Origin: Idiomarina sp. X4
Lineage (GTDB): Bacteria; Pseudomonadota; Gammaproteobacteria; Enterobacterales; Alteromonadaceae
Length of the DNA stretch: 64,000 bases
Assembly (NCBI RefSeq): GCF_002808045.1
Contig: NZ_CP025000.1
Coordinates: 2,232,001-2,296,000 of the forward strand
Direction: 5' to 3'
The notes beneath the pieces were generated by a model. The model was not told the DNA's origin. It ran no database searches and saw only the letters and a program-made list of their open reading frames with translations. Below, in pieces: positions 1 to 64,000 of the stretch; positions within the stretch are counted from its first letter, which is position 1; the number at the start of each line of letters is the position of its first letter. A program made the position numbers and the translations under genes.

Positions 1-502
1 ATTGTACCGTCAGCCGAAAATCCAGGAAATGCACGATCCTTCGCAAGAAGATTCTCGTGAAGCGGAAGCGGCTAAGTGGGAACTAAACTACGTAGCGTTA
101 GACGGCAACATCGGTTGTATGGTTAACGGCGCAGGTTTGGCGATGGGTACGATGGACATAGTTAAACTGAGCGGCGGCGAGCCAGCTAACTTCCTTGATG
201 TTGGTGGCGGCGCGACAAAAGAGCGTGTTTCTGAAGCGTTCAAAATTATCTTGTCTGACAGCTCTGTTAAAGCCGTATTGGTTAACATCTTCGGTGGTAT
301 CGTTCGTTGCGACATGATCGCAGAAGGTATCATCGGCGCGGTTGAAGAAGTGGGCGTTAAAGTACCAGTGGTTGTTCGCCTTGAAGGTAACAACGCTGAA
401 CTGGGTACACAGAAATTGAACGAAAGTGGCCTGAACATTATCGCTGCAGAGAGCTTGTCTGATGCTGCTGATAAAGTGGTTGCTGCGGCAGGAGGTCAAT
501 AA
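1..502 (+). CDS. sucC: Succinyl-CoA ligase [ADP-forming] subunit beta, C-terminal part
   Basis: This is the 3' part of the beta subunit of succinyl-CoA synthetase, which makes ATP (or GTP) from succinyl-CoA in the TCA cycle in the cytoplasm. The start lies before the window, so about 166 of the usual roughly 388 residues are visible. They form the C-terminal CoA-ligase domain, with the glycine-rich segment [13 protein letters not shown] and the family-typical stretch [11 protein letters not shown]. The stop codon overlaps the sucD start in a TAATG arrangement, so the two subunits are translationally coupled. Confidence 0.97.
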
Positions 503-1374
503 TGAGCATTTTGATCGATAAAAACACCAAAGTAATCTGTCAGGGTTTCACTGGCGGTCAGGGTACTTTCCACTCTGAGCAAGCAATTGCTTACGGTACG
601 CAAATGGTTGGCGGTGTTACCCCTGGTAAAGGTGGTCAAGAGCACTTAGGTCTGCCTGTATTCAACACCGTAAAAGAAGCGGTAGAAGCAACTGGCGCAA
701 CGGCATCAGTTATCTACGTACCGGCTCCTTTCTGTAAAGACTCAATCATCGAAGCAGCAGACGCTGGTATCGAACTGATTGTTTGTATTACTGAAGGTAT
801 CCCGACGCTGGATATGCTTTACGTTAAAGAATACCTAACGCACAAAGGCGTGCGTATGATCGGTCCAAACTGCCCGGGTGTTATCACTCCGGACGAGTGC
901 AAAATCGGTATCATGCCTGGCCACATCCACAAGAAAGGTAAAGTGGGTATCGTGTCACGTTCAGGTACATTGACGTACGAAGCGGTTAAGCAGACGACTG
1001 ACGCAGGCTTTGGTCAGTCTAGCTGTGTTGGTATCGGTGGCGACCCTATCCCGGGTTCTAACTTCATCGATATTCTGGAACTCTTCGAAAAAGATCCAGA
1101 AACCGAAGCAATCGTTATGATCGGTGAAATTGGCGGTACAGCAGAAGAAGAAGCGGCAGAGTACATTAAAAATAATGTCACTAAGCCGGTTGTTTCTTAC
1201 ATTGCTGGTGTTACTGCGCCTCCGGGCAAACGTATGGGCCACGCTGGTGCCATCATTGCCGGCGGTAAAGGTACTGCTGACGAGAAATTTGCTGCACTTG
1301 AGGCGGCAGGCGTTAAAACTGTACGCAGCTTGGCTGACATCGGCAAAGCGGTTGCAGAAAAAACTGGCTGGTAA
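502..1374 (+). CDS. sucD: Succinyl-CoA ligase subunit alpha
   Basis: This is the alpha subunit of succinyl-CoA synthetase (290 aa, the usual length). It carries the CoA-binding Rossmann domain at its N-terminus ([16 protein letters not shown]). The catalytic histidine, phosphorylated during the reaction, sits in the motif KRMGHAGAI at about residue 247. The ATG overlaps the sucC stop by one base. A strong hairpin terminator follows 24 bp after the stop, so sucD is the last gene of its operon. Confidence 0.98.
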
Positions 1375-1397
1375 TATCCGCCAACGCTTACACAAAG

Positions 1398-1422
1398 CCC
1401 GGCTTAAAAGCCGGGTTTTTTT
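1398..1422 (+). terminator. Rho-independent terminator of sucCD
   Basis: The arms CCCGGCTT and AAGCCGGG form a GC-rich stem followed by a run of seven T. It ends sucCD transcription and touches the 3' end of the convergent LysR gene, whose stop codon begins at 1421. Confidence 0.9.
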
Positions 1423-2293
1423 ATGTCTTAAAAAATACTCGCCGTGCGTGCTTTATGGCTGGTGTGTCTTGCATGTCTTTGTGTACCACCCAATACAATT
1501 GCCGTGTATGAGACGCAAAGGTAGGGTAACTTTGCAGTAAACCGGCTTCCAGCATAAAAGGAGTACTGATGGTTGGCACGTAGGCAATGCCCGCACCAGC
1601 GGCTACCGCATGAATAATGGCCTCGTTGGTATTCAGTTCGATGATTGTACTTGGGGAAATCCCCATTTCCTGCCAAAAATACTGTGTCATTTTTCGGGTT
1701 GCGGAGCCGGGCTCCCGAATTAACCAGGTGTATTTCGATAAATCCTTGCCTAGTTCAAACTCGGGCGGCGCCACCAGCGTCATACTGTCCTCTTTAAAGG
1801 CGTAGCTTTCCAGCACTTTGCGATCCGATTGGCCTTCAATAACCGCGAAATGATCCTCGAACCGTTCCAGCCGAGAAAGCACATCGTCGGTGTTCCCAAT
1901 GTAAACGCTGACCGAGCTGCCGGGGTAACCGTTTTTTAACTCCGATAAATAGGGTGGCAACCAGTAGTTTCCGACGGTTTGACTGGCCCCAATTTTTAAC
2001 GTTTTATCGGATTGCTGTTGAGTTTTAAAGTAGTTCTCTATGGACTGTGTGTGCGAGAAAACGGTATCGGATTTCTCCAATAACCAACGGCCTTGTTCCG
2101 TTAAGGTAACCCGTTGAGCGACTGCTCGACGCCCGCGGCCACGCTCAATCAACGCACAGCCCAAGTGTTCTTCAAGCATTTTTAAATTGACGGATACCGC
2201 GGCGGGGGTCATCCCCAAACGTTCGCCCGCAAGCTTTAAGCTGCCTGCCTCGTTGATGGCTTTAAACACCGTTAATTGTTTTAAGTTAATCAT
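1421..2293 (-). CDS. LysR-family transcriptional regulator (YeiE-like)
   Basis: This 290-aa LysR-type regulator has an N-terminal winged helix-turn-helix (about residues 1-60, with the segment AGERLGMTPAAVSVNLKMLE). An effector-binding domain of the periplasmic-binding-protein fold follows (about 90-290, starting KTLKIGASQTVGNYWLP). It is divergent from a YeiH-type exporter, the same pairing as yeiE-yeiH in enterobacteria, so it most likely controls that exporter and itself through the AT-rich inverted repeat between them. The ligand cannot be read from sequence. The YeiE-like name is by neighbourhood and general resemblance. Confidence 0.85.
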   Translation of the reverse strand: MINLKQLTVFKAINEAGSLKLAGERLGMTPAAVSVNLKMLEEHLGCALIERGRGRRAVAQRVTLTEQGRWLLEKSDTVFSHTQSIENYFKTQQQSDKTLKIGASQTVGNYWLPPYLSELKNGYPGSSVSVYIGNTDDVLSRLERFEDHFAVIEGQSDRKVLESYAFKEDSMTLVAPPEFELGKDLSKYTWLIREPGSATRKMTQYFWQEMGISPSTIIELNTNEAIIHAVAAGAGIAYVPTISTPFMLEAGLLQSYPTFASHTRQLYWVVHKDMQDTPAIKHARRVFFKT

Positions 2294-2309
2294 AATATTT
2301 AATTACTTT

Positions 2310-2341
2310 TATAGTTAATTATTAAATTTTAATTAATTATA
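2310..2341. promoter_or_regulatory. AT-rich inverted repeat, candidate LysR operator
   Basis: The arms TATAGTTAATTA and TAATTAATTATA face each other across an 8-bp spacer in the 93-bp gap between the divergent regulator and exporter genes. Position and symmetry fit a LysR-type binding site controlling both promoters. This is inferred from layout only; the tract is also simply very AT-rich. Confidence 0.45.
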
Positions 2342-2386
2342 GGGGCGTTATACTGCCTCGCAAGTGATAAAACCAAGGATTCATTT

Positions 2387-3367
2387 ATGAACACAAAACT
2401 GACAGGCATTGTCGCCGCCGTACTGTGCGGTGTGCTGGCTATCTTTCTACCGCAGGTCTGGTCGTTCTTCGCACAGGTGTCACCGCTGATTTTAGCCATT
2501 GTTATTGGGGTCATTATCAGCCATACCATGCCCACGTCGTTTCGTTCGACCTTAGAGCCGGGGCTGAATATAGCCAAAGGCCCCATACTGCGGCTGGCGA
2601 TTGTTTTGTACGGTTTTAATATCAGTTTTCAGGAGCTGAGTTCCGTTGGCTTCCATGGCTTTTTTATCGCGGTCGTGATGGTCAGTGCTATTTTAGCCGT
2701 GGGCATTTGGGTCGGTAAAAAAGTGTTTAAGTTAGACACGGATCAAGCCATATTAATCTCTATTGGTAGTGCCATTTGCGGCGCCGCTGCTGTAGCTGCT
2801 GCCGAACCCATACTCAAAGCGAAGCCACACAAAGTGATCATAGCGGTTGCTACCGTGGTCATTTTTGGCACCTTATCAATGTTTTTATACCCAGTACTGT
2901 ACGGCGTACTGTCTGTTGATGAGGCCAAGTACGGCTTATGGGTAGGCGTTTCTGTTCACGAAGTAGCACAAGTGGTTGCCGCTGGCGATGCTGTCAGTAG
3001 CGCTGCTGCGAATACCGCCGTTATTGAAAAAATGATCCGTGTGTTGCTATTGGTACCGGTATTGATTGGCTTGTCGATTTGGAAAAGCCGCACCGAAGCC
3101 ACCGAGTCCGGCCAGCGAACCCCCATTGCCATTCCGTGGTTTGCGTTGTTTTTCCTGGTGGTTATTTTCATTAACTCAACAGGGCTGATTCCAGCGGCCG
3201 TGGTCAGCGTGCTTTCAACAGCCGCCACGTATCTGTTGGCGATTGCAATGGCGTCGCTGGGTATGATGACCCACATCAGTGTGGTCAAAAAGGCCGGTGC
3301 ACGCTCGTTTGTACTCGCCACGCTGCTTTTTGTGGTACTCATCACGCTCGGCTTTTTAATGACCTAA
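2387..3367 (+). CDS. YeiH/UPF0324 family putative exporter
   Basis: This is an integral inner-membrane protein of 326 aa with about ten hydrophobic segments across its length. The sequence matches the YeiH (UPF0324, putative sulfate exporter) family: an early ISHTMPTSFRSTLEPGLN loop, the conserved SIGSAICGAAAVAAAEP segment (about 125-143), and SVHEVAQVVAAG (about 190-201). It lies divergent from a LysR regulator. The transported substrate of this family is not firmly known, so sulfate or a related anion is only the family annotation. Confidence 0.85.
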   Translation: MNTKLTGIVAAVLCGVLAIFLPQVWSFFAQVSPLILAIVIGVIISHTMPTSFRSTLEPGLNIAKGPILRLAIVLYGFNISFQELSSVGFHGFFIAVVMVSAILAVGIWVGKKVFKLDTDQAILISIGSAICGAAAVAAAEPILKAKPHKVIIAVATVVIFGTLSMFLYPVLYGVLSVDEAKYGLWVGVSVHEVAQVVAAGDAVSSAAANTAVIEKMIRVLLLVPVLIGLSIWKSRTEATESGQRTPIAIPWFALFFLVVIFINSTGLIPAAVVSVLSTAATYLLAIAMASLGMMTHISVVKKAGARSFVLATLLFVVLITLGFLMT

Positions 3368-3460
3368 CGCACAGAGGGGTAAAAACGCCTCGTTTGGTTT
3401 TATCAGTGCAAAGCTTTCGGGTAAACTTGCGGGCAAAATGACAAAGAGGACGTCCTGCCC

Positions 3461-5512
3461 ATGCAAAGCTTTAAACCTTCCTTAATAGCGTTGGTTGTTT
3501 CCAGCGCTCTTATTCATTCCGCTACCGTGTCCGCACACGACGGCATTGAACGCGTGTTGGTATCCGGCCACCAGGCCAACTTAGTTGGGCAGGCAATGTC
3601 CGCTTCAGAGGGCGTACTGGGACAGGAAGAAATTGAGATTCGGCCCATGTTGCGTACGGGGGAGCTCATGGAGCTGATTCCGGGCATGAGTGCGACCCAA
3701 CACAGCGGCAGTGGTAAAGCCAATCAATACTTCTTGCGCGGGTTTAATTTGGACCATGGTACAGACTTTGCGACCTACGTGGACGGCATGCCCATCAATA
3801 TGCCAACCCACGGACACGGTCACGGTTATACCGACATTAACTTTTTGATCCCCGAACTGATTGATCAGGTGGTGTACCAAAAAGGCTCATACTACGGTGA
3901 CGTTGGCGACTTTTCCGGCGCAGGGAGCGTAGGCTTTAGCACACAAATGAGCCGTAAAAAGGGACTGGCCAAAGTCAGTGTGGGCGAAGACGCCTATCAG
4001 CGTATTCTTCTGGCCGATGATGTATCACATGGCAGCCGCAGCAGTACGTTGTATGGCTTAGAGTATCAAACCTACAACGGCCCCTGGACCGATGTAGACG
4101 AAGACGTGAACAAATTGAACGCGGTTGCTCGCCACAGCATTCGAACCGACAATGGCTTGCTAACACTGGGCGCTATGGGCTACAAAAATGAATGGAACAG
4201 CGCTGATCAAATCCCCGCACGAGCGGTTGAGCAGGGGCAAATTGACGAGCTGGGTTCTATCGACGATACCCTGGGCGGTAAAACTCATCGATACAGCCTG
4301 AACGCGATTTATACCACCATGGACTACGCCTTAACGGCGTACGTGATCGACTACGACTTATCGTTGTTTTCTAACTTTACCTATTATCTGGACGATCCGC
4401 TGTTAGGCGATCAGTTTGAGCAGGTGGATAATCGCCGGGTTTATGGTGCGTCGGGTAACTGGCATCCCGATAACAACATTACGTTAGGCTTTTCCACGCG
4501 ATATGACGACATACAGGAAGTCGGGCTCCACACATCGCAAGAGCGCGAACGTCTGGGCACGGTCAGAAACGACGCCGTAAACGAGTGGAACACCGGGGTT
4601 TACGCCAGCTACGACTATCAATTGACGGACCGCTTAAGAACCAACGTATCGCTGCGCTACGACTACTTTCACTTTGATGTGGACTCATTGCTTAATACCA
4701 ACGTTAACGGTGTTAACCTTAACGCCAATAACGGCACTGCATCGGACAGTATCTGGTCGCTGAAAGGTAACGCCAATTATCTGCTGACCGACACCGCGGA
4801 GTTGTATTTGTCTGCCGGGCAGGGGTTTCACTCGAACGACGCTCGCGGCACGGTCACACAAGTTGACCCGAACAACGGCGATGCAATAGCACCGGTTGAC
4901 CCGTTAGTGCGCACCTTTGGTTATGAACTGGGCTTACGCTGGCGTCCGACCACAAGTTTTAACAGCTCGGTGGTATTGTGGTCGCTAGAGCAAGACAGCG
5001 AACTGCTGTTTGTCGGCGACGCGGGAAATACCGAAGCCAGCCGGCCGTCAAAGCGCCAGGGCATTGAGTTGGCCGCGTACTACAACATTACGGATACGCT
5101 CAGTCTGGATCTCGAATACGCTTACACCAACGCCGAGTTTGATGACGGCAACGCCGCCGAAAAAGACATACCGGGCGCGCTGGAAGACATATTGCAGTTG
5201 GGCGTCACCAAACGCTTTAACGACAACTGGTTTTCTACCGTACGGTTGCGTTATCTGGGGGAGCGGCCCCTGGTGGAAGACAACTCAGAACGCTCAGACA
5301 CCTCCACCGTAGTGAACGTGCTGGTGGGCAAGCAATGGCAAAACTGGTCGATGAATCTGCAAGTGTTGAACCTTTTTGACAGCAACGACCACGATATTGA
5401 CTACTTTTATGCGTCACGCCTGCCGGGCGAACCGGCTAACGGCGTTGAAGATTTGCACTACCACGTGATGGAACCGCGGACGGTGCGCTTTGAGCTGAGT
5501 TACTCGTTTTAG
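3461..5512 (+). CDS. TonB-dependent outer-membrane receptor
   Basis: This 683-aa protein has an N-terminal signal peptide (about 1-25, cleavage near SAHDG). A plug domain follows (about 45-165, with MLRTGELMELIPGMS and YFLRGFNLDHGTDFATYVDG), then a long beta-barrel ending in a C-terminal aromatic residue (FELSYSF), as outer-membrane proteins do. It should import a TonB-energised ligand. The ligand is unknown; the plug carries a His-rich loop (PTHGHGHGYTD, about residues 109-119). It stands alone, with a Dps-like gene downstream in the same direction but outside an obvious operon. Confidence 0.9.
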   Translation: MQSFKPSLIALVVSSALIHSATVSAHDGIERVLVSGHQANLVGQAMSASEGVLGQEEIEIRPMLRTGELMELIPGMSATQHSGSGKANQYFLRGFNLDHGTDFATYVDGMPINMPTHGHGHGYTDINFLIPELIDQVVYQKGSYYGDVGDFSGAGSVGFSTQMSRKKGLAKVSVGEDAYQRILLADDVSHGSRSSTLYGLEYQTYNGPWTDVDEDVNKLNAVARHSIRTDNGLLTLGAMGYKNEWNSADQIPARAVEQGQIDELGSIDDTLGGKTHRYSLNAIYTTMDYALTAYVIDYDLSLFSNFTYYLDDPLLGDQFEQVDNRRVYGASGNWHPDNNITLGFSTRYDDIQEVGLHTSQERERLGTVRNDAVNEWNTGVYASYDYQLTDRLRTNVSLRYDYFHFDVDSLLNTNVNGVNLNANNGTASDSIWSLKGNANYLLTDTAELYLSAGQGFHSNDARGTVTQVDPNNGDAIAPVDPLVRTFGYELGLRWRPTTSFNSSVVLWSLEQDSELLFVGDAGNTEASRPSKRQGIELAAYYNITDTLSLDLEYAYTNAEFDDGNAAEKDIPGALEDILQLGVTKRFNDNWFSTVRLRYLGERPLVEDNSERSDTSTVVNVLVGKQWQNWSMNLQVLNLFDSNDHDIDYFYASRLPGEPANGVEDLHYHVMEPRTVRFELSYSF

Positions 5513-5629
5513 TCCGGTGCTAATTGCTTTCACTGTGCTCGCGTGTGTAAAGAATGTTAAATGGCGATCCATTCTCCGAGAACTGGCGTAAGCTTAAATA
5601 CAAGTGAGACAGCAGAAGGAATGATGAGC

Positions 5630-6148
5630 ATGAGCGATAAATCACCGAAAGTAGCTGAATTTACTGCACCTGGCGTTGAAAGCGAGTCGGCAAAAAAAGC
5701 AATTGAACTGCTGGATCAGCGCTTGGTTGCCTTACTGGATTTGCAACTGACCTTAAAACACGTTCACTGGAACGTAGTAGGGCCAAACTTTATTGGCGTG
5801 CATGAAATGCTCGACCCTCAAGTGGACAGCGTACGCGATATGACGGACACCATTGCCGAGCGTATTGCGACCATGGGCGGCGTACCTGTGGGGACACCAC
5901 AAGCCATTGCTGACCGCCGAAGCTGGGAAGATTATTCCTTAGGCAAAGGGCTAGTGAAAGACCACCTAGTTGCACTGGATAAAGTGTACGACGGCGTGAA
6001 CAAAGACCACCGAAAAGCGATGGAAACACTGGCGGATCTGGATCCAGTGTCGGAAGATATGCTGACCGGACAACTGGCCGAGCTGGAGCAGTTCCAGTGG
6101 TTTGTCCGCGCACACATTGAGTCGTCCTCTGGCGAACTGAAGAGCTAA
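5630..6148 (+). CDS. dps: Dps family ferritin-like DNA-protecting protein
   Basis: A Dps/ferritin-like iron-storage and DNA-protection protein (about 172 aa from this start). The ferroxidase-site signature LTLKHVHWNVVGPNFIGVHE is present, followed by the conserved D(x)VRDMTDTIAERI helix. ATG at 5621, 5624 and 5630 are all possible. I chose 5630 because the AGAAGGA ribosome-binding site at 5614-5620 is then 9 bases away. A strong terminator follows. The last 12 codons have a synonymous-only diverged copy at 16406-16444 behind the IS256 element, the remnant of a second dps gene. Confidence 0.93.
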   Translation: MSDKSPKVAEFTAPGVESESAKKAIELLDQRLVALLDLQLTLKHVHWNVVGPNFIGVHEMLDPQVDSVRDMTDTIAERIATMGGVPVGTPQAIADRRSWEDYSLGKGLVKDHLVALDKVYDGVNKDHRKAMETLADLDPVSEDMLTGQLAELEQFQWFVRAHIESSSGELKS

Positions 6149-6171
6149 CTCAGCAGTGAATTTATACATTA

Positions 6172-6200
6172 AAGCCCAACCCGCGTGTTGGGCTTTTTTT
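6172..6200 (+). terminator. Rho-independent terminator after dps
   Basis: The stem arms AAGCCCAAC and GTTGGGCTT enclose a 6-base loop and are followed by a run of T. It separates dps from the DUF924 gene. Confidence 0.9.
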
Positions 6201-6252
6201 ATTGCATGATTATAGTATGACGGTGTCCAATAGAATGAGTGAGAATAAACCA

Positions 6253-6792
6253 ATGAAAGCAAACGACATACTGACGTTTTGGTTTGAGGAGTTAACGCCC
6301 CGGGACTGGTTTAAAAAGAGCAATACATTGGATAGTCAGATAAAAGAGCGCTTCGCCGATACGCTGGAAGCAGCCAGTCGGGGCGAGTGTTGGCAATGGC
6401 GCACAACTGCAAAAGGGCGTTTGGCTGAGATTATTGTGCTTGATCAGTTCTCACGAAATATCTATCGCGACACCCCGCGAGCCTTTTCACAAGACCCAAT
6501 GGCATTGGTGTTGGCTCAGGAAGCGGTGAAGCACGAAGCGGACAAACACGTTAACGCCGATGAAAAGGCCTTTTTGTACATGCCCTACATGCACAGCGAG
6601 TCGCGACTGATTCACGAGCAAGCGATGACTTTGTTTGACCAACCTGGTTTGGAAAACAACTACAAGTACGAAGTGAAGCATAAAGAAATCATCGACCGCT
6701 TTGGTCGGTACCCCCATCGCAATGTCGCGATGGGCAGAGAGTCGACCGAGGACGAACCCGAATTTCTAAAACAACCAGGCTCCAGCTTTTAA
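6253..6792 (+). CDS. DUF924 family protein
   Basis: This 179-aa protein belongs to the DUF924 family. It opens with the typical ILTFWFEELTPRDWF and carries the family block GRLAEIIVLDQFSRNIYR, then YMPYMHSESRLIHEQA and a C-terminal FGRYPHRNVAMGRESTEDE. The family is built of TPR-like helices and has no settled function. In-frame ATGs also occur at 6220 and 6235, but 6253 begins the conserved sequence. It is likely transcribed alone, with a terminator just upstream and the convergent GPP34 gene downstream. Confidence 0.85.
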   Translation: MKANDILTFWFEELTPRDWFKKSNTLDSQIKERFADTLEAASRGECWQWRTTAKGRLAEIIVLDQFSRNIYRDTPRAFSQDPMALVLAQEAVKHEADKHVNADEKAFLYMPYMHSESRLIHEQAMTLFDQPGLENNYKYEVKHKEIIDRFGRYPHRNVAMGRESTEDEPEFLKQPGSSF

Positions 6793-6800
6793 TTAAGCGC

Positions 6801-7495
6801 TTAACACGAGCCTGAACCAGGAGCTGTCGCGGCGGTAATCGCGGGCATAATAGCTGCAATCATGACTGCGGCCTCAATGGCCTGAACGGCTTCTCTAGCG
6901 GCTTTGGAGACAAGCTCACCGTTTTCCAGTTGTTTAATGCGCTGTTTACGCTCTTTCAGTTCTTGTTTGCTGAATACTTGCGGCAAAAGCTTTGCGCTAT
7001 TGGCCAACGCAACGATGATTGCAACTCGCGGCTCAATGTCTTTGGTGTCACTTAGCACAGCGTCACGCATGTCCTGACGTAGCTCTTGTTCAGGTTTGGG
7101 GTTTATTTCCGGGTAAATTTGGCGCTCAAACAGCCAAAGTACCTTTTCCTTTTCATGAGCAACAATGCCGTTGTCAGCAAGTGCCTGAGCGACTTTGTGT
7201 TTTAAGTTTTTTATACCACCCAACTTTTGCACCCAGTCTTTCAGTTTGCGCTGGCGTTTCGCGCCCGAAATCATTGTTAACGCGTCATCCAGCAACGCGT
7301 CGTGGGTAGCGCGGTCATCGACTACAGCGACTTTGCCTTTATTGTCGCTATCCACTTTTATACGCCCCAACATTAGTAACTCAGCGGCAATGCCCCAGCC
7401 GCTGCGTACTCTACGTATGCACCGTTCATGGTGCCTTCTTCTTCGCGGAGCGACAGAAGCATAAGAGCTTCATACAGTTTTAGAGAGTTGGACAT
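6801..7495 (-). pseudogene. GPP34 (GOLPH3-like) family gene, frameshifted
   Basis: This is a homologue of the intact GPP34-domain gene at 19666-20361, read in two frames. The first piece (7495 down to 7373) encodes SLKLYEALMLLSLREEEGT...YVEYAAAGA and then leaves frame. The second piece (7373 down to 6801) resumes as MLGRIKVDSDNKGK through to the end. Alignment with the paralogue shows one missing G near 7388 (GCATTGCCGCTGAG where the paralogue frame needs an extra base). The break creates a TAATG stop/start overlap, so weak coupled translation of the second part cannot be excluded. GPP34 proteins bind phosphoinositides in eukaryotes; the bacterial role is unknown. A sequencing error is the alternative explanation. 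Confidence 0.8.
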
Positions 7496-7835
7496 AAGTG
7501 CTCCTGTTAAATAAACGTTAACTTTCTGGTAGAGTAAATAGTAAGCGTTTTTAGTTAGGGCAAGCAAGTTTTAGGGGCTCTGTGGGCTAATTAGCATATA
7601 ATTTCTGTCGCAAAGCGACAGCATATGTTACCAGCCAAAATACCGGCACGCTTTAATGGGAGTAGGTTTCGTATAGGCCTGACATGTGACGACCGCTAGA
7701 ATGTCGGGGGACACAGCTCAAGACCAGATTAAGTCGTTTAGTAACGCGCAACCTAATAATGATAAGAGGGAATATTTTATTCCAGATGTACGTGGCTCAG
7801 TAAGGCGTCATTCCTGACTCGTGTTTTCTGAAGGC
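7496..7835. other. Non-coding stretch upstream of cassette array 1
   Basis: I see no credible gene here. It includes the promoter side of the GPP34 gene and a perfect short hairpin near 7606-7622 (CTGTCGC, AAA loop, GCGACAG) without a T run. I found no trace of an integron integrase reading frame, which is what one would expect beside an attI site. Confidence 0.6.
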
Positions 7836-8066
7836 ATTGCGCGCTTTGATATTGTTTTATGCCATTAACTTGTTTAATGTCAGTATCATAACGAAAAATT
7901 AAAGTGTGATATTGCGCATTCGCCGGAATGAAAATGAGCATGCTCGAATTCTTTTTCAGGATTCTGTTTTGAGATAAAGAAAAACACTGGTTATCAGCTG
8001 GTTAAAGCGATATGGGTGCTTTTGGGGCGATACGGAGTGCGCATGCGCAGTATACAAAGGTTAGAT
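7836..8066 (+). repeat. Array leader copy 1, attI-like
   Basis: This non-coding leader of about 230 bp is homologous to 23599-23835, which precedes the second cassette array. Shared exact blocks include the 20-mer at 7901-7920 (AAAGTGTGATATTGCGCATT) and the segment with the perfect palindrome GAGCATGCTC at 7936-7945. A CATGCGCAGTATACAAAGGTTA end leads into the core GTTAGAT (8060-8066), which fits the integron core GTTRRRY. Placement just before the first cassette in both arrays suggests an attI site plus array promoter. There is no integrase gene nearby. Confidence 0.65.
8022..8056 (+). promoter_or_regulatory. Candidate cassette promoter in leader 1
   Basis: A TATACA -10-like hexamer (8051-8056) is conserved as TATATA in the second leader. 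About 17 bp upstream lies a weak -35-like hexamer, and a shared TTTTGGGG block lies further up. It would transcribe the cassettes, all of which are on this strand. The call rests on conservation and position; the -35 match is poor. Confidence 0.4.
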
Positions 8067-8079
8067 TTAAGAGAATCGA

Positions 8080-9102
8080 ATGGATAAAAAGTATCAAGTA
8101 TTCGTAAGTTCAACATATGTTGATCTTTTAGAAGAAAGAAAGGAAGTGATTCAGGCTTTGTTGGAACTAGATTGCATTCCAATAGGTATGGAGTTATTCC
8201 CGGCATCCGATGATGATCAGTGGACTTTTATTAAATCTGTTATTGATGATTGTGATTACTACGTCTTGGTTCTAGCTGGCAGGTATGGGTCTTGCTCTGA
8301 ATCAGGAATAGGTTATACCGAAATGGAGTATAGATATGCGCTGGAATCAGGAAAGCCTGTAATTGCATTCTTGCATAAAGACCCAAGGTCTATTCCTGCT
8401 AAGTTTACTGAAACTGAACCTGAATTAAATAAAAAACTGGAATCATTTAGAGGTCTTGCTCAAAAGAAATTATGCAAGTTTTGGGAAACTCCCGCTGAGC
8501 TAGCAGGTATTGTTGGAAGAAGCATTGTGCAACTCAAAAAGCGATCTCCGGCAGTTGGTTGGGTTAAAGCAGATCTCGTTCCAAGCGAAGATTCAGCGCA
8601 GGAGATCCTGAGACTTAAAAATGAAATCGAACGTCTTAAAGAAGAACTGGAAAACACGTCTACAGCTGGAGTTAATACTGAGGAGCTGTCACAAGGTGAT
8701 GAACGTTTTGAGTTCGAATATATCGGGAAAGCAAAAATTGATTATTTTGATTGGCATGAAGCAAAGTTAACGGCAGCTGTGCCCTGGAATACAATTTTTG
8801 GGGCGCTAGCTCCGCTTATGGCTGATGAGTCTGATGAGCAATCGCTTCAATCTCGATTTAGACAGCTGATAGTTAAAACTGAAGAAGATAATATGCGACC
8901 TCTGCAGGGGTTTGGTCAACGAGAACTTTCGGCCACATTCGAGCATGATGTCTTCGACACTATAATTGTACAATTTCGTGCTCTGGGACTTATACAGAAA
9001 AGCAAGAGAAACAGAAGCGTCAAGGATAAGAGAACATACTGGTGTCTTACCGAAAAAGGCGACAATCTTCTTGTCGGTTTGAAGGCGATAAGAAAAATCT
9101 AA
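8080..9102 (+). CDS. DUF4062 domain protein (cassette 1)
   Basis: This 340-aa protein opens with a DUF4062 domain (about 1-115): KYQVFVSSTYVDLLEERKEV, then MELFPASDDDQW and GRYGSCSESGIGYTEMEYRYA. A short coiled coil follows (about 183-200, EILRLKNEIERLKEELEN). The C-terminal region ends in a winged-helix-like segment (about 290-335, LGLIQKSKRNRS...YWCLTEKGDNLL). DUF4062 domains often head NACHT/TPR or other predicted immune proteins, where they are thought to take the sensor or signalling place that TIR domains take. Here the domain stands alone with a possible nucleic-acid-binding tail. It is the first cassette after the leader, so the best expressed if the leader is a promoter. Confidence 0.85.
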   Translation: MDKKYQVFVSSTYVDLLEERKEVIQALLELDCIPIGMELFPASDDDQWTFIKSVIDDCDYYVLVLAGRYGSCSESGIGYTEMEYRYALESGKPVIAFLHKDPRSIPAKFTETEPELNKKLESFRGLAQKKLCKFWETPAELAGIVGRSIVQLKKRSPAVGWVKADLVPSEDSAQEILRLKNEIERLKEELENTSTAGVNTEELSQGDERFEFEYIGKAKIDYFDWHEAKLTAAVPWNTIFGALAPLMADESDEQSLQSRFRQLIVKTEEDNMRPLQGFGQRELSATFEHDVFDTIIVQFRALGLIQKSKRNRSVKDKRTYWCLTEKGDNLLVGLKAIRKI

Positions 9103-9168
9103 CAAGCGCATGTTGTCGGACTGGTTTTCCGCTGCGCTCCAAACCAGCCGCAAATGCGAGCGTTAACT
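9097..9168 (+). other. attC site 1A
   Basis: It begins ATCTAACAAGCGC and ends GCGTTAACT. The internal arms CTGGTTTTCCGC / GCTCCAAACCAG pair around a GCGCT-type loop. It is almost identical to the attC at 25762-25833 in the other array, differing at one internal base and after the GTTA core. Confidence 0.9.
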
Positions 9169-9184
9169 TACCCAAGGGAGCTCC

Positions 9185-10177
9185 ATGAAGTCTCGATCTC
9201 GCTTAATGCTTGAAAAATCTATCGCAGCAATGCTGTCTGCAATAGAGATATACAATAAACCTGACTTCAAGTATCGCGAGGAGACTTTTTCTGTGCTGTG
9301 CATTAACTCTTGGGAGTTATTGTTAAAAGCAAAAGTTCTCAATTTGGCCAGTAATAAAGTGGCTTCACTTTATGCAATGGAATATAGAACCTTAAAAAGT
9401 GGAAAGAAATCTACGGTTAAGAGGCCAAAAACTAATCGATCCGGAAACCCTCTTTCAATTAATCTTTTTGAAGCCTATCGGATCGCTACCGAGGATTATG
9501 GCGTTAAGATAGACAAAGCGGTATATGACAATTTGGTCGCGCTTACTGAAATTAGGGATAATTCAATACATTTTGTGAATGATGACTTGCTCTTGTCCCT
9601 GAAGATTCAGGAGCTAGGCAGTGCATCACTGCAAAACTACCTCCACCTTGTATCTAGTTGGTTTGGTGATGTCCTATCAGGATATAATTTTTACCTCATG
9701 CCACTGTCTTTCTTTCGAAACTTCAATGAAGCCCCCGGTGTTTCGCTCAACTCAAATGAACGTAAAGTTCTAGAGTACATAAAAAAGTCAGAAGAGGGGT
9801 ATGATAGCAGCGAAGATGTTGGCGATTACAACTTGACTCTGAGAATTGATGTTAAATTCCAGAAAGTTAAGAGCACGTCTGGTTTGCCTGTTCAGGTCAC
9901 TAATGATTCAAGTGCCACCGCAGTATATTTGTCAGAAGAAGATTTTGCGGATAAGTATCCGTGGGATTACGATATCCTTAGTACGCGGTTGTCCAAGCGA
10001 TATTCTGATTTCAAGATGAACGCCAAATATCACAGAATCAGAAAAAAATTGGAAGGAGATAAGAAATTTGCGTACGAGCGACTTCTGAACCCTAAGAATC
10101 CTAATGGTGGAAAAAAGACATTTTATAACCCGAATATTCAGAAAGAGTTCGATAAACATTATACAAAGATAAGTTAA
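9185..10177 (+). CDS. DUF3644 / HEPN-like protein (cassette 2)
   Basis: This 330-aa protein starts at ATG behind CAAGGGAG. The N-terminal half resembles DUF3644: LMLEKSIAAMLSAIEIYNKP, VLCINSWELLLKAKVLNLA, and an EIRDNSIHFVND block at about 118-129. The last block resembles the RxxxxH signature of HEPN domains (R120...H126). HEPN proteins are commonly RNases or scaffolds in abortive-infection and toxin systems, so a defence role is plausible but inferred. The C-terminal half (about 200-330) is basic and unrecognised. It sits alone in its cassette with no partner gene. Confidence 0.7.
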   Translation: MKSRSRLMLEKSIAAMLSAIEIYNKPDFKYREETFSVLCINSWELLLKAKVLNLASNKVASLYAMEYRTLKSGKKSTVKRPKTNRSGNPLSINLFEAYRIATEDYGVKIDKAVYDNLVALTEIRDNSIHFVNDDLLLSLKIQELGSASLQNYLHLVSSWFGDVLSGYNFYLMPLSFFRNFNEAPGVSLNSNERKVLEYIKKSEEGYDSSEDVGDYNLTLRIDVKFQKVKSTSGLPVQVTNDSSATAVYLSEEDFADKYPWDYDILSTRLSKRYSDFKMNAKYHRIRKKLEGDKKFAYERLLNPKNPNGGKKTFYNPNIQKEFDKHYTKIS

Positions 10178-10219
10178 CAAGGCATTGCAGCGGACAAGCC
10201 GCTGAATGCGGCGTTAAAT
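10172..10219 (+). other. attC site 2A (short)
   Basis: A compact 48-bp site, AGTTAACAAGGC to GCGTTAAAT. The arms GCATTGCAGCGG and CCGCTGAATGC pair almost fully, giving a short hairpin with little loop. It overlaps the stop of the DUF3644 gene. Confidence 0.85.
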
Positions 10220-10232
10220 ATAAGGAGATCGA

Positions 10233-10643
10233 ATGGAAAGCTTAGGTATAGTTGAAGTTGTATCTTTAATAGCGAGTCTAGCATCTTTGATTCTGGCAAT
10301 GGTTGCTATTCATGCAGCTAGAAGTTCAGAGAAAGAAGTGAGAGATAACTTCGAAAAAACTCAGAAAATGATGGTCGACTATGAGTCCAGAATAAAAGAC
10401 GTTCTCTCTGAGATTGATAAAAAGTCTGCGATTATTGAAAAGACGGTTTCCGAGTCTCAGAAAGACTTAATGGCTACAATGACTAATATCATCAATGAAA
10501 CTGTTATTCCTAAAAAGGAAGATATGGGGGAGCAGTTTGCAATGATGTTTGCGCAGCAGCTTTTAACTAACCCCGAGCAAGCTAGTGGTATGATGGGGGC
10601 GCTGCAGCCATTTATTGATATGGCACAAAAGGAAGGGAAATAA
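10233..10643 (+). CDS. Small membrane-anchored coiled-coil protein (cassette 3)
   Basis: An unrecognised 136-aa protein. It has one N-terminal transmembrane segment (about 7-28, VVSLIASLASLILAMVAIHA). A charged, likely coiled-coil stretch follows (about 30-85), then a Met/Gln-rich C-terminus (FAMMFAQQLLTNPEQASGMMG). The start follows TAAGGAG at a good distance. The architecture (membrane anchor plus cytoplasmic helix) is common among cassette-encoded proteins of unknown role, and no function can be assigned. Confidence 0.75.
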   Translation: MESLGIVEVVSLIASLASLILAMVAIHAARSSEKEVRDNFEKTQKMMVDYESRIKDVLSEIDKKSAIIEKTVSESQKDLMATMTNIINETVIPKKEDMGEQFAMMFAQQLLTNPEQASGMMGALQPFIDMAQKEGK

Positions 10644-10646
10644 TAT

Positions 10647-10718
10647 ATTTAACAAACTGCTGCACACGGAAAAATTACTCGCTACGCTCCTAATTTTCCG
10701 GTGAGCAGGGCGTTAGTT
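10647..10718 (+). other. attC site 3A
   Basis: Runs from ATTTAACAAACTGC (matching RYYYAAC) to GGGCGTTAGTT. Central arms of the type CGGAAAAATTA / TAATTTTCCG flank a CTCGCTACGCTCC loop. Confidence 0.9.
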
Positions 10719-10731
10719 TATCAGGTGATAT

Positions 10732-11151
10732 ATGGACTTTTTGAGTTTAACTATAGGTTTTCTTGTTGGCACAGCTACTGGTGCAGCAGGAACTTATTTT
10801 GGTAATAAATATACTGATATTCGTAAAGCTAAAGAGTACAAAACAGTTGAAGAGTTATTCTATAAAAAGCTTTGGAGTGAGCACGAGAAATTACTTTCTG
10901 AAATGAAATCTGATTTAACTAACCCTGATTTTAGTTATCATCGAGAGTTCTATGTATTGAGCAAAAGCTGGATGTTTAATGCTTCTGGACCACACTTGTC
11001 ATATTATCTGGAAGACCATGATTCACTTGAGCAACAGTTAAAATCATTGGTTGGTAAAGGGCTAATTGTTGATGTCACTGAGTTTGGTAAAAGCGTAACA
11101 AAATATCAGTTTACAGATAAATTTGTTGAGCACTTAAAAGTCGTAAACTAA
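10732..11151 (+). CDS. Membrane-anchored protein with winged-helix-like tail (cassette 4)
   Basis: An unrecognised 139-aa protein. It has a glycine-rich N-terminal membrane segment (about 4-24, LSLTIGFLVGTATGAAGTYF) and a helical middle. The C-terminal stretch (about 100-136, LEQQLKSLVGKGLIVDVTEF...YQFTDKFVEHL) has the helix-then-beta-wing pattern of winged-helix domains. A membrane-tethered regulator is one reading, but this is pattern inference only. It is the only gene of its cassette. Confidence 0.72.
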   Translation: MDFLSLTIGFLVGTATGAAGTYFGNKYTDIRKAKEYKTVEELFYKKLWSEHEKLLSEMKSDLTNPDFSYHREFYVLSKSWMFNASGPHLSYYLEDHDSLEQQLKSLVGKGLIVDVTEFGKSVTKYQFTDKFVEHLKVVN

Positions 11152-11244
11152 CAAGTTGCTTAATTTCGTTCCGGCCACAAAAAGCGTGGCCTCCACTGGA
11201 CTGCCTACGCTGCGCTGCGGCAGCCAATTAGCAAAGCGTTATGC
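11146..11244 (+). other. attC site 4A
   Basis: A 99-bp site from AACTAACAAGTTGC to GCAAAGCGTTATGC. It has paired arms (GGCCACAAAAAGCGTGGCC and CTGCCTACGCTGCGCTGCGGCAG form internal hairpins). Confidence 0.85.
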
Positions 11245-11291
11245 ACGCATGCGTTGCGTTTTTGTGAACTCGTAAAAGGAATAACCTATAA

Positions 11292-13004
11292 ATGAAAGTG
11301 TTTTATCAGAAAGGGAGTAATTGGCGCGCAACGCCAGCCAAACTACCATCTGAAAATACCATGCTTTCTTTATCGTTCAATAATTGGGACGACTATGGGA
11401 TAAGTACTACCCTTAACGCAGTATTGTACGTTGATGGAGAGAGCTTTTTTGAATTTGGCCTAAAGCTCCTAATTGAAAATGATATTTACTCTCCAAAGAA
11501 GCTAAACGAGCTATGCGAGGGTGGCTGGGATGGATTTTTTCCTATTCCGGAACTTAACTACGTATCGGTCCCAAGTGATATTGACTTTTATAACGCATTA
11601 ATCGCTAAAGTAGGCTTTGATGAAGCTAAAGATGTTCTCAATGCTATAAGAGATGCAGGCTATTTTGAGAATATATTAGGGGATCAAAAAGCAATTGATT
11701 TGATTAAGCACGATGATTTTTCCACTTCACCTCTCAGGGAGGCCGGAGCAAGAAAGGCTTATGAAGACGGCTGGAAGCTGTTTAGCGATGAACAGTCAAG
11801 TATAAAAGATTTCACACTCAATACTATAAAAAAAGATGGTTTGGTTGAGCCAATTCGTTTCAATTTTAATTCTAAATTACTTCCTTATGACATTAATGTA
11901 CTAATTGGTGAGAATGGGATAGGGAAGTCCTATACATTGAAGTCCTTGGTCGAATACTGGCTGGGTGTGGATCGGGGAAGCAAGGTTGCACTTGACGGGA
12001 TACAGCATGAACCATTTGACCATTATCCAAATATTTCTAAGCTGATTCTCATATCATATAGCCCGTTTGAAGAGTTTACTATTGATTTATCTGAGACCAC
12101 TCTGAAGGATAAAGATGCTTATAGATACTTTGGTTTTCGTAGGATCGTTGAAAGCTCAGATGGTCATCAAAGGATAGGTATTAGTAGGAACCTGCCAGCA
12201 AGCGATTCTGTATCGTCAATTTTAAAGTCACTCTATGATGATATGAAGTTTGGTGAGTTGCCTAGCTGGACAAATAAGTTCGAAACTATACTTTCTGTCC
12301 TTATGTCAGCCATCGAATTCGATTTCATAGCATTTGAAATTGTCGAGGGTGTTGATATATTTGATCAGATACCGGATTTCTCCGAATTTATAGTTGGTGA
12401 AGATAATAGGTATCTAAGGATTGATGAGAGTGTAATTCGGACGATAGATGAGTGGAAAATTGAACTAAAGGATTGCATTAAATTCGAATCTGGTGCTGTT
12501 TTTATCGGGGATGATAAGGCGATTGAGATCAGCTCTGGACAAAGGCTGTTCTGCTACATTGTGGTTAATGTTGTTGGGCAAATAAGGAAAGACAGCTTGG
12601 TTGTCATTGATGAGCCTGAACTTTTCTTGCATCCCGCACTTGAAATTGAGTTTGTTGAGCTGCTTAAAAGGGTTCTGAAAGCCTTCACATCTAAAGCAAT
12701 TTTGGCTACTCATTCTTTAGCTATCACTAGAGAGGTCCCAGCCAAGTGTGTACACGTCTACCGAAAACAAAATGATACAGTTGAAGTAGAGTATCCTCCC
12801 TTTGAAACGTTTGGTGGGGATATGCAAAGAATTTCATCATACGTTTTTGGTGATAACTCTATTACGAAGCCGTTCGATAGCTGGCTGCAAGAGCAGCTGG
12901 CCATCTATGCAGACCCCCAAGATATTATTGATCAACTTGGGGATGAGATTAATGAGGAAATGTTGATAAAACTGATTAACTCAAGGAAGTCTGATGGTAT
13001 CTAA
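11292..13004 (+). CDS. AAA ATPase of a Septu-like defence pair (cassette 5, gene 1)
   Basis: This 570-aa ABC/SMC-type AAA ATPase is of the kind found in PtuA, OLD and similar defence proteins. The first ~190 residues are a distinctive N-terminal region. Walker A is GENGIGKS at 206-213, a signature-like SSGQR lies at about 414-418, and Walker B is VVIDEPELFLHP at about 436-447. An ILATHSLAITREVP switch region follows. It overlaps the downstream HNH nuclease gene by 11 bp, with AAGGAAG just ahead of that gene's ATG, so the two are co-translated. By analogy with PtuA-PtuB this would be the sensor/ATPase half of an anti-phage nuclease. The defence role is inferred from architecture. Confidence 0.8.
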   Translation: MKVFYQKGSNWRATPAKLPSENTMLSLSFNNWDDYGISTTLNAVLYVDGESFFEFGLKLLIENDIYSPKKLNELCEGGWDGFFPIPELNYVSVPSDIDFYNALIAKVGFDEAKDVLNAIRDAGYFENILGDQKAIDLIKHDDFSTSPLREAGARKAYEDGWKLFSDEQSSIKDFTLNTIKKDGLVEPIRFNFNSKLLPYDINVLIGENGIGKSYTLKSLVEYWLGVDRGSKVALDGIQHEPFDHYPNISKLILISYSPFEEFTIDLSETTLKDKDAYRYFGFRRIVESSDGHQRIGISRNLPASDSVSSILKSLYDDMKFGELPSWTNKFETILSVLMSAIEFDFIAFEIVEGVDIFDQIPDFSEFIVGEDNRYLRIDESVIRTIDEWKIELKDCIKFESGAVFIGDDKAIEISSGQRLFCYIVVNVVGQIRKDSLVVIDEPELFLHPALEIEFVELLKRVLKAFTSKAILATHSLAITREVPAKCVHVYRKQNDTVEVEYPPFETFGGDMQRISSYVFGDNSITKPFDSWLQEQLAIYADPQDIIDQLGDEINEEMLIKLINSRKSDGI

Positions 13005-13854
13005 AGTTCGGCTTCCCGAAGAGGACTCCCTAGAAATTTTGAGAGATATAATAAATGAAAGGCATAGATATAGGTCCTTCTACGATCGGATTACGAATGA
13101 CCTTATATCTCAAGCAGAGATGTTCATAGAGCATAACGGTAACCCGTTAATGCTTACTCCACTTGACTTAAAAAACTATACAGATTCTGAAGAAGAGGCT
13201 AATCAACGTAAGAAATCCTTGATTGGTCTATACACTCCTAAGGACGAAAAGCTACCCTTCCTGCAGCTGGAGGCCATGAGGAAACGTAACGGGCTAGTTG
13301 TTTGCCCAAGCTGTGGGGAACCTGGAAGGCCGAGAACTCTAGATCATTATCTTCCTAAAGACGTATTTCCTGAGCTTTCAGTTTTGCTGTTGAACTTAAC
13401 GCCAATGTGTGACTGGTGCCAAGGAGAGAAACTAACAGACTATATTACTGAGGACGGTCAGAAGAGATACATTCATCCTTATTTTGATGACGTGGACAGA
13501 CCTTTGTTTTCAATAACATTCATTCCCCCATTTGCTACTCCTTCAATAGATATCGCTGTCAGTGAAGAAATATCAGAAGAACTAAGCTTACTTGTTAAGT
13601 CGCATTTAGAAGGAATCGATTTTCTCACTCGTTTTAAAGAGTACTTTAGGACTAGGTATATAAGTGTTCTACGTAGAGCTAAAGCCTGCCGGCAGGATGA
13701 AAGCAAAAAAATACGGGAGTTATTAACCCTTTTTATAGAAATGGAAGAGGAAAAGTCTATTAACTCATGGGATGCTGTACTATACAGATCTATTATTGAA
13801 AATGATGAGTTGATGGAGTACCTAGAGAATAGCGTACTGCCTGACAACTTATAG
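12994..13854 (+). CDS. HNH nuclease partner, PtuB-like (cassette 5, gene 2)
   Basis: This 286-aa protein has an HNH/zinc-finger nuclease core. C104-P-S-C107 and C139-D-W-C142 would bind zinc. LDHYLPKDVFPEL supplies the catalytic D117-H118, and NLTPMCDWC gives the N residue of the motif. Such ATPase-HNH pairs are known as Septu (PtuA-PtuB), also found as retron effectors. I see no reverse transcriptase or retron RNA here, so this would be a stand-alone pair. The N-terminal ~95 residues and the helical C-terminal ~100 residues are unrecognised and may mediate ATPase contact. Confidence 0.78.
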   Translation: MVSKVRLPEEDSLEILRDIINERHRYRSFYDRITNDLISQAEMFIEHNGNPLMLTPLDLKNYTDSEEEANQRKKSLIGLYTPKDEKLPFLQLEAMRKRNGLVVCPSCGEPGRPRTLDHYLPKDVFPELSVLLLNLTPMCDWCQGEKLTDYITEDGQKRYIHPYFDDVDRPLFSITFIPPFATPSIDIAVSEEISEELSLLVKSHLEGIDFLTRFKEYFRTRYISVLRRAKACRQDESKKIRELLTLFIEMEEEKSINSWDAVLYRSIIENDELMEYLENSVLPDNL

Positions 13855-13870
13855 ACTACGGTTTAGCCGT

Positions 13871-13955
13871 GCATAACAAGGCCAGGCACGGCGACGTCTT
13901 TTCCGTTGCGGCTTCGCCTCCACTACAAAGCCGCGCATGCTGGCTGGCGTTATGT
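13871..13955 (+). other. attC site 5A
   Basis: Begins GCATAACAAGGCCAGGC and ends GCTGGCTGGCGTTATGT. It contains a TTGCGGCTTCGCCTC-type loop between complementary arms. Confidence 0.88.
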
Positions 13956-13981
13956 GATCAGCCCAACGAAGGAATACTGCT

Positions 13982-14200
13982 TTGCGGAAAGAACTTAGAG
14001 AAAAGATTATCGAAGTATGTGATCTAAAAATAGAGAAAAAAGGCGCGGCGGTGGGGCTTTCGTTTTACGCATTTTTTAAGAACAAAAACGATCAGCCGGA
14101 GGTTCTCATGGAAGCGGCTCGGTGGTGGATAGAAACTCATAAATTGGATCACTTCGAAAAAGCAATAAAGATCAAAGATATGGTCAAAGCCGGTGTTTAG
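13982..14200 (+). CDS. Small hypothetical protein (cassette 6)
   Basis: An unrecognised 72-aa soluble, mostly helical protein (e.g. VLMEAARWWIETHKLDHFEK at about 40-59). I use the TTG start at 13982 because GAAGGA lies 8 bases upstream and no ATG gives a better length. It fills a short cassette between two attC sites, which supports it being a real gene. No function can be assigned. Confidence 0.68.
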   Translation: MRKELREKIIEVCDLKIEKKGAAVGLSFYAFFKNKNDQPEVLMEAARWWIETHKLDHFEKAIKIKDMVKAGV

Positions 14201-14215
14201 CTTTGGCTTCACATC

Positions 14216-14308
14216 ACATAACAAACGGCTGTTGTCACCCCTTCTGGGCTGGGACGGCCTTTTCGCCGCTGCGCGGCTACAAGTCCGCCCCAAAGCCGGG
14301 CGTTATGT
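14216..14308 (+). other. attC site 6A
   Basis: From ACATAACAAACGGC to GCCGGGCGTTATGT. The inner arms are GGGCTGGGACGG.. and ..CCGCCCC around a CGCTGCGCGG segment. Confidence 0.88.
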
Positions 14309-14342
14309 GCTGTAACTGTTAAATTCTGTGCAAGGAAAAGGC

Positions 14343-14540
14343 ATGCGAACTTTATTTGTGACAATTTTAGCGATAGCGGCAGTAGGTGTTGCATATCAGT
14401 TTATTCCTTCGGTACTGGTTACAACTGGTTTGGAGACGAACCTCTTCGCTTGGGTATGTATGCTGATTGGCGCAGTCCTAGGAGGACTACTAATTTGGTT
14501 GGGCATAATCAACGCGAGAAAGGTTGATACTGGTCAGTAA
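14343..14540 (+). CDS. Small two-helix membrane protein (cassette 7)
   Basis: An unrecognised protein of about 65 aa with two hydrophobic segments: an N-terminal one (about 3-20, TLFVTILAIAAVGVAYQF) and a second at about 37-57 (AWVCMLIGAVLGGLLIWLG). ATG at 14343 is preferred over GTG at 14328 because AAGGAAAAG sits just upstream. It is the sole gene of a small cassette. Confidence 0.68.
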   Translation: MRTLFVTILAIAAVGVAYQFIPSVLVTTGLETNLFAWVCMLIGAVLGGLLIWLGIINARKVDTGQ

Positions 14541-14604
14541 TATGACAAAACACCGGTTCGAGAATGCCATGCGGCAGAGAAATTGTTATACCGTAGCATT
14601 ATGC

Positions 14605-14651
14605 ACATAACAAGACGCAGCAGCACGCACCTACGGTGCTGGGCGTTAGCT
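14605..14651 (+). other. attC site 7A (short)
   Basis: A compact 47-bp site from ACATAACAAGACGCAGCAGC to GCTGGGCGTTAGCT. The GCAGCAC / GTGCTG arms surround a short loop. Confidence 0.85.
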
Positions 14652-14712
14652 GGTTGTTGCACCTAATTTAGATCGCTATAAGTTTCAAATATGAATCCAA
14701 AGGAGTGAAAAT

Positions 14713-15012
14713 ATGCAGGAAAAAATCATAAAATCTTCGGTTACGACAATTCAAAATGGTGCTGCACGAGCCGACGGAAAGCTTTATGTAACTGAAAATA
14801 ATATTAATTTTGACCCCTATAATAAGGAATTAGGGCTTGGTCCATATGAGCTGAAGCGCAGAGAAGTTTCAAAGGTAGAAAAGTGTTTGGGCAAGGGAGG
14901 AGGTATCTTTCCTGTAACATCAGACGCGATACAAATTACGCTTGTTGATGGCAGCGAGTATCAATTTATTTTGTCTAATCCAAAAGAGTGGTTAAGTCTG
15001 CTAAGTAATTAA
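14713..15012 (+). CDS. Small PH-like protein (cassette 8)
   Basis: This 99-aa protein is rich in predicted beta strands followed by a short C-terminal helix: GKLYVTENNINFDP, ELKRREVSKVEK, AIQITLVDGSEYQFIL, then PKEWLSLLSN. The pattern resembles GRAM/bacterial PH-like domains. AAAGGAG lies ahead of the ATG. It is the last cassette before the IS256 element. Its expected attC at 15020-15085 is degenerate or damaged. Confidence 0.7.
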   Translation: MQEKIIKSSVTTIQNGAARADGKLYVTENNINFDPYNKELGLGPYELKRREVSKVEKCLGKGGGIFPVTSDAIQITLVDGSEYQFILSNPKEWLSLLSN

Positions 15013-15099
15013 TCAGCTAGCAAAGCGCTCAAACGAAAAGTTACAGCTGGCTAGCGCTTCGCGCAGTTTAGCCTAACTGTATTTTTACGCTAAGCTTAG

Positions 15100-16405
15100 G
15101 AGAGTGTAAAAATATCTGTGTAAATGGCATTCTTAGCAATATGGAAGAAGGATATCAGAATGCCAATATCAGACAAACTCATCGACCAGCTGCTTGATGG
15201 CTGTGACTCACCCGACGACATTTTAGGCGAAGCCGGGCTGCTCAAGCAGCTTACCAAGAAGGTGGCTGAGCGCGCGTTAGAAGCCGAGATGGAAGCCCAC
15301 TTAGGCTACGCCCCAAATGATGCGGCTGGCAATAACAGCGGCAATTCCCGTAACGGCAAAACCAAGAAGGCCGTTCGTAGCACCAACGGTGACGTCCAGC
15401 TAGATATTCCCCGTGACCGCAACGGTAGCTTTGAGCCTAAGCTGGTTCGTAAAGGCGAACGCCAGCTTAACGGATTCGATGAGCGCATCGTCGCGCTATA
15501 TGCCAGAGGCATGACCACCCGGGATATCCAAGCTTACCTTGAAGAAGCTTACGGCGTTGAAGCATCCCCTACATTCATATCTCAGGTTACAAACGAGGTC
15601 ATGGACGAAGTCAAAGCCTGGCAACATCGACCACTGGCAAAGCTTTACCCGGTCGTTTACCTCGATTGTCTGGTGGTTCGTAGCCGTGACTCCGGCGTTG
15701 TTCAAAATAAGTCAGTCTACCTGGCGTTGGGCATTAATACCGACGGTGAAAAAGAGCTACTCGGCCTGTGGATGGCTCAAACCGAAGGCGCTAAATTCTG
15801 GTTATCCGTGATGAACGAGCTTAAAAATCGTGGCGTCGATGACATCTTTATCGCCTGTTGCGATGGGCTCAAAGGCTTCCCGGAAGCCATTGAAGCGGTT
15901 TACCCGAAGACTCAGGTGCAGCTGTGCATTGTGCATCAAATTCGCCACTCTCTGCGTTACGTAAACTGGAAGCAACGCAAGACCATCGCAGCTGACTTAA
16001 AGCTAATTTACGGCGCTGCCACTCGCGCTGCAGCAGAGCAGGCGCTGGAAGCGTTCGCTGAAAAGTGGGATGAAGAGCATCCGCCCATCAGCCGCTCATG
16101 GCGGACAAACTGGGAACGCTTAAGCGTATTCTTCGAATACCCGGCGGAGATACGTAAGGCTATCTACACCACCAACGCCATCGAATCACTGAACGCGTCA
16201 TTGCGTAAAATTACCAAGACTCGCCGGTCGTTCCCGAATGATGAGGCCATCATGAAGGTATTGTACTTAGCCTTGCATCAGGCATCGAAAAAGTGGACGA
16301 TGCCCATACGCAACTGGAAACCGGCGATGGCGCAATTCGAGATCATGTACCAGGATCGAATTTAACAGTGCAAACCGCCATTTACACAAAATCTTTTACA
16401 GTCTC
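15100..16405 (+). mobile_element. IS256-family insertion sequence, about 1.3 kb
   Basis: The element is bounded by imperfect inverted repeats of about 29 bp. The left end reads GAGAGTGTAAAA...GTGTAAATGGC (15100-15128). The right end (16377-16405, complement) reads GAGACTGTAAAA...GTGTAAATGGC. It encodes one full-length transposase. The bases flanking the two ends do not match, so there is no target-site duplication, although IS256 members normally make one of 8-9 bp. That fits a deletion or recombination after insertion. Confidence 0.9.
15160..16365 (+). CDS. IS256-family transposase
   Basis: A full-length (about 401 aa) Mutator/IS256-type DDE transposase. Family features are NSRNGKTKKAVRSTNGDVQL near the N-terminus, YLDCLVVRSRD with the first catalytic Asp, FIACCDGLKGFPEAI with the second Asp, QLCIVHQIRHSLRYV, and TTNAIESLNASLRKITKTR with the catalytic Glu. 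The start at 15160 follows GAAGGA; an upstream in-frame ATG at 15124 lies at the inner edge of the terminal repeat. The gene is uninterrupted, so the element may still be active. Confidence 0.95.
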   Translation: MPISDKLIDQLLDGCDSPDDILGEAGLLKQLTKKVAERALEAEMEAHLGYAPNDAAGNNSGNSRNGKTKKAVRSTNGDVQLDIPRDRNGSFEPKLVRKGERQLNGFDERIVALYARGMTTRDIQAYLEEAYGVEASPTFISQVTNEVMDEVKAWQHRPLAKLYPVVYLDCLVVRSRDSGVVQNKSVYLALGINTDGEKELLGLWMAQTEGAKFWLSVMNELKNRGVDDIFIACCDGLKGFPEAIEAVYPKTQVQLCIVHQIRHSLRYVNWKQRKTIAADLKLIYGAATRAAAEQALEAFAEKWDEEHPPISRSWRTNWERLSVFFEYPAEIRKAIYTTNAIESLNASLRKITKTRRSFPNDEAIMKVLYLALHQASKKWTMPIRNWKPAMAQFEIMYQDRI

Positions 16406-16444
16406 GCGCACATAGAATCGTCCTCTGGAGAACTGAAAAGCTAA
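16406..16444 (+). pseudogene. 3' remnant of a second dps gene
   Basis: The 39 bases directly abutting the right end of the IS read [16 protein letters not shown], exactly the last 12 residues and stop of the dps gene at 5630-6148. Five codons differ, all silently (for example GAG to GAA, GGC to GGA, AAG to AAA). Similarity stops at the IS on one side and at the stop codon on the other. It is therefore the tail of a diverged dps paralogue destroyed by the IS. It overlaps the stop of the convergent chemotaxis gene. Confidence 0.85.
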
Positions 16445-17850
16445 TCTTCCTCAAAGGCTTCAACCAGCGATCGAAACTCGCGCAAGCGGGTTTTAATCGC
16501 TTTAACTTCACCTTCTGTATCACGGGTGAGTCTATTTGCACTGCGCACGTTGTCGTTGATGGACATCATGCTGTCTTTCACTTCGGAAACCGCACTGGTA
16601 TGTTCTTCAGCGGCAACGGCAATTTGCGTCATTCGATCATTGATTCCCGTTACGGCTTCCGTCACTTCGTAGACCTGTTGCTCAGATTTTCGGCCTAGTT
16701 CTCCGCATTCCTCAGCCAAATCTCGTTGTTCGTACATTTTATTACGCCAAGTGGTCATTGATTGCGTCATACGGTTGACCGTCTCTTCAATTTGATCGAC
16801 AGCTTGCTGTGTCTTCTGAGAAAGGGCGCGCACTTCATCGGCGACAACGGAAAATCCACGACCATGTTCACCGGCTCTGGCACTTTCAATAGCAGCATTT
16901 AATGCCAACAGGTTCGTTTGCTCAGCGATAGCATCAATCTTCTCACTGACCTCTTTTACTGAATCGGCATTACGAGAGAGTTGTTCAGTTTGCTTAGCAC
17001 TCTCGTTAACGACATTCACCAACTGAGTAATTTTCTTGCTACTGTCAGCGATAAAGTCGGCTGCACTTTTTGTTTGGTCGCTAACATCATTGCACGCACT
17101 TGAAGAGTCATTTGCGTTGCGGGCAATTTCATCAACGGTCTGTCCCATTTCTTCCATAGAAGCAGCAATTTGCTCAATATCCTCAACCGTCTGTTCGGTG
17201 GCGTCGGCAGTTTTTGACGCGTTTTCAGATGTTGAATTAACGGCTTCCGCTAACACGTCGTTACCTTCCCCCAAGCGGGTGGTAAGCGCCAGCAATGATG
17301 ATTCGCGTAGTGCAAGCTCATACATTGCTTTGCCCATGGGAGACCCGTCTCCAAATATGCGGTGTTGAGTTTTTGCGGTTGAACCATCGGCGTTAGCCAA
17401 CTCTTTAGCCCATTTGCGCTTATTACGCCAATGATTAAAGGGCTTGGTTAACCAATTAAACCAACCGCCTTGACGCTCATAGACTCGCTTAGCTGCTTGC
17501 TCGTAGTGACTGTCGGCCTGATGCATGAGCCACTGACTACCCGTAATTTTCCCGCGACGAAATATCCCACGTACAATCACATCAAACCAAACGGTTCCGC
17601 GATTTGGCACAACAAAAGGCACAATGCCTCTCCACGGCATTTCACGCTTAAGTGACGTATTGACTTCTTTAATGACTTTGTCGGGTAAGGCATCATTATC
17701 AACAAGCGCATCAAGTGGCTGCTGTAGTAGATCGTCTTTTTCCTTTTGCATTAAGCCTTGCATATTATTCGGGCAATAAGAAACTCGCTGGTTCTCGTTA
17801 AGGCTAAAGACGAACAGTGTGTCTGCATTCCAAGTAAAGCTGCCGTTCAT
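16441..17850 (-). CDS. Cytoplasmic PAS-containing methyl-accepting chemotaxis protein
   Basis: This 469-aa protein starts with a PAS-like domain (about 5-110, [20 protein letters not shown] ...). It ends with an MCP signalling domain whose hairpin tip reads [21 protein letters not shown] (about 309-329). No convincing transmembrane segment is visible, so it is probably a soluble or Aer-like receptor sensing an intracellular signal such as redox state. It would act through CheW/CheA. It stands alone, and its 3' end meets the dps remnant left by the IS256 event. Confidence 0.9.
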
Positions 17851-18049
17851 AATGGAACCTCCATTGATGCGAATACTTTATTGGCTTAACTATAAACAGT
17901 AGAAGTTTAGTGCTATTTTTCAAATAATACGTTGCTTGTCGTCTGTCTCCCTAAATGACAGCAACATGACATGGCAATGTCGTAACAATGTCCGGTCTTT
18001 CTAAGTAAAGTTTTACCCGAACTATCGGGCAAGAGAGCTGAATACAATA

Positions 18050-18470
18050 ATGAAAAGTACCCAATTTGCAGAACGCTTAACTTATCAACGTAAGCTGAAA
18101 GGGTTTTCGCAGGAACAACTCGCGGATAGAACAAAGGTAACGGTTCGGACTATCCAGCGCATCGCCATTTATTGGCTTTCTGATGCCATTTCTTAATATC
18201 TTGTGCCCGCTGTTCATCTGGATTCACAAACGTGAAGACAACCCACTTTATGACGCTCATGGTCGCGCGGTTATTAACTTTCAGATAACCATGACACTCA
18301 TATACGCACTTGCATTTATTGCATTGCTTAGTGTCGAAGGTTTTGGCTTTTTATTCTTTATTGCCGTTATTCCTTATACCGCCATAGTAATGCTGGCTAA
18401 CGTTATTGCTGTGATAAAAGCACAGAAATACTTTTACCCCAGTATTCCTTTTCTCGGCAAGCGCGGCTGA
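18050..18470 (+). pseudogene. HTH-DUF4870 gene with internal deletion
   Basis: The first 38 codons from ATG at 18050 encode an Xre-type HTH (ERLTYQRKLKGFSQEQLADR, then TVRTIQRI). The frame then runs into a stop at 18194. From about 18165 another frame encodes the end of a DUF4870 membrane domain (FIGFLMPFLNILCPLFIWIH, DAHGRAVINFQ). HTH-DUF4870 fusions are a known architecture, so the two pieces are one gene that lost its middle, including the rest of the HTH and linker, with a frame change. The 95-aa frame from 18183 could still make a short DUF4870-like membrane protein. Confidence 0.72.
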
Positions 18471-18513
18471 GCGCCAAACCTCTCATTTAAAGTTACTTAA
18501 TAAAGGAACCATC

Positions 18514-19638
18514 ATGAAAGCAATAATTTATTATTTGCTGCTGGTGACGCTTGCCTGTTTTTCAGCAAGTGAAACGCTAGCACAGTTTCAGGTTACGAAC
18601 GAAAAAAAGCAGGCATTTCAGGCTTACCTAAAAGAATTTAGAAAAGAAAACCTTATCCCGAGCTTGTCCGTTGCGGTAGTAAAAAACGGTGAAATTATTA
18701 TGCTCGAGAGCATTGGTTTTCAGGATCATGACGCCGAAGAGCCAACAACGGAAGATACCTCGTATCTTGCCGCATCCATTACAAAGACATTCACTGGCGC
18801 AACTTTGTTGGCTATGGAAGCTGATGGACACATCGATCTCGATGCCGACTTTACCACCTTAAGTGACTGGGACAGACGTTGTCACTGGTTAACAACAAGC
18901 GGCAATATATTTGGTGGTGGAACGTTGGATAACGGTTACCAGGTGCCTGACTTACAGTGCGACCAAGTCATTACGTTGCGTCATGTACTTCAACACCAGG
19001 TACAGGGCGAGCCAGGCACGAGCTTTTTCTATAACCCTATTGTGTTTGGTCGGTTGTCTAACTGGGTAGAGGAGAATACGGATAAAAGCTGGCGTTATTG
19101 GGTGAATAAATACGTTATTGAAGCGGGAGACTTAGAGGGTATCGCGGCTGGTTGGCGAGACCCTGCTGCTAGTGAGGTACTGACTCATATTGCGCCGCCG
19201 TTTCGCCATGCGTCGGAAGAGTCCGACGGGCTGGCTAATTCCGTATTACCGAATACCGAACTCAACGCCAGTTCAGGCATAATCGCCAGTGCAAAAGCGC
19301 TTGCTCATTATTCTATCGCTTTGGACGAGGGACGTATCCTACCTAAAGACTTGATGGATAAAATGTGGTCCCCGGCGAGTGACAAAGAGGGGAACCCGAT
19401 GCCTTATGCCTACGGTTGGTTCGTCCAGAACTGGCAGGGTCATAAATTAGTGTGGCACGGGGGGTGGTGGCCGGATGCTTATGCAGGGCTTCTACTAAAA
19501 GTCCCTGACTCTGGGGTAACGTTAGTTGCACTTGGAAACACCGATGGTCTGAGGCACGAAATAAATAGTTTGACTGGCGCACACATTGAGAAGAACCCAT
19601 TGGCGTTAAGGTTCCTCGAGACATTTGTTGACGACTGA
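18514..19638 (+). CDS. Beta-lactamase-fold serine hydrolase (class C type)
   Basis: A secreted or periplasmic serine hydrolase of 374 aa. It has a signal peptide (about 1-23, LLVTLACFSASETLA), the catalytic S88-I-T-K91 in YLAASITKTF, a Tyr-containing YNP in place of the usual YxN, and a late HGG motif (WHGGWW). These fit the beta-lactamase/D-aminopeptidase/esterase family. Substrate specificity cannot be told, and there is no reason to call it a resistance enzyme. It follows the HTH-DUF4870 remnant by about 40 bp with its own AAAGGA site. Confidence 0.88.
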   Translation: MKAIIYYLLLVTLACFSASETLAQFQVTNEKKQAFQAYLKEFRKENLIPSLSVAVVKNGEIIMLESIGFQDHDAEEPTTEDTSYLAASITKTFTGATLLAMEADGHIDLDADFTTLSDWDRRCHWLTTSGNIFGGGTLDNGYQVPDLQCDQVITLRHVLQHQVQGEPGTSFFYNPIVFGRLSNWVEENTDKSWRYWVNKYVIEAGDLEGIAAGWRDPAASEVLTHIAPPFRHASEESDGLANSVLPNTELNASSGIIASAKALAHYSIALDEGRILPKDLMDKMWSPASDKEGNPMPYAYGWFVQNWQGHKLVWHGGWWPDAYAGLLLKVPDSGVTLVALGNTDGLRHEINSLTGAHIEKNPLALRFLETFVDD

Positions 19639-19640
19639 AC

Positions 19641-19675
19641 AAAAAACTCTAGGGTTGCCGATACCTCAGCAACCC
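19641..19675 (-). terminator. Terminator of the intact GPP34 gene
   Basis: On the minus strand GGGTTGC and GCAACCC form a stem that overlaps the GPP34 stop codon, followed after TAGAG by a run of six T. Confidence 0.6.
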
Positions 19676-20361
19676 CCGGAAGTAGGTGCTGAGGCTGCCG
19701 TTATGGCAGGCATAATAGCGGCTATCATGACTGCAGCTTCAATGGCCTGAACGGCTTCTTTGGCGGCTTTAGACACTAGCTCACCATTTTCTAGCTGTTT
19801 TATGCGTTGTTTGCGGTCTTTCAGTTCTTGCTTACTGAATACTTGCGGTAATAGCTTGGCGCTATTGGCTAATGCGACGGCAATAGCTACTTTAGGTTGA
19901 ACTTCATCGGAATCAGTTAGCACTGCATCACGCATGGCCTGACGCAGCTCTTGCTCAGGTTTTGGATTAACCTCCGGGTAAACTTGGCGTTCAAATAGCC
20001 ACAACACTTTCTCTTTTTCATGAGACACAATGCCATCATCAGCGAGTGCTTGTGCAACTTTATGTTTCAGGTTCTTAATACCGCCAAGCTTGTGGACCCA
20101 GTCTTTTAGTTTTCGTGGACGCGTGGCTTCAGTAATCATCGTGAGGGCTTCATCCAACAGTGCGTCGCCAGTAGGGCTGTCATCGAGCACCGCAACTTTA
20201 TTTTTATTGGCTTCATCAACCTTAATCCGATGCAGCAGCAGTAACTCAGCGGCTATGGCTCCGGAGGTTGCGTATTCCACGTACATACCACTCATGGTGC
20301 CTTTTTCTTCGCACAATGCGAGCAGCATAATAGCTTCGTAGAGTTTTAAATTTTCTGGCAT
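19666..20361 (-). CDS. GPP34 (GOLPH3-like) family protein
   Basis: This 231-aa helical protein is of the GPP34 family: LYEAIMLLALCEEKGTMSG, GAIAAELLLLHRIKVDE, then a helix-rich body with KDWVHKLGGIKNLKHKVAQA and EKEKVLWLFERQVYPEVNP. Its Ala/Ile-rich C-terminus (about 200-225) could associate with a membrane. Eukaryotic GOLPH3/Vps74 binds phosphatidylinositol-4-phosphate and Golgi enzymes; the bacterial function is unknown. It is the intact paralogue of the frameshifted copy at 6801-7495 and shows what that copy originally encoded. Confidence 0.85.
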   Translation of the reverse strand: MPENLKLYEAIMLLALCEEKGTMSGMYVEYATSGAIAAELLLLHRIKVDEANKNKVAVLDDSPTGDALLDEALTMITEATRPRKLKDWVHKLGGIKNLKHKVAQALADDGIVSHEKEKVLWLFERQVYPEVNPKPEQELRQAMRDAVLTDSDEVQPKVAIAVALANSAKLLPQVFSKQELKDRKQRIKQLENGELVSKAAKEAVQAIEAAVMIAAIMPAITAASAPTSGGC

Positions 20362-20389
20362 GGCGTAACTGTCTTTTTAGATTTCTCGA

Positions 20390-21286
20390 TCATTTAGTAT
20401 TGATGATATTAGATACACCCTCAACAACATTTTTTAGTTGGGATTGGCCATTTGAATCTCGAAAACCGTGATCAAGTCTGGGCAACATCTTTAGTGTTAT
20501 ATGCGTTGCGCCATTGGAAATAATTCTGTTTATTTCCCGCCGCGTTTGCTCAGGGTCGACACTTTTATCTTCCTGTGACTGTATAACTACTACAGGTGCA
20601 TCAATGCTTGTTAGGGGCTTGAGTAAGTCTCGCTCTAAGGCATCTTTCCAGTATGCGTAACCGTGTCCGCTGACGTTGGCTGGAAAAGGCTCCTGACTTT
20701 GTTTAATTCGCGCCACAAATTGTCGAAATCCGTTTAAAGCTTCATTACGTTGGTCTTCTGGTACAGTCTGTTTAATGCTGAATTCGATATCATGCTGAAA
20801 GCTGGAGGAACCCGAGTTTAACGCTAGTACGGGGTGCAAGCCCGAAACTCGTTTGGCTACCGCCAGCGCAATGGAGCCGCCTTCGCTGCCTCCCGCGACT
20901 ATGACTTTGTCATAGGAATTCTTCAAAGCGTCGATGAGCTGGACTCCGTCATTAATTCGCTGCGCCATTGTGTTGTGTTGAAGGTATTTGGTAGGGCAAT
21001 CGCCTCGCTCTCCGGAGGAGTAAAGTAAGCTATCGTTAATGCCGTACTTTTCAATCGTTAACAGCGCGGAATCAGGAGCTAGTGCTTGCCAAATAGTCGT
21101 AACTGACTCCATGTGACGGACACTGTTACAGTCTGATCCCTGAAAAATCACCAGCAAATTATCGGCAGTGGCGTTATCTAAGTAATATTGAATTTCCGTA
21201 CCATCATTACGCAGGTATTTTTCGCCAGCTATGGCTGGAGAGGCGCTTAAGATTAGTAAAATTGAAATCAGGAAAGCGATTTTCAT
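20390..21286 (-). CDS. Secreted alpha/beta hydrolase
   Basis: This 298-aa protein has a signal peptide (about 1-20, AFLISILLILSASPAIA). Its alpha/beta-hydrolase core has the nucleophile elbow G-G-S134-E-G-G, a D-rich segment before the acid (VVVIQSQEDKSVDP) and a late DHGF histidine. It may be a periplasmic esterase or peptidase, but no specific substrate is indicated. Its RBS region lies in a 115-bp gap from the pirin gene, so it may be transcribed alone. Confidence 0.85.
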   Translation of the reverse strand: MKIAFLISILLILSASPAIAGEKYLRNDGTEIQYYLDNATADNLLVIFQGSDCNSVRHMESVTTIWQALAPDSALLTIEKYGINDSLLYSSGERGDCPTKYLQHNTMAQRINDGVQLIDALKNSYDKVIVAGGSEGGSIALAVAKRVSGLHPVLALNSGSSSFQHDIEFSIKQTVPEDQRNEALNGFRQFVARIKQSQEPFPANVSGHGYAYWKDALERDLLKPLTSIDAPVVVIQSQEDKSVDPEQTRREINRIISNGATHITLKMLPRLDHGFRDSNGQSQLKNVVEGVSNIINTK

Positions 21287-21400
21287 TATTTTAAATTGTT
21301 ATTGAGTATGGCTTATTAGTTGAAAACATTCGAAGAAAGTTCCGCTGACCTTTTGCTGAGATGCGTGGCTCTTAGCTAATAAATTTAGTAATTATCACTT

Positions 21401-22321
21401 TTAATTTGACTCCGGCAGTGGAATAAACTCCTCAGCATCTCCTGGCACGTCAGGAAACTCCTGCTGTTGCCAGCGCTGTTTGGCCGCATCAATCAATGCT
21501 TGATCGGTTGCCACAAAGTTCCACTCCATGAAGCGAGGACCAAGCGAGGCCCCACCTACCAACACAAAGCGAGTGTTAGCCTGTGCGGTCACCTTTATAC
21601 CCTGCTCTTCATTGAATATCGCCATGTGGTGGTCTGCCAAAGTAAAGTTTTCTATTTTCAGGCTGCCTGCAACGACATAAAGCGCAAGCTCTTCAACCTT
21701 GGGAAGCTCGAAACTTATGCCCTCGTTTAAATTCACTTCAACGTACAGGGTCTCAGAAAATGTTTTCACCGGAGAAAGTTCACTAAACGCCTCGCCAATA
21801 AGTACTTTTGCGCGCGCACCATCAAACTTCACCGTAGGCAGGTTGTCGCTATTGTAATGATGAAAACTGGGCTCACATTGTTCATGGGCTTGCGGCAGTG
21901 CTAACCATAATTGCAAACCATGAGTGCTGTGAGGGTGTTTTGTAATTTTCTCAAGTTGCCGCTCTGAGTGAACAATGCCATGACCAGCAACCATTAAGTT
22001 TATGTCACCCGGTTGCACCGCAACATCCGTGCCTAGCGAGTCTTTATGCTGAATTTCACCCTCAAACAAATAAGTAACCGTAGCCAGCCCAATGTGTGGA
22101 TGAGGGCGCACGTTAATACCGTCACCAGCGGCAAACTCAGCAGGACCCATATGATCAAAGAACACCCAGGGGCCGACTGATTTCATGCCTACCGAAGGTA
22201 ATATGCGCTTTACCGTAAAACCGCCCAAGCCACGCGATTTAGGGCTAATGACGCGCTTAAGCGCATTGCACCCCGAGACAATTTGGCATTCACTTTCTAA
22301 CGCTTTGGCTAAGTTACTCAT
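21401..22321 (-). CDS. Pirin family protein
   Basis: This 306-aa bicupin belongs to the pirin family, with the metal-binding cluster RPHPHIGLATVTYLFEGEIQH (about 77-97) and the family block GDINLMVAGHGIVHSER. Bacterial pirins bind iron, and some have quercetinase activity or interact with metabolic enzymes. The role here is not specified by context. It lies 15 bp downstream of the DEAD-box helicase gene in the same direction, so the two are probably co-transcribed. Confidence 0.93.
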   Translation of the reverse strand: MSNLAKALESECQIVSGCNALKRVISPKSRGLGGFTVKRILPSVGMKSVGPWVFFDHMGPAEFAAGDGINVRPHPHIGLATVTYLFEGEIQHKDSLGTDVAVQPGDINLMVAGHGIVHSERQLEKITKHPHSTHGLQLWLALPQAHEQCEPSFHHYNSDNLPTVKFDGARAKVLIGEAFSELSPVKTFSETLYVEVNLNEGISFELPKVEELALYVVAGSLKIENFTLADHHMAIFNEEQGIKVTAQANTRFVLVGGASLGPRFMEWNFVATDQALIDAAKQRWQQQEFPDVPGDAEEFIPLPESN

Positions 22322-22336
22322 TTTTGGGCTCTCCGT

Positions 22337-23476
22337 TTATGATTTAACTTTAGCAGAGTCTTCCAAGGTACGCTGTTCAATTGGCTGGCCAATGAGTTTT
22401 TCAATGGCCTGCAGAAAGGGAGCGTCCTCCTCTGTAACCAGAGATATAGCATGACCCGTTTGGCCGGCTCTGCCGGTGCGACCAATACGGTGCACGTAGT
22501 CTTCTGCGACGTGTGGGAGGTCGTAATTAATCACGTACGGCAGCTTTTCAATATCAATGCCCCGTGAGGCAATGTCAGTGGCGATAAGCACCTGCACTTT
22601 GCCACTTTTAAAGTCGGACAACGCTTTCGTGCGGGCACCCTGGCTTTTGGCGCTGTGAATAGCTGCCGCTGAGAAGCCAGCCTTATCCAGCTGTTTGGCT
22701 AACCGGTTAGCGCCTTGTTTAGTGCGTGAAAATATAAGCACTTGCGACAAGTCGAGACTTTTAAGTAGTTTTAGTAGCAGCCCCAGTTTTTGGCTTTTTT
22801 GTACTTCATATATTGTTTGCTTAATAGGCTCGGCAGTGGCGTTGGGTGGTGCAACCGAAATTTCGACCGGGCTTTTCAGCAAGCTTTTAGCCAGAGAACG
22901 AATCTCGTCAGAAAAAGTTGCCGAGAAAAGCAGCGTATGGCGCTTAGCCGGCAGTAACTTAATAATGCTCTTAATGTCCTGAATAAAACCCATGTCGAGC
23001 ATACGGTCGGCTTCATCCAGCACCAACACCTCTAACTTAGGAAAGCGAACCGCGTTTTGTTTGTATAAGTCCAGAAGGCGTCCCGGTGTTGCGACTAAAA
23101 TATCCACGCCTTTGCGAAGCTTCATCATTTGCGGGTTAATTTTCACACCACCAAACGCCACCGCGTAATTCAATGGCAGACCCGCACTTAAGTTCGCAAC
23201 GTTTTCACCCAACTGAGCCGCTAATTCGCGAGTGGGCGTTAAAATAAGCGCTCGCGCTGTGTTTGCCTTGGCACGCTCATTACCTTTCAGAAGCTCTAAA
23301 ATAGGCGCCGTAAAGGCCGTTGTCTTTCCCGTACCCGTTTGCGCCGCCGCCATGACGTCTTTCCCCGCTAGCAGCAAGGGAATAGCTTCAGTCTGAATGG
23401 GCGTAGGTTCGCTATACCCCTGGCGTGCTAGGGCAGTAAGGGTTTCAGGGGAAAGTTTGAGATCAGAAAATGTCAT
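22337..23476 (-). CDS. DEAD-box ATP-dependent RNA helicase (RhlE-like)
   Basis: This 379-aa protein carries all core helicase motifs: Q motif ([17 protein letters not shown]), motif [10 protein letters not shown], motif II DEAD, motif III SAT, and motif [13 protein letters not shown]. The C-terminal extension is very short, shorter than in most RhlE proteins. It unwinds RNA duplexes in ribosome assembly or decay. Its start faces the leader of the second cassette array. Confidence 0.93.
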
Positions 23477-23598
23477 GTGATCGTGCGCAGGTTAATGGTG
23501 GTAAGGGGGGATTGTACGTTAGATGCGGGTTATTTGGTACGGCTCTGCCGATTATGACAGGTTGGTTGATTCAGTTGTTTGCGCACATTCTTCAGTGA
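23477..23598. other. Non-coding gap between helicase and array 2 leader
   Basis: This gap holds the promoter region of the minus-strand helicase gene and nothing recognisable as a gene. No integrase remnant is visible. Confidence 0.55.
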
Positions 23599-23835
23599 TG
23601 TTGCACGGTTTAGCATTGCTTTATGGGATTAACTCTTTTATCGTCAGATATATAACAAAAAATCAAAGTGTGATATTGCGCATTAGATTCAACGAAAGTG
23701 AGCATGCTCGAATTGTTTTTCGGGTAAACTTGGATTAAGGGTAAGAATAGTGCTTATTACCAGTGAGTTAAGACGGTTAGGAATGCTGCTTTTGGGGGTT
23801 ACAAAATGGGCATGCGCAATATATAAATGTTAAAT
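23599..23835 (+). repeat. Array leader copy 2, attI-like
   Basis: A second copy of the leader at 7836-8066. It shares the identical 20-mer AAAGTGTGATATTGCGCATT (23665-23684), the palindrome block TGAGCATGCTCGAATT (23699-23714), a TTTTGGGG block and CATGCGCAATATATAAATGTTA. It ends in GTTAAAT (23829-23835), matching GTTRRRY. The stretches between these blocks are diverged, so it is an old duplication whose blocks have been retained. Confidence 0.65.
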
Positions 23836-24295
23836 GTCTATGATCGATCACGATAAATTCCGGGCCTTGGTCACGCAGCTCTATGCCACGGTAAATGAGT
23901 TGGAGGCCATGTTCCCGGGCAGGCACTTTACCCCGGATGGTCATATGGTTGGCAGTTTGGGTGAATGCCTCGTGGCCGATGCATACAATCTTGAGTTGAA
24001 GACAGCGTCCAATAAAGGCTATGACGCTCTCACTGAAACCGGCGTGGAAGTTGAGATCAAAGCTACGCAATCCAACTCTGTTGCATTCCGCAGTCAGCCG
24101 CAGCACGCGATTATCATCAAAATCTTGCGTGACGGTACGTTCGAGGAAATTTATAACGGGCCAGGAGCCCTTGTTTGGGAGCAATTCAAAGGTAAACGGC
24201 TACCTAGTAATGGCCAGTTTCAAGTCTCTCTCAACAAACTCCGGCAACTCAATCAAACAGTGGCTCAATCGGACCGTGTGCCTAGGGCCATTTAA
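23834..24295 (+). CDS. DUF6998-like, possible nuclease-fold protein (array 2, cassette 1)
   Basis: A 153-aa protein whose central part reads GSLGECLVADAYNLEL ... GYDALTETGVEVEIKATQ (about 40-82). That is a conserved Glu, then a D, then an E-x-K-like EIK, the order seen in PD-(D/E)XK-type nuclease folds. I match it tentatively to the DUF6998 family. The start codon overlaps the array core at 23829-23835, so no ribosome-binding site of its own is visible. An alternative ATG lies at 23840. Function unproven. Confidence 0.7.
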   Translation: MSMIDHDKFRALVTQLYATVNELEAMFPGRHFTPDGHMVGSLGECLVADAYNLELKTASNKGYDALTETGVEVEIKATQSNSVAFRSQPQHAIIIKILRDGTFEEIYNGPGALVWEQFKGKRLPSNGQFQVSLNKLRQLNQTVAQSDRVPRAI

Positions 24296-24391
24296 CAAGG
24301 CGCAGCAGTACGCGGCCGGTGGCCGCCGGACGCCCTTTACGTGGCTCCTTCGTCGCCACTCCAAGGTCGCCGCTGTGCTTCGGCGTTAGAG
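24290..24391 (+). other. attC site 1B
   Basis: A long (102-bp) site from ATTTAACAAGGCGCAGC to GCTTCGGCGTTAGAG, with GC-rich internal arms (GCGGCCGGTGGCCGC and CGTGGCTCCTTCGTCGCCACTCC). Confidence 0.88.
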
Positions 24392-24431
24392 CTCACGCAG
24401 TCCTGAATAACAGCATTATTAAAGGAGTAAA

Positions 24432-25070
24432 ATGCAAAACCTTGTAAAACATACCCTTTACCTTTTTCTATGTATTACTGGCCTAACGGCTGCTATTACG
24501 TTAGCAGGTATTTGCTATGCTTGGTTTTTTGCGGAAGCGAAAGAACTCCCCCATTTGGAATGGCTAATAGGCTCTGTGATTGTAGAGGTGGTCGCGGTGA
24601 TCCTTATGCTTGCAAAAAAAGGATTGAAATATCTACCTGATACACAGACCGATAAGGAGCCAAAAGACACTCTTAAGTTTATGGAGAGTTTTATTTCTAC
24701 GGGCACTAGTGCAACTGTCGTGAGTAACCGAGTGTCATGGCTGGCAGGTGACGATAAACTTATATCGATTCTTCAATCAAAAATTGAAAAAGGCACTCGC
24801 ATTGAAATTATCACTCCAAATGAAGTTCCAGAGGCACTTAGAGAAAAGTTGAATGGCGCATCTTTTATTGTCACAAAAGAAAATGTATCACCGGAAGCTA
24901 GATTTACATTAGTGAATGGAGATCGCAGCGGCGCTGAAAAGCTCGCCATTGCTCGTGGAGTTCACCCTGACCACGAGATTACAATCTTTGACAACAATTC
25001 TGGCCCCCAAATAATTGCGATGGCGAAGGACATAATTAGAAAATCAAAGGAGTTGGCTAATGCCGAATAG
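24432..25070 (+). CDS. Membrane-anchored protein, degenerate PLD-like domain (array 2, cassette 2, gene 1)
   Basis: A 212-aa protein with two N-terminal transmembrane helices (about 8-36 and 44-64) and a cytoplasmic domain of about 130 residues. That domain (TATVVSNRVSWLAGDDKLIS, KGTRIEIITPNEVPEAL, ARFTLVNGDRSGAEKLAIAR) follows the strand-helix order of one phospholipase-D-like half but lacks the HxK catalytic motif. It could be a nucleotide- or ligand-sensing domain instead; this is inference. Its 3' end overlaps the methyltransferase gene by 11 bp, so the two form a unit carried by one cassette. Confidence 0.68.
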   Translation: MQNLVKHTLYLFLCITGLTAAITLAGICYAWFFAEAKELPHLEWLIGSVIVEVVAVILMLAKKGLKYLPDTQTDKEPKDTLKFMESFISTGTSATVVSNRVSWLAGDDKLISILQSKIEKGTRIEIITPNEVPEALREKLNGASFIVTKENVSPEARFTLVNGDRSGAEKLAIARGVHPDHEITIFDNNSGPQIIAMAKDIIRKSKELANAE

Positions 25071-25767
25071 GTGGTGCAATTCGGCGCAAATACGTCGAGA
25101 GCAAATTGAGTCAGGTGCAGACTTAACATTCAACGAGGTTTTTAAGCCGCTTTTAATTAGTCGAATTAAGAGCCTTTCACCTAGCAATGTCCTGGAAGTA
25201 GGCGCTGGAACTGGTCATATTTCCAAAGAGTTATCTAAATTAGGTTTTTCTGTTACAGCAATAGAGCCATCTGCCGGAATGTATGGGGTCGCAAAAGACG
25301 TCTTGTCTTTAACCGATGTAAGATTGTTGAATTGTACTTCACTCGAATTAGAGAAAAACGAACTTTATGAGGTTGCTTTCTCCCATCTTGTTGCACACGT
25401 TGTTGATGACCTTAATGAGTTTTTTGAATCAGTCGGGCGTCACCTGAAAACCACCAGTCATTTTATTTTTTCAATCCCTCACCCCTGCTTTTATAATGAA
25501 TATAAGGGGTTTTTCGGAGATGAATATAATTATATGACTCCAATGACCAAGAGCGTGTCATTTACCATCACTAAAGATTCAAAAAATACGATTAGTGGAG
25601 TGCCGTACCATCACAGACCGTTATCAGAGTACATTAATAAGCTGGTTGAGTCTGGTTTCGCTATTGATGGCTTTGACGAAACCTATCCAGAAGAAGATAT
25701 ACAATTAAAATATGGAGCCAAATGGGAGTCGCCGCGATACTGTGTGTTTACCTGTAGAAAGCTCTAA
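25060..25767 (+). CDS. Class I SAM-dependent methyltransferase (array 2, cassette 2, gene 2)
   Basis: This 235-aa protein has the SAM-binding motif I VLEVGAGTGHISKELSKLGF (about 44-63), the acidic post-I residue in TAIEPSAGMYG, and the typical small-molecule methyltransferase layout. The target is unknown. It resembles ubiquinone/menaquinone-type methyltransferases in general fold only. It starts 11 bp inside the upstream membrane-protein gene behind AAAGGAG, so the two products are made together and may act together. Confidence 0.82.
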   Translation: MPNRWCNSAQIRREQIESGADLTFNEVFKPLLISRIKSLSPSNVLEVGAGTGHISKELSKLGFSVTAIEPSAGMYGVAKDVLSLTDVRLLNCTSLELEKNELYEVAFSHLVAHVVDDLNEFFESVGRHLKTTSHFIFSIPHPCFYNEYKGFFGDEYNYMTPMTKSVSFTITKDSKNTISGVPYHHRPLSEYINKLVESGFAIDGFDETYPEEDIQLKYGAKWESPRYCVFTCRKL

Positions 25768-25833
25768 CAAGCGCATGTTGTCGGACTGGTTTTCCGCTGC
25801 GCTCCAAACCAGCCGCAAATGCGGGCGTTATGT
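25762..25833 (+). other. attC site 2B
   Basis: It begins CTCTAACAAGCGC and ends GCGGGCGTTATGT. It is nearly identical to the site at 9097-9168 of array 1, with one internal base different plus the bases after GTTA. Confidence 0.9.
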
Positions 25834-25850
25834 TTCTAAGGATAGGGTTT

Positions 25851-26222
25851 ATGAACCTCAAAGAGTTTATTTCGGAAAGCATTGTTGAGATAGTTGAGGG
25901 GATTGTTGATGCTCAGTCTAGAATTCAATCAGATGACGCCAAAATTGTTCCTGAAATCAGTAAGGTATTCACCCAGTCACAAACAGGTGGAACAAACTTA
26001 GCGCTAGGCTGGGATAAACAAAGTAATTTAATTCATTCTGTTGAATTTGATATTGCAGTTACTGCAAATGAGGGAACTGAAACAAGAGGTGGAATTGGAG
26101 TTGTAGCTGGTGTTTTTGCTTTAGGCTCTCAAGGTAAGTCTTTAGAAAGTAATCAATCAATATCACGGTTAAAGTTTCGAGTGCCAATTTCTTTTCCAAG
26201 GCATGGTGCTGACGAAACATAA
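25851..26222 (+). CDS. Trypco2-like small protein (array 2, cassette 3)
   Basis: A 123-aa protein beginning MNLKEFISESIVEIVEGIVD, a helix. A beta-rich part follows: VEFDIAVTANEGTETRGGIG, FALGSQGKSLESN, then SISRLKFRVPISFP. The order is helix, VEFDIAVT strand, glycine turn and terminal R-L-K-F-x-V-P strand. It resembles the trypco2 domain (trypsin-co-occurring domain 2) that accompanies predicted conflict-system proteases. The match is by eye and needs a profile search. ATG 25851 is preferred over 25830, which falls in the attC, because AAGGATAGGG precedes it. Confidence 0.66.
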   Translation: MNLKEFISESIVEIVEGIVDAQSRIQSDDAKIVPEISKVFTQSQTGGTNLALGWDKQSNLIHSVEFDIAVTANEGTETRGGIGVVAGVFALGSQGKSLESNQSISRLKFRVPISFPRHGADET

Positions 26223-26318
26223 CAAGCCAATTAAGGCGGGACTGCTAAAGCTTGGCTCGGTTTCGCTCCGCTACACAGTTTAGCCAAGCATTATCAGCCC
26301 CTTATTGGGGCGTTATGC
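26217..26318 (+). other. attC site 3B
   Basis: A 102-bp site from ACATAACAAGCC to CTTATTGGGGCGTTATGC. It has a CTAAAGCTTGGCTCGG... / ...CAGTTTAGCCAAG internal pairing with a TTTCGCTCCGC loop. Confidence 0.88.
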
Positions 26319-26331
26319 ATAAGGATTCAGT

Positions 26332-26892
26332 GTGATAAAAAAATTGTGCCTGCTGTTAGTTGTTGCCTTGATCCCTACATTAGCCTGGTCGTATGCAAAG
26401 CCGTTTAGATTTATTCTCCCGCAATTAAACGGAGTGCAATGTAACGGCTCCGTTTGCGTCGAGGACCCAAATGACATGGGGCAGGCTATTGAGTTGTATG
26501 GCTCCGCCATAACAAACGTATCTGCTTCCGGCATAGCGCTCGAGACCAAACCAAAGTTTGTTTACTGCTCTACCACAGAGTGTTATCAATCGTTCGGGGG
26601 CGGCAATGAACGGGCTATTTCTTATCCTTTTCTCGGTACAGTGATAGCGCCAGAATCGTGGCAAATCTACATTACTCAGCATGAGTTGGTTCATTGGTTT
26701 CAGTTTTTGGAAATTGGTTCGGTTTCGACCATGAGGAAACCTGAATGGTTTAGAGAGGGTATGGCGTATGTGTACAGCGGCGCACCAGAATCAGATATTC
26801 CTGAACACTACCTGCCCATCATGCAAAGATACAGAAAATGGCATTCAGACAAATCCTGGCCAGAAGTTATTCATCAAGCGACGCAGCTCTGA
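26332..26892 (+). CDS. Secreted zincin-like metalloprotease homologue (array 2, cassette 4)
   Basis: This 186-aa protein has a signal peptide (about 1-21, CLLLVVALIPTLAWS) and a gluzincin-type metal site. The HExxH motif is H117-E-L-V-H121 (ITQHELVHWFQF), and EWFREGMAY supplies a third ligand, E142, 21 residues after the second His. Four cysteines (37, 42, 79, 84) could make disulfides in the periplasm. The start is GTG behind AAGGA. It is probably a small exported peptidase; the substrate is unknown. Confidence 0.78.
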   Translation: MIKKLCLLLVVALIPTLAWSYAKPFRFILPQLNGVQCNGSVCVEDPNDMGQAIELYGSAITNVSASGIALETKPKFVYCSTTECYQSFGGGNERAISYPFLGTVIAPESWQIYITQHELVHWFQFLEIGSVSTMRKPEWFREGMAYVYSGAPESDIPEHYLPIMQRYRKWHSDKSWPEVIHQATQL

Positions 26893-26895
26893 CAT

Positions 26896-26971
26896 GCATA
26901 ACCAGGCAATTAACTACGCGCCTGCGGCGCCGGACGCTCGTACCTCGCGCCGGTTATTGCGGCGTTAAGAA
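26896..26971 (+). other. attC site 4B
   Basis: From GCATAACCAGGC to TTGCGGCGTTAAGA, with arms CTGCGGCGCCGG and TCGCGCCGG-type pairing. Confidence 0.85.
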
Positions 26972-26986
26972 CAAGAAAACAATATT

Positions 26987-27256
26987 ATGGCATCAGGTAC
27001 ATCAAATAAATTAACAGGGCAGGTTGGCGAACATCTGGTTTCGGCAGTACTGGGTACGTTAGGTTACTATGCTTCTCCGTACTCTGGGAATGTGCCTGGG
27101 TTTGATGTTACAGCGGTGCATTCCGAGTCATTAAAGTCGTTTCCTGTTCAGGTTAAAGCGAGTACTAAGGGAGCTCTGGTTCAGTCCACAATAGATAAGT
27201 GGTGTAATCACAGTATGGCTGAGAATAACAGGGAAATTCTTTCGGGTTACCAATAA
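26987..27256 (+). CDS. PD-(D/E)XK-like protein, probably C-terminally truncated (array 2, cassette 5)
   Basis: An 89-aa protein whose sequence LTGQVGEHLVSAVLGTLGYY ... VPGFDVTAVHSESLKSFPVQVKAS (about 8-65) follows the E...D...QxK arrangement of PD-(D/E)XK nuclease-fold domains. Homologues I recall continue well beyond this point, so the last roughly 20 residues (WCNHSMAENNREILSGYQ) probably come from a broken junction. It is the last cassette and has no attC downstream, consistent with a deletion that removed both the gene's end and its recombination site. Confidence 0.6.
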   Translation: MASGTSNKLTGQVGEHLVSAVLGTLGYYASPYSGNVPGFDVTAVHSESLKSFPVQVKASTKGALVQSTIDKWCNHSMAENNREILSGYQ

Positions 27257-27278
27257 CCATGGTTATAAAAGGGCTTCC

Positions 27279-27785
27279 ATGAAAATAGTCTGTGAAACGA
27301 AGCGCCTAACTGTCAGGCAGTTTGAGTTCAGCGATGCTGCCTTTGTTATTCAGTTACTCAACGATGACCTATTTATACGGTTCATAGGCGATAAAAACGT
27401 TCGTACGCAAGAAGATGCAATTAATTATCTTAAAACGGGACCTATGGCTAGTTATGAGCAGCACGGCTTCGGTCTTAACTTGGTTTTCCTAAAAGAAAGA
27501 CACACACCAATTGGTATGTGTGGTTTACTGAAACGAGACGAATTGGAAAGTCCGGATTTAGGCTACGCATTTTTGCCTGAATACAGCGGTAAAGGTTATG
27601 CGAGAGAGGCTGCGGAAAATACCTTAAAAACTGTTATGAAAACCTGTTCACTCGACACCGTTGTTGCTGTCACCCTTCCTGACAACGTTAGATCAAATAA
27701 ACTGCTGGAAACTATTGGTTTCAACCTCAAAGAGACAATAGAATGGTACGGTTCTGAGAATAATTTATACGAATACCTAGGCTGA
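27279..27785 (+). CDS. GNAT family N-acetyltransferase (RimJ/RimL type)
   Basis: A 168-aa acetyltransferase of the RimJ/RimL group: an opening ETKRLTVRQFEFSDAAFVIQ, the acetyl-CoA binding segment LPEYSGKGYAREAAENTLKT (about 104-123), and a C-terminal NVRSNKLLETIGFNLKETI. It probably acetylates a protein N-terminus or small amine. It begins 22 bp after the truncated cassette gene with no attC between or behind, so I treat it as the resumption of the ordinary chromosome. Confidence 0.88.
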   Translation: MKIVCETKRLTVRQFEFSDAAFVIQLLNDDLFIRFIGDKNVRTQEDAINYLKTGPMASYEQHGFGLNLVFLKERHTPIGMCGLLKRDELESPDLGYAFLPEYSGKGYAREAAENTLKTVMKTCSLDTVVAVTLPDNVRSNKLLETIGFNLKETIEWYGSENNLYEYLG

Positions 27786-27798
27786 GGGGCGGCTTCTA

Positions 27799-28242
27799 AT
27801 GTACGGCTCACTTTTACTACTCCACATTCTTGCGGCAACCATCTGGACAGGCGGACACATTGTTTTGGCTTTCGCTATATTGCCCAGGGTCTTGAGAGAG
27901 CGCTCTCCTCAGCTACTTTTAAACTTTGAGTCCGCGTATGAAAAAATAGGCATGCCCGCACTCATTGTTCAGATCATTACCGGGGTAATGCTGGCGTACC
28001 GGCTACTGCCAGATATCAGTCAGTGGTTCAATACCAGTAATCCCGTTGCTTATCCGATAATGGCAAAACTGGGATTGCTGGCACTAACGGTTGGTTTTGC
28101 CGTTAGCGCAAGGTTTCGAGTCATTCCGAACCTTTCACCTGCGAACCTAAACGTCATGGCGTGGCACATTGTGTCGGTCACGGTTATTTCCATCCTATTC
28201 GTTGTTGTCGGTGTGTCGTTTAGGACTGGTTGGTTTTATTGA
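27799..28242 (+). CDS. CopD-like four-helix membrane protein
   Basis: A 147-aa inner-membrane protein with four hydrophobic segments (about 5-28, 54-70, 85-105, 118-142). It carries conserved-type histidines near helix 1 (LLLHILAATIWTGGHIVLAF) and helix 4 (MAWHIVSVTVI). The pattern fits the CopD/DUF2269-like family, where such histidines may bind haem or copper. It lies 13 bp after the acetyltransferase in the same direction. Confidence 0.72.
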   Translation: MYGSLLLLHILAATIWTGGHIVLAFAILPRVLRERSPQLLLNFESAYEKIGMPALIVQIITGVMLAYRLLPDISQWFNTSNPVAYPIMAKLGLLALTVGFAVSARFRVIPNLSPANLNVMAWHIVSVTVISILFVVVGVSFRTGWFY

Positions 28243-28272
28243 GTTAATAAACCGTTACGGCTAGACATCTTA

Positions 28273-28572
28273 TTAAGCTCCAAAAATAGGAGCAACGTCC
28301 ATACTTTTGTGCAGTATCCTCATGATCTCAATTTGCTGGTTGCCAACCTGTTTATAAAAAATAACGTGACTTCCTTGGGGGAATTTTCTGTACCCATCTC
28401 TGATTTCATCGCAAGCTTTGCCAATATCCGGCCCCTCAGCTAACAACCAAAAAGAATCATCGAATTGTTTGAGGTAAACATTCCGCTGCTCATTTCCCCA
28501 ACGGCGTGAGGTGAACCGAGCTATCTCTTTTAAGTCAGATTTTGCTTTATTAGTGAGTTGAAAGGGCTTCAC
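28273..28572 (-). CDS. parE: ParE-type toxin
   Basis: A 99-aa RelE/ParE-superfamily toxin: it opens PFQLTNKAKSDLKEIARFTS and ends with SHVIFYKQ...EIMRILHKSMD. ParE toxins poison DNA gyrase. It starts with GTG, overlapping the parD stop by one base (TAGTG), so the toxin is translated after its antitoxin. The pair lies soon after array 2 but has no attC of its own. Confidence 0.9.
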   Translation of the reverse strand: MKPFQLTNKAKSDLKEIARFTSRRWGNEQRNVYLKQFDDSFWLLAEGPDIGKACDEIRDGYRKFPQGSHVIFYKQVGNQQIEIMRILHKSMDVAPIFGA

Positions 28573-28811
28573 TATTTCTCTTCGCTATCAAGTTCATCGA
28601 TAAACGAGTCGAGGTCATACTCAGCCATACCACTTTCTTCGCCTTCAACCAGAAGTTGGCGCAGCGTATTCACTTTAGTTTCCTGAGTTTCGAGTAAGCG
28701 TAGAGCGGATCGAATGACTTCACTGGCGGATCCGTATCGGCCAGTTTTAAGTTGATTAGCTATAAACTCATCGAAATGCTCACCAAGGGTGATGCTAGTA
28801 TTTTTAGGCAT
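28572..28811 (-). CDS. parD: ParD-type antitoxin
   Basis: A 79-aa antitoxin with an N-terminal ribbon-helix-helix (SITLGEHFDEFIANQLKTGR, YGSASEVIRSALRLLE). The acidic C-terminus (YDLDSFIDELDSEEK) would neutralise ParE. It is the first gene of the two-gene operon and probably represses it by binding the inverted repeat just upstream. Confidence 0.9.
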   Translation of the reverse strand: MPKNTSITLGEHFDEFIANQLKTGRYGSASEVIRSALRLLETQETKVNTLRQLLVEGEESGMAEYDLDSFIDELDSEEK

Positions 28812-28823
28812 CGGTCTCTCCTT

Positions 28824-28852
28824 AATACCAATTAATACCTAATTATGGTATT
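28824..28852. promoter_or_regulatory. Candidate ParD operator
   Basis: An imperfect palindrome, AATACCAATTA ... TAATTATGGTATT, starts 13 bp ahead of the parD start codon. This is the usual place for autoregulatory ribbon-helix-helix binding. Confidence 0.55.
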
Positions 28853-29015
28853 TAATTCTGTGTTTAGCAAGTCAGTGACAATGCACAGTTCTGGGCTTCA
28901 TATACGAACTCTCAGCACCCCAAACTCACTTAACTCGTTTCCCCCTCAACCCTAGTTGTACCACTAACACTTTCAAGTCTACAATGCAGTTAACTATTCG
29001 TTGGGAGCGGGCATT

Positions 29016-30263
29016 ATGGACTTTTCCTACAGTGCGAAAACAAAGGACTACTTGGCGCGGCTTGACGCGTTTATGCGCGAGTATATCGAGCCGTATGAAG
29101 ACCAGTATCAAAAAGAGAATTATCGGCTGAACAGCACGCCGAACTGGCGCGAGTGGCAGGTGCCGCCGCGGGTGGCGGAGCTTAAACAGTTAGCGAAAGA
29201 GCAGGGGCTTTGGAACCTTTTTTTGCCGGACGACGAACTGGGTGCAGGCTTAACAACCTTGGAATACGCGCCGTTAGCCGAGCGTATGGGCCGTAGCCTG
29301 TTAGCGCCTGAGGTGTTCAACTGTAACGCGCCCGACACAGGCAATATGGAAGTGCTGTATCATTTTGGTGATGATCCGCAGCAAGAGCAGTGGTTAACAC
29401 CGCTTTTAAACGGCGACATTCGCTCGGTATTTTGTATGACCGAACCAGATGTCGCGTCCTCCGATGCCACCAATATGCAAACCACCATCGTTGCCGATGG
29501 TTCCGACTGGGTTATTAACGGCCGTAAGTGGTGGAGTACCGGTTTAGGCCACCCTGAGGCTGAAGTCGCTATTGTGATGGGGCTGACCGACGAAGACGCT
29601 GACAAACATCATCGTCATTCTATGGTCTTGGTACCGCTAAACACCCCGGGCGTTAACATAGAGCGCATGCTGCCCGCGTTAGGTGAATACGACGCGCCCT
29701 ATGGCCATGGTGAGGTGGTGTTCGACAATGTGCGTGTACCCAAAGAGAACATTATTGTCGGCCCCGGGGCGGGCTTTAAAATTGCGCAGGGGCGTTTAGG
29801 CCCGGGGCGTATTCACCATTGCATGCGCGCTATTGGCGCGGCAGAGCGGGCGCTGGAGCTATTCATTGAGCGCGGTACGTCACGCATCGCTTTCGGCGAA
29901 CCGTTATTGAAGCTGGGCGGCAACAGTGAGCGGTTGGCCGACTTACGTGTCGCGATTGACCAGGCGCGTTTACTGACCCTGCATTCGGCCTGGCAAATTG
30001 ACAACGTTGGCGCCATGAAAGCTATTAAAGAAATATCAGCCATCAAGCTGGTGGCGCCTAGCGTATTGCAGAAAGTGGTGGATGAAACCATGCAGCTGTT
30101 TGGTGGCGCTTCTATGTGTCACGACACACCATTACCGGGCTTACTGACGGTGGCCCGTTCATTACGTATTGCCGATGGACCCGATGCGGTTCACCGTGCG
30201 ACCATTGCAAAAACAGAATTGAAACAAAGAGAAAAACAGTGGAAAGGGCGTATTAATGACTGA
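29016..30263 (+). CDS. Acyl-CoA dehydrogenase family protein
   Basis: A 415-aa FAD-dependent acyl-CoA dehydrogenase. Features are CMTEPDVASSDATNM (FAD/substrate loop), INGRKWWSTG, GRLGPGRIHHCMRAIGAAER, and the C-terminal QLFGGASMCHDTPL block. It belongs to the longer group (ACAD10/11-like) that pairs with an APH-type phosphotransferase. The next gene is exactly that, overlapping by 8 bp, and an SDR follows. This suggests a small pathway for hydroxylated or branched acyl-CoA breakdown. ATG 29016 is used; an upstream TTG at 29001 has no better support. Confidence 0.92.
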   Translation: MDFSYSAKTKDYLARLDAFMREYIEPYEDQYQKENYRLNSTPNWREWQVPPRVAELKQLAKEQGLWNLFLPDDELGAGLTTLEYAPLAERMGRSLLAPEVFNCNAPDTGNMEVLYHFGDDPQQEQWLTPLLNGDIRSVFCMTEPDVASSDATNMQTTIVADGSDWVINGRKWWSTGLGHPEAEVAIVMGLTDEDADKHHRHSMVLVPLNTPGVNIERMLPALGEYDAPYGHGEVVFDNVRVPKENIIVGPGAGFKIAQGRLGPGRIHHCMRAIGAAERALELFIERGTSRIAFGEPLLKLGGNSERLADLRVAIDQARLLTLHSAWQIDNVGAMKAIKEISAIKLVAPSVLQKVVDETMQLFGGASMCHDTPLPGLLTVARSLRIADGPDAVHRATIAKTELKQREKQWKGRIND

Positions 30264-31338
30264 CGCGTCAACAATAACGGATCAAGCTAGTGAGGTTCGC
30301 GAGGAGGAGGCGTTGCCGGTTGAAGCACTGGACAACTGGCTGGCTGAGAACATAGGAAGTGAGCTACCGGACAATCGAGGTGAACTCAGAATTACGCAGT
30401 ACACCGGCGGTGTGTCGAACTGGACGTACCGTTTGGACTATGATGGTTTGGCGCTGGTATTGCGTCGCCCGCCGGAGGGCACTAAGGCTAAATCAGCACA
30501 CGATATGGGTCGGGAATACCGTCTGCAAAAACGTTTGCGTCCGGCGTTTCCTTATGTGCCGCGTATGCTGGCGCATTGTAAGGACGAGTCGGTTATTGGT
30601 GTTGAGTTTTACGTTATGGAACACATTACCGGCATTATTCCACGCCGCCGTTTCCCTAAAGAGCTGGACTTAACTGCTGAGCAGGCTCGTCAGCTTTGTA
30701 CGAACGCACTCGACAAGCTTATTGAATTGCATAATGTCGACTTAGACAGCACAAGACTGCGTAAAATAGCCAAAGGTAAGGGGTATACCGAGCGTCAGGT
30801 TAACGGCTGGTGCAGTCGTTATGAAAAGGCGAAAACCTGGAATGTGTTTGGGGCAAAGTCAGTTATGCGCTGGCTTAAAGAGAACCAGCCACAGAACGAA
30901 AAAATATGCCTGGTTCATAACGACTTTCGGTTAGATAACCTGATTTTGAACCCGGAAGATCCAACCGATATTATCGGTATTCTCGACTGGGAGCTGGCGA
31001 CCTTAGGCAACCCGTTAATGGACTTGGGTAATTCGCTGGCGTACTGGATAGAAGCGGGCGATGACAAAGTGGCGCGCGCGACCAAACGCCAACCGAGTGA
31101 TTATCCGGGCATGTTAACCCGCAAAGAAATTATCGATTACTACTGCGAACGCACCGGCACTAAGGTGGAAGATTTTGCTTTTTACGAGGTGTTTGGCTTG
31201 TTCCGCTTGGCGGTTATTGCGCAGCAAATTTACTATCGGTATCACCATAAACAGACCACGAATAAAGCTTTCAAGAACTTCTGGTTCCTGGTGAATTATT
31301 TGCTGTGGCGCTGCCGTCGCCGTATCGCAAAAGCTTAA
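30256..31338 (+). CDS. Phosphotransferase family protein (ACAD10/11 kinase-like)
   Basis: A 360-aa aminoglycoside-phosphotransferase-fold kinase. The catalytic loop is CLVHNDFRLDNLILN, the metal-binding DxD-like motif ILDWELATLGNPLMDLG, and TYRLDYDGLALVLRRPP is the nucleotide-binding start. Members next to acyl-CoA dehydrogenases are thought to phosphorylate 4-hydroxyacyl-CoA before the dehydrogenase step. The 8-bp overlap with that gene supports a joint role. It is not expected to give drug resistance. Confidence 0.9.
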   Translation: MTDASTITDQASEVREEEALPVEALDNWLAENIGSELPDNRGELRITQYTGGVSNWTYRLDYDGLALVLRRPPEGTKAKSAHDMGREYRLQKRLRPAFPYVPRMLAHCKDESVIGVEFYVMEHITGIIPRRRFPKELDLTAEQARQLCTNALDKLIELHNVDLDSTRLRKIAKGKGYTERQVNGWCSRYEKAKTWNVFGAKSVMRWLKENQPQNEKICLVHNDFRLDNLILNPEDPTDIIGILDWELATLGNPLMDLGNSLAYWIEAGDDKVARATKRQPSDYPGMLTRKEIIDYYCERTGTKVEDFAFYEVFGLFRLAVIAQQIYYRYHHKQTTNKAFKNFWFLVNYLLWRCRRRIAKA

Positions 31339-31366
31339 CGAATTATAATAAAAAGAGAGCTCAATA

Positions 31367-32137
31367 ATGCCGCAAGAACGGAAAACTATTTTAATTACCG
31401 GTGCCAGCTCTGGCTTAGGGCAGGGGATGGCACGTGAGTTTGCTGCAAAAGGCAAAAGCTTGTGTCTGTGCGCCCGTCGGTTAGATCGCTTAGAGGCGCT
31501 CAAAGCCGAGCTGGAAGACAAGCATTCAGGCATAACCGTCAGCATTAAAACGCTGGACGTAAACGTCCACGAAGACGTATTTCGAGTGTTTCAGGAGTTC
31601 AAACAAGAGCAGGGCCACATTGACCGCTTTATTATTAACGCGGGCATGGGCAAAGGTGCGGCGTTAGGTACGGGGTACTTTGAGGCGAATAAAGCCACGG
31701 CAGAAACCAACTTTGTGGCGGCGCTGGCGCAATGTGAAGCGGCTATGGAGATTCTGCGTGAGCAAAAGGGCGGGCACTTAGTGACTATTTCGTCCATGAG
31801 TGCCTTCCGTGGTATGCCAAGGGCCATGACGGTGTATGCAGCAACCAAGGCCGGGCTGGCGTCGCTAACCGAAGGTCTTCGTGCGGATTTAATGAAAACT
31901 TACGGCAGTAATAGCCCGATAAAAGTGTCGACCATTTATCCGGGGTACATTCGCTCTGAAATTAATGAAAAAGTGAAAAACACACCATTCATGGTGGATA
32001 CGGAAACAGGTTGTCGCTTACTGGCAAAAGCCATTAATAAAGAGCCAGTAAAAGCTTATGTCCCTTACTGGCCCTGGGCGTTAATGGCATTCCTAATGAA
32101 ACGCCTGCCATTGAAATGGGTGTTAAAGCTGGCTTAA
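31367..32137 (+). CDS. SDR family oxidoreductase
   Basis: A 256-aa short-chain dehydrogenase. The NAD(P)-binding GASSGLGQGMAREF is at about 13-26, the NAG-type segment IINAGMGKG at about 88-96, and the catalytic YAATKAG near 158-164. It is the third gene of the acyl-CoA dehydrogenase group, 28 bp after the phosphotransferase. It is probably a fatty-acid-type hydroxy/keto reductase; the substrate is unknown. Confidence 0.9.
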   Translation: MPQERKTILITGASSGLGQGMAREFAAKGKSLCLCARRLDRLEALKAELEDKHSGITVSIKTLDVNVHEDVFRVFQEFKQEQGHIDRFIINAGMGKGAALGTGYFEANKATAETNFVAALAQCEAAMEILREQKGGHLVTISSMSAFRGMPRAMTVYAATKAGLASLTEGLRADLMKTYGSNSPIKVSTIYPGYIRSEINEKVKNTPFMVDTETGCRLLAKAINKEPVKAYVPYWPWALMAFLMKRLPLKWVLKLA

Positions 32138-32144
32138 CTCTCGG

Positions 32145-32597
32145 TTATTCACCAGAACAAACGGCGTCGCCGGCGGTAGACACTTGCACCGACAGTGACT
32201 GACTCACTCCGTTGGCGTCGTTATATAAAAATACCGGTTCCACCAAGTTCATATTGCCGCGGTCGCCGTCGTGGTTAATGTCCAGTTGCTGATCGCTCAG
32301 CGTTAATTTCATGCAGCCGTCGTGCTCGGTTGTCAGTATACGCTGCCACTTTTCAACACGCGGCTCATAAAGCCATACTTCATGCCCTTGCCACTGCTTG
32401 TCGCTACCGCGCTCACACCAATAAGTATGCGCTTCTAACGAGCCGTCGCCATTATTCACCAACTGTTGAATGTCGCAGTCTTCGTCGGTGGGTAAGTCGG
32501 GCTGCATGGTCGTTTTTTGATAAATAACCGCGCTGCCAAGAATAACCCCAACGGTAATAATAATGGCGGCAATGGGTAGCAGAATTCGTTTTAACAT
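32145..32597 (-). CDS. Hypothetical single-pass membrane protein
   Basis: An unrecognised 150-aa protein. Its N-terminal hydrophobic segment (about 5-25, ILLPIAAIIITVGVILGSAV) would be a membrane anchor, followed by a periplasmic domain with four or more cysteines (CDIQQ, YWCERG, GCMKL, AVCSGE). The domain looks beta-rich. It is convergent with the SDR gene. Confidence 0.7.
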   Translation of the reverse strand: MLKRILLPIAAIIITVGVILGSAVIYQKTTMQPDLPTDEDCDIQQLVNNGDGSLEAHTYWCERGSDKQWQGHEVWLYEPRVEKWQRILTTEHDGCMKLTLSDQQLDINHDGDRGNMNLVEPVFLYNDANGVSQSLSVQVSTAGDAVCSGE

Positions 32598-32699
32598 ATG
32601 GCCTCAGAAGCTGATACAGTATAGAGTCATTACAGTAAAACGATTAGTATAAAGCGATTAACAACAAGAACAACTATAAGAACAAAATGCGGGGGATGT

Positions 32700-32954
32700 A
32701 TGTGGCAAAGGGTACTGGCTCTTTTAATACTAATAGCCGGGCTGTTAATGGCAGTTTTGGGTGTTGTTAGTGACAATGATACCAATGTTCGTTTGGCCGG
32801 TGCGGCATTGATGTTGGTAGGTATTATTTGGCTGTATCGCCAACCAACGCTGAGCTCGCTCGACTCAAAAGGGCAGACAGCACCGTTAAAATGGTATCAG
32901 TCACCTATTTTGTGGATACCCATTATCGCGATTATTATTAGCCTCTTTATATAA
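32700..32954 (+). CDS. Small hypothetical membrane protein
   Basis: An unrecognised 84-aa protein with hydrophobic segments at about 3-20, 29-45 and 68-84. It is the first of two small membrane-protein genes that precede pxpABC in the same direction, and could share its promoter. No function can be assigned. Confidence 0.68.
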   Translation: MWQRVLALLILIAGLLMAVLGVVSDNDTNVRLAGAALMLVGIIWLYRQPTLSSLDSKGQTAPLKWYQSPILWIPIIAIIISLFI

Positions 32955-32980
32955 GAGTCTTAGAACATCGGGAATTATTC

Positions 32981-33388
32981 ATGGATTTAAAAAAACGGAT
33001 TGTCATTTTAGCCGGCGCAGTGGGCTTATTCTTTTATTCAGCTACTCAAGAGCAGCTCATTAGTGTTATCGCAGACTACAACCTGGGTTGGTATCAGCTG
33101 GGCTTACCTATTGCCTGGGGTGTGGTACTTGGCGGTGTGTGTGCGCTGCTGAAATTCCGTTGGTTGCTCTCGTGGTTACCGCCGGTGGTACTAGTTGCTA
33201 GCGCGATAACCACCATGGGCATTATTGGTGGTGTGGCAGTTTATGTGAAGCACCAGCTGTTTGTGCTAGCGTTACCGCCGCTGCAGTTAGGCGCTGTCGG
33301 TATTGGCTTGTATTTGTTTGCTGTCAGTTTGACGCGCCTTTTAGGTGACATAGAAGCACGCAGTTCAGAGAAAGAGAAAAAGTCTTAA
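32981..33388 (+). CDS. Hypothetical membrane protein upstream of pxpA
   Basis: An unrecognised 135-aa protein with four hydrophobic segments (about 8-24, 38-58, 62-85, 93-118). Its stop lies directly against the pxpA start (no gap), so it is co-transcribed and possibly translationally coupled with the oxoprolinase genes. A link to oxoproline uptake is conceivable but rests only on position. Confidence 0.72.
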   Translation: MDLKKRIVILAGAVGLFFYSATQEQLISVIADYNLGWYQLGLPIAWGVVLGGVCALLKFRWLLSWLPPVVLVASAITTMGIIGGVAVYVKHQLFVLALPPLQLGAVGIGLYLFAVSLTRLLGDIEARSSEKEKKS

Positions 33389-34144
33389 ATGAAGAAAGTA
33401 ACGCTTAACGCAGACATTGGTGAAAGCTTTGGTGCCTGGAAAATGGGTGCCGACGAGCTCATTATGCCGCATATCGACTGTGCGAATATTGCCTGTGGCT
33501 TTCATGCGTCTGACCCGCTCATCATGAAGAATACGGTGCGTTTGGCAAAAGAGCATGGTGTCACTATTGGGGCACACCCCGCTTACCCGGACTTGGTGGG
33601 TTTTGGGCGTCGGCACATGGTTTGTAAGCCGGAAGAAGTGACGGCAATGGTGCAGTATCAGGTGGGTGCTTTGCAGGGCATTTGTGCCGGCGAGCGCGCT
33701 AAAGTGGAATACGTAAAGCCACACGGCGCGCTCTACAATGACATGCTGAATGACGGACCACTGTTCGACGCTGTATGTCAGGCCATTGCGGCCTTGCAGG
33801 GTAACGACGTGTTGCCGCTTATGGTTATGGCAACACCAGAGAACCATGCTTGGAAAGAACGTGCCGCACAATTTGGTGTAACCCTGTGGTTTGAGGGCTT
33901 TGCTGACCGCGCCTATGACGACAACGGTAAGCTTCGCTCACGTAAGCACGACGATGCGGTACACAGCGAAACCGAAGCTATGCTGGAGCAGGCACAGGCC
34001 TTTACCGAAGGAAAACCCATTACCAGCGTTAATGGTACGCCACTGAGTATTCAAATTGATTCGTTATGTGTGCATGGCGACAACCCCCGGGCTATAGACA
34101 CCGTCAAGCAGTTGAGAGAAATAGTAAAAGGAAGTGATGAGTAA
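33389..34144 (+). CDS. pxpA: 5-oxoprolinase subunit A (LamB/YcsF family)
   Basis: This 251-aa subunit of the prokaryotic ATP-dependent 5-oxoprolinase turns 5-oxoproline, a spontaneous damage product of glutamine, into glutamate. Family motifs are LNADIGESFGAWKMGADELI at the N-terminus, NIACGFHASDP, GAHPAYPDLVGFGRR, and VKPHGALYND. It overlaps pxpB by 11 bp. Confidence 0.95.
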   Translation: MKKVTLNADIGESFGAWKMGADELIMPHIDCANIACGFHASDPLIMKNTVRLAKEHGVTIGAHPAYPDLVGFGRRHMVCKPEEVTAMVQYQVGALQGICAGERAKVEYVKPHGALYNDMLNDGPLFDAVCQAIAALQGNDVLPLMVMATPENHAWKERAAQFGVTLWFEGFADRAYDDNGKLRSRKHDDAVHSETEAMLEQAQAFTEGKPITSVNGTPLSIQIDSLCVHGDNPRAIDTVKQLREIVKGSDE

Positions 34145-34865
34145 CGCAGAGAGTGCTTTTCCTAAAATAGTCACCGCCGGTGCTGACGCCATTTTGGTGT
34201 ATCTGGGCGAAGGTATTGACCCCGAGGTGAACGACCGGATCATGGTACTAACGAACCGCGTTGGCAGCGCATTAGGTAACAAGCTCTATGATTTGGTGCC
34301 TTCATACAATTCTCTGATGATCTACTACAACGTGCTGTCGCTTTCTGAGGACGAGCTGCGTGAATGTGTGCGTAAGCTTATTGATGAATTGCAGCAAGAC
34401 GGTGATGCAAGCGGTGCTTCCAAGCAGAGCACCTTGCATACCATTGAGGTTTATTACGACCCCAGCGTCGGACCAGATTTAGAGCGTGCCGCAGAGCAAA
34501 CCTCCTTGTCGATTGATGACATTATTAGAATGCACACCGAGCAAGAGTATCGAGTGTACGCTATGGGCTTTGCGCCGGGGTTCGCATATTTAGGTGAGTT
34601 GCCCGAGAAGCTGCGCTTGCCGCGTTTAGATAACCCAAGAACCAAAATACCAGCGGGCAGTGTGGCCATAGCAGAGGCGCAAACGGCGGTGTACCCGTCA
34701 GAGTCGCCTGGGGGCTGGAACATTATTGGCCGTACGGCAGAAACCCTCTATGACCCGCAGGCAGACAGTATTAGCCCAATGAAAGTAGGCGATCGAGTGC
34801 AGTTTAAAGCGGTGTCGAAAGACGAATTTGAGCAAGCCGGTGGCTCGCTGGAGTCGTTGTCATGA
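34134..34865 (+). CDS. pxpB: 5-oxoprolinase subunit B
   Basis: A 243-aa KipI/allophanate-hydrolase subunit 1-type protein. The family block MGFAPGFAYLGELPEKLRLP and GSVAIAEAQTAVYPSESPGG are present. It forms the kinase part with PxpC in 5-oxoproline activation. It overlaps both neighbours (11 bp with pxpA, 4 bp with pxpC), so the three subunits are made in step. Confidence 0.95.
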   Translation: MMSNAESAFPKIVTAGADAILVYLGEGIDPEVNDRIMVLTNRVGSALGNKLYDLVPSYNSLMIYYNVLSLSEDELRECVRKLIDELQQDGDASGASKQSTLHTIEVYYDPSVGPDLERAAEQTSLSIDDIIRMHTEQEYRVYAMGFAPGFAYLGELPEKLRLPRLDNPRTKIPAGSVAIAEAQTAVYPSESPGGWNIIGRTAETLYDPQADSISPMKVGDRVQFKAVSKDEFEQAGGSLESLS

Positions 34866-35815
34866 TAAAAATTCTTGATGCAGGCATGAGAACGACGGTT
34901 CAGGATTTTGGCCGTTTCGGTTATTTGTCCAAAGGTTTAACTCGTGGCGGTCCGGTGGACGAACACGCATTTTTATGGGCAAACCGGTTGTTGGACAATA
35001 ATTTTAACGCAGCCCAGCTCGAAATTACTCTGGGCGGTTTGGAAGTTGAGTTTCAGCAAGATGGCTGTTTTGCACTGACTGGCGCTGACGCCGAGGCGCA
35101 CCTGGACGATGAGTCGTTAACTCTGTGGCAAAACTTTGATGTGAAAGCCGGGCAACGCCTGAAAATTGGCTACGCCAAAGCAGGCTTACGCTTGTATTTG
35201 GCGGTGCAGGGTGGCTTTCAGGTAGAGCCAAAATGGCACAGTTGCGCCACTGTTGAACGAGACAGTGTGGGCGGCTTGTTGGGCGACGGCTCGCCGTTAC
35301 AAAGCGGCGATACTCTACGCTTTCAGTGTGACACACCGCAGCCGTCCAGGCGTGTAAGTTGGGCGTATCGCAGCGACTACACGAAGACTCCGGTACTAGG
35401 GCTTATTCCTGGGTATCAGTATGACGACTTTCCAATGTCCGCTCGTGAAGCTTTTTGTTATGAAGACTTCGAGGTCAGTAAAGACAGCAACCGCATGGGT
35501 ATTCGTCTAGCCGGCAAAGCGCTGGAAACGCCGAAACAGGGCCTGGTTTCCGAAGGCATTAACATTGGTTCGGTTCAGGTACCGTCTGACGGACAGCCTA
35601 TTATTATGATGCACGACCGGCAAACGCTGGGCGGATACCCGAAACTTGGGGTTATTAACCCAGTCGACTTAGGCAAGCTGGCGCAATTACAGCCGGGCCA
35701 AAAAGTGCGTTTCAGCCGCGTTGAAGCGTCGGTTGCACAACAGCAGTTGCGCCGCTTTTATCAGTTTTTTAATGTGCGTCTGCCTTGTCAGGGCGGCGAT
35801 AACCTGCGATCATAG
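34862..35815 (+). CDS. pxpC: 5-oxoprolinase subunit C
   Basis: A 317-aa KipA/allophanate-hydrolase subunit 2-type protein. It has the typical opening GMRTTVQDFGRFGYLSKGLT, the GGPVDEHAFLWANRLLDN block, and the late TLGGYPKLGVINPVDLGKLAQ. It completes the PxpABC complex and is the last gene of the operon. Confidence 0.95.
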   Translation: MIKILDAGMRTTVQDFGRFGYLSKGLTRGGPVDEHAFLWANRLLDNNFNAAQLEITLGGLEVEFQQDGCFALTGADAEAHLDDESLTLWQNFDVKAGQRLKIGYAKAGLRLYLAVQGGFQVEPKWHSCATVERDSVGGLLGDGSPLQSGDTLRFQCDTPQPSRRVSWAYRSDYTKTPVLGLIPGYQYDDFPMSAREAFCYEDFEVSKDSNRMGIRLAGKALETPKQGLVSEGINIGSVQVPSDGQPIIMMHDRQTLGGYPKLGVINPVDLGKLAQLQPGQKVRFSRVEASVAQQQLRRFYQFFNVRLPCQGGDNLRS

Positions 35816-35863
35816 CGCCTTTCTAATTTCCCGTGTTCATTCTGTAGCGGAGACAAAAATTTA

Positions 35864-37549
35864 ATGGCTGATACCGATTCTCGTCCCAGTAACTTTATTC
35901 GCCAAATCATCGATAAAGATTTGGCCAGTGGTAAACACTCTACGGTGCATACCCGTTTTCCGCCGGAGCCGAATGGCTTTCTGCATATTGGTCATGCCAA
36001 GTCGATAGTTCTGAACTTTGGTATTGCGGAAGACTACAAAGGTACGTGCAATTTACGTTTTGATGACACCAACCCTTTGAAAGAGAAGGTTGACTATGTT
36101 AATTCGATTAAGCAGGACGTTGAGTGGCTGGGGTATCAGTGGGAAGGCGAGCCACGTTATTCGTCAAATTACTTTGATCAGCTACACGCCTATGCGGTAG
36201 AGCTTATCGAGAAAGGCTTGGCCTATGTCGACTTTTCGTCGCAGGAAGAAATGCGTGAAATGCGCGGCACTTTAAAAGAGCCGGGTAAAAACAGTCCTTA
36301 TCGTGACACCTCGGTCGAAGAGAACCTGAAGCACTTTGCTGACATGACAGCTGGTAAGTACGAAGAAGGCAAAGCAGCGTTGCGTGCCAAAATCGATATG
36401 AGCTCGCCGTTTATGTGTATGCGTGACCCGGTTATTTACCGTGTGCGTTTTGCGCATCATCACCAAACGGGAGACAAGTGGTGTGTTTACCCAATGTATG
36501 ACTTTACCCACTGCATTTCTGATGCGTTGGAAGGTATTACGCACTCTTTATGTACGTTGGAGTTCCAGGACAACCGCCGCTTGTACGACTGGGTGCTGGA
36601 CAACATCAGCATTGACTGCCACCCGCAGCAAATTGAGTTTTCGCGCTTAAATCTGCAATACACGGTGATGAGCAAGCGCATTATTAATACGCTGGTAGAA
36701 GAAGGCAAAGTCACCGGGTGGGATGACCCGCGTGTTGCTAGTGTCGCCGGCTTGCGCCGCCGTGGTTATACACCAGAGTCTATTCGTGAGTTCTGTCGTC
36801 GCATTGGTGTGACGAAAATGGATAATCAGGTTGAAATGAGCATGCTCGAAGCCTGTATCCGTGACGACTTAAATGAAAATGCGCCGCGTGCAATGGCAGT
36901 GATGGATCCGGTTAAAGTGGTTATTGAAAACTATCCGGAAGGCCAAACCGAGTCGTTGAATGCGCCGAACCACCCGAATAAGCCGGAAATGGGCGAGCGA
37001 GACGTTACCTTCAGTCGCGAACTGTGGATAGAGCGTGAAGACTTCCGCGAGTCAGCGAATAAGAAGTTCAAGCGCTTGGTGCTGGATAAAGAAGTGCGCT
37101 TAAGAAATGCGTACGTTATTCGTGCCGACAGAGTCGAGAAGGACGCTGACGGCAACATCACGACTATTTACTGTCACTACGACGCAGACACTCTGGGCAA
37201 AGATCCGGCGGATGGTCGTAAAGTAAAAGGTGTTATTCACTGGGTATCGGCAGAAACGGCGAAAGACGCGGAGTTCCGTGTGTACGATCGCTTATTCCAG
37301 GTGCCAAACCCGGCCGCCGAGGAAGACTTATTCTCGACGCTGAACCCAGAGTCTTTGATTATTAAGAAAGGTTTTGTGGAAGCGAACCTGGAAAATGCAA
37401 AACTGGGTGAAAACTTCCAGTTTGAACGCCTGGGTTACTATTGCTTAGATACGGATGCCGAGAAAGAAGGGCGTCTTATTTTCAACCAGACGGTCGGCTT
37501 ACGCGACAGCTGGGCGAAAATAGAGCAGCAACAGGCTACTGAATCGTAA
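35864..37549 (+). CDS. glnS: Glutamine--tRNA ligase
   Basis: This 561-aa class I aminoacyl-tRNA synthetase charges tRNA-Gln directly. It has the HIGH motif in [20 protein letters not shown], the KMSKS-type motif as VMSKR (about 267-271), and the C-terminal anticodon-binding beta barrels. Its length matches the E. coli enzyme. It stands alone, and its 3' end overlaps the convergent saccharopine-dehydrogenase-like gene by 14 bp. Confidence 0.97.
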
Positions 37550-38573
37550 ATTGGTCCAGTAGCTTAGCGCCGTATAAACGAGAGGGGGTGTAAAAGCCCC
37601 CTGTGTGTTTCTGGCTTAAGGTATGTACGGCCAACTCAACAGCACCTTCGGCTGTTAACGAGTATCCATTTTTCACTTTCACTCGCAACTCTTTTGTATT
37701 GCCGCGATCATCAGAAATTTCTCCCCAAACATAGGTTGGGTTGTCTTTTCGTTCTTTCTCTTCCGGGCCGGCTGGCTGAGATTCGAGCTTTTGCTTCAGT
37801 TTTCGCTGTACCCACTTCCAGTTAAAGACAAAGCGGAACCAGTTCATACGGCGCATTTTTTTAACTAAACGCGGGCTGGCTGGAATGTACACTTCAATGT
37901 TGGGAATATCAGTGGTGTAATAAGCGGTTGAAACGTCGCCCCACGGAATGGTCATGGCGCACTTTTTACCATTACCAAAGTCTATCCATTGTGAATGCCA
38001 GGCGTGCGGTACATCGATAATTTGTCCGTTTACACGAGCAGCGCCGCCGCGACCTAAGTGTTCAATACTGGTTTTAGCCGTACCCCGGCTCATGCGAGAA
38101 CCTGAATCGAACCCTAGTTTTAGATGCGTCGCTTCCGGCATTTGTGCGTTCAATCGCGCTGCTACACAGTCGGTAGGAATAACGTCGAAGCCCACTCCGG
38201 GACACAACACAATACCCGCTTCTTTGGCCTTTTGATGCTTGGAATGCGCATACTCAAATACGTCAATTTCCCCGGTTATATCGAGATAGTGTGTTTGGGT
38301 ATCAATGCATGCTTGAATAAGCGGGGCGGCAGTTTTGCTAAATGGACCGGCGCAGTTCAGAACTAAGTCGACATCGGTCAGTTGGCTTTTAACTGTGTCG
38401 ATGTTGTCGAGTGAAAAATTGCGGTATTCAAATTCGAGGTGACGCGCCACTGGCTCCAGTGACGCTTCATTACGACCGGCGAGAATTGGGTGATACCCGC
38501 GTCGCTTGGCTTGATGTGCGATGAGCTTTCCTGAATACCCGTAGGCACCATAAATGAGCCATCGCAATGCCAT
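37536..38573 (-). CDS. Saccharopine dehydrogenase-like NAD(P)-binding protein
   Basis: A 345-aa protein with an N-terminal Rossmann motif ([20 protein letters not shown]) and the family stretch [20 protein letters not shown]. It belongs to the trans-acting enoyl reductase/saccharopine-dehydrogenase-like group, whose substrates are mostly unknown. I use ATG 38573, two bases after the fur stop codon, because the conserved domain begins there. It is likely read on from fur. Confidence 0.85.
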
Positions 38574-38574
38574 G

Positions 38575-39021
38575 CTATTCCGCCTCGATTGCCAGTTTGT
38601 ACTCGCAATTTTCGCCACGCTGGCACTCACCGTATAAATACAAGCTGTGGTTGGTCAGCGTTAGCTTATTAGCCGCGGCTACTTTCTCCTGACGCTCCTC
38701 TATGACGTCGTCTTCAAATTCGAAGACATGGCCACAGGTTAGACACACTAGATGATCGTGGTGCTCTTTAGCGCTCAACTCGAACACCGAACGACCGCCT
38801 TCAAAGTGATGGCGAGTAATAATGCCCGCGTCGTCAAACTGGTTTAGAACACGATAAACCGTGGCCAAGCCGATTTCGTCTTTTTGTTCAAGCAGGATTT
38901 TGTACACGTCCTCAGCGCTGATATGCTGATTCTCTGGTTTTTTCAGAATCTCCAGAATTTTCATTCGCGGAGATGTGACTTTTAAACCTGCTTTTTTTAA
39001 CTGTTCGTCGTTACTCGCCAT
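38575..39021 (-). CDS. fur: Ferric uptake regulator
   Basis: A 148-aa Fur repressor. It has an N-terminal winged helix (KKAGLKVTSPRMKILEIL, GLATVYRVLNQFDDAGII), the metal-site histidines in KEHHDHLVCLTCGHVFEF, and a second Cys pair near the end (ECQRGENCEY). Length and layout match E. coli Fur. It follows fldA in the same direction, as in enterobacteria. Confidence 0.97.
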   Translation of the reverse strand: MASNDEQLKKAGLKVTSPRMKILEILKKPENQHISAEDVYKILLEQKDEIGLATVYRVLNQFDDAGIITRHHFEGGRSVFELSAKEHHDHLVCLTCGHVFEFEDDVIEERQEKVAAANKLTLTNHSLYLYGECQRGENCEYKLAIEAE

Positions 39022-39067
39022 AATTATTCTTAATCTCAGTCAAACTTAGTTAACAGCATACCCTGTA

Positions 39068-39601
39068 TTAACTGTCATTTGCCAGTTCTGCCAGGCACAT
39101 TTCTTCGTAGACTTGCTGACACCATTTAGTGACGCGCTCTTTAGTCAGTTCTGGCTGACGGTCTTCGTCAATACCCAGGCCGACAAAATGATCGTCATCG
39201 ACCAAGCCTTTAGAGTCTTCAAAGTTGTAGCCTTCGGTTGGCCAGTGACCAATAATGATGCCGCCTTTGGCTTCAACAATGTCACGCACCATACCCATAG
39301 CGTCAAGAAAGTATTCTGCGTAGTCTTCCTGATCGCCACAACCAAAAATACCGATTAATTTGTCGGTAAAGTCGATTTCTTCCAACTCTGGGAAAAAGTC
39401 GTCCCAGTCGCACTGAGCTTCGCCGTAGTACCACGTTGGGATACCGAACAGCAGTAAATCGTAACTGGCAATGTCTTCTTTGCTGGATTTAGCGATGTCT
39501 TTTACATCGACCAGCTTTTTTCCAAGCTCTTTTTGAATCATCTGAGCGACAGCTTCTGTGTTGCCTGTGTCGCTACCAAAGAAAATTCCAACCGTTGCCA
39601 T
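39068..39601 (-). CDS. fldA: Flavodoxin
   Basis: A 177-aa long-chain flavodoxin. The FMN phosphate loop is GIFFGSDTGNTEAVAQMI at the N-terminus, and the flavin-stacking loops are GIPTWYYGEAQCDW and GCGDQEDYAEYF. It donates electrons to enzymes such as IspG/IspH, BioB and pyruvate formate-lyase activase. It lies 46 bp upstream of fur, the classic fldA-fur arrangement. Confidence 0.96.
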   Translation of the reverse strand: MATVGIFFGSDTGNTEAVAQMIQKELGKKLVDVKDIAKSSKEDIASYDLLLFGIPTWYYGEAQCDWDDFFPELEEIDFTDKLIGIFGCGDQEDYAEYFLDAMGMVRDIVEAKGGIIIGHWPTEGYNFEDSKGLVDDDHFVGLGIDEDRQPELTKERVTKWCQQVYEEMCLAELANDS

Positions 39602-39694
39602 AAATTATTTTCACCTGTTTATACGAATCAACAATACTGAATGAATTATCGCGTCTTATAACTCACGAACCGCATTCAGTGACGTAAATAATTT

Positions 39695-39910
39695 TTAAAT
39701 ACCTGACTCCCACAGGACTTGAATAATGCCTTTGGCAATAAAGCCAAAGCAGCCCAGAAATAGCACTAACCAAACAATAATTTGGCCAAACCTGGGTACC
39801 GAGGAGCGTTTTAAAACGTCGCGTATCGCCAGACCAATTAGCAAGAAGAGAATTCCCAGCGTGATATTAGTGCCAAGAATTTCCAGTTGTTCATAATATT
39901 CAGCCAACAT
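39695..39910 (-). CDS. DUF2788 family small membrane protein
   Basis: A 71-aa protein with two transmembrane helices (about 15-30 and 44-65). It matches the DUF2788 family seen next to ybfF/fldA in many gammaproteobacteria. Function unknown. It lies between the esterase gene and fldA in the same direction. Confidence 0.78.
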   Translation of the reverse strand: MLAEYYEQLEILGTNITLGILFLLIGLAIRDVLKRSSVPRFGQIIVWLVLFLGCFGFIAKGIIQVLWESGI

Positions 39911-39997
39911 ACAACTACTCCTTGCTGGAATCTGCGACTATTACGGGACTTGTTTTAAGCCGCCGTAGAATAGCATAAAGTCGGTAAATTAGCGACC

Positions 39998-40774
39998 TCA
40001 GGCGGTTAGAAAGTCACGCACTAAACGGTTAAATATACGTGGTTTTTCGGCGTGCAACCAATGACCTGTGTCATCAATGACTTTAACGGCCGCTTTAGAA
40101 AAACGTTTTTTCACGGCGCCTTCGTGTTTCTCTGTCAGATAATTCGAGTTTCCGCCTTTAATAAAAAGTGCTTTTCCATCGTACGTCTTTTCACTCACCG
40201 CACCGGATATTTCGCTATAGCACTCTTTAAGTGCGTCCAGATTCAAGCGCCACTGATAGCCGTCGTCGGTACGTTTTAAGTTTTTCAGCAGAAACTGGCG
40301 TACGCCTTTTTCGGCAATGGCGTCGGCTAGTTGCTTGTCAGCGTCACCACGGCTTTTAACCTGAGAAAGGTCAAGCGCACAAAGCGCCTCCATAATGCGG
40401 TCATGGGTGCCTTCATAAGCCGCAGGGGATATATCGGCGAACACCGCTGACAAAACTCGTTTGGGAGCGCTCATAGCAACTTCCATAGCAATTTTGCCAC
40501 CCATCGAGTGACCAACTAAATGAAACGAATCTAAGTTAAGGTCATCCGCAAGCGCAATAATGTCATCAGCCATGCTGGGGTAGGTCATGTCGTTGCTGTG
40601 AAATGAATCGCCGTGGTTTCTGACGTCTGGCAACACGCAGTAAAAATCAGGCTCAAGGTCACGTGCCAAACGCTTCAGGTTGTCTTTGTCGCCGAACAGT
40701 CCGTGAATGATAATGACTGCGGGGTTCTTAGCGTCGCCCAGCGTTTCATGATTCAATTGTTTAGAGTCTGCCAT
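39998..40774 (-). CDS. ybfF: Alpha/beta-fold esterase (YbfF-like)
   Basis: A 258-aa esterase with the oxyanion HGLFGDKDNLKRLARDL block, nucleophile elbow GHSMGGKIAMEVAM, and a final histidine in DTGHWLHAEKP. YbfF hydrolyses short acyl esters and acyl-CoA thioesters. Its divergence from seqA and the same-strand fldA/fur genes repeat the E. coli order. Confidence 0.92.
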   Translation of the reverse strand: MADSKQLNHETLGDAKNPAVIIIHGLFGDKDNLKRLARDLEPDFYCVLPDVRNHGDSFHSNDMTYPSMADDIIALADDLNLDSFHLVGHSMGGKIAMEVAMSAPKRVLSAVFADISPAAYEGTHDRIMEALCALDLSQVKSRGDADKQLADAIAEKGVRQFLLKNLKRTDDGYQWRLNLDALKECYSEISGAVSEKTYDGKALFIKGGNSNYLTEKHEGAVKKRFSKAAVKVIDDTGHWLHAEKPRIFNRLVRDFLTA

Positions 40775-40881
40775 CGAGTCGCCTTTAGTGATAAACTTTG
40801 CGGTCTATTTTCAAGGCTTTGTGATGCCGATGCAAGCGACAAAGCCATACCTAATGGTTTATTAGAGGTCGGTCATAAATA

Positions 40882-41370
40882 ATGAAACGGATAGACATTG
40901 ACGACGATTTGTACACCTACATAGCAAGCCACACTCAGGAAATTGGTGAGAGCGCTTCCGATATTTTGCGGCGTTTACTGGATGTTGAAAAGGCCAGTAA
41001 GCCTGTGCCTTCCAAGCCGGAAAAGGCGAAAGTTGATAACGTGTTTAATCGCTTAAATGAGCAGGACGTGCGTATTCAAAAAAGTGTGGTTGCCCGCTTT
41101 TTATACATATTAAGCATGCTGTACAAAAGTCACAGTGACCGTTTTGCGGAGGTGCTGAACATACGTGGTCGTGACCGTCAGTACTTTGCGCGCAGTGAAG
41201 ACGCGCTGCTGAGCACCGGTAACAGCACCAATCCTAAGCAAATACCCGATGCGCCGTTTTGGGTGATAACCAACACCAATACGACCAAGAAAAAATCAAT
41301 GCTGACGCAGGTAGCAAAAGCATTAGGCTACAGCTCTGCCGATGCAGAAAAAATAAGGGATTTTTTATAA
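40882..41370 (+). CDS. seqA: Replication negative modulator SeqA
   Basis: A 162-aa SeqA. The N-terminal oligomerisation domain reads MKRIDIDDDLYTYIASHTQE ... ASDILRRLLD. The C-terminal hemimethylated-GATC-binding domain contains RFLYILSMLYKSHSDRFAEV and a terminal NTNTTKKKSMLTQVAKALGY. It sequesters newly replicated origins and implies Dam methylation in this organism. Its stop overlaps the pgm start (TAATG), as in the E. coli seqA-pgm operon. Confidence 0.95.
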   Translation: MKRIDIDDDLYTYIASHTQEIGESASDILRRLLDVEKASKPVPSKPEKAKVDNVFNRLNEQDVRIQKSVVARFLYILSMLYKSHSDRFAEVLNIRGRDRQYFARSEDALLSTGNSTNPKQIPDAPFWVITNTNTTKKKSMLTQVAKALGYSSADAEKIRDFL

Positions 41371-43010
41371 TGGCACATTCATCGCGCGCCGGGCAGTTGG
41401 CGCAAGCTAGTGATTTAACCAATATTGCACAGTTGACCAGTGCTTACTATGTGTACGAACCTGACGCTCGTAAAGCTGACCAGAAAGTCAGCTTTGGAAC
41501 GTCCGGACACCGTGGCAGCTCACTGAAGCGCTCATTTAACGAAGCGCATATTTTAGCGATAGCACAAGCGATTTGTGCCTACCGTGAAGAGCAGGACATT
41601 ACCGGACCGATATTGGTGGCCAAAGACACGCACGCGCTGTCAGAGTCGGCTTACTTAAGTGCGCTGGATGTGTTTTTAGGTAATGGTCTGGAAGTGCATG
41701 TTCAGGCAGAGCACGACTATACGCCAACTCCGGTGCTGAGTCGCGCGGTCATTCAGTGGAATAAGAAAAACAGTGCAAAGGCCGATGGTGTGGTTATCAC
41801 GCCGTCGCATAATCCGCCACAAGACGGCGGCTTCAAATATAACCCTCCTCACGGCGGGCCTGCTGGTGGCGAGGCCACAAGAGCGATTGAAAAATATGCG
41901 AACGCGCTGCTGTCATCCGGTCTTATTGGCGTGAACACGTGCGAAAGCGAAGATGTTCTCGAGCATCCCGCGCTGACATTTGTGGATTGGCGTAAAGACT
42001 ACATTGAGCATTTAACTGACTGCGTTGATATGGACGCAATTGGCAAAGCTAACTTAACGCTTGGCGTTGATGCGATGGGCGGCTCCGGCGCAAAATACTG
42101 GCTGCAAATTGCTGAGCATTATGGCCTGAATATCGACGTGAAAAATGCGGTAGTGGATGCCACTTTTTCTTTTATGTCGCTCGACAAAGACGAGAAAATT
42201 CGTATGGACTGCTCGTCACCTCATGCCATGGCTTCGTTGCTGGAGCTAAAAGACAAATACGACTTAGCCATGGGCAACGACCCGGACTATGACCGCCACG
42301 GTATTGTGACCCCAACACATGGCTTAATGAATCCGAACCATTATTTATCGGTCGCTATCGATTATTTGTGTAAACACCGCTCGTGGGCTGCCGAGGCCGC
42401 TATTGGTAAGACGCTGGTATCCAGCGCAATGATTGACCGCGTTGTTGCTGCGAATGACCGTAAACTGACGGAAGTACCGGTTGGTTTTAAATGGTTCGCA
42501 GAAGGATTAGCCAACCAGAGCATTGCGTTTGCGGGCGAGGAAAGTGCCGGGGCAACCATGTTGGATCGCAACGGTGATACCTGGACAACCGACAAAGACG
42601 GCATTGTTTTAGCCTTGCTGGCCGCTGAAATTCTGGCAACCACCGGCAAAAACCCCAGTCAGTACTATGATGAATTGTGCGAGCTGCATGGTACGTCTTT
42701 TTATCGCCGCGTTGACACCGCGTCGTCTGCTGAAATGAACCAGGGCTTTAAAGGTATCCGTGCCTATAAAGTGAAGTTACCGGAGCTTGCTGGCGAAGCC
42801 GTGACCGATATTACCACCAAAGCCAAAGGGAACGACGCACAGTTTGGCGGCATTAAAGTGACCACAGAGAACGGTTGGTTTGCAGCGCGACCGTCAGGCA
42901 CTGAGCCGGTTTATAAGATCTATGCTGAGAGCTTTGTCAGTGACGAGCATTTAGACGCGATACTCCAGCAAGCCGCTGAATGGGTCAACGACTTACTGGC
43001 TACAAAATAA
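41370..43010 (+). CDS. pgm: Phosphoglucomutase (alpha-D-glucose phosphate-specific)
   Basis: A 546-aa phosphohexomutase interconverting glucose-1-phosphate and glucose-6-phosphate. The N-terminal block is VSFGTSGHRGSSLKRSFNEA, the active phosphoserine is in VVITPSHNPPQDGG, the metal site is MGNDPDYDRHGIV, and the late phosphate-binding loop is AARPSGTEPVYKIY. The start at 41370 overlaps the seqA stop and begins the conserved sequence. Confidence 0.96.
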   Translation: MAHSSRAGQLAQASDLTNIAQLTSAYYVYEPDARKADQKVSFGTSGHRGSSLKRSFNEAHILAIAQAICAYREEQDITGPILVAKDTHALSESAYLSALDVFLGNGLEVHVQAEHDYTPTPVLSRAVIQWNKKNSAKADGVVITPSHNPPQDGGFKYNPPHGGPAGGEATRAIEKYANALLSSGLIGVNTCESEDVLEHPALTFVDWRKDYIEHLTDCVDMDAIGKANLTLGVDAMGGSGAKYWLQIAEHYGLNIDVKNAVVDATFSFMSLDKDEKIRMDCSSPHAMASLLELKDKYDLAMGNDPDYDRHGIVTPTHGLMNPNHYLSVAIDYLCKHRSWAAEAAIGKTLVSSAMIDRVVAANDRKLTEVPVGFKWFAEGLANQSIAFAGEESAGATMLDRNGDTWTTDKDGIVLALLAAEILATTGKNPSQYYDELCELHGTSFYRRVDTASSAEMNQGFKGIRAYKVKLPELAGEAVTDITTKAKGNDAQFGGIKVTTENGWFAARPSGTEPVYKIYAESFVSDEHLDAILQQAAEWVNDLLATK

Positions 43011-43018
43011 CCTTCCGA

Positions 43019-44317
43019 CTAGCGGAGGATAGCGTTACTTTCGATTTCGCTATCCTCTTCTTCCTCGTCCTCTTCTGGACTTTCAGGCGCTTCTTCCGCC
43101 ATTGAGGTCAGTAGCTCGTCAGAGGTTTGTGACGGAGCCAAAATAGCAAAGTTGCTGTGCAACTGGTCTTCTGCTTTTGCGCGGCGAGTGACGCGGTACA
43201 GCGTATACAAGCACACCAGAGCGGTAAGACTGGCCAACAATAAGAAGAAGAAATTAATTGCGCCAAACTGCATAAGTGCGGCAACGGCTGGTGCCCCAAT
43301 GATAGAGCCCGCGCCACCAATTTTGATAATGGCTCCAGTGGCCCCAACCATTTGATCTTTTTCCAGATAGTCATTGGTGTGTGCCATGCCGAGCGAGTAA
43401 AGCGGCAAGATAAAGGCGCCCAACAGCCCAACGGCTATGTAAATTAAAATAGCGTTAGAGGCGCCAAGCTGAGAAAGCAGTACAGCTATAGCGGTACCAC
43501 CAGCGGCACAAATGGCAATAACGAAACGGCGATCAATGCGGTCAGACAGCAAGCCGAAAGGCGTTTGTGATATAAGTCCGCCCAAAATAAAGGCCGCCAT
43601 AAATAGAGTAATTTGGAAGACACTCAAGCCAATATAAGACGCGTACATGGGACCAATACCGTAGAACATTGCGTAGCAGGCTTGCATGATAAAGGCGTTT
43701 ACCACCCCTAACGGAACCGTTTTTAATAACAGGGAAACCGGTACTTTTTTGTTTTCATGAGTGGTCGGTTCAACAGTTACGCTAACCAAAATAGGGATAA
43801 GCGCCAAGTTAATGAGTAGGGCCACAATAGCAAAGGCGACAAAGCCTGCCGGGTCGGCAACGCCCAGTATGAGCTGGCCGGCAATTAAGCCGCTGTAAAT
43901 AATGACTAAATAGATAGAAAGCAGCGTGCCGCGGCTTTTGTTGTCGGCCATGGTATTCAACCAGCTTTCTACAATCACAAAAATGCCGGAGATAGCAAAG
44001 CCGGTGATGAAGCGCATAACAAACCAAACAATAGGGTCTACCCAAATTGCCTGGACTAAGATACTTGCTGCTGCGAGTGCCGCTAGGCCACCTAACGATC
44101 GGATATAGCCAACACGACGAATGTCTTTAGGGGCACGGGTTGACCCAAACAGGTAGCCAATGAAATAGGCTGACATGATAAAACCGGTTACCAGTGTGCC
44201 GAAGTCCTCAATAGTGGCACGTAAACTTAACAGGGTACTGGTCATCCCTACGACAACACCAATGAGACTGATGCTGGTAAGCAGTGAGCTGATTCCCCGA
44301 AGTTGTTGTTTTAGCAT
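43019..44317 (-). CDS. MFS transporter (YcaD-like)
   Basis: A 432-aa major facilitator superfamily permease with 12 hydrophobic segments. A loop between helices 2 and 3 reads GYLFGSTRAPKDIRRVGYIR, and a second-half equivalent FGLLSDRIDRRFVIAI is seen. An unusually acidic cytoplasmic C-terminal tail follows (about 405-428, mostly Glu and Asp). It resembles the YcaD/YfcJ group, whose substrates are not known. Confidence 0.85.
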   Translation of the reverse strand: MLKQQLRGISSLLTSISLIGVVVGMTSTLLSLRATIEDFGTLVTGFIMSAYFIGYLFGSTRAPKDIRRVGYIRSLGGLAALAAASILVQAIWVDPIVWFVMRFITGFAISGIFVIVESWLNTMADNKSRGTLLSIYLVIIYSGLIAGQLILGVADPAGFVAFAIVALLINLALIPILVSVTVEPTTHENKKVPVSLLLKTVPLGVVNAFIMQACYAMFYGIGPMYASYIGLSVFQITLFMAAFILGGLISQTPFGLLSDRIDRRFVIAICAAGGTAIAVLLSQLGASNAILIYIAVGLLGAFILPLYSLGMAHTNDYLEKDQMVGATGAIIKIGGAGSIIGAPAVAALMQFGAINFFFLLLASLTALVCLYTLYRVTRRAKAEDQLHSNFAILAPSQTSDELLTSMAEEAPESPEEDEEEEDSEIESNAILR

Positions 44318-44394
44318 GTCTTTACCGCTGTTTTTGAATTTAGGGCAATAATAGCGTCAGTTGCCTTTTTTTCATAGGGAAGATTCCCACAAGC

Positions 44395-44403
44395 TTATCC
44401 ACA
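44395..44403 (+). promoter_or_regulatory. Consensus DnaA box upstream of the DUF2066-hda genes
   Basis: TTATCCACA, a perfect match to the consensus DnaA box, lies 67 bp before the DUF2066 start codon in a 152-bp intergenic gap. The second gene of this likely operon encodes Hda, the inactivator of DnaA. The site could therefore let DnaA control hda expression; a chance match is possible. Confidence 0.5.
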
Positions 44404-44469
44404 AGTTGTTACTTGCTGTTCTGGTTTTGGCTGTTTAATATGCTCTCAAAGTCTCATTAGGATGATGTC

Positions 44470-45555
44470 ATGTCACGGTTGCTAAGTCGCTTTGCTTTTA
44501 TTGCGTCAATTACATTGCTGACAATGCTATACAACGGCGCTGCTCAGGCAAAGCTGGTTGATAACCTGTACTCGGCAGAGGTGGAAGTTGCTTCACAAAG
44601 CAACGCCCATCGCCAGCAAGCCATTCGGGAAGCCTTTGAACGGGTTATTTTGAAAGTAACCGGACAACCGGAATCTATTGAGCATGAAGCTGTTGAGCGA
44701 GCATTACGCAGTGTCGGCAATTACCTGATTCAGTATGGCTATAGTGACAATCAGGGGCAGCGTACATTAAGCGCGACGTTTGATGGAACGAAAATTCGTT
44801 CGTTGTTGGCAGAACACCAGTTACCTTATTGGGGCAGTCGCCGGCCAGAGCTTTTAATGTGGATAGCAGCTGAGAATGACGACGGACGTCGCGTTATTTT
44901 GGACAGCTTTGGGCAATCGGTTTTTGAACAGCAGCTTGAATTCTATTCGCGTCAATTCAGTCTGCCTATTCGTCGGCCGTTAATGGATTTAACGGACTCT
45001 TTTACTATTTCCGCTATGGATGTTTGGGCGCGATTTATGCAACCAATAAAAGACACATCCAAGCGCTATGGTACTGACGGTATTTTCGTTGGAAAAATCA
45101 CCCATAATGCTGAAAGTGAAGAGCCATGGCAGCTGGACTGGTCGGTAGAGGTCGGTGACAAACGCTTATACGGTCAGGTTTCAGCGACCAGTAAAGACTG
45201 GCTGGCGGAGCCGCTTATGCAACAGCTGATGGCTAAACTGTCTTCCATATACAGTGTCACGGCGTCAGAGGACAGCGTCAGTCAAACTATGACTATAAAA
45301 GTAGAAGGGTTGAATAAGCTTCAGCACGTTTTAGCTCTGGAATCGTTTCTGAGAAGTGTTGTGTCGGTTGAGGATGTTACTTTAAAGCATTATTCGCAGG
45401 ATCTGTCTGAGTTCGACATTGTTATTAATGGTTCGCTCGATCATGTTATTCAGGCGATAAATCTTGATGGTCGCTTGCAGATTCGAGACATGGGGCCGTT
45501 TGTGAGTATGAGTGAAAACCAGGTGCAAACTTATGAATGGCGTGGGGACAATTAA
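44470..45555 (+). CDS. DUF2066 domain-containing exported protein
   Basis: A 361-aa protein of the DUF2066 family. It has a signal peptide (about 1-27, FAFIASITLLTMLYNGAAQA), then LYSAEVEVASQSNAHRQQAI and REAFERVILKVTGQPES. It is periplasmic or envelope-associated and of unknown function. It precedes hda with a TAATG overlap, an arrangement I recall from related gammaproteobacteria. Confidence 0.87.
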   Translation: MSRLLSRFAFIASITLLTMLYNGAAQAKLVDNLYSAEVEVASQSNAHRQQAIREAFERVILKVTGQPESIEHEAVERALRSVGNYLIQYGYSDNQGQRTLSATFDGTKIRSLLAEHQLPYWGSRRPELLMWIAAENDDGRRVILDSFGQSVFEQQLEFYSRQFSLPIRRPLMDLTDSFTISAMDVWARFMQPIKDTSKRYGTDGIFVGKITHNAESEEPWQLDWSVEVGDKRLYGQVSATSKDWLAEPLMQQLMAKLSSIYSVTASEDSVSQTMTIKVEGLNKLQHVLALESFLRSVVSVEDVTLKHYSQDLSEFDIVINGSLDHVIQAINLDGRLQIRDMGPFVSMSENQVQTYEWRGDN

Positions 45556-46268
45556 TGCCGCCGCAGCAGTTGCCATTAGCCGTTCAACTTCCTGACGATG
45601 AAACCTTTGAGACGTTTCATGAGGGCGATAACCGTACTGCTCTAAAATGGCTGCGAGTGCTGCCAGAAAAGCAAGCGCCATTGAACGTAAACGAGCAACT
45701 GACCTGGCTTTCGGGTCCTGAGGGCGTTGGTAAAAGCCACTTATTGCATAGCTTAGTCGGTGCCTCTTCTGAAGCCAGTCGTGTTTTTTATCTTCCCTTA
45801 AAAGAATTGAGTGACGTAGAGCCAGCGGCGGTGCTGCAAGGTGCTGAGCAAGCCAGTATTATCTGCCTGGATGACATCGATAGGGTGACTGAGGACGAAA
45901 GCTGGTGTTATGAATTATTTGCACTGATTAACCGAGTGACCGATAGCGAATACAGTCGGCTGGTGATGACAGCTAAACAATCGGCGTTAAAAACCGCGGT
46001 AAGTTTGCCGGACTTACAGTCTCGTTTTCAATGGGCAACCGCCTTTCAACTGCAGCCACTAACCGATGAGGACAAAGCTCAGGTGTTGTCGTTAAGGGCG
46101 CAGTTCCGAGGGCTTGAGTTACCGGATGATGTAGCGGCTTTTATGATTCAACGATTAGGCCGCTCGATGCGAGAGTTGATGAGCACGCTGAATGAGCTGG
46201 ATAAGGCGTCGATTACTTATCAACGCCGGTTAACCATTCCTTTTATTAAAAAAGTCCTTTCCGTTTAG
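45555..46268 (+). CDS. hda: DnaA regulatory inactivator Hda
   Basis: A 237-aa DnaA-like AAA+ protein: PQQLPLAVQLPDDETFETF with the N-terminal clamp-binding QLPL-type motif, Walker A LSGPEGVGKSHLLHSL, Walker B IICLDDIDRV, and sensor 2 RLGRSMRELMSTLNELD. With the sliding clamp it stimulates ATP hydrolysis by DnaA after initiation. The start used overlaps the upstream stop; an in-frame ATG at 45537 would add non-conserved residues. Confidence 0.94.
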   Translation: MPPQQLPLAVQLPDDETFETFHEGDNRTALKWLRVLPEKQAPLNVNEQLTWLSGPEGVGKSHLLHSLVGASSEASRVFYLPLKELSDVEPAAVLQGAEQASIICLDDIDRVTEDESWCYELFALINRVTDSEYSRLVMTAKQSALKTAVSLPDLQSRFQWATAFQLQPLTDEDKAQVLSLRAQFRGLELPDDVAAFMIQRLGRSMRELMSTLNELDKASITYQRRLTIPFIKKVLSV

Positions 46269-46654
46269 TCCTGATCTTTCAGTTTTTTTAGGCCCAAGCC
46301 TAATTCACGTCCTTTATAGCGCGCGAATCCTGTTGCCCCAATGAATGCGCCTACTGCGAAAAGTAGCTCTAATGCCGCCCAGATGCGTTCATCAGGATGG
46401 GTCCACAGGGTGGTTAACGCATGTAAAAAATACAGCATTAAAATGAAGTTAGCCCAGGCGTGAGTGTAAGGCTTACCTCTAATAAGGCCGGGTAACGGAA
46501 ATAACAATGGCAATACCCAAAACAATAAAGATAAGGTTGTGGGTAAAGAAGCCGGCGCGGAATCGGGCAGGCTGTGCCAAAGCAATACTAAAATCAGTAG
46601 TGGCCAGTAACATAAATGAGTTAATACTCGATAAAACTGTGGCGATTTTGGCAT
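46265..46654 (-). CDS. DUF2069 domain-containing membrane protein
   Basis: A 129-aa protein with four hydrophobic segments and the conserved GATGFARYKGREL near the C-terminus, typical of DUF2069. Function unknown. It follows wrbA in the same direction and converges on hda with a 4-bp overlap. Confidence 0.85.
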   Translation of the reverse strand: MPKSPQFYRVLTHLCYWPLLILVLLWHSLPDSAPASLPTTLSLLFWVLPLLFPLPGLIRGKPYTHAWANFILMLYFLHALTTLWTHPDERIWAALELLFAVGAFIGATGFARYKGRELGLGLKKLKDQD

Positions 46655-46663
46655 TTATCAATC

Positions 46664-47221
46664 CTAAGACATTAACTTTTGAGCGGCAGAGGCAACGCGT
46701 TTACCCAGAGCAACAGCCAATTGACGTTCGTGGTCGGTGAGCTTGCCGGAATGGTCAACATGGCTGGCACCATAAGGTGACCCGCCGGAATCCGTTTGGT
46801 GTAACGCCGGTTCAGAGTAGGGCAGGCCGACTAATAGCATGCCATGATGCAACAATGGCAAAGCAAGGCTCAGTAACGTTGACTCCTGGCCGCCATGCAA
46901 TGAACTGGACGAGGTAAACACCGCGCCTGGCTTGTCGGCTAACGTTGCTGATAGCCATTGTGCTGAGGTGCTTTCCCAAAATTTCTGTAACCCAGAAGCC
47001 ATATGCCCGAAGCGCGTCGGGCTGCCGAGAATGAGTGCATCGCACTGCTCAAGGTCTTTTGTGTTGACCTCTAAATCTCGCTCACTGGCGGCGTCACTGG
47101 CGGTATTAACCGTTCTCAGCAATGCCTCTCCGCCGGCACTGGCAACGCCTTCTGCAATGGCATCGGCCAACTGCTGAGTTGCGCCACCGCGGCTGTAATA
47201 GAGGATTAAAACTTGCGTCAT
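46664..47221 (-). CDS. wrbA: WrbA-type NAD(P)H:quinone oxidoreductase
   Basis: A 185-aa flavodoxin-fold quinone reductase. It has an N-terminal FMN loop LILYYSRGGATQQLADAI, GSPTRFGHMASGLQKFWEST, and the family block FTSSSSLHGGQESTLLSL. It reduces quinones by two electrons, protecting against redox cycling. The start overlaps the stop of the arsC-like gene (TAATG). Confidence 0.92.
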   Translation of the reverse strand: MTQVLILYYSRGGATQQLADAIAEGVASAGGEALLRTVNTASDAASERDLEVNTKDLEQCDALILGSPTRFGHMASGLQKFWESTSAQWLSATLADKPGAVFTSSSSLHGGQESTLLSLALPLLHHGMLLVGLPYSEPALHQTDSGGSPYGASHVDHSGKLTDHERQLAVALGKRVASAAQKLMS

Positions 47222-47568
47222 TAAAGAATATCCAGCACAGATTCAGGGGGACGACCAATTGCGGCTTTGTCGCCTTTTATGACTATAGGGCGCTCAATGA
47301 GTTTAGGGTTATTGACCATGGCCGTTATCAATTCGTTTTCGTCGCTGACGCCGGCGAGCCCAAGCTCCTTATAGATAGCTTCCTTTTTGCGTATCAGTTC
47401 GTCTGCAGAAAGACCAAGTTTATTTAAAATGTTCTTCAACTCCGCAGCGTTTGGCGGGGTTTTGAGGTATTCGACAACTTCTGGTTCAATAGACTTCTCT
47501 TTGAGAAGCTCAAGGGTTTGTCTTGATTTTGAACAACGTGGGTTATGATAAATTGTTACTTCGCTCAT
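47221..47568 (-). CDS. ArsC-family glutaredoxin-dependent reductase (YfgD-like)
   Basis: A 115-aa ArsC/Spx-family protein with the catalytic cysteine in TIYHNPRCSKSRQTLELLKE (C10) and the later LIERPIVIKGDKAAIGRPPE with a conserved arginine. It resembles E. coli YfgD, annotated as a glutaredoxin-dependent arsenate reductase, though that activity is not shown for all members. I use ATG 47568, where homology begins, over 47601. Confidence 0.88.
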   Translation of the reverse strand: MSEVTIYHNPRCSKSRQTLELLKEKSIEPEVVEYLKTPPNAAELKNILNKLGLSADELIRKKEAIYKELGLAGVSDENELITAMVNNPKLIERPIVIKGDKAAIGRPPESVLDIL

Positions 47569-47626
47569 TTTTGTCGTACCTTGTAGTCTCTCGTAATCCA
47601 CTAATACTAACTAAACGGGGTTAAGA

Positions 47627-48073
47627 ATGAAACTCGCGGTCATCGCTTTCGCTGCTTCTTTTATGCTGTTGGGCTGCTCTGAGCCGGCCAATGTCACGAC
47701 TGATAATGGAAAAACCTACGACTGGTCGTCGATGAATGGAAAGATAGTCGTGGTGAATTATTTTGCCGAGTGGTGTGCGCCTTGTTTAAGGGAATTGCCG
47801 GAGCTTAACGAATTTCATCACCAAAAACCTGACAATGTCGAACTGATTGGTGTGAGTTTTGATCCAATGTCGAATGAAGACTTAGCTGCATTGAAAGAAA
47901 AGCACGGCATAGAATTTCCGCTCGTGTTAACTCAGCCTGCTCCTGCTTTCCCTTTTGAGCGTCCCAATATGTTGCCGGCAACTTACGTGATTCGGGCTGA
48001 TGGCAGTGTCGATGGTCCTCTAATGGGCGAGCAGACGCTGGACTCGCTTAATAACGCTGTGGGTGCCGAATAA
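47627..48073 (+). CDS. TlpA-like thioredoxin-fold lipoprotein
   Basis: A 148-aa protein with a lipoprotein signal (lipobox LLGC, Cys at 17) and a TlpA/ResA-like thioredoxin fold carrying the redox pair C50-A-P-C53 in YFAEWCAPCLRELPEL. The cis-proline region is NMLPATYVI. It likely reduces disulfides in periplasmic proteins or cytochrome c partners. It is divergent from the arsC-like gene and converges with bepA. Confidence 0.88.
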   Translation: MKLAVIAFAASFMLLGCSEPANVTTDNGKTYDWSSMNGKIVVVNYFAEWCAPCLRELPELNEFHHQKPDNVELIGVSFDPMSNEDLAALKEKHGIEFPLVLTQPAPAFPFERPNMLPATYVIRADGSVDGPLMGEQTLDSLNNAVGAE

Positions 48074-48075
48074 AG

Positions 48076-49527
48076 TTACATCATGTTACGGGCTTGGTTT
48101 TCCATTGCTCGTAGCTGATCGATACGGGCATTGATGCGCTTACGGGTGACGTCATTGTCGGTGTGGTTATGCGCTGTATGCAGCTGGTTAATGGCCAGTG
48201 AGAAATTCCCTCGTAATGCCAACGTTTCAGCACGTGTTTCATACATAGCTGCTCGCTTGCCGCTTTTTTCATAGACTCGGGTCAGTAAGTCCAGCGCGAG
48301 TGGGTGATTCGGATTTTGCAGCAGAAATTCGCGCAACAGCTTTTCAGCCAATTTACCGTTACCGGAGGTAAGTGCCGCATTAGCGAAGTTAATGGTAATA
48401 ACCGGTTCGGTTGGCTGACGAATGTATTTGCTTTCTAACCAATCCATAACGTATTGATAGTTTTCCTGCCCCAGTAAAATATCGGTTTGAACGTCAATAT
48501 AAAATGGGTTGCTGGGGTCGTCCCGGAGCAGCGTTTCCATGTGCTCTGAGGCGGTATTTAACTGACCGCGATCCAAAGCAATAATAGCCAAGCCGTAAGC
48601 ACCAGCGCGTTGCGTAACTGGGTTGTTACTCTCAGTCATGTCCTGAAAATCGGATACGGAAGGGTTTTGGGTGTAACGAGCTTGTACGCGAGCCTTAGCC
48701 AGCGCAAATTCAAGACTTGGCTTAACGTCGACACGGCGCATAGATTCAGCGCGTGCTCGGGTATCAGCGATACGTGATTCAGGCAGCGGATGCGTCATTA
48801 ACATCTCTGGTGGTTTGCTGACATAACGATACTTTTCCGCCAGGCGGCCAAAAAAATCGGGTGCGCCCATCGGATCAAAGCCGGCCGCCAGCAACACCGA
48901 TAAGCCAATACGGTCCGCTTCTTTTTCATAAAGTCGTGTGTAATTAATTTGTGACTGGCTGGTAGCGCCGAGTGTGGTGTACAGACCAGCCATGCCGGCT
49001 TCTGGGTTTGCCATGCCTAATAGAATGGAGCCAATAACACCGGCAATGGTCATCGGCATATTTTGTTGTTGTTCTTGCATGCGCCGAACAATGTGACGCT
49101 GCGTTACGTGTGCCACTTCGTGACCTAAGACAGCAGCAAGTTCTGACTCGGTGCGGGCTTCTTCTATAAGCCCCGTATGAACACCGACATATCCGCCCAT
49201 AAAGGCAAATGCATTAATTTGCTTATTACGTATCCAGAAAAAGTTAAAGGGATATTTGACGCCGCTGCTGTGACGAACCAAACGTTGTCCCAAGTTGCTT
49301 AAGTAGCTATCGAGTACCGGATCGTAAAGAATGGGGGCCTGCGCTCTTACCTGACGCATGTAAAAGTCGCCAACCACTTGTTCGCGTTCAATGCTCAGAA
49401 AGGCTGCACCCGTGGTGCCTATTTCCGGAAGTCTGCGACTGTCTTGTGCGCTGTATGCAAATGCAGTAAAAAAGGTGGTAACAGCGACAACAGCGGGCAA
49501 CAAAGTTTTTAGCAGCGTTTTATACAT
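48076..49527 (-). CDS. bepA: Beta-barrel assembly-enhancing protease BepA (M48)
   Basis: A 483-aa periplasmic metalloprotease-chaperone. It has a signal peptide (about 1-26), the zinc motif LGHEVAHVTQRH at about 136-147, a further metal ligand in EKEADRIGLSVL, and a C-terminal TPR region (about 300-483). It helps or removes stalled outer-membrane proteins such as LptD. It is divergent from perM. Confidence 0.93.
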   Translation of the reverse strand: MYKTLLKTLLPAVVAVTTFFTAFAYSAQDSRRLPEIGTTGAAFLSIEREQVVGDFYMRQVRAQAPILYDPVLDSYLSNLGQRLVRHSSGVKYPFNFFWIRNKQINAFAFMGGYVGVHTGLIEEARTESELAAVLGHEVAHVTQRHIVRRMQEQQQNMPMTIAGVIGSILLGMANPEAGMAGLYTTLGATSQSQINYTRLYEKEADRIGLSVLLAAGFDPMGAPDFFGRLAEKYRYVSKPPEMLMTHPLPESRIADTRARAESMRRVDVKPSLEFALAKARVQARYTQNPSVSDFQDMTESNNPVTQRAGAYGLAIIALDRGQLNTASEHMETLLRDDPSNPFYIDVQTDILLGQENYQYVMDWLESKYIRQPTEPVITINFANAALTSGNGKLAEKLLREFLLQNPNHPLALDLLTRVYEKSGKRAAMYETRAETLALRGNFSLAINQLHTAHNHTDNDVTRKRINARIDQLRAMENQARNMM

Positions 49528-49679
49528 CGACGACTCAATTAATGAAGTTACAAATACTCAGGTTTTGTCACTGATAAGAGTGATTTTCTCATCTTTAGTT
49601 CCTTTTTACTCTATGGGGTTATGGAAAGATTGCAAGGACTGATATTATCCTTGTAAGAATCTCCAGGAGATAACAGTTC

Positions 49680-50774
49680 ATGTTTGATTACATAAAGCAG
49701 TGGTATCAACGTAAGTTTGCCGATCCTAACGCAGTCACCTTATTTCTGTTGCTGGTGGTGACAGTCGTTGTCATTGTGCTGTTTGGTAACTTACTGGCCC
49801 CTCTGATTGTTGCTATTGCATTGGCTTACTTACTAGACTGGCCGGTAACCCGCCTTATGTATATGGGTATGTCTCGCTTAAGTGCGACTGTTATTACGTT
49901 TGTGGCGTTTCTGGCGCTGGCCATTACTGTGCTGTTAACACTGGTTCCGGTGATTTGGCAGCAAAGTATGACTCTTATTCAAGAATTGCCAAACATGATA
50001 GGCAACTTACAGATATGGCTGCATAAACTGCCGGAAATGTTTCCAAGCGTTATTGATGAAAGCCAAATTAATGAACTGACGCAGTCTCTGAAAAACCGTG
50101 TTGTTGGCTTTGGGGAAAGTTTGGTGACTGTCTCGCTGACGTCCTTGGTAAACCTGATGGCGATGCTGGTGTATTTAATCGTCGTCCCCCTGCTTATTTT
50201 CTTCATGCTGAAAGATCGCGACGTGTTAATGGCTAACTTCAGTAAGTTACTGCCGTCTAACCGTGCGCTTATCACTCAGGTTGGACAGGAAATGAACCTG
50301 CAAATCATGAATTACATTCGTGGTAAGGTGATTGAAATTATTGTCGTGGCGATAGTGTCCTTTGTCACTTTCAGCCTGTTTGGGCTTCAGTACGCCTTGT
50401 TGTTAGCTATTTTGGTCGGCTTCTCGGTGCTTATTCCCTACATTGGTGCGGCGGTGGTCACTATTCCGGTGGTGTTAGTGGCGTTGTTCCAGTTTGGACC
50501 TACGGCACCGTTTGTGTGGGTAACGGTTGCTTATCTTGTTATTCAGGCGCTTGACGGCAATTTATTAGTACCTTTGCTGTTCTCCGAAGCCGTTAGCCTA
50601 AACCCGGTCTATATTATCGCGGCGGTATTGATATTCGGCGGTATTTGGGGGTTCTGGGGCGTGTTCTTTGCTATTCCATTGGCCAGTCTGGTCAAGGCGG
50701 TCATTACCGCATGGGACACCGGAGCAAGCGGAATAGAGCCACCAGCAGAGGAAACCAAAAAAGCCTCGTCATAA
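49680..50774 (+). CDS. perM: AI-2E family transporter PerM
   Basis: A 364-aa inner-membrane protein of the AI-2 exporter-like (UPF0118/PerM) family with about seven or eight hydrophobic segments. Family blocks are VAIALAYLLDWPVTRLMYMG near the N-terminus, LVGFSVLIPYIGAAVVTIP and QALDGNLLVPLLFSEAVSLN. The substrate is uncertain, since PerM proteins are not proven signal exporters. The perM-bcp-dapA-bamC-purC neighbourhood is conserved in related bacteria. Confidence 0.9.
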   Translation: MFDYIKQWYQRKFADPNAVTLFLLLVVTVVVIVLFGNLLAPLIVAIALAYLLDWPVTRLMYMGMSRLSATVITFVAFLALAITVLLTLVPVIWQQSMTLIQELPNMIGNLQIWLHKLPEMFPSVIDESQINELTQSLKNRVVGFGESLVTVSLTSLVNLMAMLVYLIVVPLLIFFMLKDRDVLMANFSKLLPSNRALITQVGQEMNLQIMNYIRGKVIEIIVVAIVSFVTFSLFGLQYALLLAILVGFSVLIPYIGAAVVTIPVVLVALFQFGPTAPFVWVTVAYLVIQALDGNLLVPLLFSEAVSLNPVYIIAAVLIFGGIWGFWGVFFAIPLASLVKAVITAWDTGASGIEPPAEETKKASS

Positions 50775-50786
50775 TGGACGAGGCTT
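50755..50786 (-). terminator. Terminator between perM and bcp
   Basis: The stem AAGCCTCGTC / GACGAGGCTT spans the perM stop codon. On the minus strand it is followed by six T, making it a good terminator for bcp. On the plus strand the T run is short. Confidence 0.75.
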
Positions 50787-50807
50787 TGTATTGAATGCCA
50801 GTCGGGC

Positions 50808-51275
50808 TTAGCCTTTCAGGTGCTCTAAGACCACGTCGTGGTGTTCTTTGGTTTTGAACTTATTGAATACCTTTGAAATGGTTCCGTCTTGTTCAACCAA
50901 AAAGCTAATACGATGAATACCGTCGTATTCTTTACCCATAAATTTCTTAAGGCCCCAAACACCGAAGTCTTCAGCAACTTTATGGTCTTCGTCGCTAAGC
51001 AGGGTGAAGTTCAATTCATCACGTTCAGCGAACTTCGCCAAACGCTTAGGAGCGTCAGGGCTAATACCCACTGAAACAACGTTATGTTTCGCCAACTCGT
51101 CACGCTGGTCCCGCAAGTTCTGAGCTTGCACGGTACAGCCTGGTGTCATGGCTTTCGGGTAAAAGTAAACCAGTACACGATGCTCTTTCAGTAAGTCTTT
51201 TAACGACACTTCGTTTTCATTTGCGTCTAGTAGCGTGAACTCAGGCGCTTTGTCGCCCGCTTGTAATGTATTCAT
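50808..51275 (-). CDS. bcp: Thioredoxin-dependent thiol peroxidase
   Basis: A 155-aa peroxiredoxin of the BCP/PrxQ type: KAPEFTLLDANENEVSLKDL, and the active site YPKAMTPGCTVQAQNLRDQR with the peroxidatic cysteine. The resolving Cys found five residues later in E. coli Bcp is absent here (QNLRD), so it may be a 1-Cys type. ATG 51275 lies behind AAGGAG. Confidence 0.93.
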   Translation of the reverse strand: MNTLQAGDKAPEFTLLDANENEVSLKDLLKEHRVLVYFYPKAMTPGCTVQAQNLRDQRDELAKHNVVSVGISPDAPKRLAKFAERDELNFTLLSDEDHKVAEDFGVWGLKKFMGKEYDGIHRISFLVEQDGTISKVFNKFKTKEHHDVVLEHLKG

Positions 51276-51461
51276 GACTGTCTCCTTAGTCTTCCAGTAA
51301 ATGAATAGGGGTATCTTAACCAACAGCTTATACGTTAGGAAAGCTTAGTCCGGTTTTTCTTCGGTTTACGGAACCTTCTGACTAAGATACGTTCCTATCT
51401 CTTGTGTTTCGTTAGGGCTGGCATTAACATTGGTGCCCAAAATTAAGGACTTGGAGAAGGT

Positions 51462-52352
51462 ATGCTGAAAGGCAGTATCGTTGCACTGGTCACTCCTTTT
51501 ACCAAATACGGTAATGTGGACTACAGCGAACTTGAGTTTCTGGTAGAACAACATATAAAAGCAGGAACCGACGCTATTGTTGCCGTGGGAACAACCGGCG
51601 AGTCAACGACGTTAACCCACGAAGAGCATATTAATGTGGTCAATGCAGTAGTGGAGCTGAGCGCTGGGCGTATTAGCGTTATTGCCGGGAACGGCTCTAA
51701 CTCAACCAGTGAAGCCGTGCAATTGACTGAAAAGATGACTCAAGCCGGCGTTGATGGCTTTTTAAATGTCACTCCTTATTACAATAAGCCTTCTATGGCC
51801 GGGCTGATAGCGCACTTCGAGGCCTGTGCCGATGTCACTGATAAACCTCAAATTCTTTATAACGTACCGGGTAGAACCTGCTCGGACATGACGCCGGATA
51901 TTATCGAAAAGCTGGCACAAATCCCTGGTATTGTCGGTGTGAAAGAAGCGACCGGTGATGTCAGTCGAGTTGCTGAGCTGAAAAAGCGCTGCGGCGACGA
52001 CTTTATTTTATTAAGTGGCGACGACCCGACGTCTCGTGAGTTCATGTTTGCAGGGGGCCATGGTGTTATCAGTGTTACCGCCAACATTGCACCTGAGCAG
52101 ATCAAAGCGATGGTCGATGCCGCGGTAAATGGTGATACAGATACGGCAAATAAAATTGATGAGCAACTTGCCCCCTTACATGAAATGCTCTTTATTGAGT
52201 CGAACCCTATACCAGTAAAGTGGGCGTTAGCGCTCATGGGATGGTGTAGTGCTAATTATCGTCTCCCTTTAACTCCACCAGAAGAGGCTAACCAAGCCAT
52301 TATCGAAGCGGTGTTGGAAAAAGCTAACCTTATAAATACTCAGGAGTCATAA
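51462..52352 (+). CDS. dapA: 4-hydroxy-tetrahydrodipicolinate synthase
   Basis: A 296-aa class I aldolase that condenses pyruvate with aspartate semialdehyde, the first committed step to diaminopimelate and lysine. It has GTTGESTTLTHEEH, the tyrosine in LYNVPGRTCSDM, and the Schiff-base lysine in IVGVKEATGDVSR (about 161). Its TAATG overlap with bamC makes the pair an operon. Confidence 0.96.
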   Translation: MLKGSIVALVTPFTKYGNVDYSELEFLVEQHIKAGTDAIVAVGTTGESTTLTHEEHINVVNAVVELSAGRISVIAGNGSNSTSEAVQLTEKMTQAGVDGFLNVTPYYNKPSMAGLIAHFEACADVTDKPQILYNVPGRTCSDMTPDIIEKLAQIPGIVGVKEATGDVSRVAELKKRCGDDFILLSGDDPTSREFMFAGGHGVISVTANIAPEQIKAMVDAAVNGDTDTANKIDEQLAPLHEMLFIESNPIPVKWALALMGWCSANYRLPLTPPEEANQAIIEAVLEKANLINTQES

Positions 52353-53437
52353 TGAAATTGTCCTACCTTGCCCTGGCACTAACCGCAGCAACGCTGGCTG
52401 GTTGTTCCGCGGCGGATAGAGAAAGAGCCAGTGGTGGTTTTGATTACGTCAATATTCAACCGACTGATACATTGACGCTGCCCGGCGATCTTGAACGTCC
52501 TGAACGAGATTCCGAATACGTTGTCCCTCAAACCGACGTGAAAAATGCGCCGGTTGGTCAGCGCGTTAATATTACGGCTCCTCAGCAAGTGCGTCCGTTA
52601 GGCTTAGGTAGCCGCGTACTTGAAACTGAAACAGAAACACGCGTGTATTTCGATATTGTCGAAGGTATGGGTGATTCTGTGACGGAATTTGTAGAAGCGG
52701 CGGTTAAAACCGTACTTGAGCGCCGCGGTATTAGCTATGAAGTGCAGAGTAAAGGTCATTGGCTAACAGAAACCATGAGTCTTCAACAGACACTAGACGG
52801 TGAGGGTGGTTTCCTTGGCTTTGGTGGTGAGGAAGATAAACTGCAGGAGCGTACTTTCCGTTACGAAATTATTCAGGAAACTGAATCGCATAAGCGTACA
52901 ACGTCGCTGCGAGTAGCAATTGATGACTTTACTCAACGTGTCGATGGTCGCACGGTAGACGTTGCGCCTGTTGTCAGAAATAACCTTGAAACGGAACTGC
53001 TGAATGTGTTTATTTCTGAAGTGAATCGTAAACAGCAGCAAGCCGTCGCGCAAATGAAGGCCGAAGGCATTGATACGCAGTTGACTCAGTCTGAAGCTGG
53101 CGAGAATATCCTGTTGGTTGAAGATGACTTTGAACAAGCATGGCCATTAGTGAACCTGGCGCTACAGAGCATAGGCTTTGAAGTGGAAGATTTAAACCGT
53201 GAAACCGGTACTTATTTTGTCAGCTACAGCGAGCCAGACAGTGGTTTCTTGTTTATTGGGGGCGACGATTACGAAGCGCTGGGTATTGAAGAAGGCGAAT
53301 ACGAGTTTAGATTGCTTGAGTCTGGAGATAATACTGCTGTACGTGTCTATCAAGATGATACAATGGTCTCTAAGCAATGGCTGGAAAGCATTTACGAAAA
53401 CTTCCGAGCAGCTGTTAAACAGCAAAGTAAACTGTAA
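52352..53437 (+). CDS. bamC: Outer-membrane assembly lipoprotein BamC
   Basis: A 361-aa lipoprotein of the BAM complex (NlpB/DapX family). It has a signal peptide with lipobox LAGC (Cys 18), an unstructured N-terminal stretch (DYVNIQPTDTLTLPGDLERP) that contacts BamD, and two helix-grip domains. It sits between dapA and purC as in E. coli and starts inside the dapA stop. Confidence 0.93.
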   Translation: MKLSYLALALTAATLAGCSAADRERASGGFDYVNIQPTDTLTLPGDLERPERDSEYVVPQTDVKNAPVGQRVNITAPQQVRPLGLGSRVLETETETRVYFDIVEGMGDSVTEFVEAAVKTVLERRGISYEVQSKGHWLTETMSLQQTLDGEGGFLGFGGEEDKLQERTFRYEIIQETESHKRTTSLRVAIDDFTQRVDGRTVDVAPVVRNNLETELLNVFISEVNRKQQQAVAQMKAEGIDTQLTQSEAGENILLVEDDFEQAWPLVNLALQSIGFEVEDLNRETGTYFVSYSEPDSGFLFIGGDDYEALGIEEGEYEFRLLESGDNTAVRVYQDDTMVSKQWLESIYENFRAAVKQQSKL

Positions 53438-53459
53438 TTAAGTGCGAGTGAAATAATCA

Positions 53460-54170
53460 ATGGAAAAGCGCAGTGAGTTGTACCGGGGTAAGGCGAAAAC
53501 GGTTTACCACACCGATGATCCAGATCGTCTTATTCTGGAGTTTCGTAACGATACATCGGCTTTTGACGGTGAAAAGGTTGAGCAGCTTGCCGACAAAGGC
53601 AAGGTGAACAATAAGTTTAACCACTTTATTATGAGCAAGCTGGAAGAAGCAGGAATTCCAACTCAGTTGGATGAATGTATCAGTGACACCGAATCGGTGG
53701 TGAAAAAGCTCGACATGATTCCGGTCGAATGTGTGGTGCGCAACTACGCTGCGGGCTCTTTGGTTAAACGTTTAGGCGTTAAAGAGGGGATGGAGTTGAA
53801 CCCGCCGACCTTCGAGTTTTTCCTGAAAAATGACGCATTGCACGATCCAATGATAAACGAATACCACATTCAGGCATTCGGTTGGGCTAAGGCTGAGCAA
53901 ATTGAAAAAATGAAAGAACTGACGTTTAAAGTCAACGATGTTCTGAAAAAGCTATTTGCCGATGCAGGTCTGCTATTGGTCGACTACAAGCTGGAATTTG
54001 GTGTGTTCAACGGCGAAATCATGTTAGGTGACGAGTTCAGTCCTGATGGTTGTCGTTTGTGGGACGCAGAGACTCGTGAAAAGCTCGATAAGGATCGTTT
54101 CCGCCAAGGTCTTGGTGGTGTCGTCGAAGCTTACCGGGAAGTCGCTAAGCGATTAGGCGCAGATATTTAA
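53460..54170 (+). CDS. purC: SAICAR synthetase
   Basis: A 236-aa phosphoribosylaminoimidazole-succinocarboxamide synthase of purine synthesis. The N-terminus is [20 protein letters not shown], with the conserved [15 protein letters not shown] and [14 protein letters not shown]. Length matches the short bacterial form. Its stop overlaps the end of a convergent small gene. Confidence 0.97.
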
Positions 54171-54328
54171 TCCGGCTTATCGTTATGGTCCGCTTCAGAG
54201 TCGTCTTTTTTCTCTGACGACTTTGTACCGGGCCATTTAAATTTAGCGCTGTATTTTAAGACCATCAGATTACTGACAATTACGCCTATGACTAGGGCGA
54301 TTAGTAACCACACCAGATGTTCGTCCAT
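54167..54328 (-). CDS. Small DUF2897-like membrane protein
   Basis: A 53-aa protein starting [20 protein letters not shown], a single transmembrane helix. A lysine-rich, then acidic cytoplasmic tail ([22 protein letters not shown]) follows. The make-up matches the small DUF2897 family often found near purC and dapE. Its start lies inside the end of the M15 peptidase gene (28-bp overlap) and its stop touches the purC stop. Confidence 0.72.
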
Positions 54329-55029
54329 CCCTCATCCTCTGTTATTGTATCGATATATTGTTTTTTTATCGTTGGCAGGTTATCCAGAATACAGGGTTTG
54401 CCTTCAATATCGAGCGCACTAATCGTGGCTTCCAGAACGTCCAATGACAGCAGCTTGAGACACTGACTAGACACTGGCCGGTAACTTAAATGCCAGGGCT
54501 CTTGTGCAACACCGCCCTGATAACGGGCATAAGGAAAGAAGAAGCCGTATTCATGGGCATGTTGTGTTAGCCATTGCCACAAAGTATAGCAAGGTCCGGA
54601 CTCGTTGACGTATTCGCCAGGCACCAACTCCAGTTTAAGGCTTTTGTCAGCATCAAAAGGGCGTGGGTCGTATACGTCGAGGTCGCTTCCCCAGTGATGA
54701 CGACTACCACCGGGCAACGCTGACCAATGCAGTATTGCCCACAGTTTTTCAATGTCGTTCAATGCATTAACGTCAATAATCTCGCCATTTTTATCGCGTA
54801 AACTCAACTCGCCTCGCCATTTTCGGTTCCATATCGACAGCTGGCGGTCTAGTGAACGAAAACCTGACGCAATACGGATATCAACCCCGTTACCTAAGGC
54901 CGCCTGCTTAAGCTTCATGTAGGCTCGGGCGGTCTGCTCTTCCAAACGTTGGCTTTCTATGTCAATTAAATGCGATTCGGTGGCTCCGGTAATGTGCCTG
55001 AGACTTAACACAGTAAATTCTCCATACAA
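54301..55029 (-). CDS. M15-family D-alanyl-D-alanine carboxypeptidase
   Basis: A 242-aa VanY-type peptidase. It contains [20 protein letters not shown], the zinc site [14 protein letters not shown] (His and Asp) and the third ligand in [10 protein letters not shown]. No clear signal peptide is visible, so its target may be cytoplasmic or its start may be elsewhere. It overlaps dapE by 25 bp and is co-transcribed. Confidence 0.88.
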
Positions 55030-56135
55030 CGCAGATAAACAGTACTGAGTTTGTCTAAGTCGTCTGCCTTCACCCGTTCATTGACTTTGTGAATGGTGGC
55101 GTTAACCGGTCCCAGCTCGACAAGCTGTGCCCCGGTTGGTGCAATAAAACGGCCGTCAGAGGTGCCTCCGCCAGTTGATAACTCTGTCTCGAAACCGAAT
55201 TCAGTCGTTATCGCTTGGGTGACCGCTTCGATTAAGCTGCCCGACTCGGTTAAAAAAGGTGGACCGTTAAGTTTCCATTTTAGTGAGTACTTTAACTGAT
55301 GCTTATCAAGGATTGCTTCAGTGCGCTGCTTCAACTCTTCAGCCGTGACCTCGGTGGAAAAGCGAAAGTTAAATTGAGTGTCAATGCGACCTGGTATGAC
55401 GTTACCCGCTCCGGTTCCTGCGTTGATGTTAGATACCTGAAAGGTGGTGGGTGGGAAGCTGGCGTTGCCTTCGTCCCATTGCTCGTTGACCAGGTCAGTT
55501 AGCGCAGGAGCAACGTTATGCACCGGATTTTCAGCTAGGTGTGGATAAGCAACATGCCCCTGAATACCAAACACCGTTAAGTCACCGGTTAGGCTGCCAC
55601 GACGCCCGTTTTTAACCACATCACCAAGCTTTTCCGTACTCGACGGCTCACCAACAATACACCATTCAATTGGTTCATTACGCTCTTGCAAGGTCTCGAC
55701 GACTCGTTTGGTGCCGTTAATAAAGGGGCCTTCCTCGTCACTGGTAATAAGAAAAGCGATGTCGGCATCAACATCGGGATATTTTGTGATAAACGCTTCA
55801 GTCGCCGTAACCATGGCTGCTAAACTGCCTTTCATGTCGGCAGCACCGCGACCATATAAATAGCCATCATGGATAGTGGGTTCAAACGGCGGAAATTGCC
55901 AGTCATTAACATCACCTGGTGGCACTACATCGGTGTGTCCGGCAAAGCAAAACACCTTACGACCCTGACCTCGACGGGCCCACAAATTGGTGGTGTCTTC
56001 AAACACCATGGTTTCCAATTCAAAGCCTAGTGCCGCCAGGCGTTCGCCTATGACTTGCTGGCAACCTTCGTCTTCTGGTGTGACTGAAGGGCGGGCAATG
56101 AGCTCTTTGGCTAACGAAAGTGTTTCTGAGCTCAT
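55005..56135 (-). CDS. dapE: Succinyl-diaminopimelate desuccinylase
   Basis: A 376-aa M20 metallohydrolase in lysine/diaminopimelate synthesis. The zinc ligands lie in [14 protein letters not shown] and [10 protein letters not shown], the catalytic Glu in [13 protein letters not shown], and a late [12 protein letters not shown] block is present. The start overlaps the arsC-like gene stop (4 bp), as in the conserved arsC-dapE arrangement. Confidence 0.96.
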
Positions 56136-56476
56136 AAGTAGCGGTCACTCCACTCGGTTTCTTTAAATCCGCAGTGATAGCCTTCGTTGTCTTTTACTAG
56201 CGGGCGTTTGAATAACGTCGGTTGTTCAGCGACTAATTCCGCTAACGCGTCATGATTGCTTAGCGTTTTCTGGTCATCTGATAGGTTACGCCAACTGGTG
56301 CTGCGCTTATTAATTAGTCGGTCGGCGGGTAATTCGCTCAGCCAATTCAGAACCGTTTCTTTTTGCAGTGGTTGCTCACGAACATCAATAAACTGATAGT
56401 TAACGCTGTGCTTATCTAACCACTTCAGCGATTTTTTAACAGTGTCACAGTTTTTAATTCCGTAAATGGTCAACAT
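56132..56476 (-). CDS. ArsC/Spx-family protein (YffB-like)
   Basis: A 114-aa protein with the motif [20 protein letters not shown], a single cysteine in place of a CxxC pair, and the later [19 protein letters not shown]. It is the Spx/MgsR-like YffB type that precedes dapE in many proteobacteria. ATG 56476 follows GGAG at a good distance. Biochemical role unclear. Confidence 0.88.
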
Positions 56477-56483
56477 TCTAATT

Positions 56484-56963
56484 TTACTCCGGTTCTTCAT
56501 TTAGACAGGTTTCATTGGCTACAACACGTCCCGTTTGTTGCCAGTGTATCGGTAATTCACAAGCTTGTTCAGTTAATGCCGATAATAACACGCTTAGCCC
56601 TTGGTGTGACTGGGGTAAACTGCGTAGCCGGGGTAAATTTACAGACATTAACGGTGTGCCTTGCTCCACTTGTTTAGCGTGTCGGCAGAGCACTTTTAGA
56701 GCATCATGCGTCAGGTATTGTTCGCCAGAGCCCCAAATGAGCTGCAAAGAAAAATGTTCGTTGATTTTAATGGCAATGTAATCGCCGCTCTGGCTTAAGT
56801 GCAGTAATTCGCCAGATACTGGCGCATACAAGGTACTGCCTGTTATGCTGAGTTGCAGACCACTGCCAAGCAGTTCGCTTCCGGCAATAGCTGAGGTTGA
56901 ATGAGCTAACTGAACCCGCCCGGTTATTGGTGCGTATATCAATGGAAGCTGAGGTTGGGGCAC
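56484..56963 (-). CDS. Degenerate EIIA-Glc-like protein lacking the phosphorylated His
   Basis: About 159 aa with the layout of glucose-type PTS IIA domains: LIYAPITGRVQLAHS, then LGSGLQLSITGSTLYAPVSG, then GDYIAIKINEHFSLQLIWGS where a normal protein has an xxHIGxDTV phosphorylation site. The active histidine is absent (IWGSG), and a second histidine block is also altered. It probably does not transfer phosphate and may be a regulator. I prefer the GTG start at 56963, ten bases after AAGAGG; a longer reading from GTG 57038 adds unconserved residues. Confidence 0.65.
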   Translation of the reverse strand: MPQPQLPLIYAPITGRVQLAHSTSAIAGSELLGSGLQLSITGSTLYAPVSGELLHLSQSGDYIAIKINEHFSLQLIWGSGEQYLTHDALKVLCRHAKQVEQGTPLMSVNLPRLRSLPQSHQGLSVLLSALTEQACELPIHWQQTGRVVANETCLNEEPE

Positions 56964-57030
56964 TGGGTTTGAGCCTCTTATGGTGTTAATTTTAAGAGTA
57001 TAGTGACAAAGCACGGGTAGCTTATCAACT

Positions 57031-57053
57031 GTATCCACATTATCTGTGGATAT
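57031..57053. promoter_or_regulatory. Inverted DnaA-box-like pair before yfbV
   Basis: GTATCCACA and TGTGGATAT face each other across 5 bp, each one base off the 9-bp DnaA-box consensus. They lie in the divergent gap between the EIIA-like gene and yfbV. They could bind DnaA or form a symmetric operator for another factor. Confidence 0.4.
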
Positions 57054-57177
57054 CTTTGTGCACTACACGGTTGTAACAGTGCAAGCTAATGAAAAATAAG
57101 GGTTATTTCTAGAGGTCGAATATCGTACAGCAATCAGTAAATTGATCATTTATGCAGCGTTTTCAGGAGTTATCCAG

Positions 57178-57612
57178 TTGAGTCAATCGTTTTTTCAAAC
57201 ACTTCGTGACGGAAAAGCCTATTCCGAAAAATGGCCTCACCACTCTGTGGTGGCGGCAATGACGGAATCCAGGGTGATTCCTATGACCCGCAAAGGGGTA
57301 AAGTGGGTGCCCGGCATAGCGGTGATTAATGCGGTGTTAACTTGGCAGTTTTTGCCGCAGGAACAGCTGGCAACTGGTATTATGCTGTCACTGATAATGT
57401 TGAGTTTACCCTTGCAGGGAATCTATTGGTTAGGTTGGCGTTCACAACAACAGCTGAAGCCGCAGCTGAAACGTTGGTATTTTGAACTTAGGAAGAAGCT
57501 TGAGGCGCAAGGCATTGCGGTTAAAACGGCCAATAACAAAGCGCCTCGGTATATGGACTTAGCGATTGTGTTGCGGCAGGCACTTGATCAGCTCCCGCCG
57601 CATGAGCATTAA
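57178..57612 (+). CDS. yfbV: Terminus macrodomain insulation protein YfbV
   Basis: A 144-aa UPF0208 membrane protein with two central hydrophobic segments. It aligns with E. coli YfbV: SFFQTLRDGKAYSEKWP, ESRVIPMTRKGVKWVPGIAV, LSLPLQGIYWLGWRS, and LKRWYFELRKKLEAQG. YfbV helps keep the Ter macrodomain apart from its flanks. The TTG start at 57178 lies 8 bases after AGGAG and begins the homology; a longer frame from ATT/ATG-like codons upstream is not conserved. Confidence 0.85.
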   Translation: MSQSFFQTLRDGKAYSEKWPHHSVVAAMTESRVIPMTRKGVKWVPGIAVINAVLTWQFLPQEQLATGIMLSLIMLSLPLQGIYWLGWRSQQQLKPQLKRWYFELRKKLEAQGIAVKTANNKAPRYMDLAIVLRQALDQLPPHEH

Positions 57613-57614
57613 CG

Positions 57615-58424
57615 TTAAACCTTGAAAGTCGACCAAACCGGTGCGTGATCTGACGGTTTTTCAATACCTCTTAACTCGTAGTCAATACCAGTGTCTTCGC
57701 ATTTTTTTGCCAGGCACTCTGTGGCTAAGATTAAGTCAATGCGCAGACCGCGATTGTCGTCAAAACCACGAGAACGATAGTCAAACCAGCTAAATTCGTT
57801 GTCCGTGTCCGGGTTCAGCAAACGGTAAGTATCCTGAAAGCCCCAGTTCATCAGTGTTTGAATCCACTCGCGCTCCTCTGGTAAGAAGCTGCATTTGCCG
57901 GTTCGCAGCCAGCGCTTGGCATTGTTGTCGCCAATACCAATGTCATGGTCAATACGCGAAATGTTCATATCGCCCATAACAATCACCGGGTCGTTGGCAG
58001 AAAGCTCTGTATTCAGGTAATTCATTAAATCCTGATAAAACTTCTCTTTTGCCGGGAACTTGGTGGGATGGTCACGACTTTCTCCCTGTGGAAAGTAACC
58101 ATTCAATACGCGCACGCGTTGACCACTATCGAGTGGGTAGTCACCCATAATCATACGGCGCTGTGCATCTTCGTCGTCCGTTGGATAGCCGAACTGTGGG
58201 TTTTCCAATGGCTTTTTACTGAGCATAGCGACGCCATAGTGACCCTTTTGGCCGTGATAAATGACGTGGTAACCCATTGCCTCGACGTCAGCCAGAGGAA
58301 ATTGGTCGTCATGAACTTTGGTTTCTTGAAGGCCGATGATATCAGGCTGGTGTTTATCGATAACGGCCTGAAGCTGGTGCAAACGTGCGCGAATGCCGTT
58401 GATATTGAATGAGATTACTTTCAT
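57615..58424 (-). CDS. xthA: Exodeoxyribonuclease III
   Basis: A 269-aa AP endonuclease/3'-5' exonuclease of base-excision repair: [47 protein letters not shown], and the final [10 protein letters not shown] with the catalytic Asp-His. ATG 58424 begins the homology. It converges on yfbV with 2 bp between stops. Confidence 0.95.
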
Positions 58425-58544
58425 TAAATGTCCTGTCGTCATGCTATTTTGCCAAAAGCATAACATAAGCCGGGAAAAACTTGGGATGCGAAAATATAAG
58501 AAAATTCGTATACTCGAGCGGGCGTTAGGTAGGGAGAATAAGAC

Positions 58545-58868
58545 GTGCAGCAGCTACTTAATAATTTAGGAATGATGATTCGTCCGCATTTTTATGAAAT
58601 TGCGATGATGATTGTGGCCACGTTGCTGGTCATTTACGGTAATGAAATTAATAAAATGGTAAAACGCCAAGTGGCGCATTGGCATTTCATACTCAGAACT
58701 TTAGTATTTGTGGTGGTGTGTGCCTTTGGTTATGGTTGGTTGCTAGTTTGGTTTACGCCGGTTTTAGCCAGCTGGCTGCATCAAATACCGCTTCAATTTG
58801 TTGCCGTCAGTGCTATAGGCATTGTCTTTTTACTGGGTATTCTTGCCGAACGGAAAAAACAACTATAA
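58545..58868 (+). CDS. DUF3392 family membrane protein
   Basis: A 107-aa protein with three hydrophobic segments (about 14-32, 47-70, 80-100), matching the DUF3392 family of small inner-membrane proteins. Function unknown. It lies 15 bp before the patatin gene in the same direction. Confidence 0.78.
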
Positions 58869-58883
58869 ATCAGGGACAGTAGT

Positions 58884-59951
58884 ATGAGCGACTGGATAGA
58901 TATTAAGGCCGGTGCGCACGCGTATCAGCACATTCAGGAAAAACAACTTACCGCTGACGACATAGGCTTGTTGTTGGGGGCCTCTGGCGGGCCAAAGTGG
59001 TTTGTGTTGCAGGGCATCGACCGCTGGATGTTTGGTGACTTTTTTAAAGGCAATGACAAACCGTTGAATACGCTGGGAACGTCGGCAGGCGCTTGGCGTT
59101 TTGCTGCGCTTGGTCAGCACGATCCCGTCGCTGCCAGTGACTTGTTTTGTCAGTTATACAGCACACAAACCTACAGTGAAAAGCCGGACCGAGCGGAAAT
59201 TACCAGCGAAGCCAAAATATTGCTGGATAAATACATTTCTGACAAAGCCGTTGAAGAGATACTGGGGCAGTCGGCGTTTCGGCACCATTTCATAGTGGCT
59301 CGTTGTCGTGGCTGGACCGCATCCGAATCACGGCGCCAAATTGTTGGGTTGTTAAACTCGGCGATAGCTAATGGCATTAACCGACGTTGGCTAGGGCGTT
59401 ATTATGAACGTGTTATTTTCCATCACCCAGATTCAGATGCGGCGTTCACAAAAGACTGGCGTGACTTACCAACTACCCGTGTCGCTCTGAGTAAAGAAAA
59501 CTTCCAGGCGGCTATTTTAGCCACTGGCTCAATTCCTCTGGTATTGGACGGTGTTAAAGACATTCCCGGAGCACCGAAGGGCATTTATCGAGACGGTGGC
59601 GTGACGGACTATCACTTTGACCTCGACTTCAGCAATGTAGACGGTTTGGTGCTATACCCGCACTTTAATCGCGATGTTATTCCGGGTTGGTTCGATAAGA
59701 GACTTACTTGGCGTCGGACTACTGGCAAGAAGTGGCCTAATGTTATTTTCATTAGTCCGTCTGAGGCGTTTATTAAGTCGTTACCTTACGGAAAAATTCC
59801 TGACCGAACCGACTTTGCTAATTTAGATGCAGCAACCCGCATGAATTACTGGCGTAAGGCAATTGACGCTGGACGCCGAATGGGTGACCAGCTACAAGAC
59901 TGGGTAGAAAACGGCACGTTAAGAGAAAAAGTAAAGCTGTGGACGCCGTAG
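58884..59951 (+). CDS. Patatin-like phospholipase family protein
   Basis: A 355-aa protein. GLLLGASGGPKWFVLQGID carries the oxyanion-hole glycines. TLGTSAGAWRFAAL is the GxSxG nucleophile elbow, with the catalytic serine at about 70. YRDGGVTDYHFDLDF supplies the DGG aspartate of the catalytic dyad. It is a cytoplasmic lipid acyl hydrolase of unknown substrate. Confidence 0.88.
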   Translation: MSDWIDIKAGAHAYQHIQEKQLTADDIGLLLGASGGPKWFVLQGIDRWMFGDFFKGNDKPLNTLGTSAGAWRFAALGQHDPVAASDLFCQLYSTQTYSEKPDRAEITSEAKILLDKYISDKAVEEILGQSAFRHHFIVARCRGWTASESRRQIVGLLNSAIANGINRRWLGRYYERVIFHHPDSDAAFTKDWRDLPTTRVALSKENFQAAILATGSIPLVLDGVKDIPGAPKGIYRDGGVTDYHFDLDFSNVDGLVLYPHFNRDVIPGWFDKRLTWRRTTGKKWPNVIFISPSEAFIKSLPYGKIPDRTDFANLDAATRMNYWRKAIDAGRRMGDQLQDWVENGTLREKVKLWTP

Positions 59952-59963
59952 TGTATTGCTAGC

Positions 59964-60434
59964 TTAGAGTCCATGAGTGTCAAAACTGGCATCGCATAAC
60001 TGCTCAAAACGCTCGGCGGCTAGGCGCCGGGCGCTATTAAGTTGCTTCGCTGTTAATTGGTGGATCAGTGACTGTAGCAGTTCACTTGCGCCTTCCTCAC
60101 CCGCATTTTCAGCTAATGTCAGCCAGCAACACGCGTGAAAAGTGCTGTGCGGTAAATCGCGGCCTTGCATAAACATTTGCCCCAAATACAGCATGGCTTT
60201 GCTGTGTCCGAATAGTGCGGCGCGGCGGAAATGCTTAGCGGCTTCAAACGCCTGACCCTCTTTCATTAAATCGGCTGCTCGCACGTAGTGGTGTTTAGCA
60301 AAGCGCTGCCAGTATTCAGGACCGCGAACTGTGGGTTTGTTTTTAGCGGGCAGGCGAGTTTTGGCCAGCTCAATGAGCTGATCAACCTGTTGTAATAGTG
60401 CATTTTGCCATTCGTTGACGTTCGCCTGACTCAT
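59964..60434 (-). CDS. Hypothetical Sel1-like repeat protein
   Basis: A 156-aa helical protein. AAKHFRRAALFGHSKAMLYLGQMFMQGRDLP (about 65-95) has the spacing of Sel1/TPR-like repeats, flanked by basic helices. No further function can be assigned. It is divergent from the hybrid kinase gene. Confidence 0.72.
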   Translation of the reverse strand: MSQANVNEWQNALLQQVDQLIELAKTRLPAKNKPTVRGPEYWQRFAKHHYVRAADLMKEGQAFEAAKHFRRAALFGHSKAMLYLGQMFMQGRDLPHSTFHACCWLTLAENAGEEGASELLQSLIHQLTAKQLNSARRLAAERFEQLCDASFDTHGL

Positions 60435-60530
60435 CCGGAATTGGTTATTTTTATGTTATTGTTGGCGTCAGTGTACACTATGTTTTTCAGTGGGCAAACT
60501 GCCTGACTCATAAGGACTATTCTCGCTTTC

Positions 60531-62468
60531 ATGAAAACGCCAATTTCAAACGATAACCTTGCTGCACTGTTGAACGCAGGGACGCGGCTGAGTCTTTTTA
60601 TCTGGGAAGACGTGCCCGGCTGGCCGGTGTTATTTGTTTCTGACAACGTTGAATCTTTATTGGGCTATCCTAAAAGCCGGCTGGTAAGCCGGGAAATTGA
60701 GTATAAGTCACTGGTGCACGAGGAAGATTTGCCACGGGTTTTGAAAGAAGTTGAACGGCTTACAAGCCTTGAATCAGGCGAGTCTATTACGCATGAAGAC
60801 TATCGTTTGAAGCATGCACAGGGACACGACATTTGGGTGTCTGATACTACGGTTGTGATGACCGATGATAATGGCATTAATTACTTGTACGGTTACCTTA
60901 TTGATATTACTGAGCGTAAACAATTAGAACTGGCGTTAGAAACAGAACGCAACCGCTTAAAGCTGCTATTGGATGCAACACGCTTAGGTACCTGGGAGTG
61001 GAACCCGCAAACCGGTGTGACTCTGTATAACGAACGCTGGGCGCAGATGTTTGGGTGGGAGTTACACGAGCTGGAAGCGCACGTAGCCAACTGGTCCAGT
61101 ATTTTGCATCCGGACGATTATGAGCGGGTGTGGGAGTCGATTAAAAATCATCTTGACGGGGTAACGCCTTATTACGAGAGCGAACACCGTATTCGCCACA
61201 GAAACGGCAGCTGGGTGTATGTATTAGACCGGGGGAAGGTCATAGAGCACGACGAAAATGGCAGAGCGACACGTTTCACCGGAACGGTTACTGACTTGAC
61301 CGAGCAAAAACGGTCAGAGCTTGATGCCAAACGCGCAGCGCACGCTAAAAATGTGTTTTTGGCGAATATGTCTCATGAAATAAGAACACCGCTGCACGGA
61401 ATTTTGGGCGTGACTTCGGTTTTGGAAGCGTCTGAGCTTGATAGTAAGCAAAGTGAGCTGGTCGAGACGATAAAAGACAGTGGCGATTACCTGCTGACCA
61501 CCTTGAACGACATTCTGGACTTGACCAAAGCAGAAGAAGGACAGTTAAAGCTGGTACTGGGCTCTCACTCACCGAAAAAAGTGCTTGAACACATTGCGCA
61601 CTTATTTGAAAAGCCAATAACCGATAAGGGCGTCAAGTTTACTTTGAATATAGCCGATGACATTCCGGCAGTGACACAGATGGATCAGTCGCGTACAGCT
61701 CAGGTTGTCAGTAACTTGGTTAACAATGCGATGAAGTTTACTGAAACCGGTGAAATTAGTCTTTCGGCTCGCTGGAACGAAGAGTCGAGTTATGCGGGCG
61801 AACTCATTATAGAAGTTAAAGATACCGGCTTGGGCATAGAAGATACACAACGTATTTGGCAATTGTTCGAGCAGGAACAATACGGACTGAACAGGCCAAA
61901 AGGTGGTAGTGGTTTGGGTCTGGCTATTGTTCGTAGCCTTGTGCAATTGCTTGATGGCACCATCAGAGTGGATAGCGTGCCGGGTGAGGGGTCTTGCTTT
62001 ACTGTTGAACTGCCCATGAGAACACAAAGTGGGGCTAGTGCTCATGCGCTTAAAAAAGAGTTACCGAATTTATCCACGCACCGGGTGCTGGTTGTTGATG
62101 ACAATAGAGTTAACCAATTAATTATTAAAGAAATGCTGAGATCGCTAGGGCAAAAAGTGGAAATTGTCAGTGATGCTAAGCAGGCGTTTAAATTGTTTGC
62201 GACACATTCGTACGATGCACTCTTTATGGATGTACACATGCCGGGGATTGATGGGATGCAGGCGACACAGAAATTGCGGGGGATGAATATTAGGCAACCT
62301 TATATCGTGGCGCTAACCGCGGATGCTTTCCCGGAAACACGCAAGCAAGCGATGAACGCCGGTATGGATGATTATGTCACTAAACCCTTTGTTAAAATGG
62401 ATATTGCGCAGGCCCTTAAGCGTTACGAAGCTCGTCAGAACTCGCACTTGCACAAACGTTTGCGATAG
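60531..62468 (+). CDS. PAS/PAS hybrid sensor histidine kinase
   Basis: A 645-aa cytoplasmic hybrid kinase with no transmembrane segments. It has two PAS/PAC units (about 5-135 and 140-265), a HisKA domain with the phosphoacceptor H282 in MSHEIRTPLHGILG, and a HATPase domain with GTGLGIED-type, GGSGLGLAIV and GEGSCFTVEL boxes. A C-terminal receiver has D567 in LFMDVHMPGIDG. It would sense an intracellular signal. No partner regulator lies beside it. Confidence 0.93.
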   Translation: MKTPISNDNLAALLNAGTRLSLFIWEDVPGWPVLFVSDNVESLLGYPKSRLVSREIEYKSLVHEEDLPRVLKEVERLTSLESGESITHEDYRLKHAQGHDIWVSDTTVVMTDDNGINYLYGYLIDITERKQLELALETERNRLKLLLDATRLGTWEWNPQTGVTLYNERWAQMFGWELHELEAHVANWSSILHPDDYERVWESIKNHLDGVTPYYESEHRIRHRNGSWVYVLDRGKVIEHDENGRATRFTGTVTDLTEQKRSELDAKRAAHAKNVFLANMSHEIRTPLHGILGVTSVLEASELDSKQSELVETIKDSGDYLLTTLNDILDLTKAEEGQLKLVLGSHSPKKVLEHIAHLFEKPITDKGVKFTLNIADDIPAVTQMDQSRTAQVVSNLVNNAMKFTETGEISLSARWNEESSYAGELIIEVKDTGLGIEDTQRIWQLFEQEQYGLNRPKGGSGLGLAIVRSLVQLLDGTIRVDSVPGEGSCFTVELPMRTQSGASAHALKKELPNLSTHRVLVVDDNRVNQLIIKEMLRSLGQKVEIVSDAKQAFKLFATHSYDALFMDVHMPGIDGMQATQKLRGMNIRQPYIVALTADAFPETRKQAMNAGMDDYVTKPFVKMDIAQALKRYEARQNSHLHKRLR

Positions 62469-62512
62469 TATGTGCATCACTTTTAAGTCAGAACAGATAA
62501 TAGGATCGCCGA

Positions 62513-63346
62513 ATGGAGTTTAACAGTCGTTCTTACGTCGTATCTAAAGAGCTGGCGACAGCCGTCAATGCAGCAGTAACATTGGAGAAGCCTTTACTAT
62601 TAAAAGGCGAGCCAGGTACCGGAAAAACACGTTTGGCTGAAGAGTTGGCCGATGCTTTAAATACCGAATTACTAACATGGTCTATCAAATCAACGACCAA
62701 AGCTCAGCAAGGGCTGTATGAATATGATGCAGTATCACGTTTGCGCGACAGCCAGTTAGGCAGCGACAAGGTTCACGATATTAGCAACTATATTCGCCCG
62801 GGAAAGTTGTGGCAGGCATTTACCGCTGACAGACGTCCTGTGCTGTTAATTGATGAAATTGATAAAGCCGATGTGGAGTTTCCTAACGATCTACTGCATG
62901 AGTTGGACCAAATGGCTTTTCATGTTTATGAAACAGGCGAGCAGGTTAAGGCCAGGGTGCGACCGATTGTACTCATCACCTCTAACAACGAAAAAGCGTT
63001 GCCGGATGCGTTTCTGAGACGCTGTTTCTTCCATTATATTCAGTTCCCTGATGAGGCAACGCTAAAACAAATTGTCGATGTGCATTATCCGGACATTCAA
63101 AAAGAGCTGATAGATGCGGCTTTGTCGCTATTTTTTGACTTGCGTGAAGTGCCGGGGCTTAAGAAAAAACCGTCAACGTCTGAGTTGCTCGACTGGCTGC
63201 GCCTGCTGCTGACGGAAGATATCAATGCTGAACAATTACAGCAAAGTCAGCAAACTGGCGACCTCTTACCGTTGTCTGGGGCGTTATTGAAACACGAGCA
63301 GGACATTGAACGAGTCACTGAACTTGCCCGCATGAAACGCCGGTAG
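62513..63346 (+). CDS. MoxR-family AAA+ ATPase
   Basis: A 277-aa AAA+ ATPase: Walker A LLKGEPGTGKTRLAEELADA (about 28-47), Walker B PVLLIDEIDKADVEFPND, and the sensor-1 SNNEKALPDAFLRRC. MoxR ATPases act with VWA proteins as chaperones for metal-enzyme maturation or membrane complexes. The next gene is a VWA/CoxE-like protein 5 bp downstream, which confirms the pairing. Confidence 0.93.
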   Translation: MEFNSRSYVVSKELATAVNAAVTLEKPLLLKGEPGTGKTRLAEELADALNTELLTWSIKSTTKAQQGLYEYDAVSRLRDSQLGSDKVHDISNYIRPGKLWQAFTADRRPVLLIDEIDKADVEFPNDLLHELDQMAFHVYETGEQVKARVRPIVLITSNNEKALPDAFLRRCFFHYIQFPDEATLKQIVDVHYPDIQKELIDAALSLFFDLREVPGLKKKPSTSELLDWLRLLLTEDINAEQLQQSQQTGDLLPLSGALLKHEQDIERVTELARMKRR

Positions 63347-63351
63347 TCGCC

Positions 63352-64000
63352 ATGTTTGTTGAGTTTTTCCAAACATTACGGCGTCATGGTTTAAAAACCA
63401 GCATTACCGAATGGCTGGATTTACTGGCGGCCATGAAAGCTAATTTAGCGTTTGCTGATGTTGATCAGTTTTACCATTTGTCGCGATTAATACTGGTAAA
63501 AGACGAGTCTTACTACGATAAGTTTGACCGGGCGTTCGGCGAGTACGTCGAAAAGGTGTCAAAAACTGATGTTGCTGAAAAAATCCCGAACGACTGGCTT
63601 GAAAACGCGTTAAAGCGAGAGCTCAGTGAAGAAGAAAAGCAGAAAATTCAGCAGCTGGGCAGTTTGGAAGAGTTGATTAACACCTTTCATGAACGCTTGA
63701 AAGAGCAGCAAAAACGGCATCAGGGTGGCTCAAAATGGATAGGTACCGGGGGGACGTCTCCGTTTGGCGCTTACGGGTATCACCCTGGCGGTATTCGCAT
63801 TGGTCAGGAGGGCAATCGTAATCGCAGTGCCTCCAAGGTCTGGGACAGGCGTGAATTTAAAGACTTAGATCGAAATGCCAGATTAGAGCAACGAGGGTTT
63901 CAGGTCGCGTTGCGTAAACTCAGGCAGTTTGCTCGCACCGGCGCCGCATCAGAGCTTGATTTGGATGAAACCATTGCTGCAACGTCAAGAAAAGGCGGTT
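63352..64000 (+). CDS. VWA/CoxE-like protein, 5' part
   Basis: The first 216 residues of a CoxE-like protein cut by the window end. It opens MFVEFFQTLRRHGLKTSITE and includes the family-typical segment TGGTSPFGAYGYHPGGIRIG (about 131-150) and WDRREFKDLD. The VWA domain with its MIDAS motif would lie beyond the window. It belongs with the MoxR ATPase upstream. Confidence 0.85.
   Translation, partial: MFVEFFQTLRRHGLKTSITEWLDLLAAMKANLAFADVDQFYHLSRLILVKDESYYDKFDRAFGEYVEKVSKTDVAEKIPNDWLENALKRELSEEEKQKIQQLGSLEELINTFHERLKEQQKRHQGGSKWIGTGGTSPFGAYGYHPGGIRIGQEGNRNRSASKVWDRREFKDLDRNARLEQRGFQVALRKLRQFARTGAASELDLDETIAATSRKGG

Follow-up and report, generated by a model that had tools for sequence, protein, structure and literature searches.

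Two cassette arrays and their leaders

The window analysed here, 64,000 nucleotides of Idiomarina sp. X4 (contig NZ_CP025000.1, positions 2,232,001 to 2,296,000), carries two cassette arrays on the + strand that were delineated by an attC scan and contain no intI: array 1 (8060..14650) with seven attC sites (at 9100, 10175, 10650, 11149, 13874, 14219, and 14608) and array 2 (23829..26972) with four (at 24293, 25765, 26220, and 26899). The score threshold of -12, at which the scan has a background of about 1.9 hits per shuffled 64 kb on both strands, is passed by 9 of these 11 sites, and the two lower-scoring ones were taken by eye; the site at 11149 is weak with a score of -8.2, and that at 26899 scores -11.8. 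Further scan hits at 17251 and 22075 fall within genes with other, known functions and were rejected as attC, though the raw attC counts around leader copies given below still include them. The cargo of the arrays comprises candidate phage-defence genes (PDC-S19 and PDC-M01A/B, detected with PADLOC) together with DUF4062, DUF3644, and DUF6998 proteins, a methyltransferase, and an acetyltransferase; the DUF6998 protein (PF22522, Pfam) is encoded by the first cassette ORF of array 2 (23834..24295, + strand). Both arrays are contained in the interval between sucD and the acyl-CoA dehydrogenase gene ACAD (window 502-30263), a variable region of the genus that exceeds 27 kb here versus about 1.2-2.2 kb in five genomes (L149-L153). 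One near-identical attC occurs in each array behind different genes (9091-9165 and 25756-25830, 96% over 75 nt), and array 1 is directly followed by a Mutator-family (IS256-like) transposase gene (15124-16365).

With at least two attC sites each and no intI nearby, the two arrays resemble CALINs as delimited in the definition given in PMC9024848 (at least two attC sites in an array, no intI nearby). The genome of strain X4 holds no integron integrase at E<=1e-20 (TIGR02249), so that both arrays classify as CALINs and not as parts of a complete integron. Unlike plain CALINs, each of them still begins with a conserved attI-type leader.

Leader copy 1 (7837..8066, + strand; nhmmer alignment start at 7806) heads array 1, and leader copy 2 (23601..23835, + strand), which is located between rhlE and ACAD, heads array 2. 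Both are regarded as attI-type platforms without intI, which for copy 1 is based on its homology to copy 2 and to the attI regions adjacent to intI in sister genera (see below). A repeat search of the window paired 124 nt of the two leaders without gaps (7837-7960 with 23601-23724, 78% identity), and BLAST in the 2.617 Mb genome matched leader 2 to leader 1 with 72% identity over query positions 18-247 (E 8e-27) and gave no third copy at E<=1 save one 17-base match. The leaders end in the attI cores GTTAGAT (8060..8066, + strand) and GTTAAAT (23829..23835, + strand) that both fit GTTRRRY, and the first cassette begins directly after each of them. The initial annotation was thus right to see homologous non-coding leaders at the head of both arrays, given this E value, the GTTRRRY ends, and the + strand attC sites downstream. 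Upstream of both leaders lie chromosomal genes and not cassettes. The gene adjoining leader 1 (6801-7373) encodes a GPP34 protein (PF05719, Pfam), an assignment that replaced an earlier one as TerB-like; a related gene lies at 19666-20361 (79% alike over 300 nt), and the relative of the GPP34 gene in G015 likewise adjoins a leader, in this case a truncated one.

The leaders share an exact 20-mer AAAGTGTGATATTGCGCATT (at 7901 and 23665), an exact 16-mer TGAGCATGCTCGAATT (at 7935 and 23699), and an exact block TGCTTTTGGGG (at 8017 and 23787). The 20-mer (7901..7920 in copy 1, + strand) contains a ATATTGCGC motif with near-fixed spacing across copies, and the palindrome GAGCATGCTC (7936..7945 in copy 1 and 23700..23709 in copy 2, both + strand) is recognized by its sequence, its place in the shared blocks, and its conservation. 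As had been anticipated from the window pair, conservation is block-wise: In an alignment of 54 dispersed leaders (effective number 23), columns 71-90 reach values of 0.89 and 0.87, columns 131-150 reach 0.85 and 0.90, and columns 161-190 only 0.51-0.55. Among the blocks that the initial annotation had listed, the 20-mer, the palindrome, and TGCTTTTGGGG held up, but a TTTTGGGG block is, by eye, confined to the subfamily of the window leaders. The 5' part of the leaders follows the pattern TTTAA-N-TCGTTTA-N-TGTCAAT-N-ACATA and leads into a palindrome TGAGCATGCTC, after which a variable spacer and a 3' end bearing TATACAAATGTTA complete the element. ATATTGYGC-like motifs (ATATTGYGCR-like), as listed for the 32 of 48 copies that passed the match limits, sit at alignment positions 92, 167, and about 308, with intervals of 75 and about 142 nt in the majority of copies, and the one nearest the core is inverted. 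They are candidate integrase sites.

The initial annotation had also proposed a cassette promoter in the leader. The most conserved block (7864..7892, + strand; ATTAAC - 17 nt - CATAAC), with its conserved TTTAA..CATAA stretch, is a candidate for it; a consensus scan detected no consensus sigma-70 promoter in either window leader. Leaders and native attI regions of sister genera have GTCA-N4-CATAA in common, which could be the -10 element of Pc, and the leader probably holds a cassette promoter from which the first cassettes would be transcribed. The sister-genus attI regions carry neither the GAGCATGCTC palindrome nor ATATTGYGC motifs.

Leader copies across the Idiomarina group and homologues beside intI

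Using leader copy 1 as a query, we obtained matches at E<=0.01 in 17 of 60 genomes (own included), of which 15 are among the 19 of the same genus; the matches in G026 (without nhmmer hit) and G031 (only 23 bases) were dropped. An iterated nhmmer model then gave 48 leader copies in 15 Idiomarina genomes with 2 to 7 copies per genome, a count that leaves out two hits below 30 bits and includes a pair in G017 (1402692/2180711) that sits in an identical 3.5 kb duplication. Two pieces in G010 (178792 and 177905; L052, about 12900-14050) look like one leader split by ~0.9 kb. Across the family, a leader of subfamily A matched 44 of 395 genomes at E<=1e-5, comprising all 19 of the own genus, 20 of g51 (in essence Pseudidiomarina), four of g11, and one of g49 with a weak 97-nt match. 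An exact pattern scan of GTDB contigs similarly returned 27 stretches, 25 of them in records named Idiomarina or Pseudidiomarina, and the remaining two (MAGs L163 and L170) were set aside as chance since nhmmer found no leader there. Neither query had a BLAST match in plasmids, the subfamily A query had none in phages, and the leader motif pattern had no exact match in viral contigs.

The leader copy of G001 is up to 94% identical to copies in g51, and the best match reaches at least 90% in 10 of the 20 matching g51 genomes. A midpoint-rooted FastTree phylogeny of 62 distinct long leaders places seven intI-adjacent attI regions of g51 in one clade (0.998), groups the window copies with the rhlE-locus copies of G002, G004, and G011 (0.998), unites the greB-locus copies (0.784), and resolves subfamily A as a mixed-genus group. 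The multiplication of the leaders is a dispersal through the Idiomarina group and not a duplication within one genome.

Whether a leader copy lies beside an intI gene had been named as a check, and the deciding evidence came from such copies in sister genera, with a further one at an intI remnant in G010. Of 29 chosen g51 and g11 genomes, 12 have intI above the cut-off (one of them class-1-like). At 8 of the 15 intI loci retrieved from these two genera, the eight being spread over seven genomes, a full-length leader homologue is located divergently beside intI (nhmmer E 1e-9 to 1e-14). The intI gene is intact at three of the eight (L264, L265, and L266), nearly full at L271, and broken at L274-L277; the distance from the leader to the aligned part of intI is 38-68 bp at seven loci and 235 bp at L274, where the aligned part begins late. 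An attC follows the leader homologue at seven of the eight loci, at six of them within 1.5 kb. The other seven intI loci have no adjacent full-length leader. Five g11 loci yielded nothing, weak matches, or, in the case of L272, a partial match on the opposite flank of intI; L273 is cut off by a contig edge, and L278 is without a leader. Against these 8 of 15 stand 0 of 29 control intI loci with a leader (nhmmer, E<=10, default filters, 109 kb), the controls being 28 loci from other genera of the family, the best-scoring ones rather than all, plus a class-1-like locus from g51.

One leader of G010 starts some 40 bp away from the beginning of an intI pseudogene. At the protein level, this remnant shares 74-79% identity with the IntI of six among the eight loci, 59-61% with two other g11 IntI proteins, and no more than 51% with IntI of the other genera compared. 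Because of the intI-adjacent homologues in sister genera and the IntI identity of the G010 remnant, the view that the leader is an attI, as the initial annotation had suspected, and the native attI region of the Idiomarina group is well supported, and it has the descent expected of an attI, namely from the region between intI and the first cassette. No native intact intI was found at E<=1e-20 in 19 Idiomarina genomes; apart from a class-1-like intI in G014 and the G010 remnant, the matches at this cut-off span no more than about 65-75 positions at the C-terminus and resemble general tyrosine recombinases; across the family, 291 of 395 genomes have an intI match at E<=1e-60.

Cassette joints and chromosomal positions of the leaders

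The rhlE locus of leader copy 2 permits a comparison among species, with a leader in strain X4 itself (G000) and in G002, G004, and G011 and an empty site with a short rhlE-ACAD spacer in G001. Behind the leader follow DUF6998 in G000, a cassette X and then DUF6998 in G004, X and then another cassette in G011, and a different first cassette in G002, with all joints at GTT in the four species. Cassettes have thus been gained or lost precisely at G|TT at this locus, as is asked of an attI site, and the same DUF6998 cassette starts at GTT in G010 behind a leader from a different locus with just 61% identity. The joints show the pattern expected of attI x attC recombination, and integrase activity at the leaders would postdate the occupation of these loci. 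The shared flank of the rhlE locus ends within about 80 bp of the G000 leader.

The attC sites lie strongly to one side of the leaders. In the 2.5 kb downstream, an attC on the strand of the leader was detected for 25 of 48 copies and one on the opposite strand for none, while the 2.5 kb upstream contain three same-strand hits (one being the likely false hit at window 22075) and two on the opposite strand. An attC lies within 4 kb of 24 of the 35 copies with an intact core versus 4 of the 13 core-less ones. Leader copies without attC arrays, which the initial annotation had named as a sign against its reading, do occur but as a minority and not in general: no attC was detected within 4 kb of 11 of the 35 core-intact copies, among which G005 C19 and G015 C6 193928 had less than 4 kb of sequence and G004 1598488 has an attC by eye. 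Core-intact copies end on the right at the GTTRRRY junction, except where an insertion sequence occupies it. An element with a 341-aa transposase and the ends GGTATGGACGCTCCC/GGGAGCGTCCATAG, presumably IS110/IS1111-like, sits precisely at the attI core in two distinct leaders, one in G015 and one in G017 (L061, about 4140-5500, and L081, with the leader at 16646 on the - strand). A 93% match between G015 382882 and G017 1415374 suggested an array exchange via leader homology, an idea that was dropped because the leaders are only about 50% alike and the shared part, by windowed identity, is this same element. G001_C2_490025 and G015_C6_193928 have similar end sequences before ATGTTA.

By their upstream flanks, the 48 copies fall into 32 groups (10 with 2-4 members and 22 single ones), a few of which may be incorrectly divided or lumped. 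In subfamily A, most copies share their left edge, a REP-like hairpin located about 85-100 bp upstream, beyond which the DNA is unrelated. The hairpin has the form GTCCGCT..GAGCG..AGCGGAC (e.g., in L049 at about 3870-3900), sometimes in a longer version with TTGGCAC, and a regular expression for it found 13 instances near leaders and 21 elsewhere in 1.05 Mb, some of them inside genes. Inverted repeats of at least 40 nt are absent from the window by a search that misses short ends. The native array of G346 (L264) has a subfamily A leader within it, with an attC ending about 130 nt before the model start and the longer REP-like form filling the gap between the two; another leader, in G013 (L074), follows a weaker attC-like site in the same arrangement. 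A leader placed behind an attC in this way could be excised within a cassette and then inserted elsewhere.

Origin of the integrase-free leaders

We consider it likely that the leaders are attI platforms of the native integron that were multiplied without intI and loaded with cassettes in trans at G|TT. Of this reading, the homology to intI-adjacent attI, the lack of intI at the copies, and the species-variable GTT joints at one locus are shown by the sequences. Each platform would consist of the GTTRRRY core and some 230 bp of conserved sequence upstream of it, the probable seat of the cassette promoter, and the platforms would have multiplied and spread over the chromosomes without intI. An integron integrase acting in trans, presumably native at first and still extant in some Pseudidiomarina-type relatives, would insert and remove cassettes exactly at G|TT, and the leader would probably transcribe the first of them. 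The lack of IntI in the genome of strain X4 leaves present-day activity of its own leaders unsupported.

Alternatively, each leader could be the remainder of a once complete integron that lost its intI by deletion in place, with attI outliving intI so that no integrase-free duplication would be needed. The greB locus fits this scenario, with the intI pseudogene of G010 retained between greB and the leader and leaders without intI in G015 and G017, as do G381 with two truncated intI genes and G170 and G254 with internally deleted ones, each still beside a leader; for the two window copies, too, a former intI may have been lost on the spot. Yet tblastn with 29 proteins (26 IntI and, from L099, L102, and L111, the products of neighbouring genes) found a clear intI remnant beside only 1 of the 48 Idiomarina copies and one other weak hit (E 0.001) about 4 kb off; in the 27 named stretches, the G010 locus again gave the sole strong match, and weak ones in L164 and L162 (E 8e-5 and 4e-4; 24-26% identity) lie more than 2 kb from the leader. 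Moreover, the common left edge of subfamily A is not expected from independent deletions, and in four species the start of the leader lies near the rhlE promoter, without a gap the size of a gene between the two. We consider local loss rather unlikely. The initial annotation had spoken of leaders duplicated without the integrase: for the dispersed copies this fits, with an intI remnant at 1 of 48 and a common left edge in most of one large subfamily, but as a duplication in one genome it does not, given the dispersal through the group.

That whole islands of leader and array moved together by homologous recombination or insertion sequences, with the leader as a conserved promoter only, would agree with the variability of the array-bearing sucD-ACAD interval and with subfamily A leaders up to 94% identical across genera, which suggests transfer. 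We find it quite improbable, however, as the same locus and leader carry different first cassettes with the joint always at GTT and one cassette is shared between leaders from different subfamilies. The idea that the leader is a generic repeat of intergenic DNA (MITE or REP) in front of cassettes by chance, which the initial annotation had put up as a possible refutation, could draw on the REP-like hairpin that marks the left edge of one subfamily and is present elsewhere too and on the leader copies in 32 upstream-context groups. The GTTRRRY junction at the right end of core-intact copies, the strongly directional cassette side, and the absence of BLAST matches in plasmids (both queries) or phages (subfamily A query) and of exact pattern matches in viral contigs nonetheless make it very improbable, and the homologues adjoining intI in relatives and a distribution tied to cassettes mostly rule it out.

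As attI platforms, the leaders resemble the attI/Pc region of sedentary chromosomal integrons in their homology, GTTRRRY core, and GTT joints, but they have no intI beside them and occur in several copies per chromosome. Each integron has only one attI according to the account in a Treponema paper on integron loss (PMC3607928), and the description of the detection program in PMC9024848 states that attI outside class 1 is poorly described and goes undetected, so that leaders of this kind would be overlooked. A native integron with inactivated intI and CALINs at other conserved loci is described for Xanthomonas (PMC12444791), which parallels the intI decay in Idiomarina and the persistence of arrays at fixed secondary loci, though the description given there characterizes these loci by attC clusters and mentions no dispersed attI copies. 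In delta-attI cassettes of class 1 and 2 integrons, attI DNA duplicated in arrays is recombined by IntI1, mostly as attI pieces of 14-18 nt with one of 244 nt and one complete attI1, all in mobile integrons as far as that account goes (PMC12901181). The leaders close behind an attC in G346 and, with a weaker attC, in G013 are similar, whereas complete leaders at the start of distinct chromosomal arrays, in at least two genera, are not, and the window leaders do not replace an attC after a cassette ORF as delta-attI does. Insertion at attG, as outlined in PMC12444791 and PMC12901181, places cassettes at non-att genomic sites and could likewise give integrase-free arrays away from intI, but such arrays need no attI and those of the window have one. 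PMC9668308 adds CALINs in archaea. For dispersed intI-less attI leaders, we found no report in the open-licence literature.

The usual picture of an integron is a single attI next to a single intI. If attI platforms can spread and endure in the absence of that gene, integrase-free arrays would be more than dead debris: they could retain a promoter and a site for insertion and be filled anew once an integrase appears. The leader also provides a sequence handle for finding arrays that a standard tool would miss, and it hints at how short arrays, which here carry candidate phage-defence genes, reach many chromosomal positions in the Idiomarina group. Only tentatively do we extend this to a distributed integron, a possibility to which we give somewhat less than even weight: mobile attI platforms would cross loci and genera without intI, any integrase present, whether native or in transit, would load several of them at once and thereby serve several first-position promoters per genome, and subfamily A would be a unit from the REP-like hairpin to the attI core that is able to sit in arrays like a cassette. 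A full-length class-1-like IntI (508 bits) is encoded in G014 (L044, about 7000-12000) in what we take, from its ORFs, to be an acquired class 1 integron and therefore set aside as not native; it is a possible in-trans source of integrase in a genus without its own.
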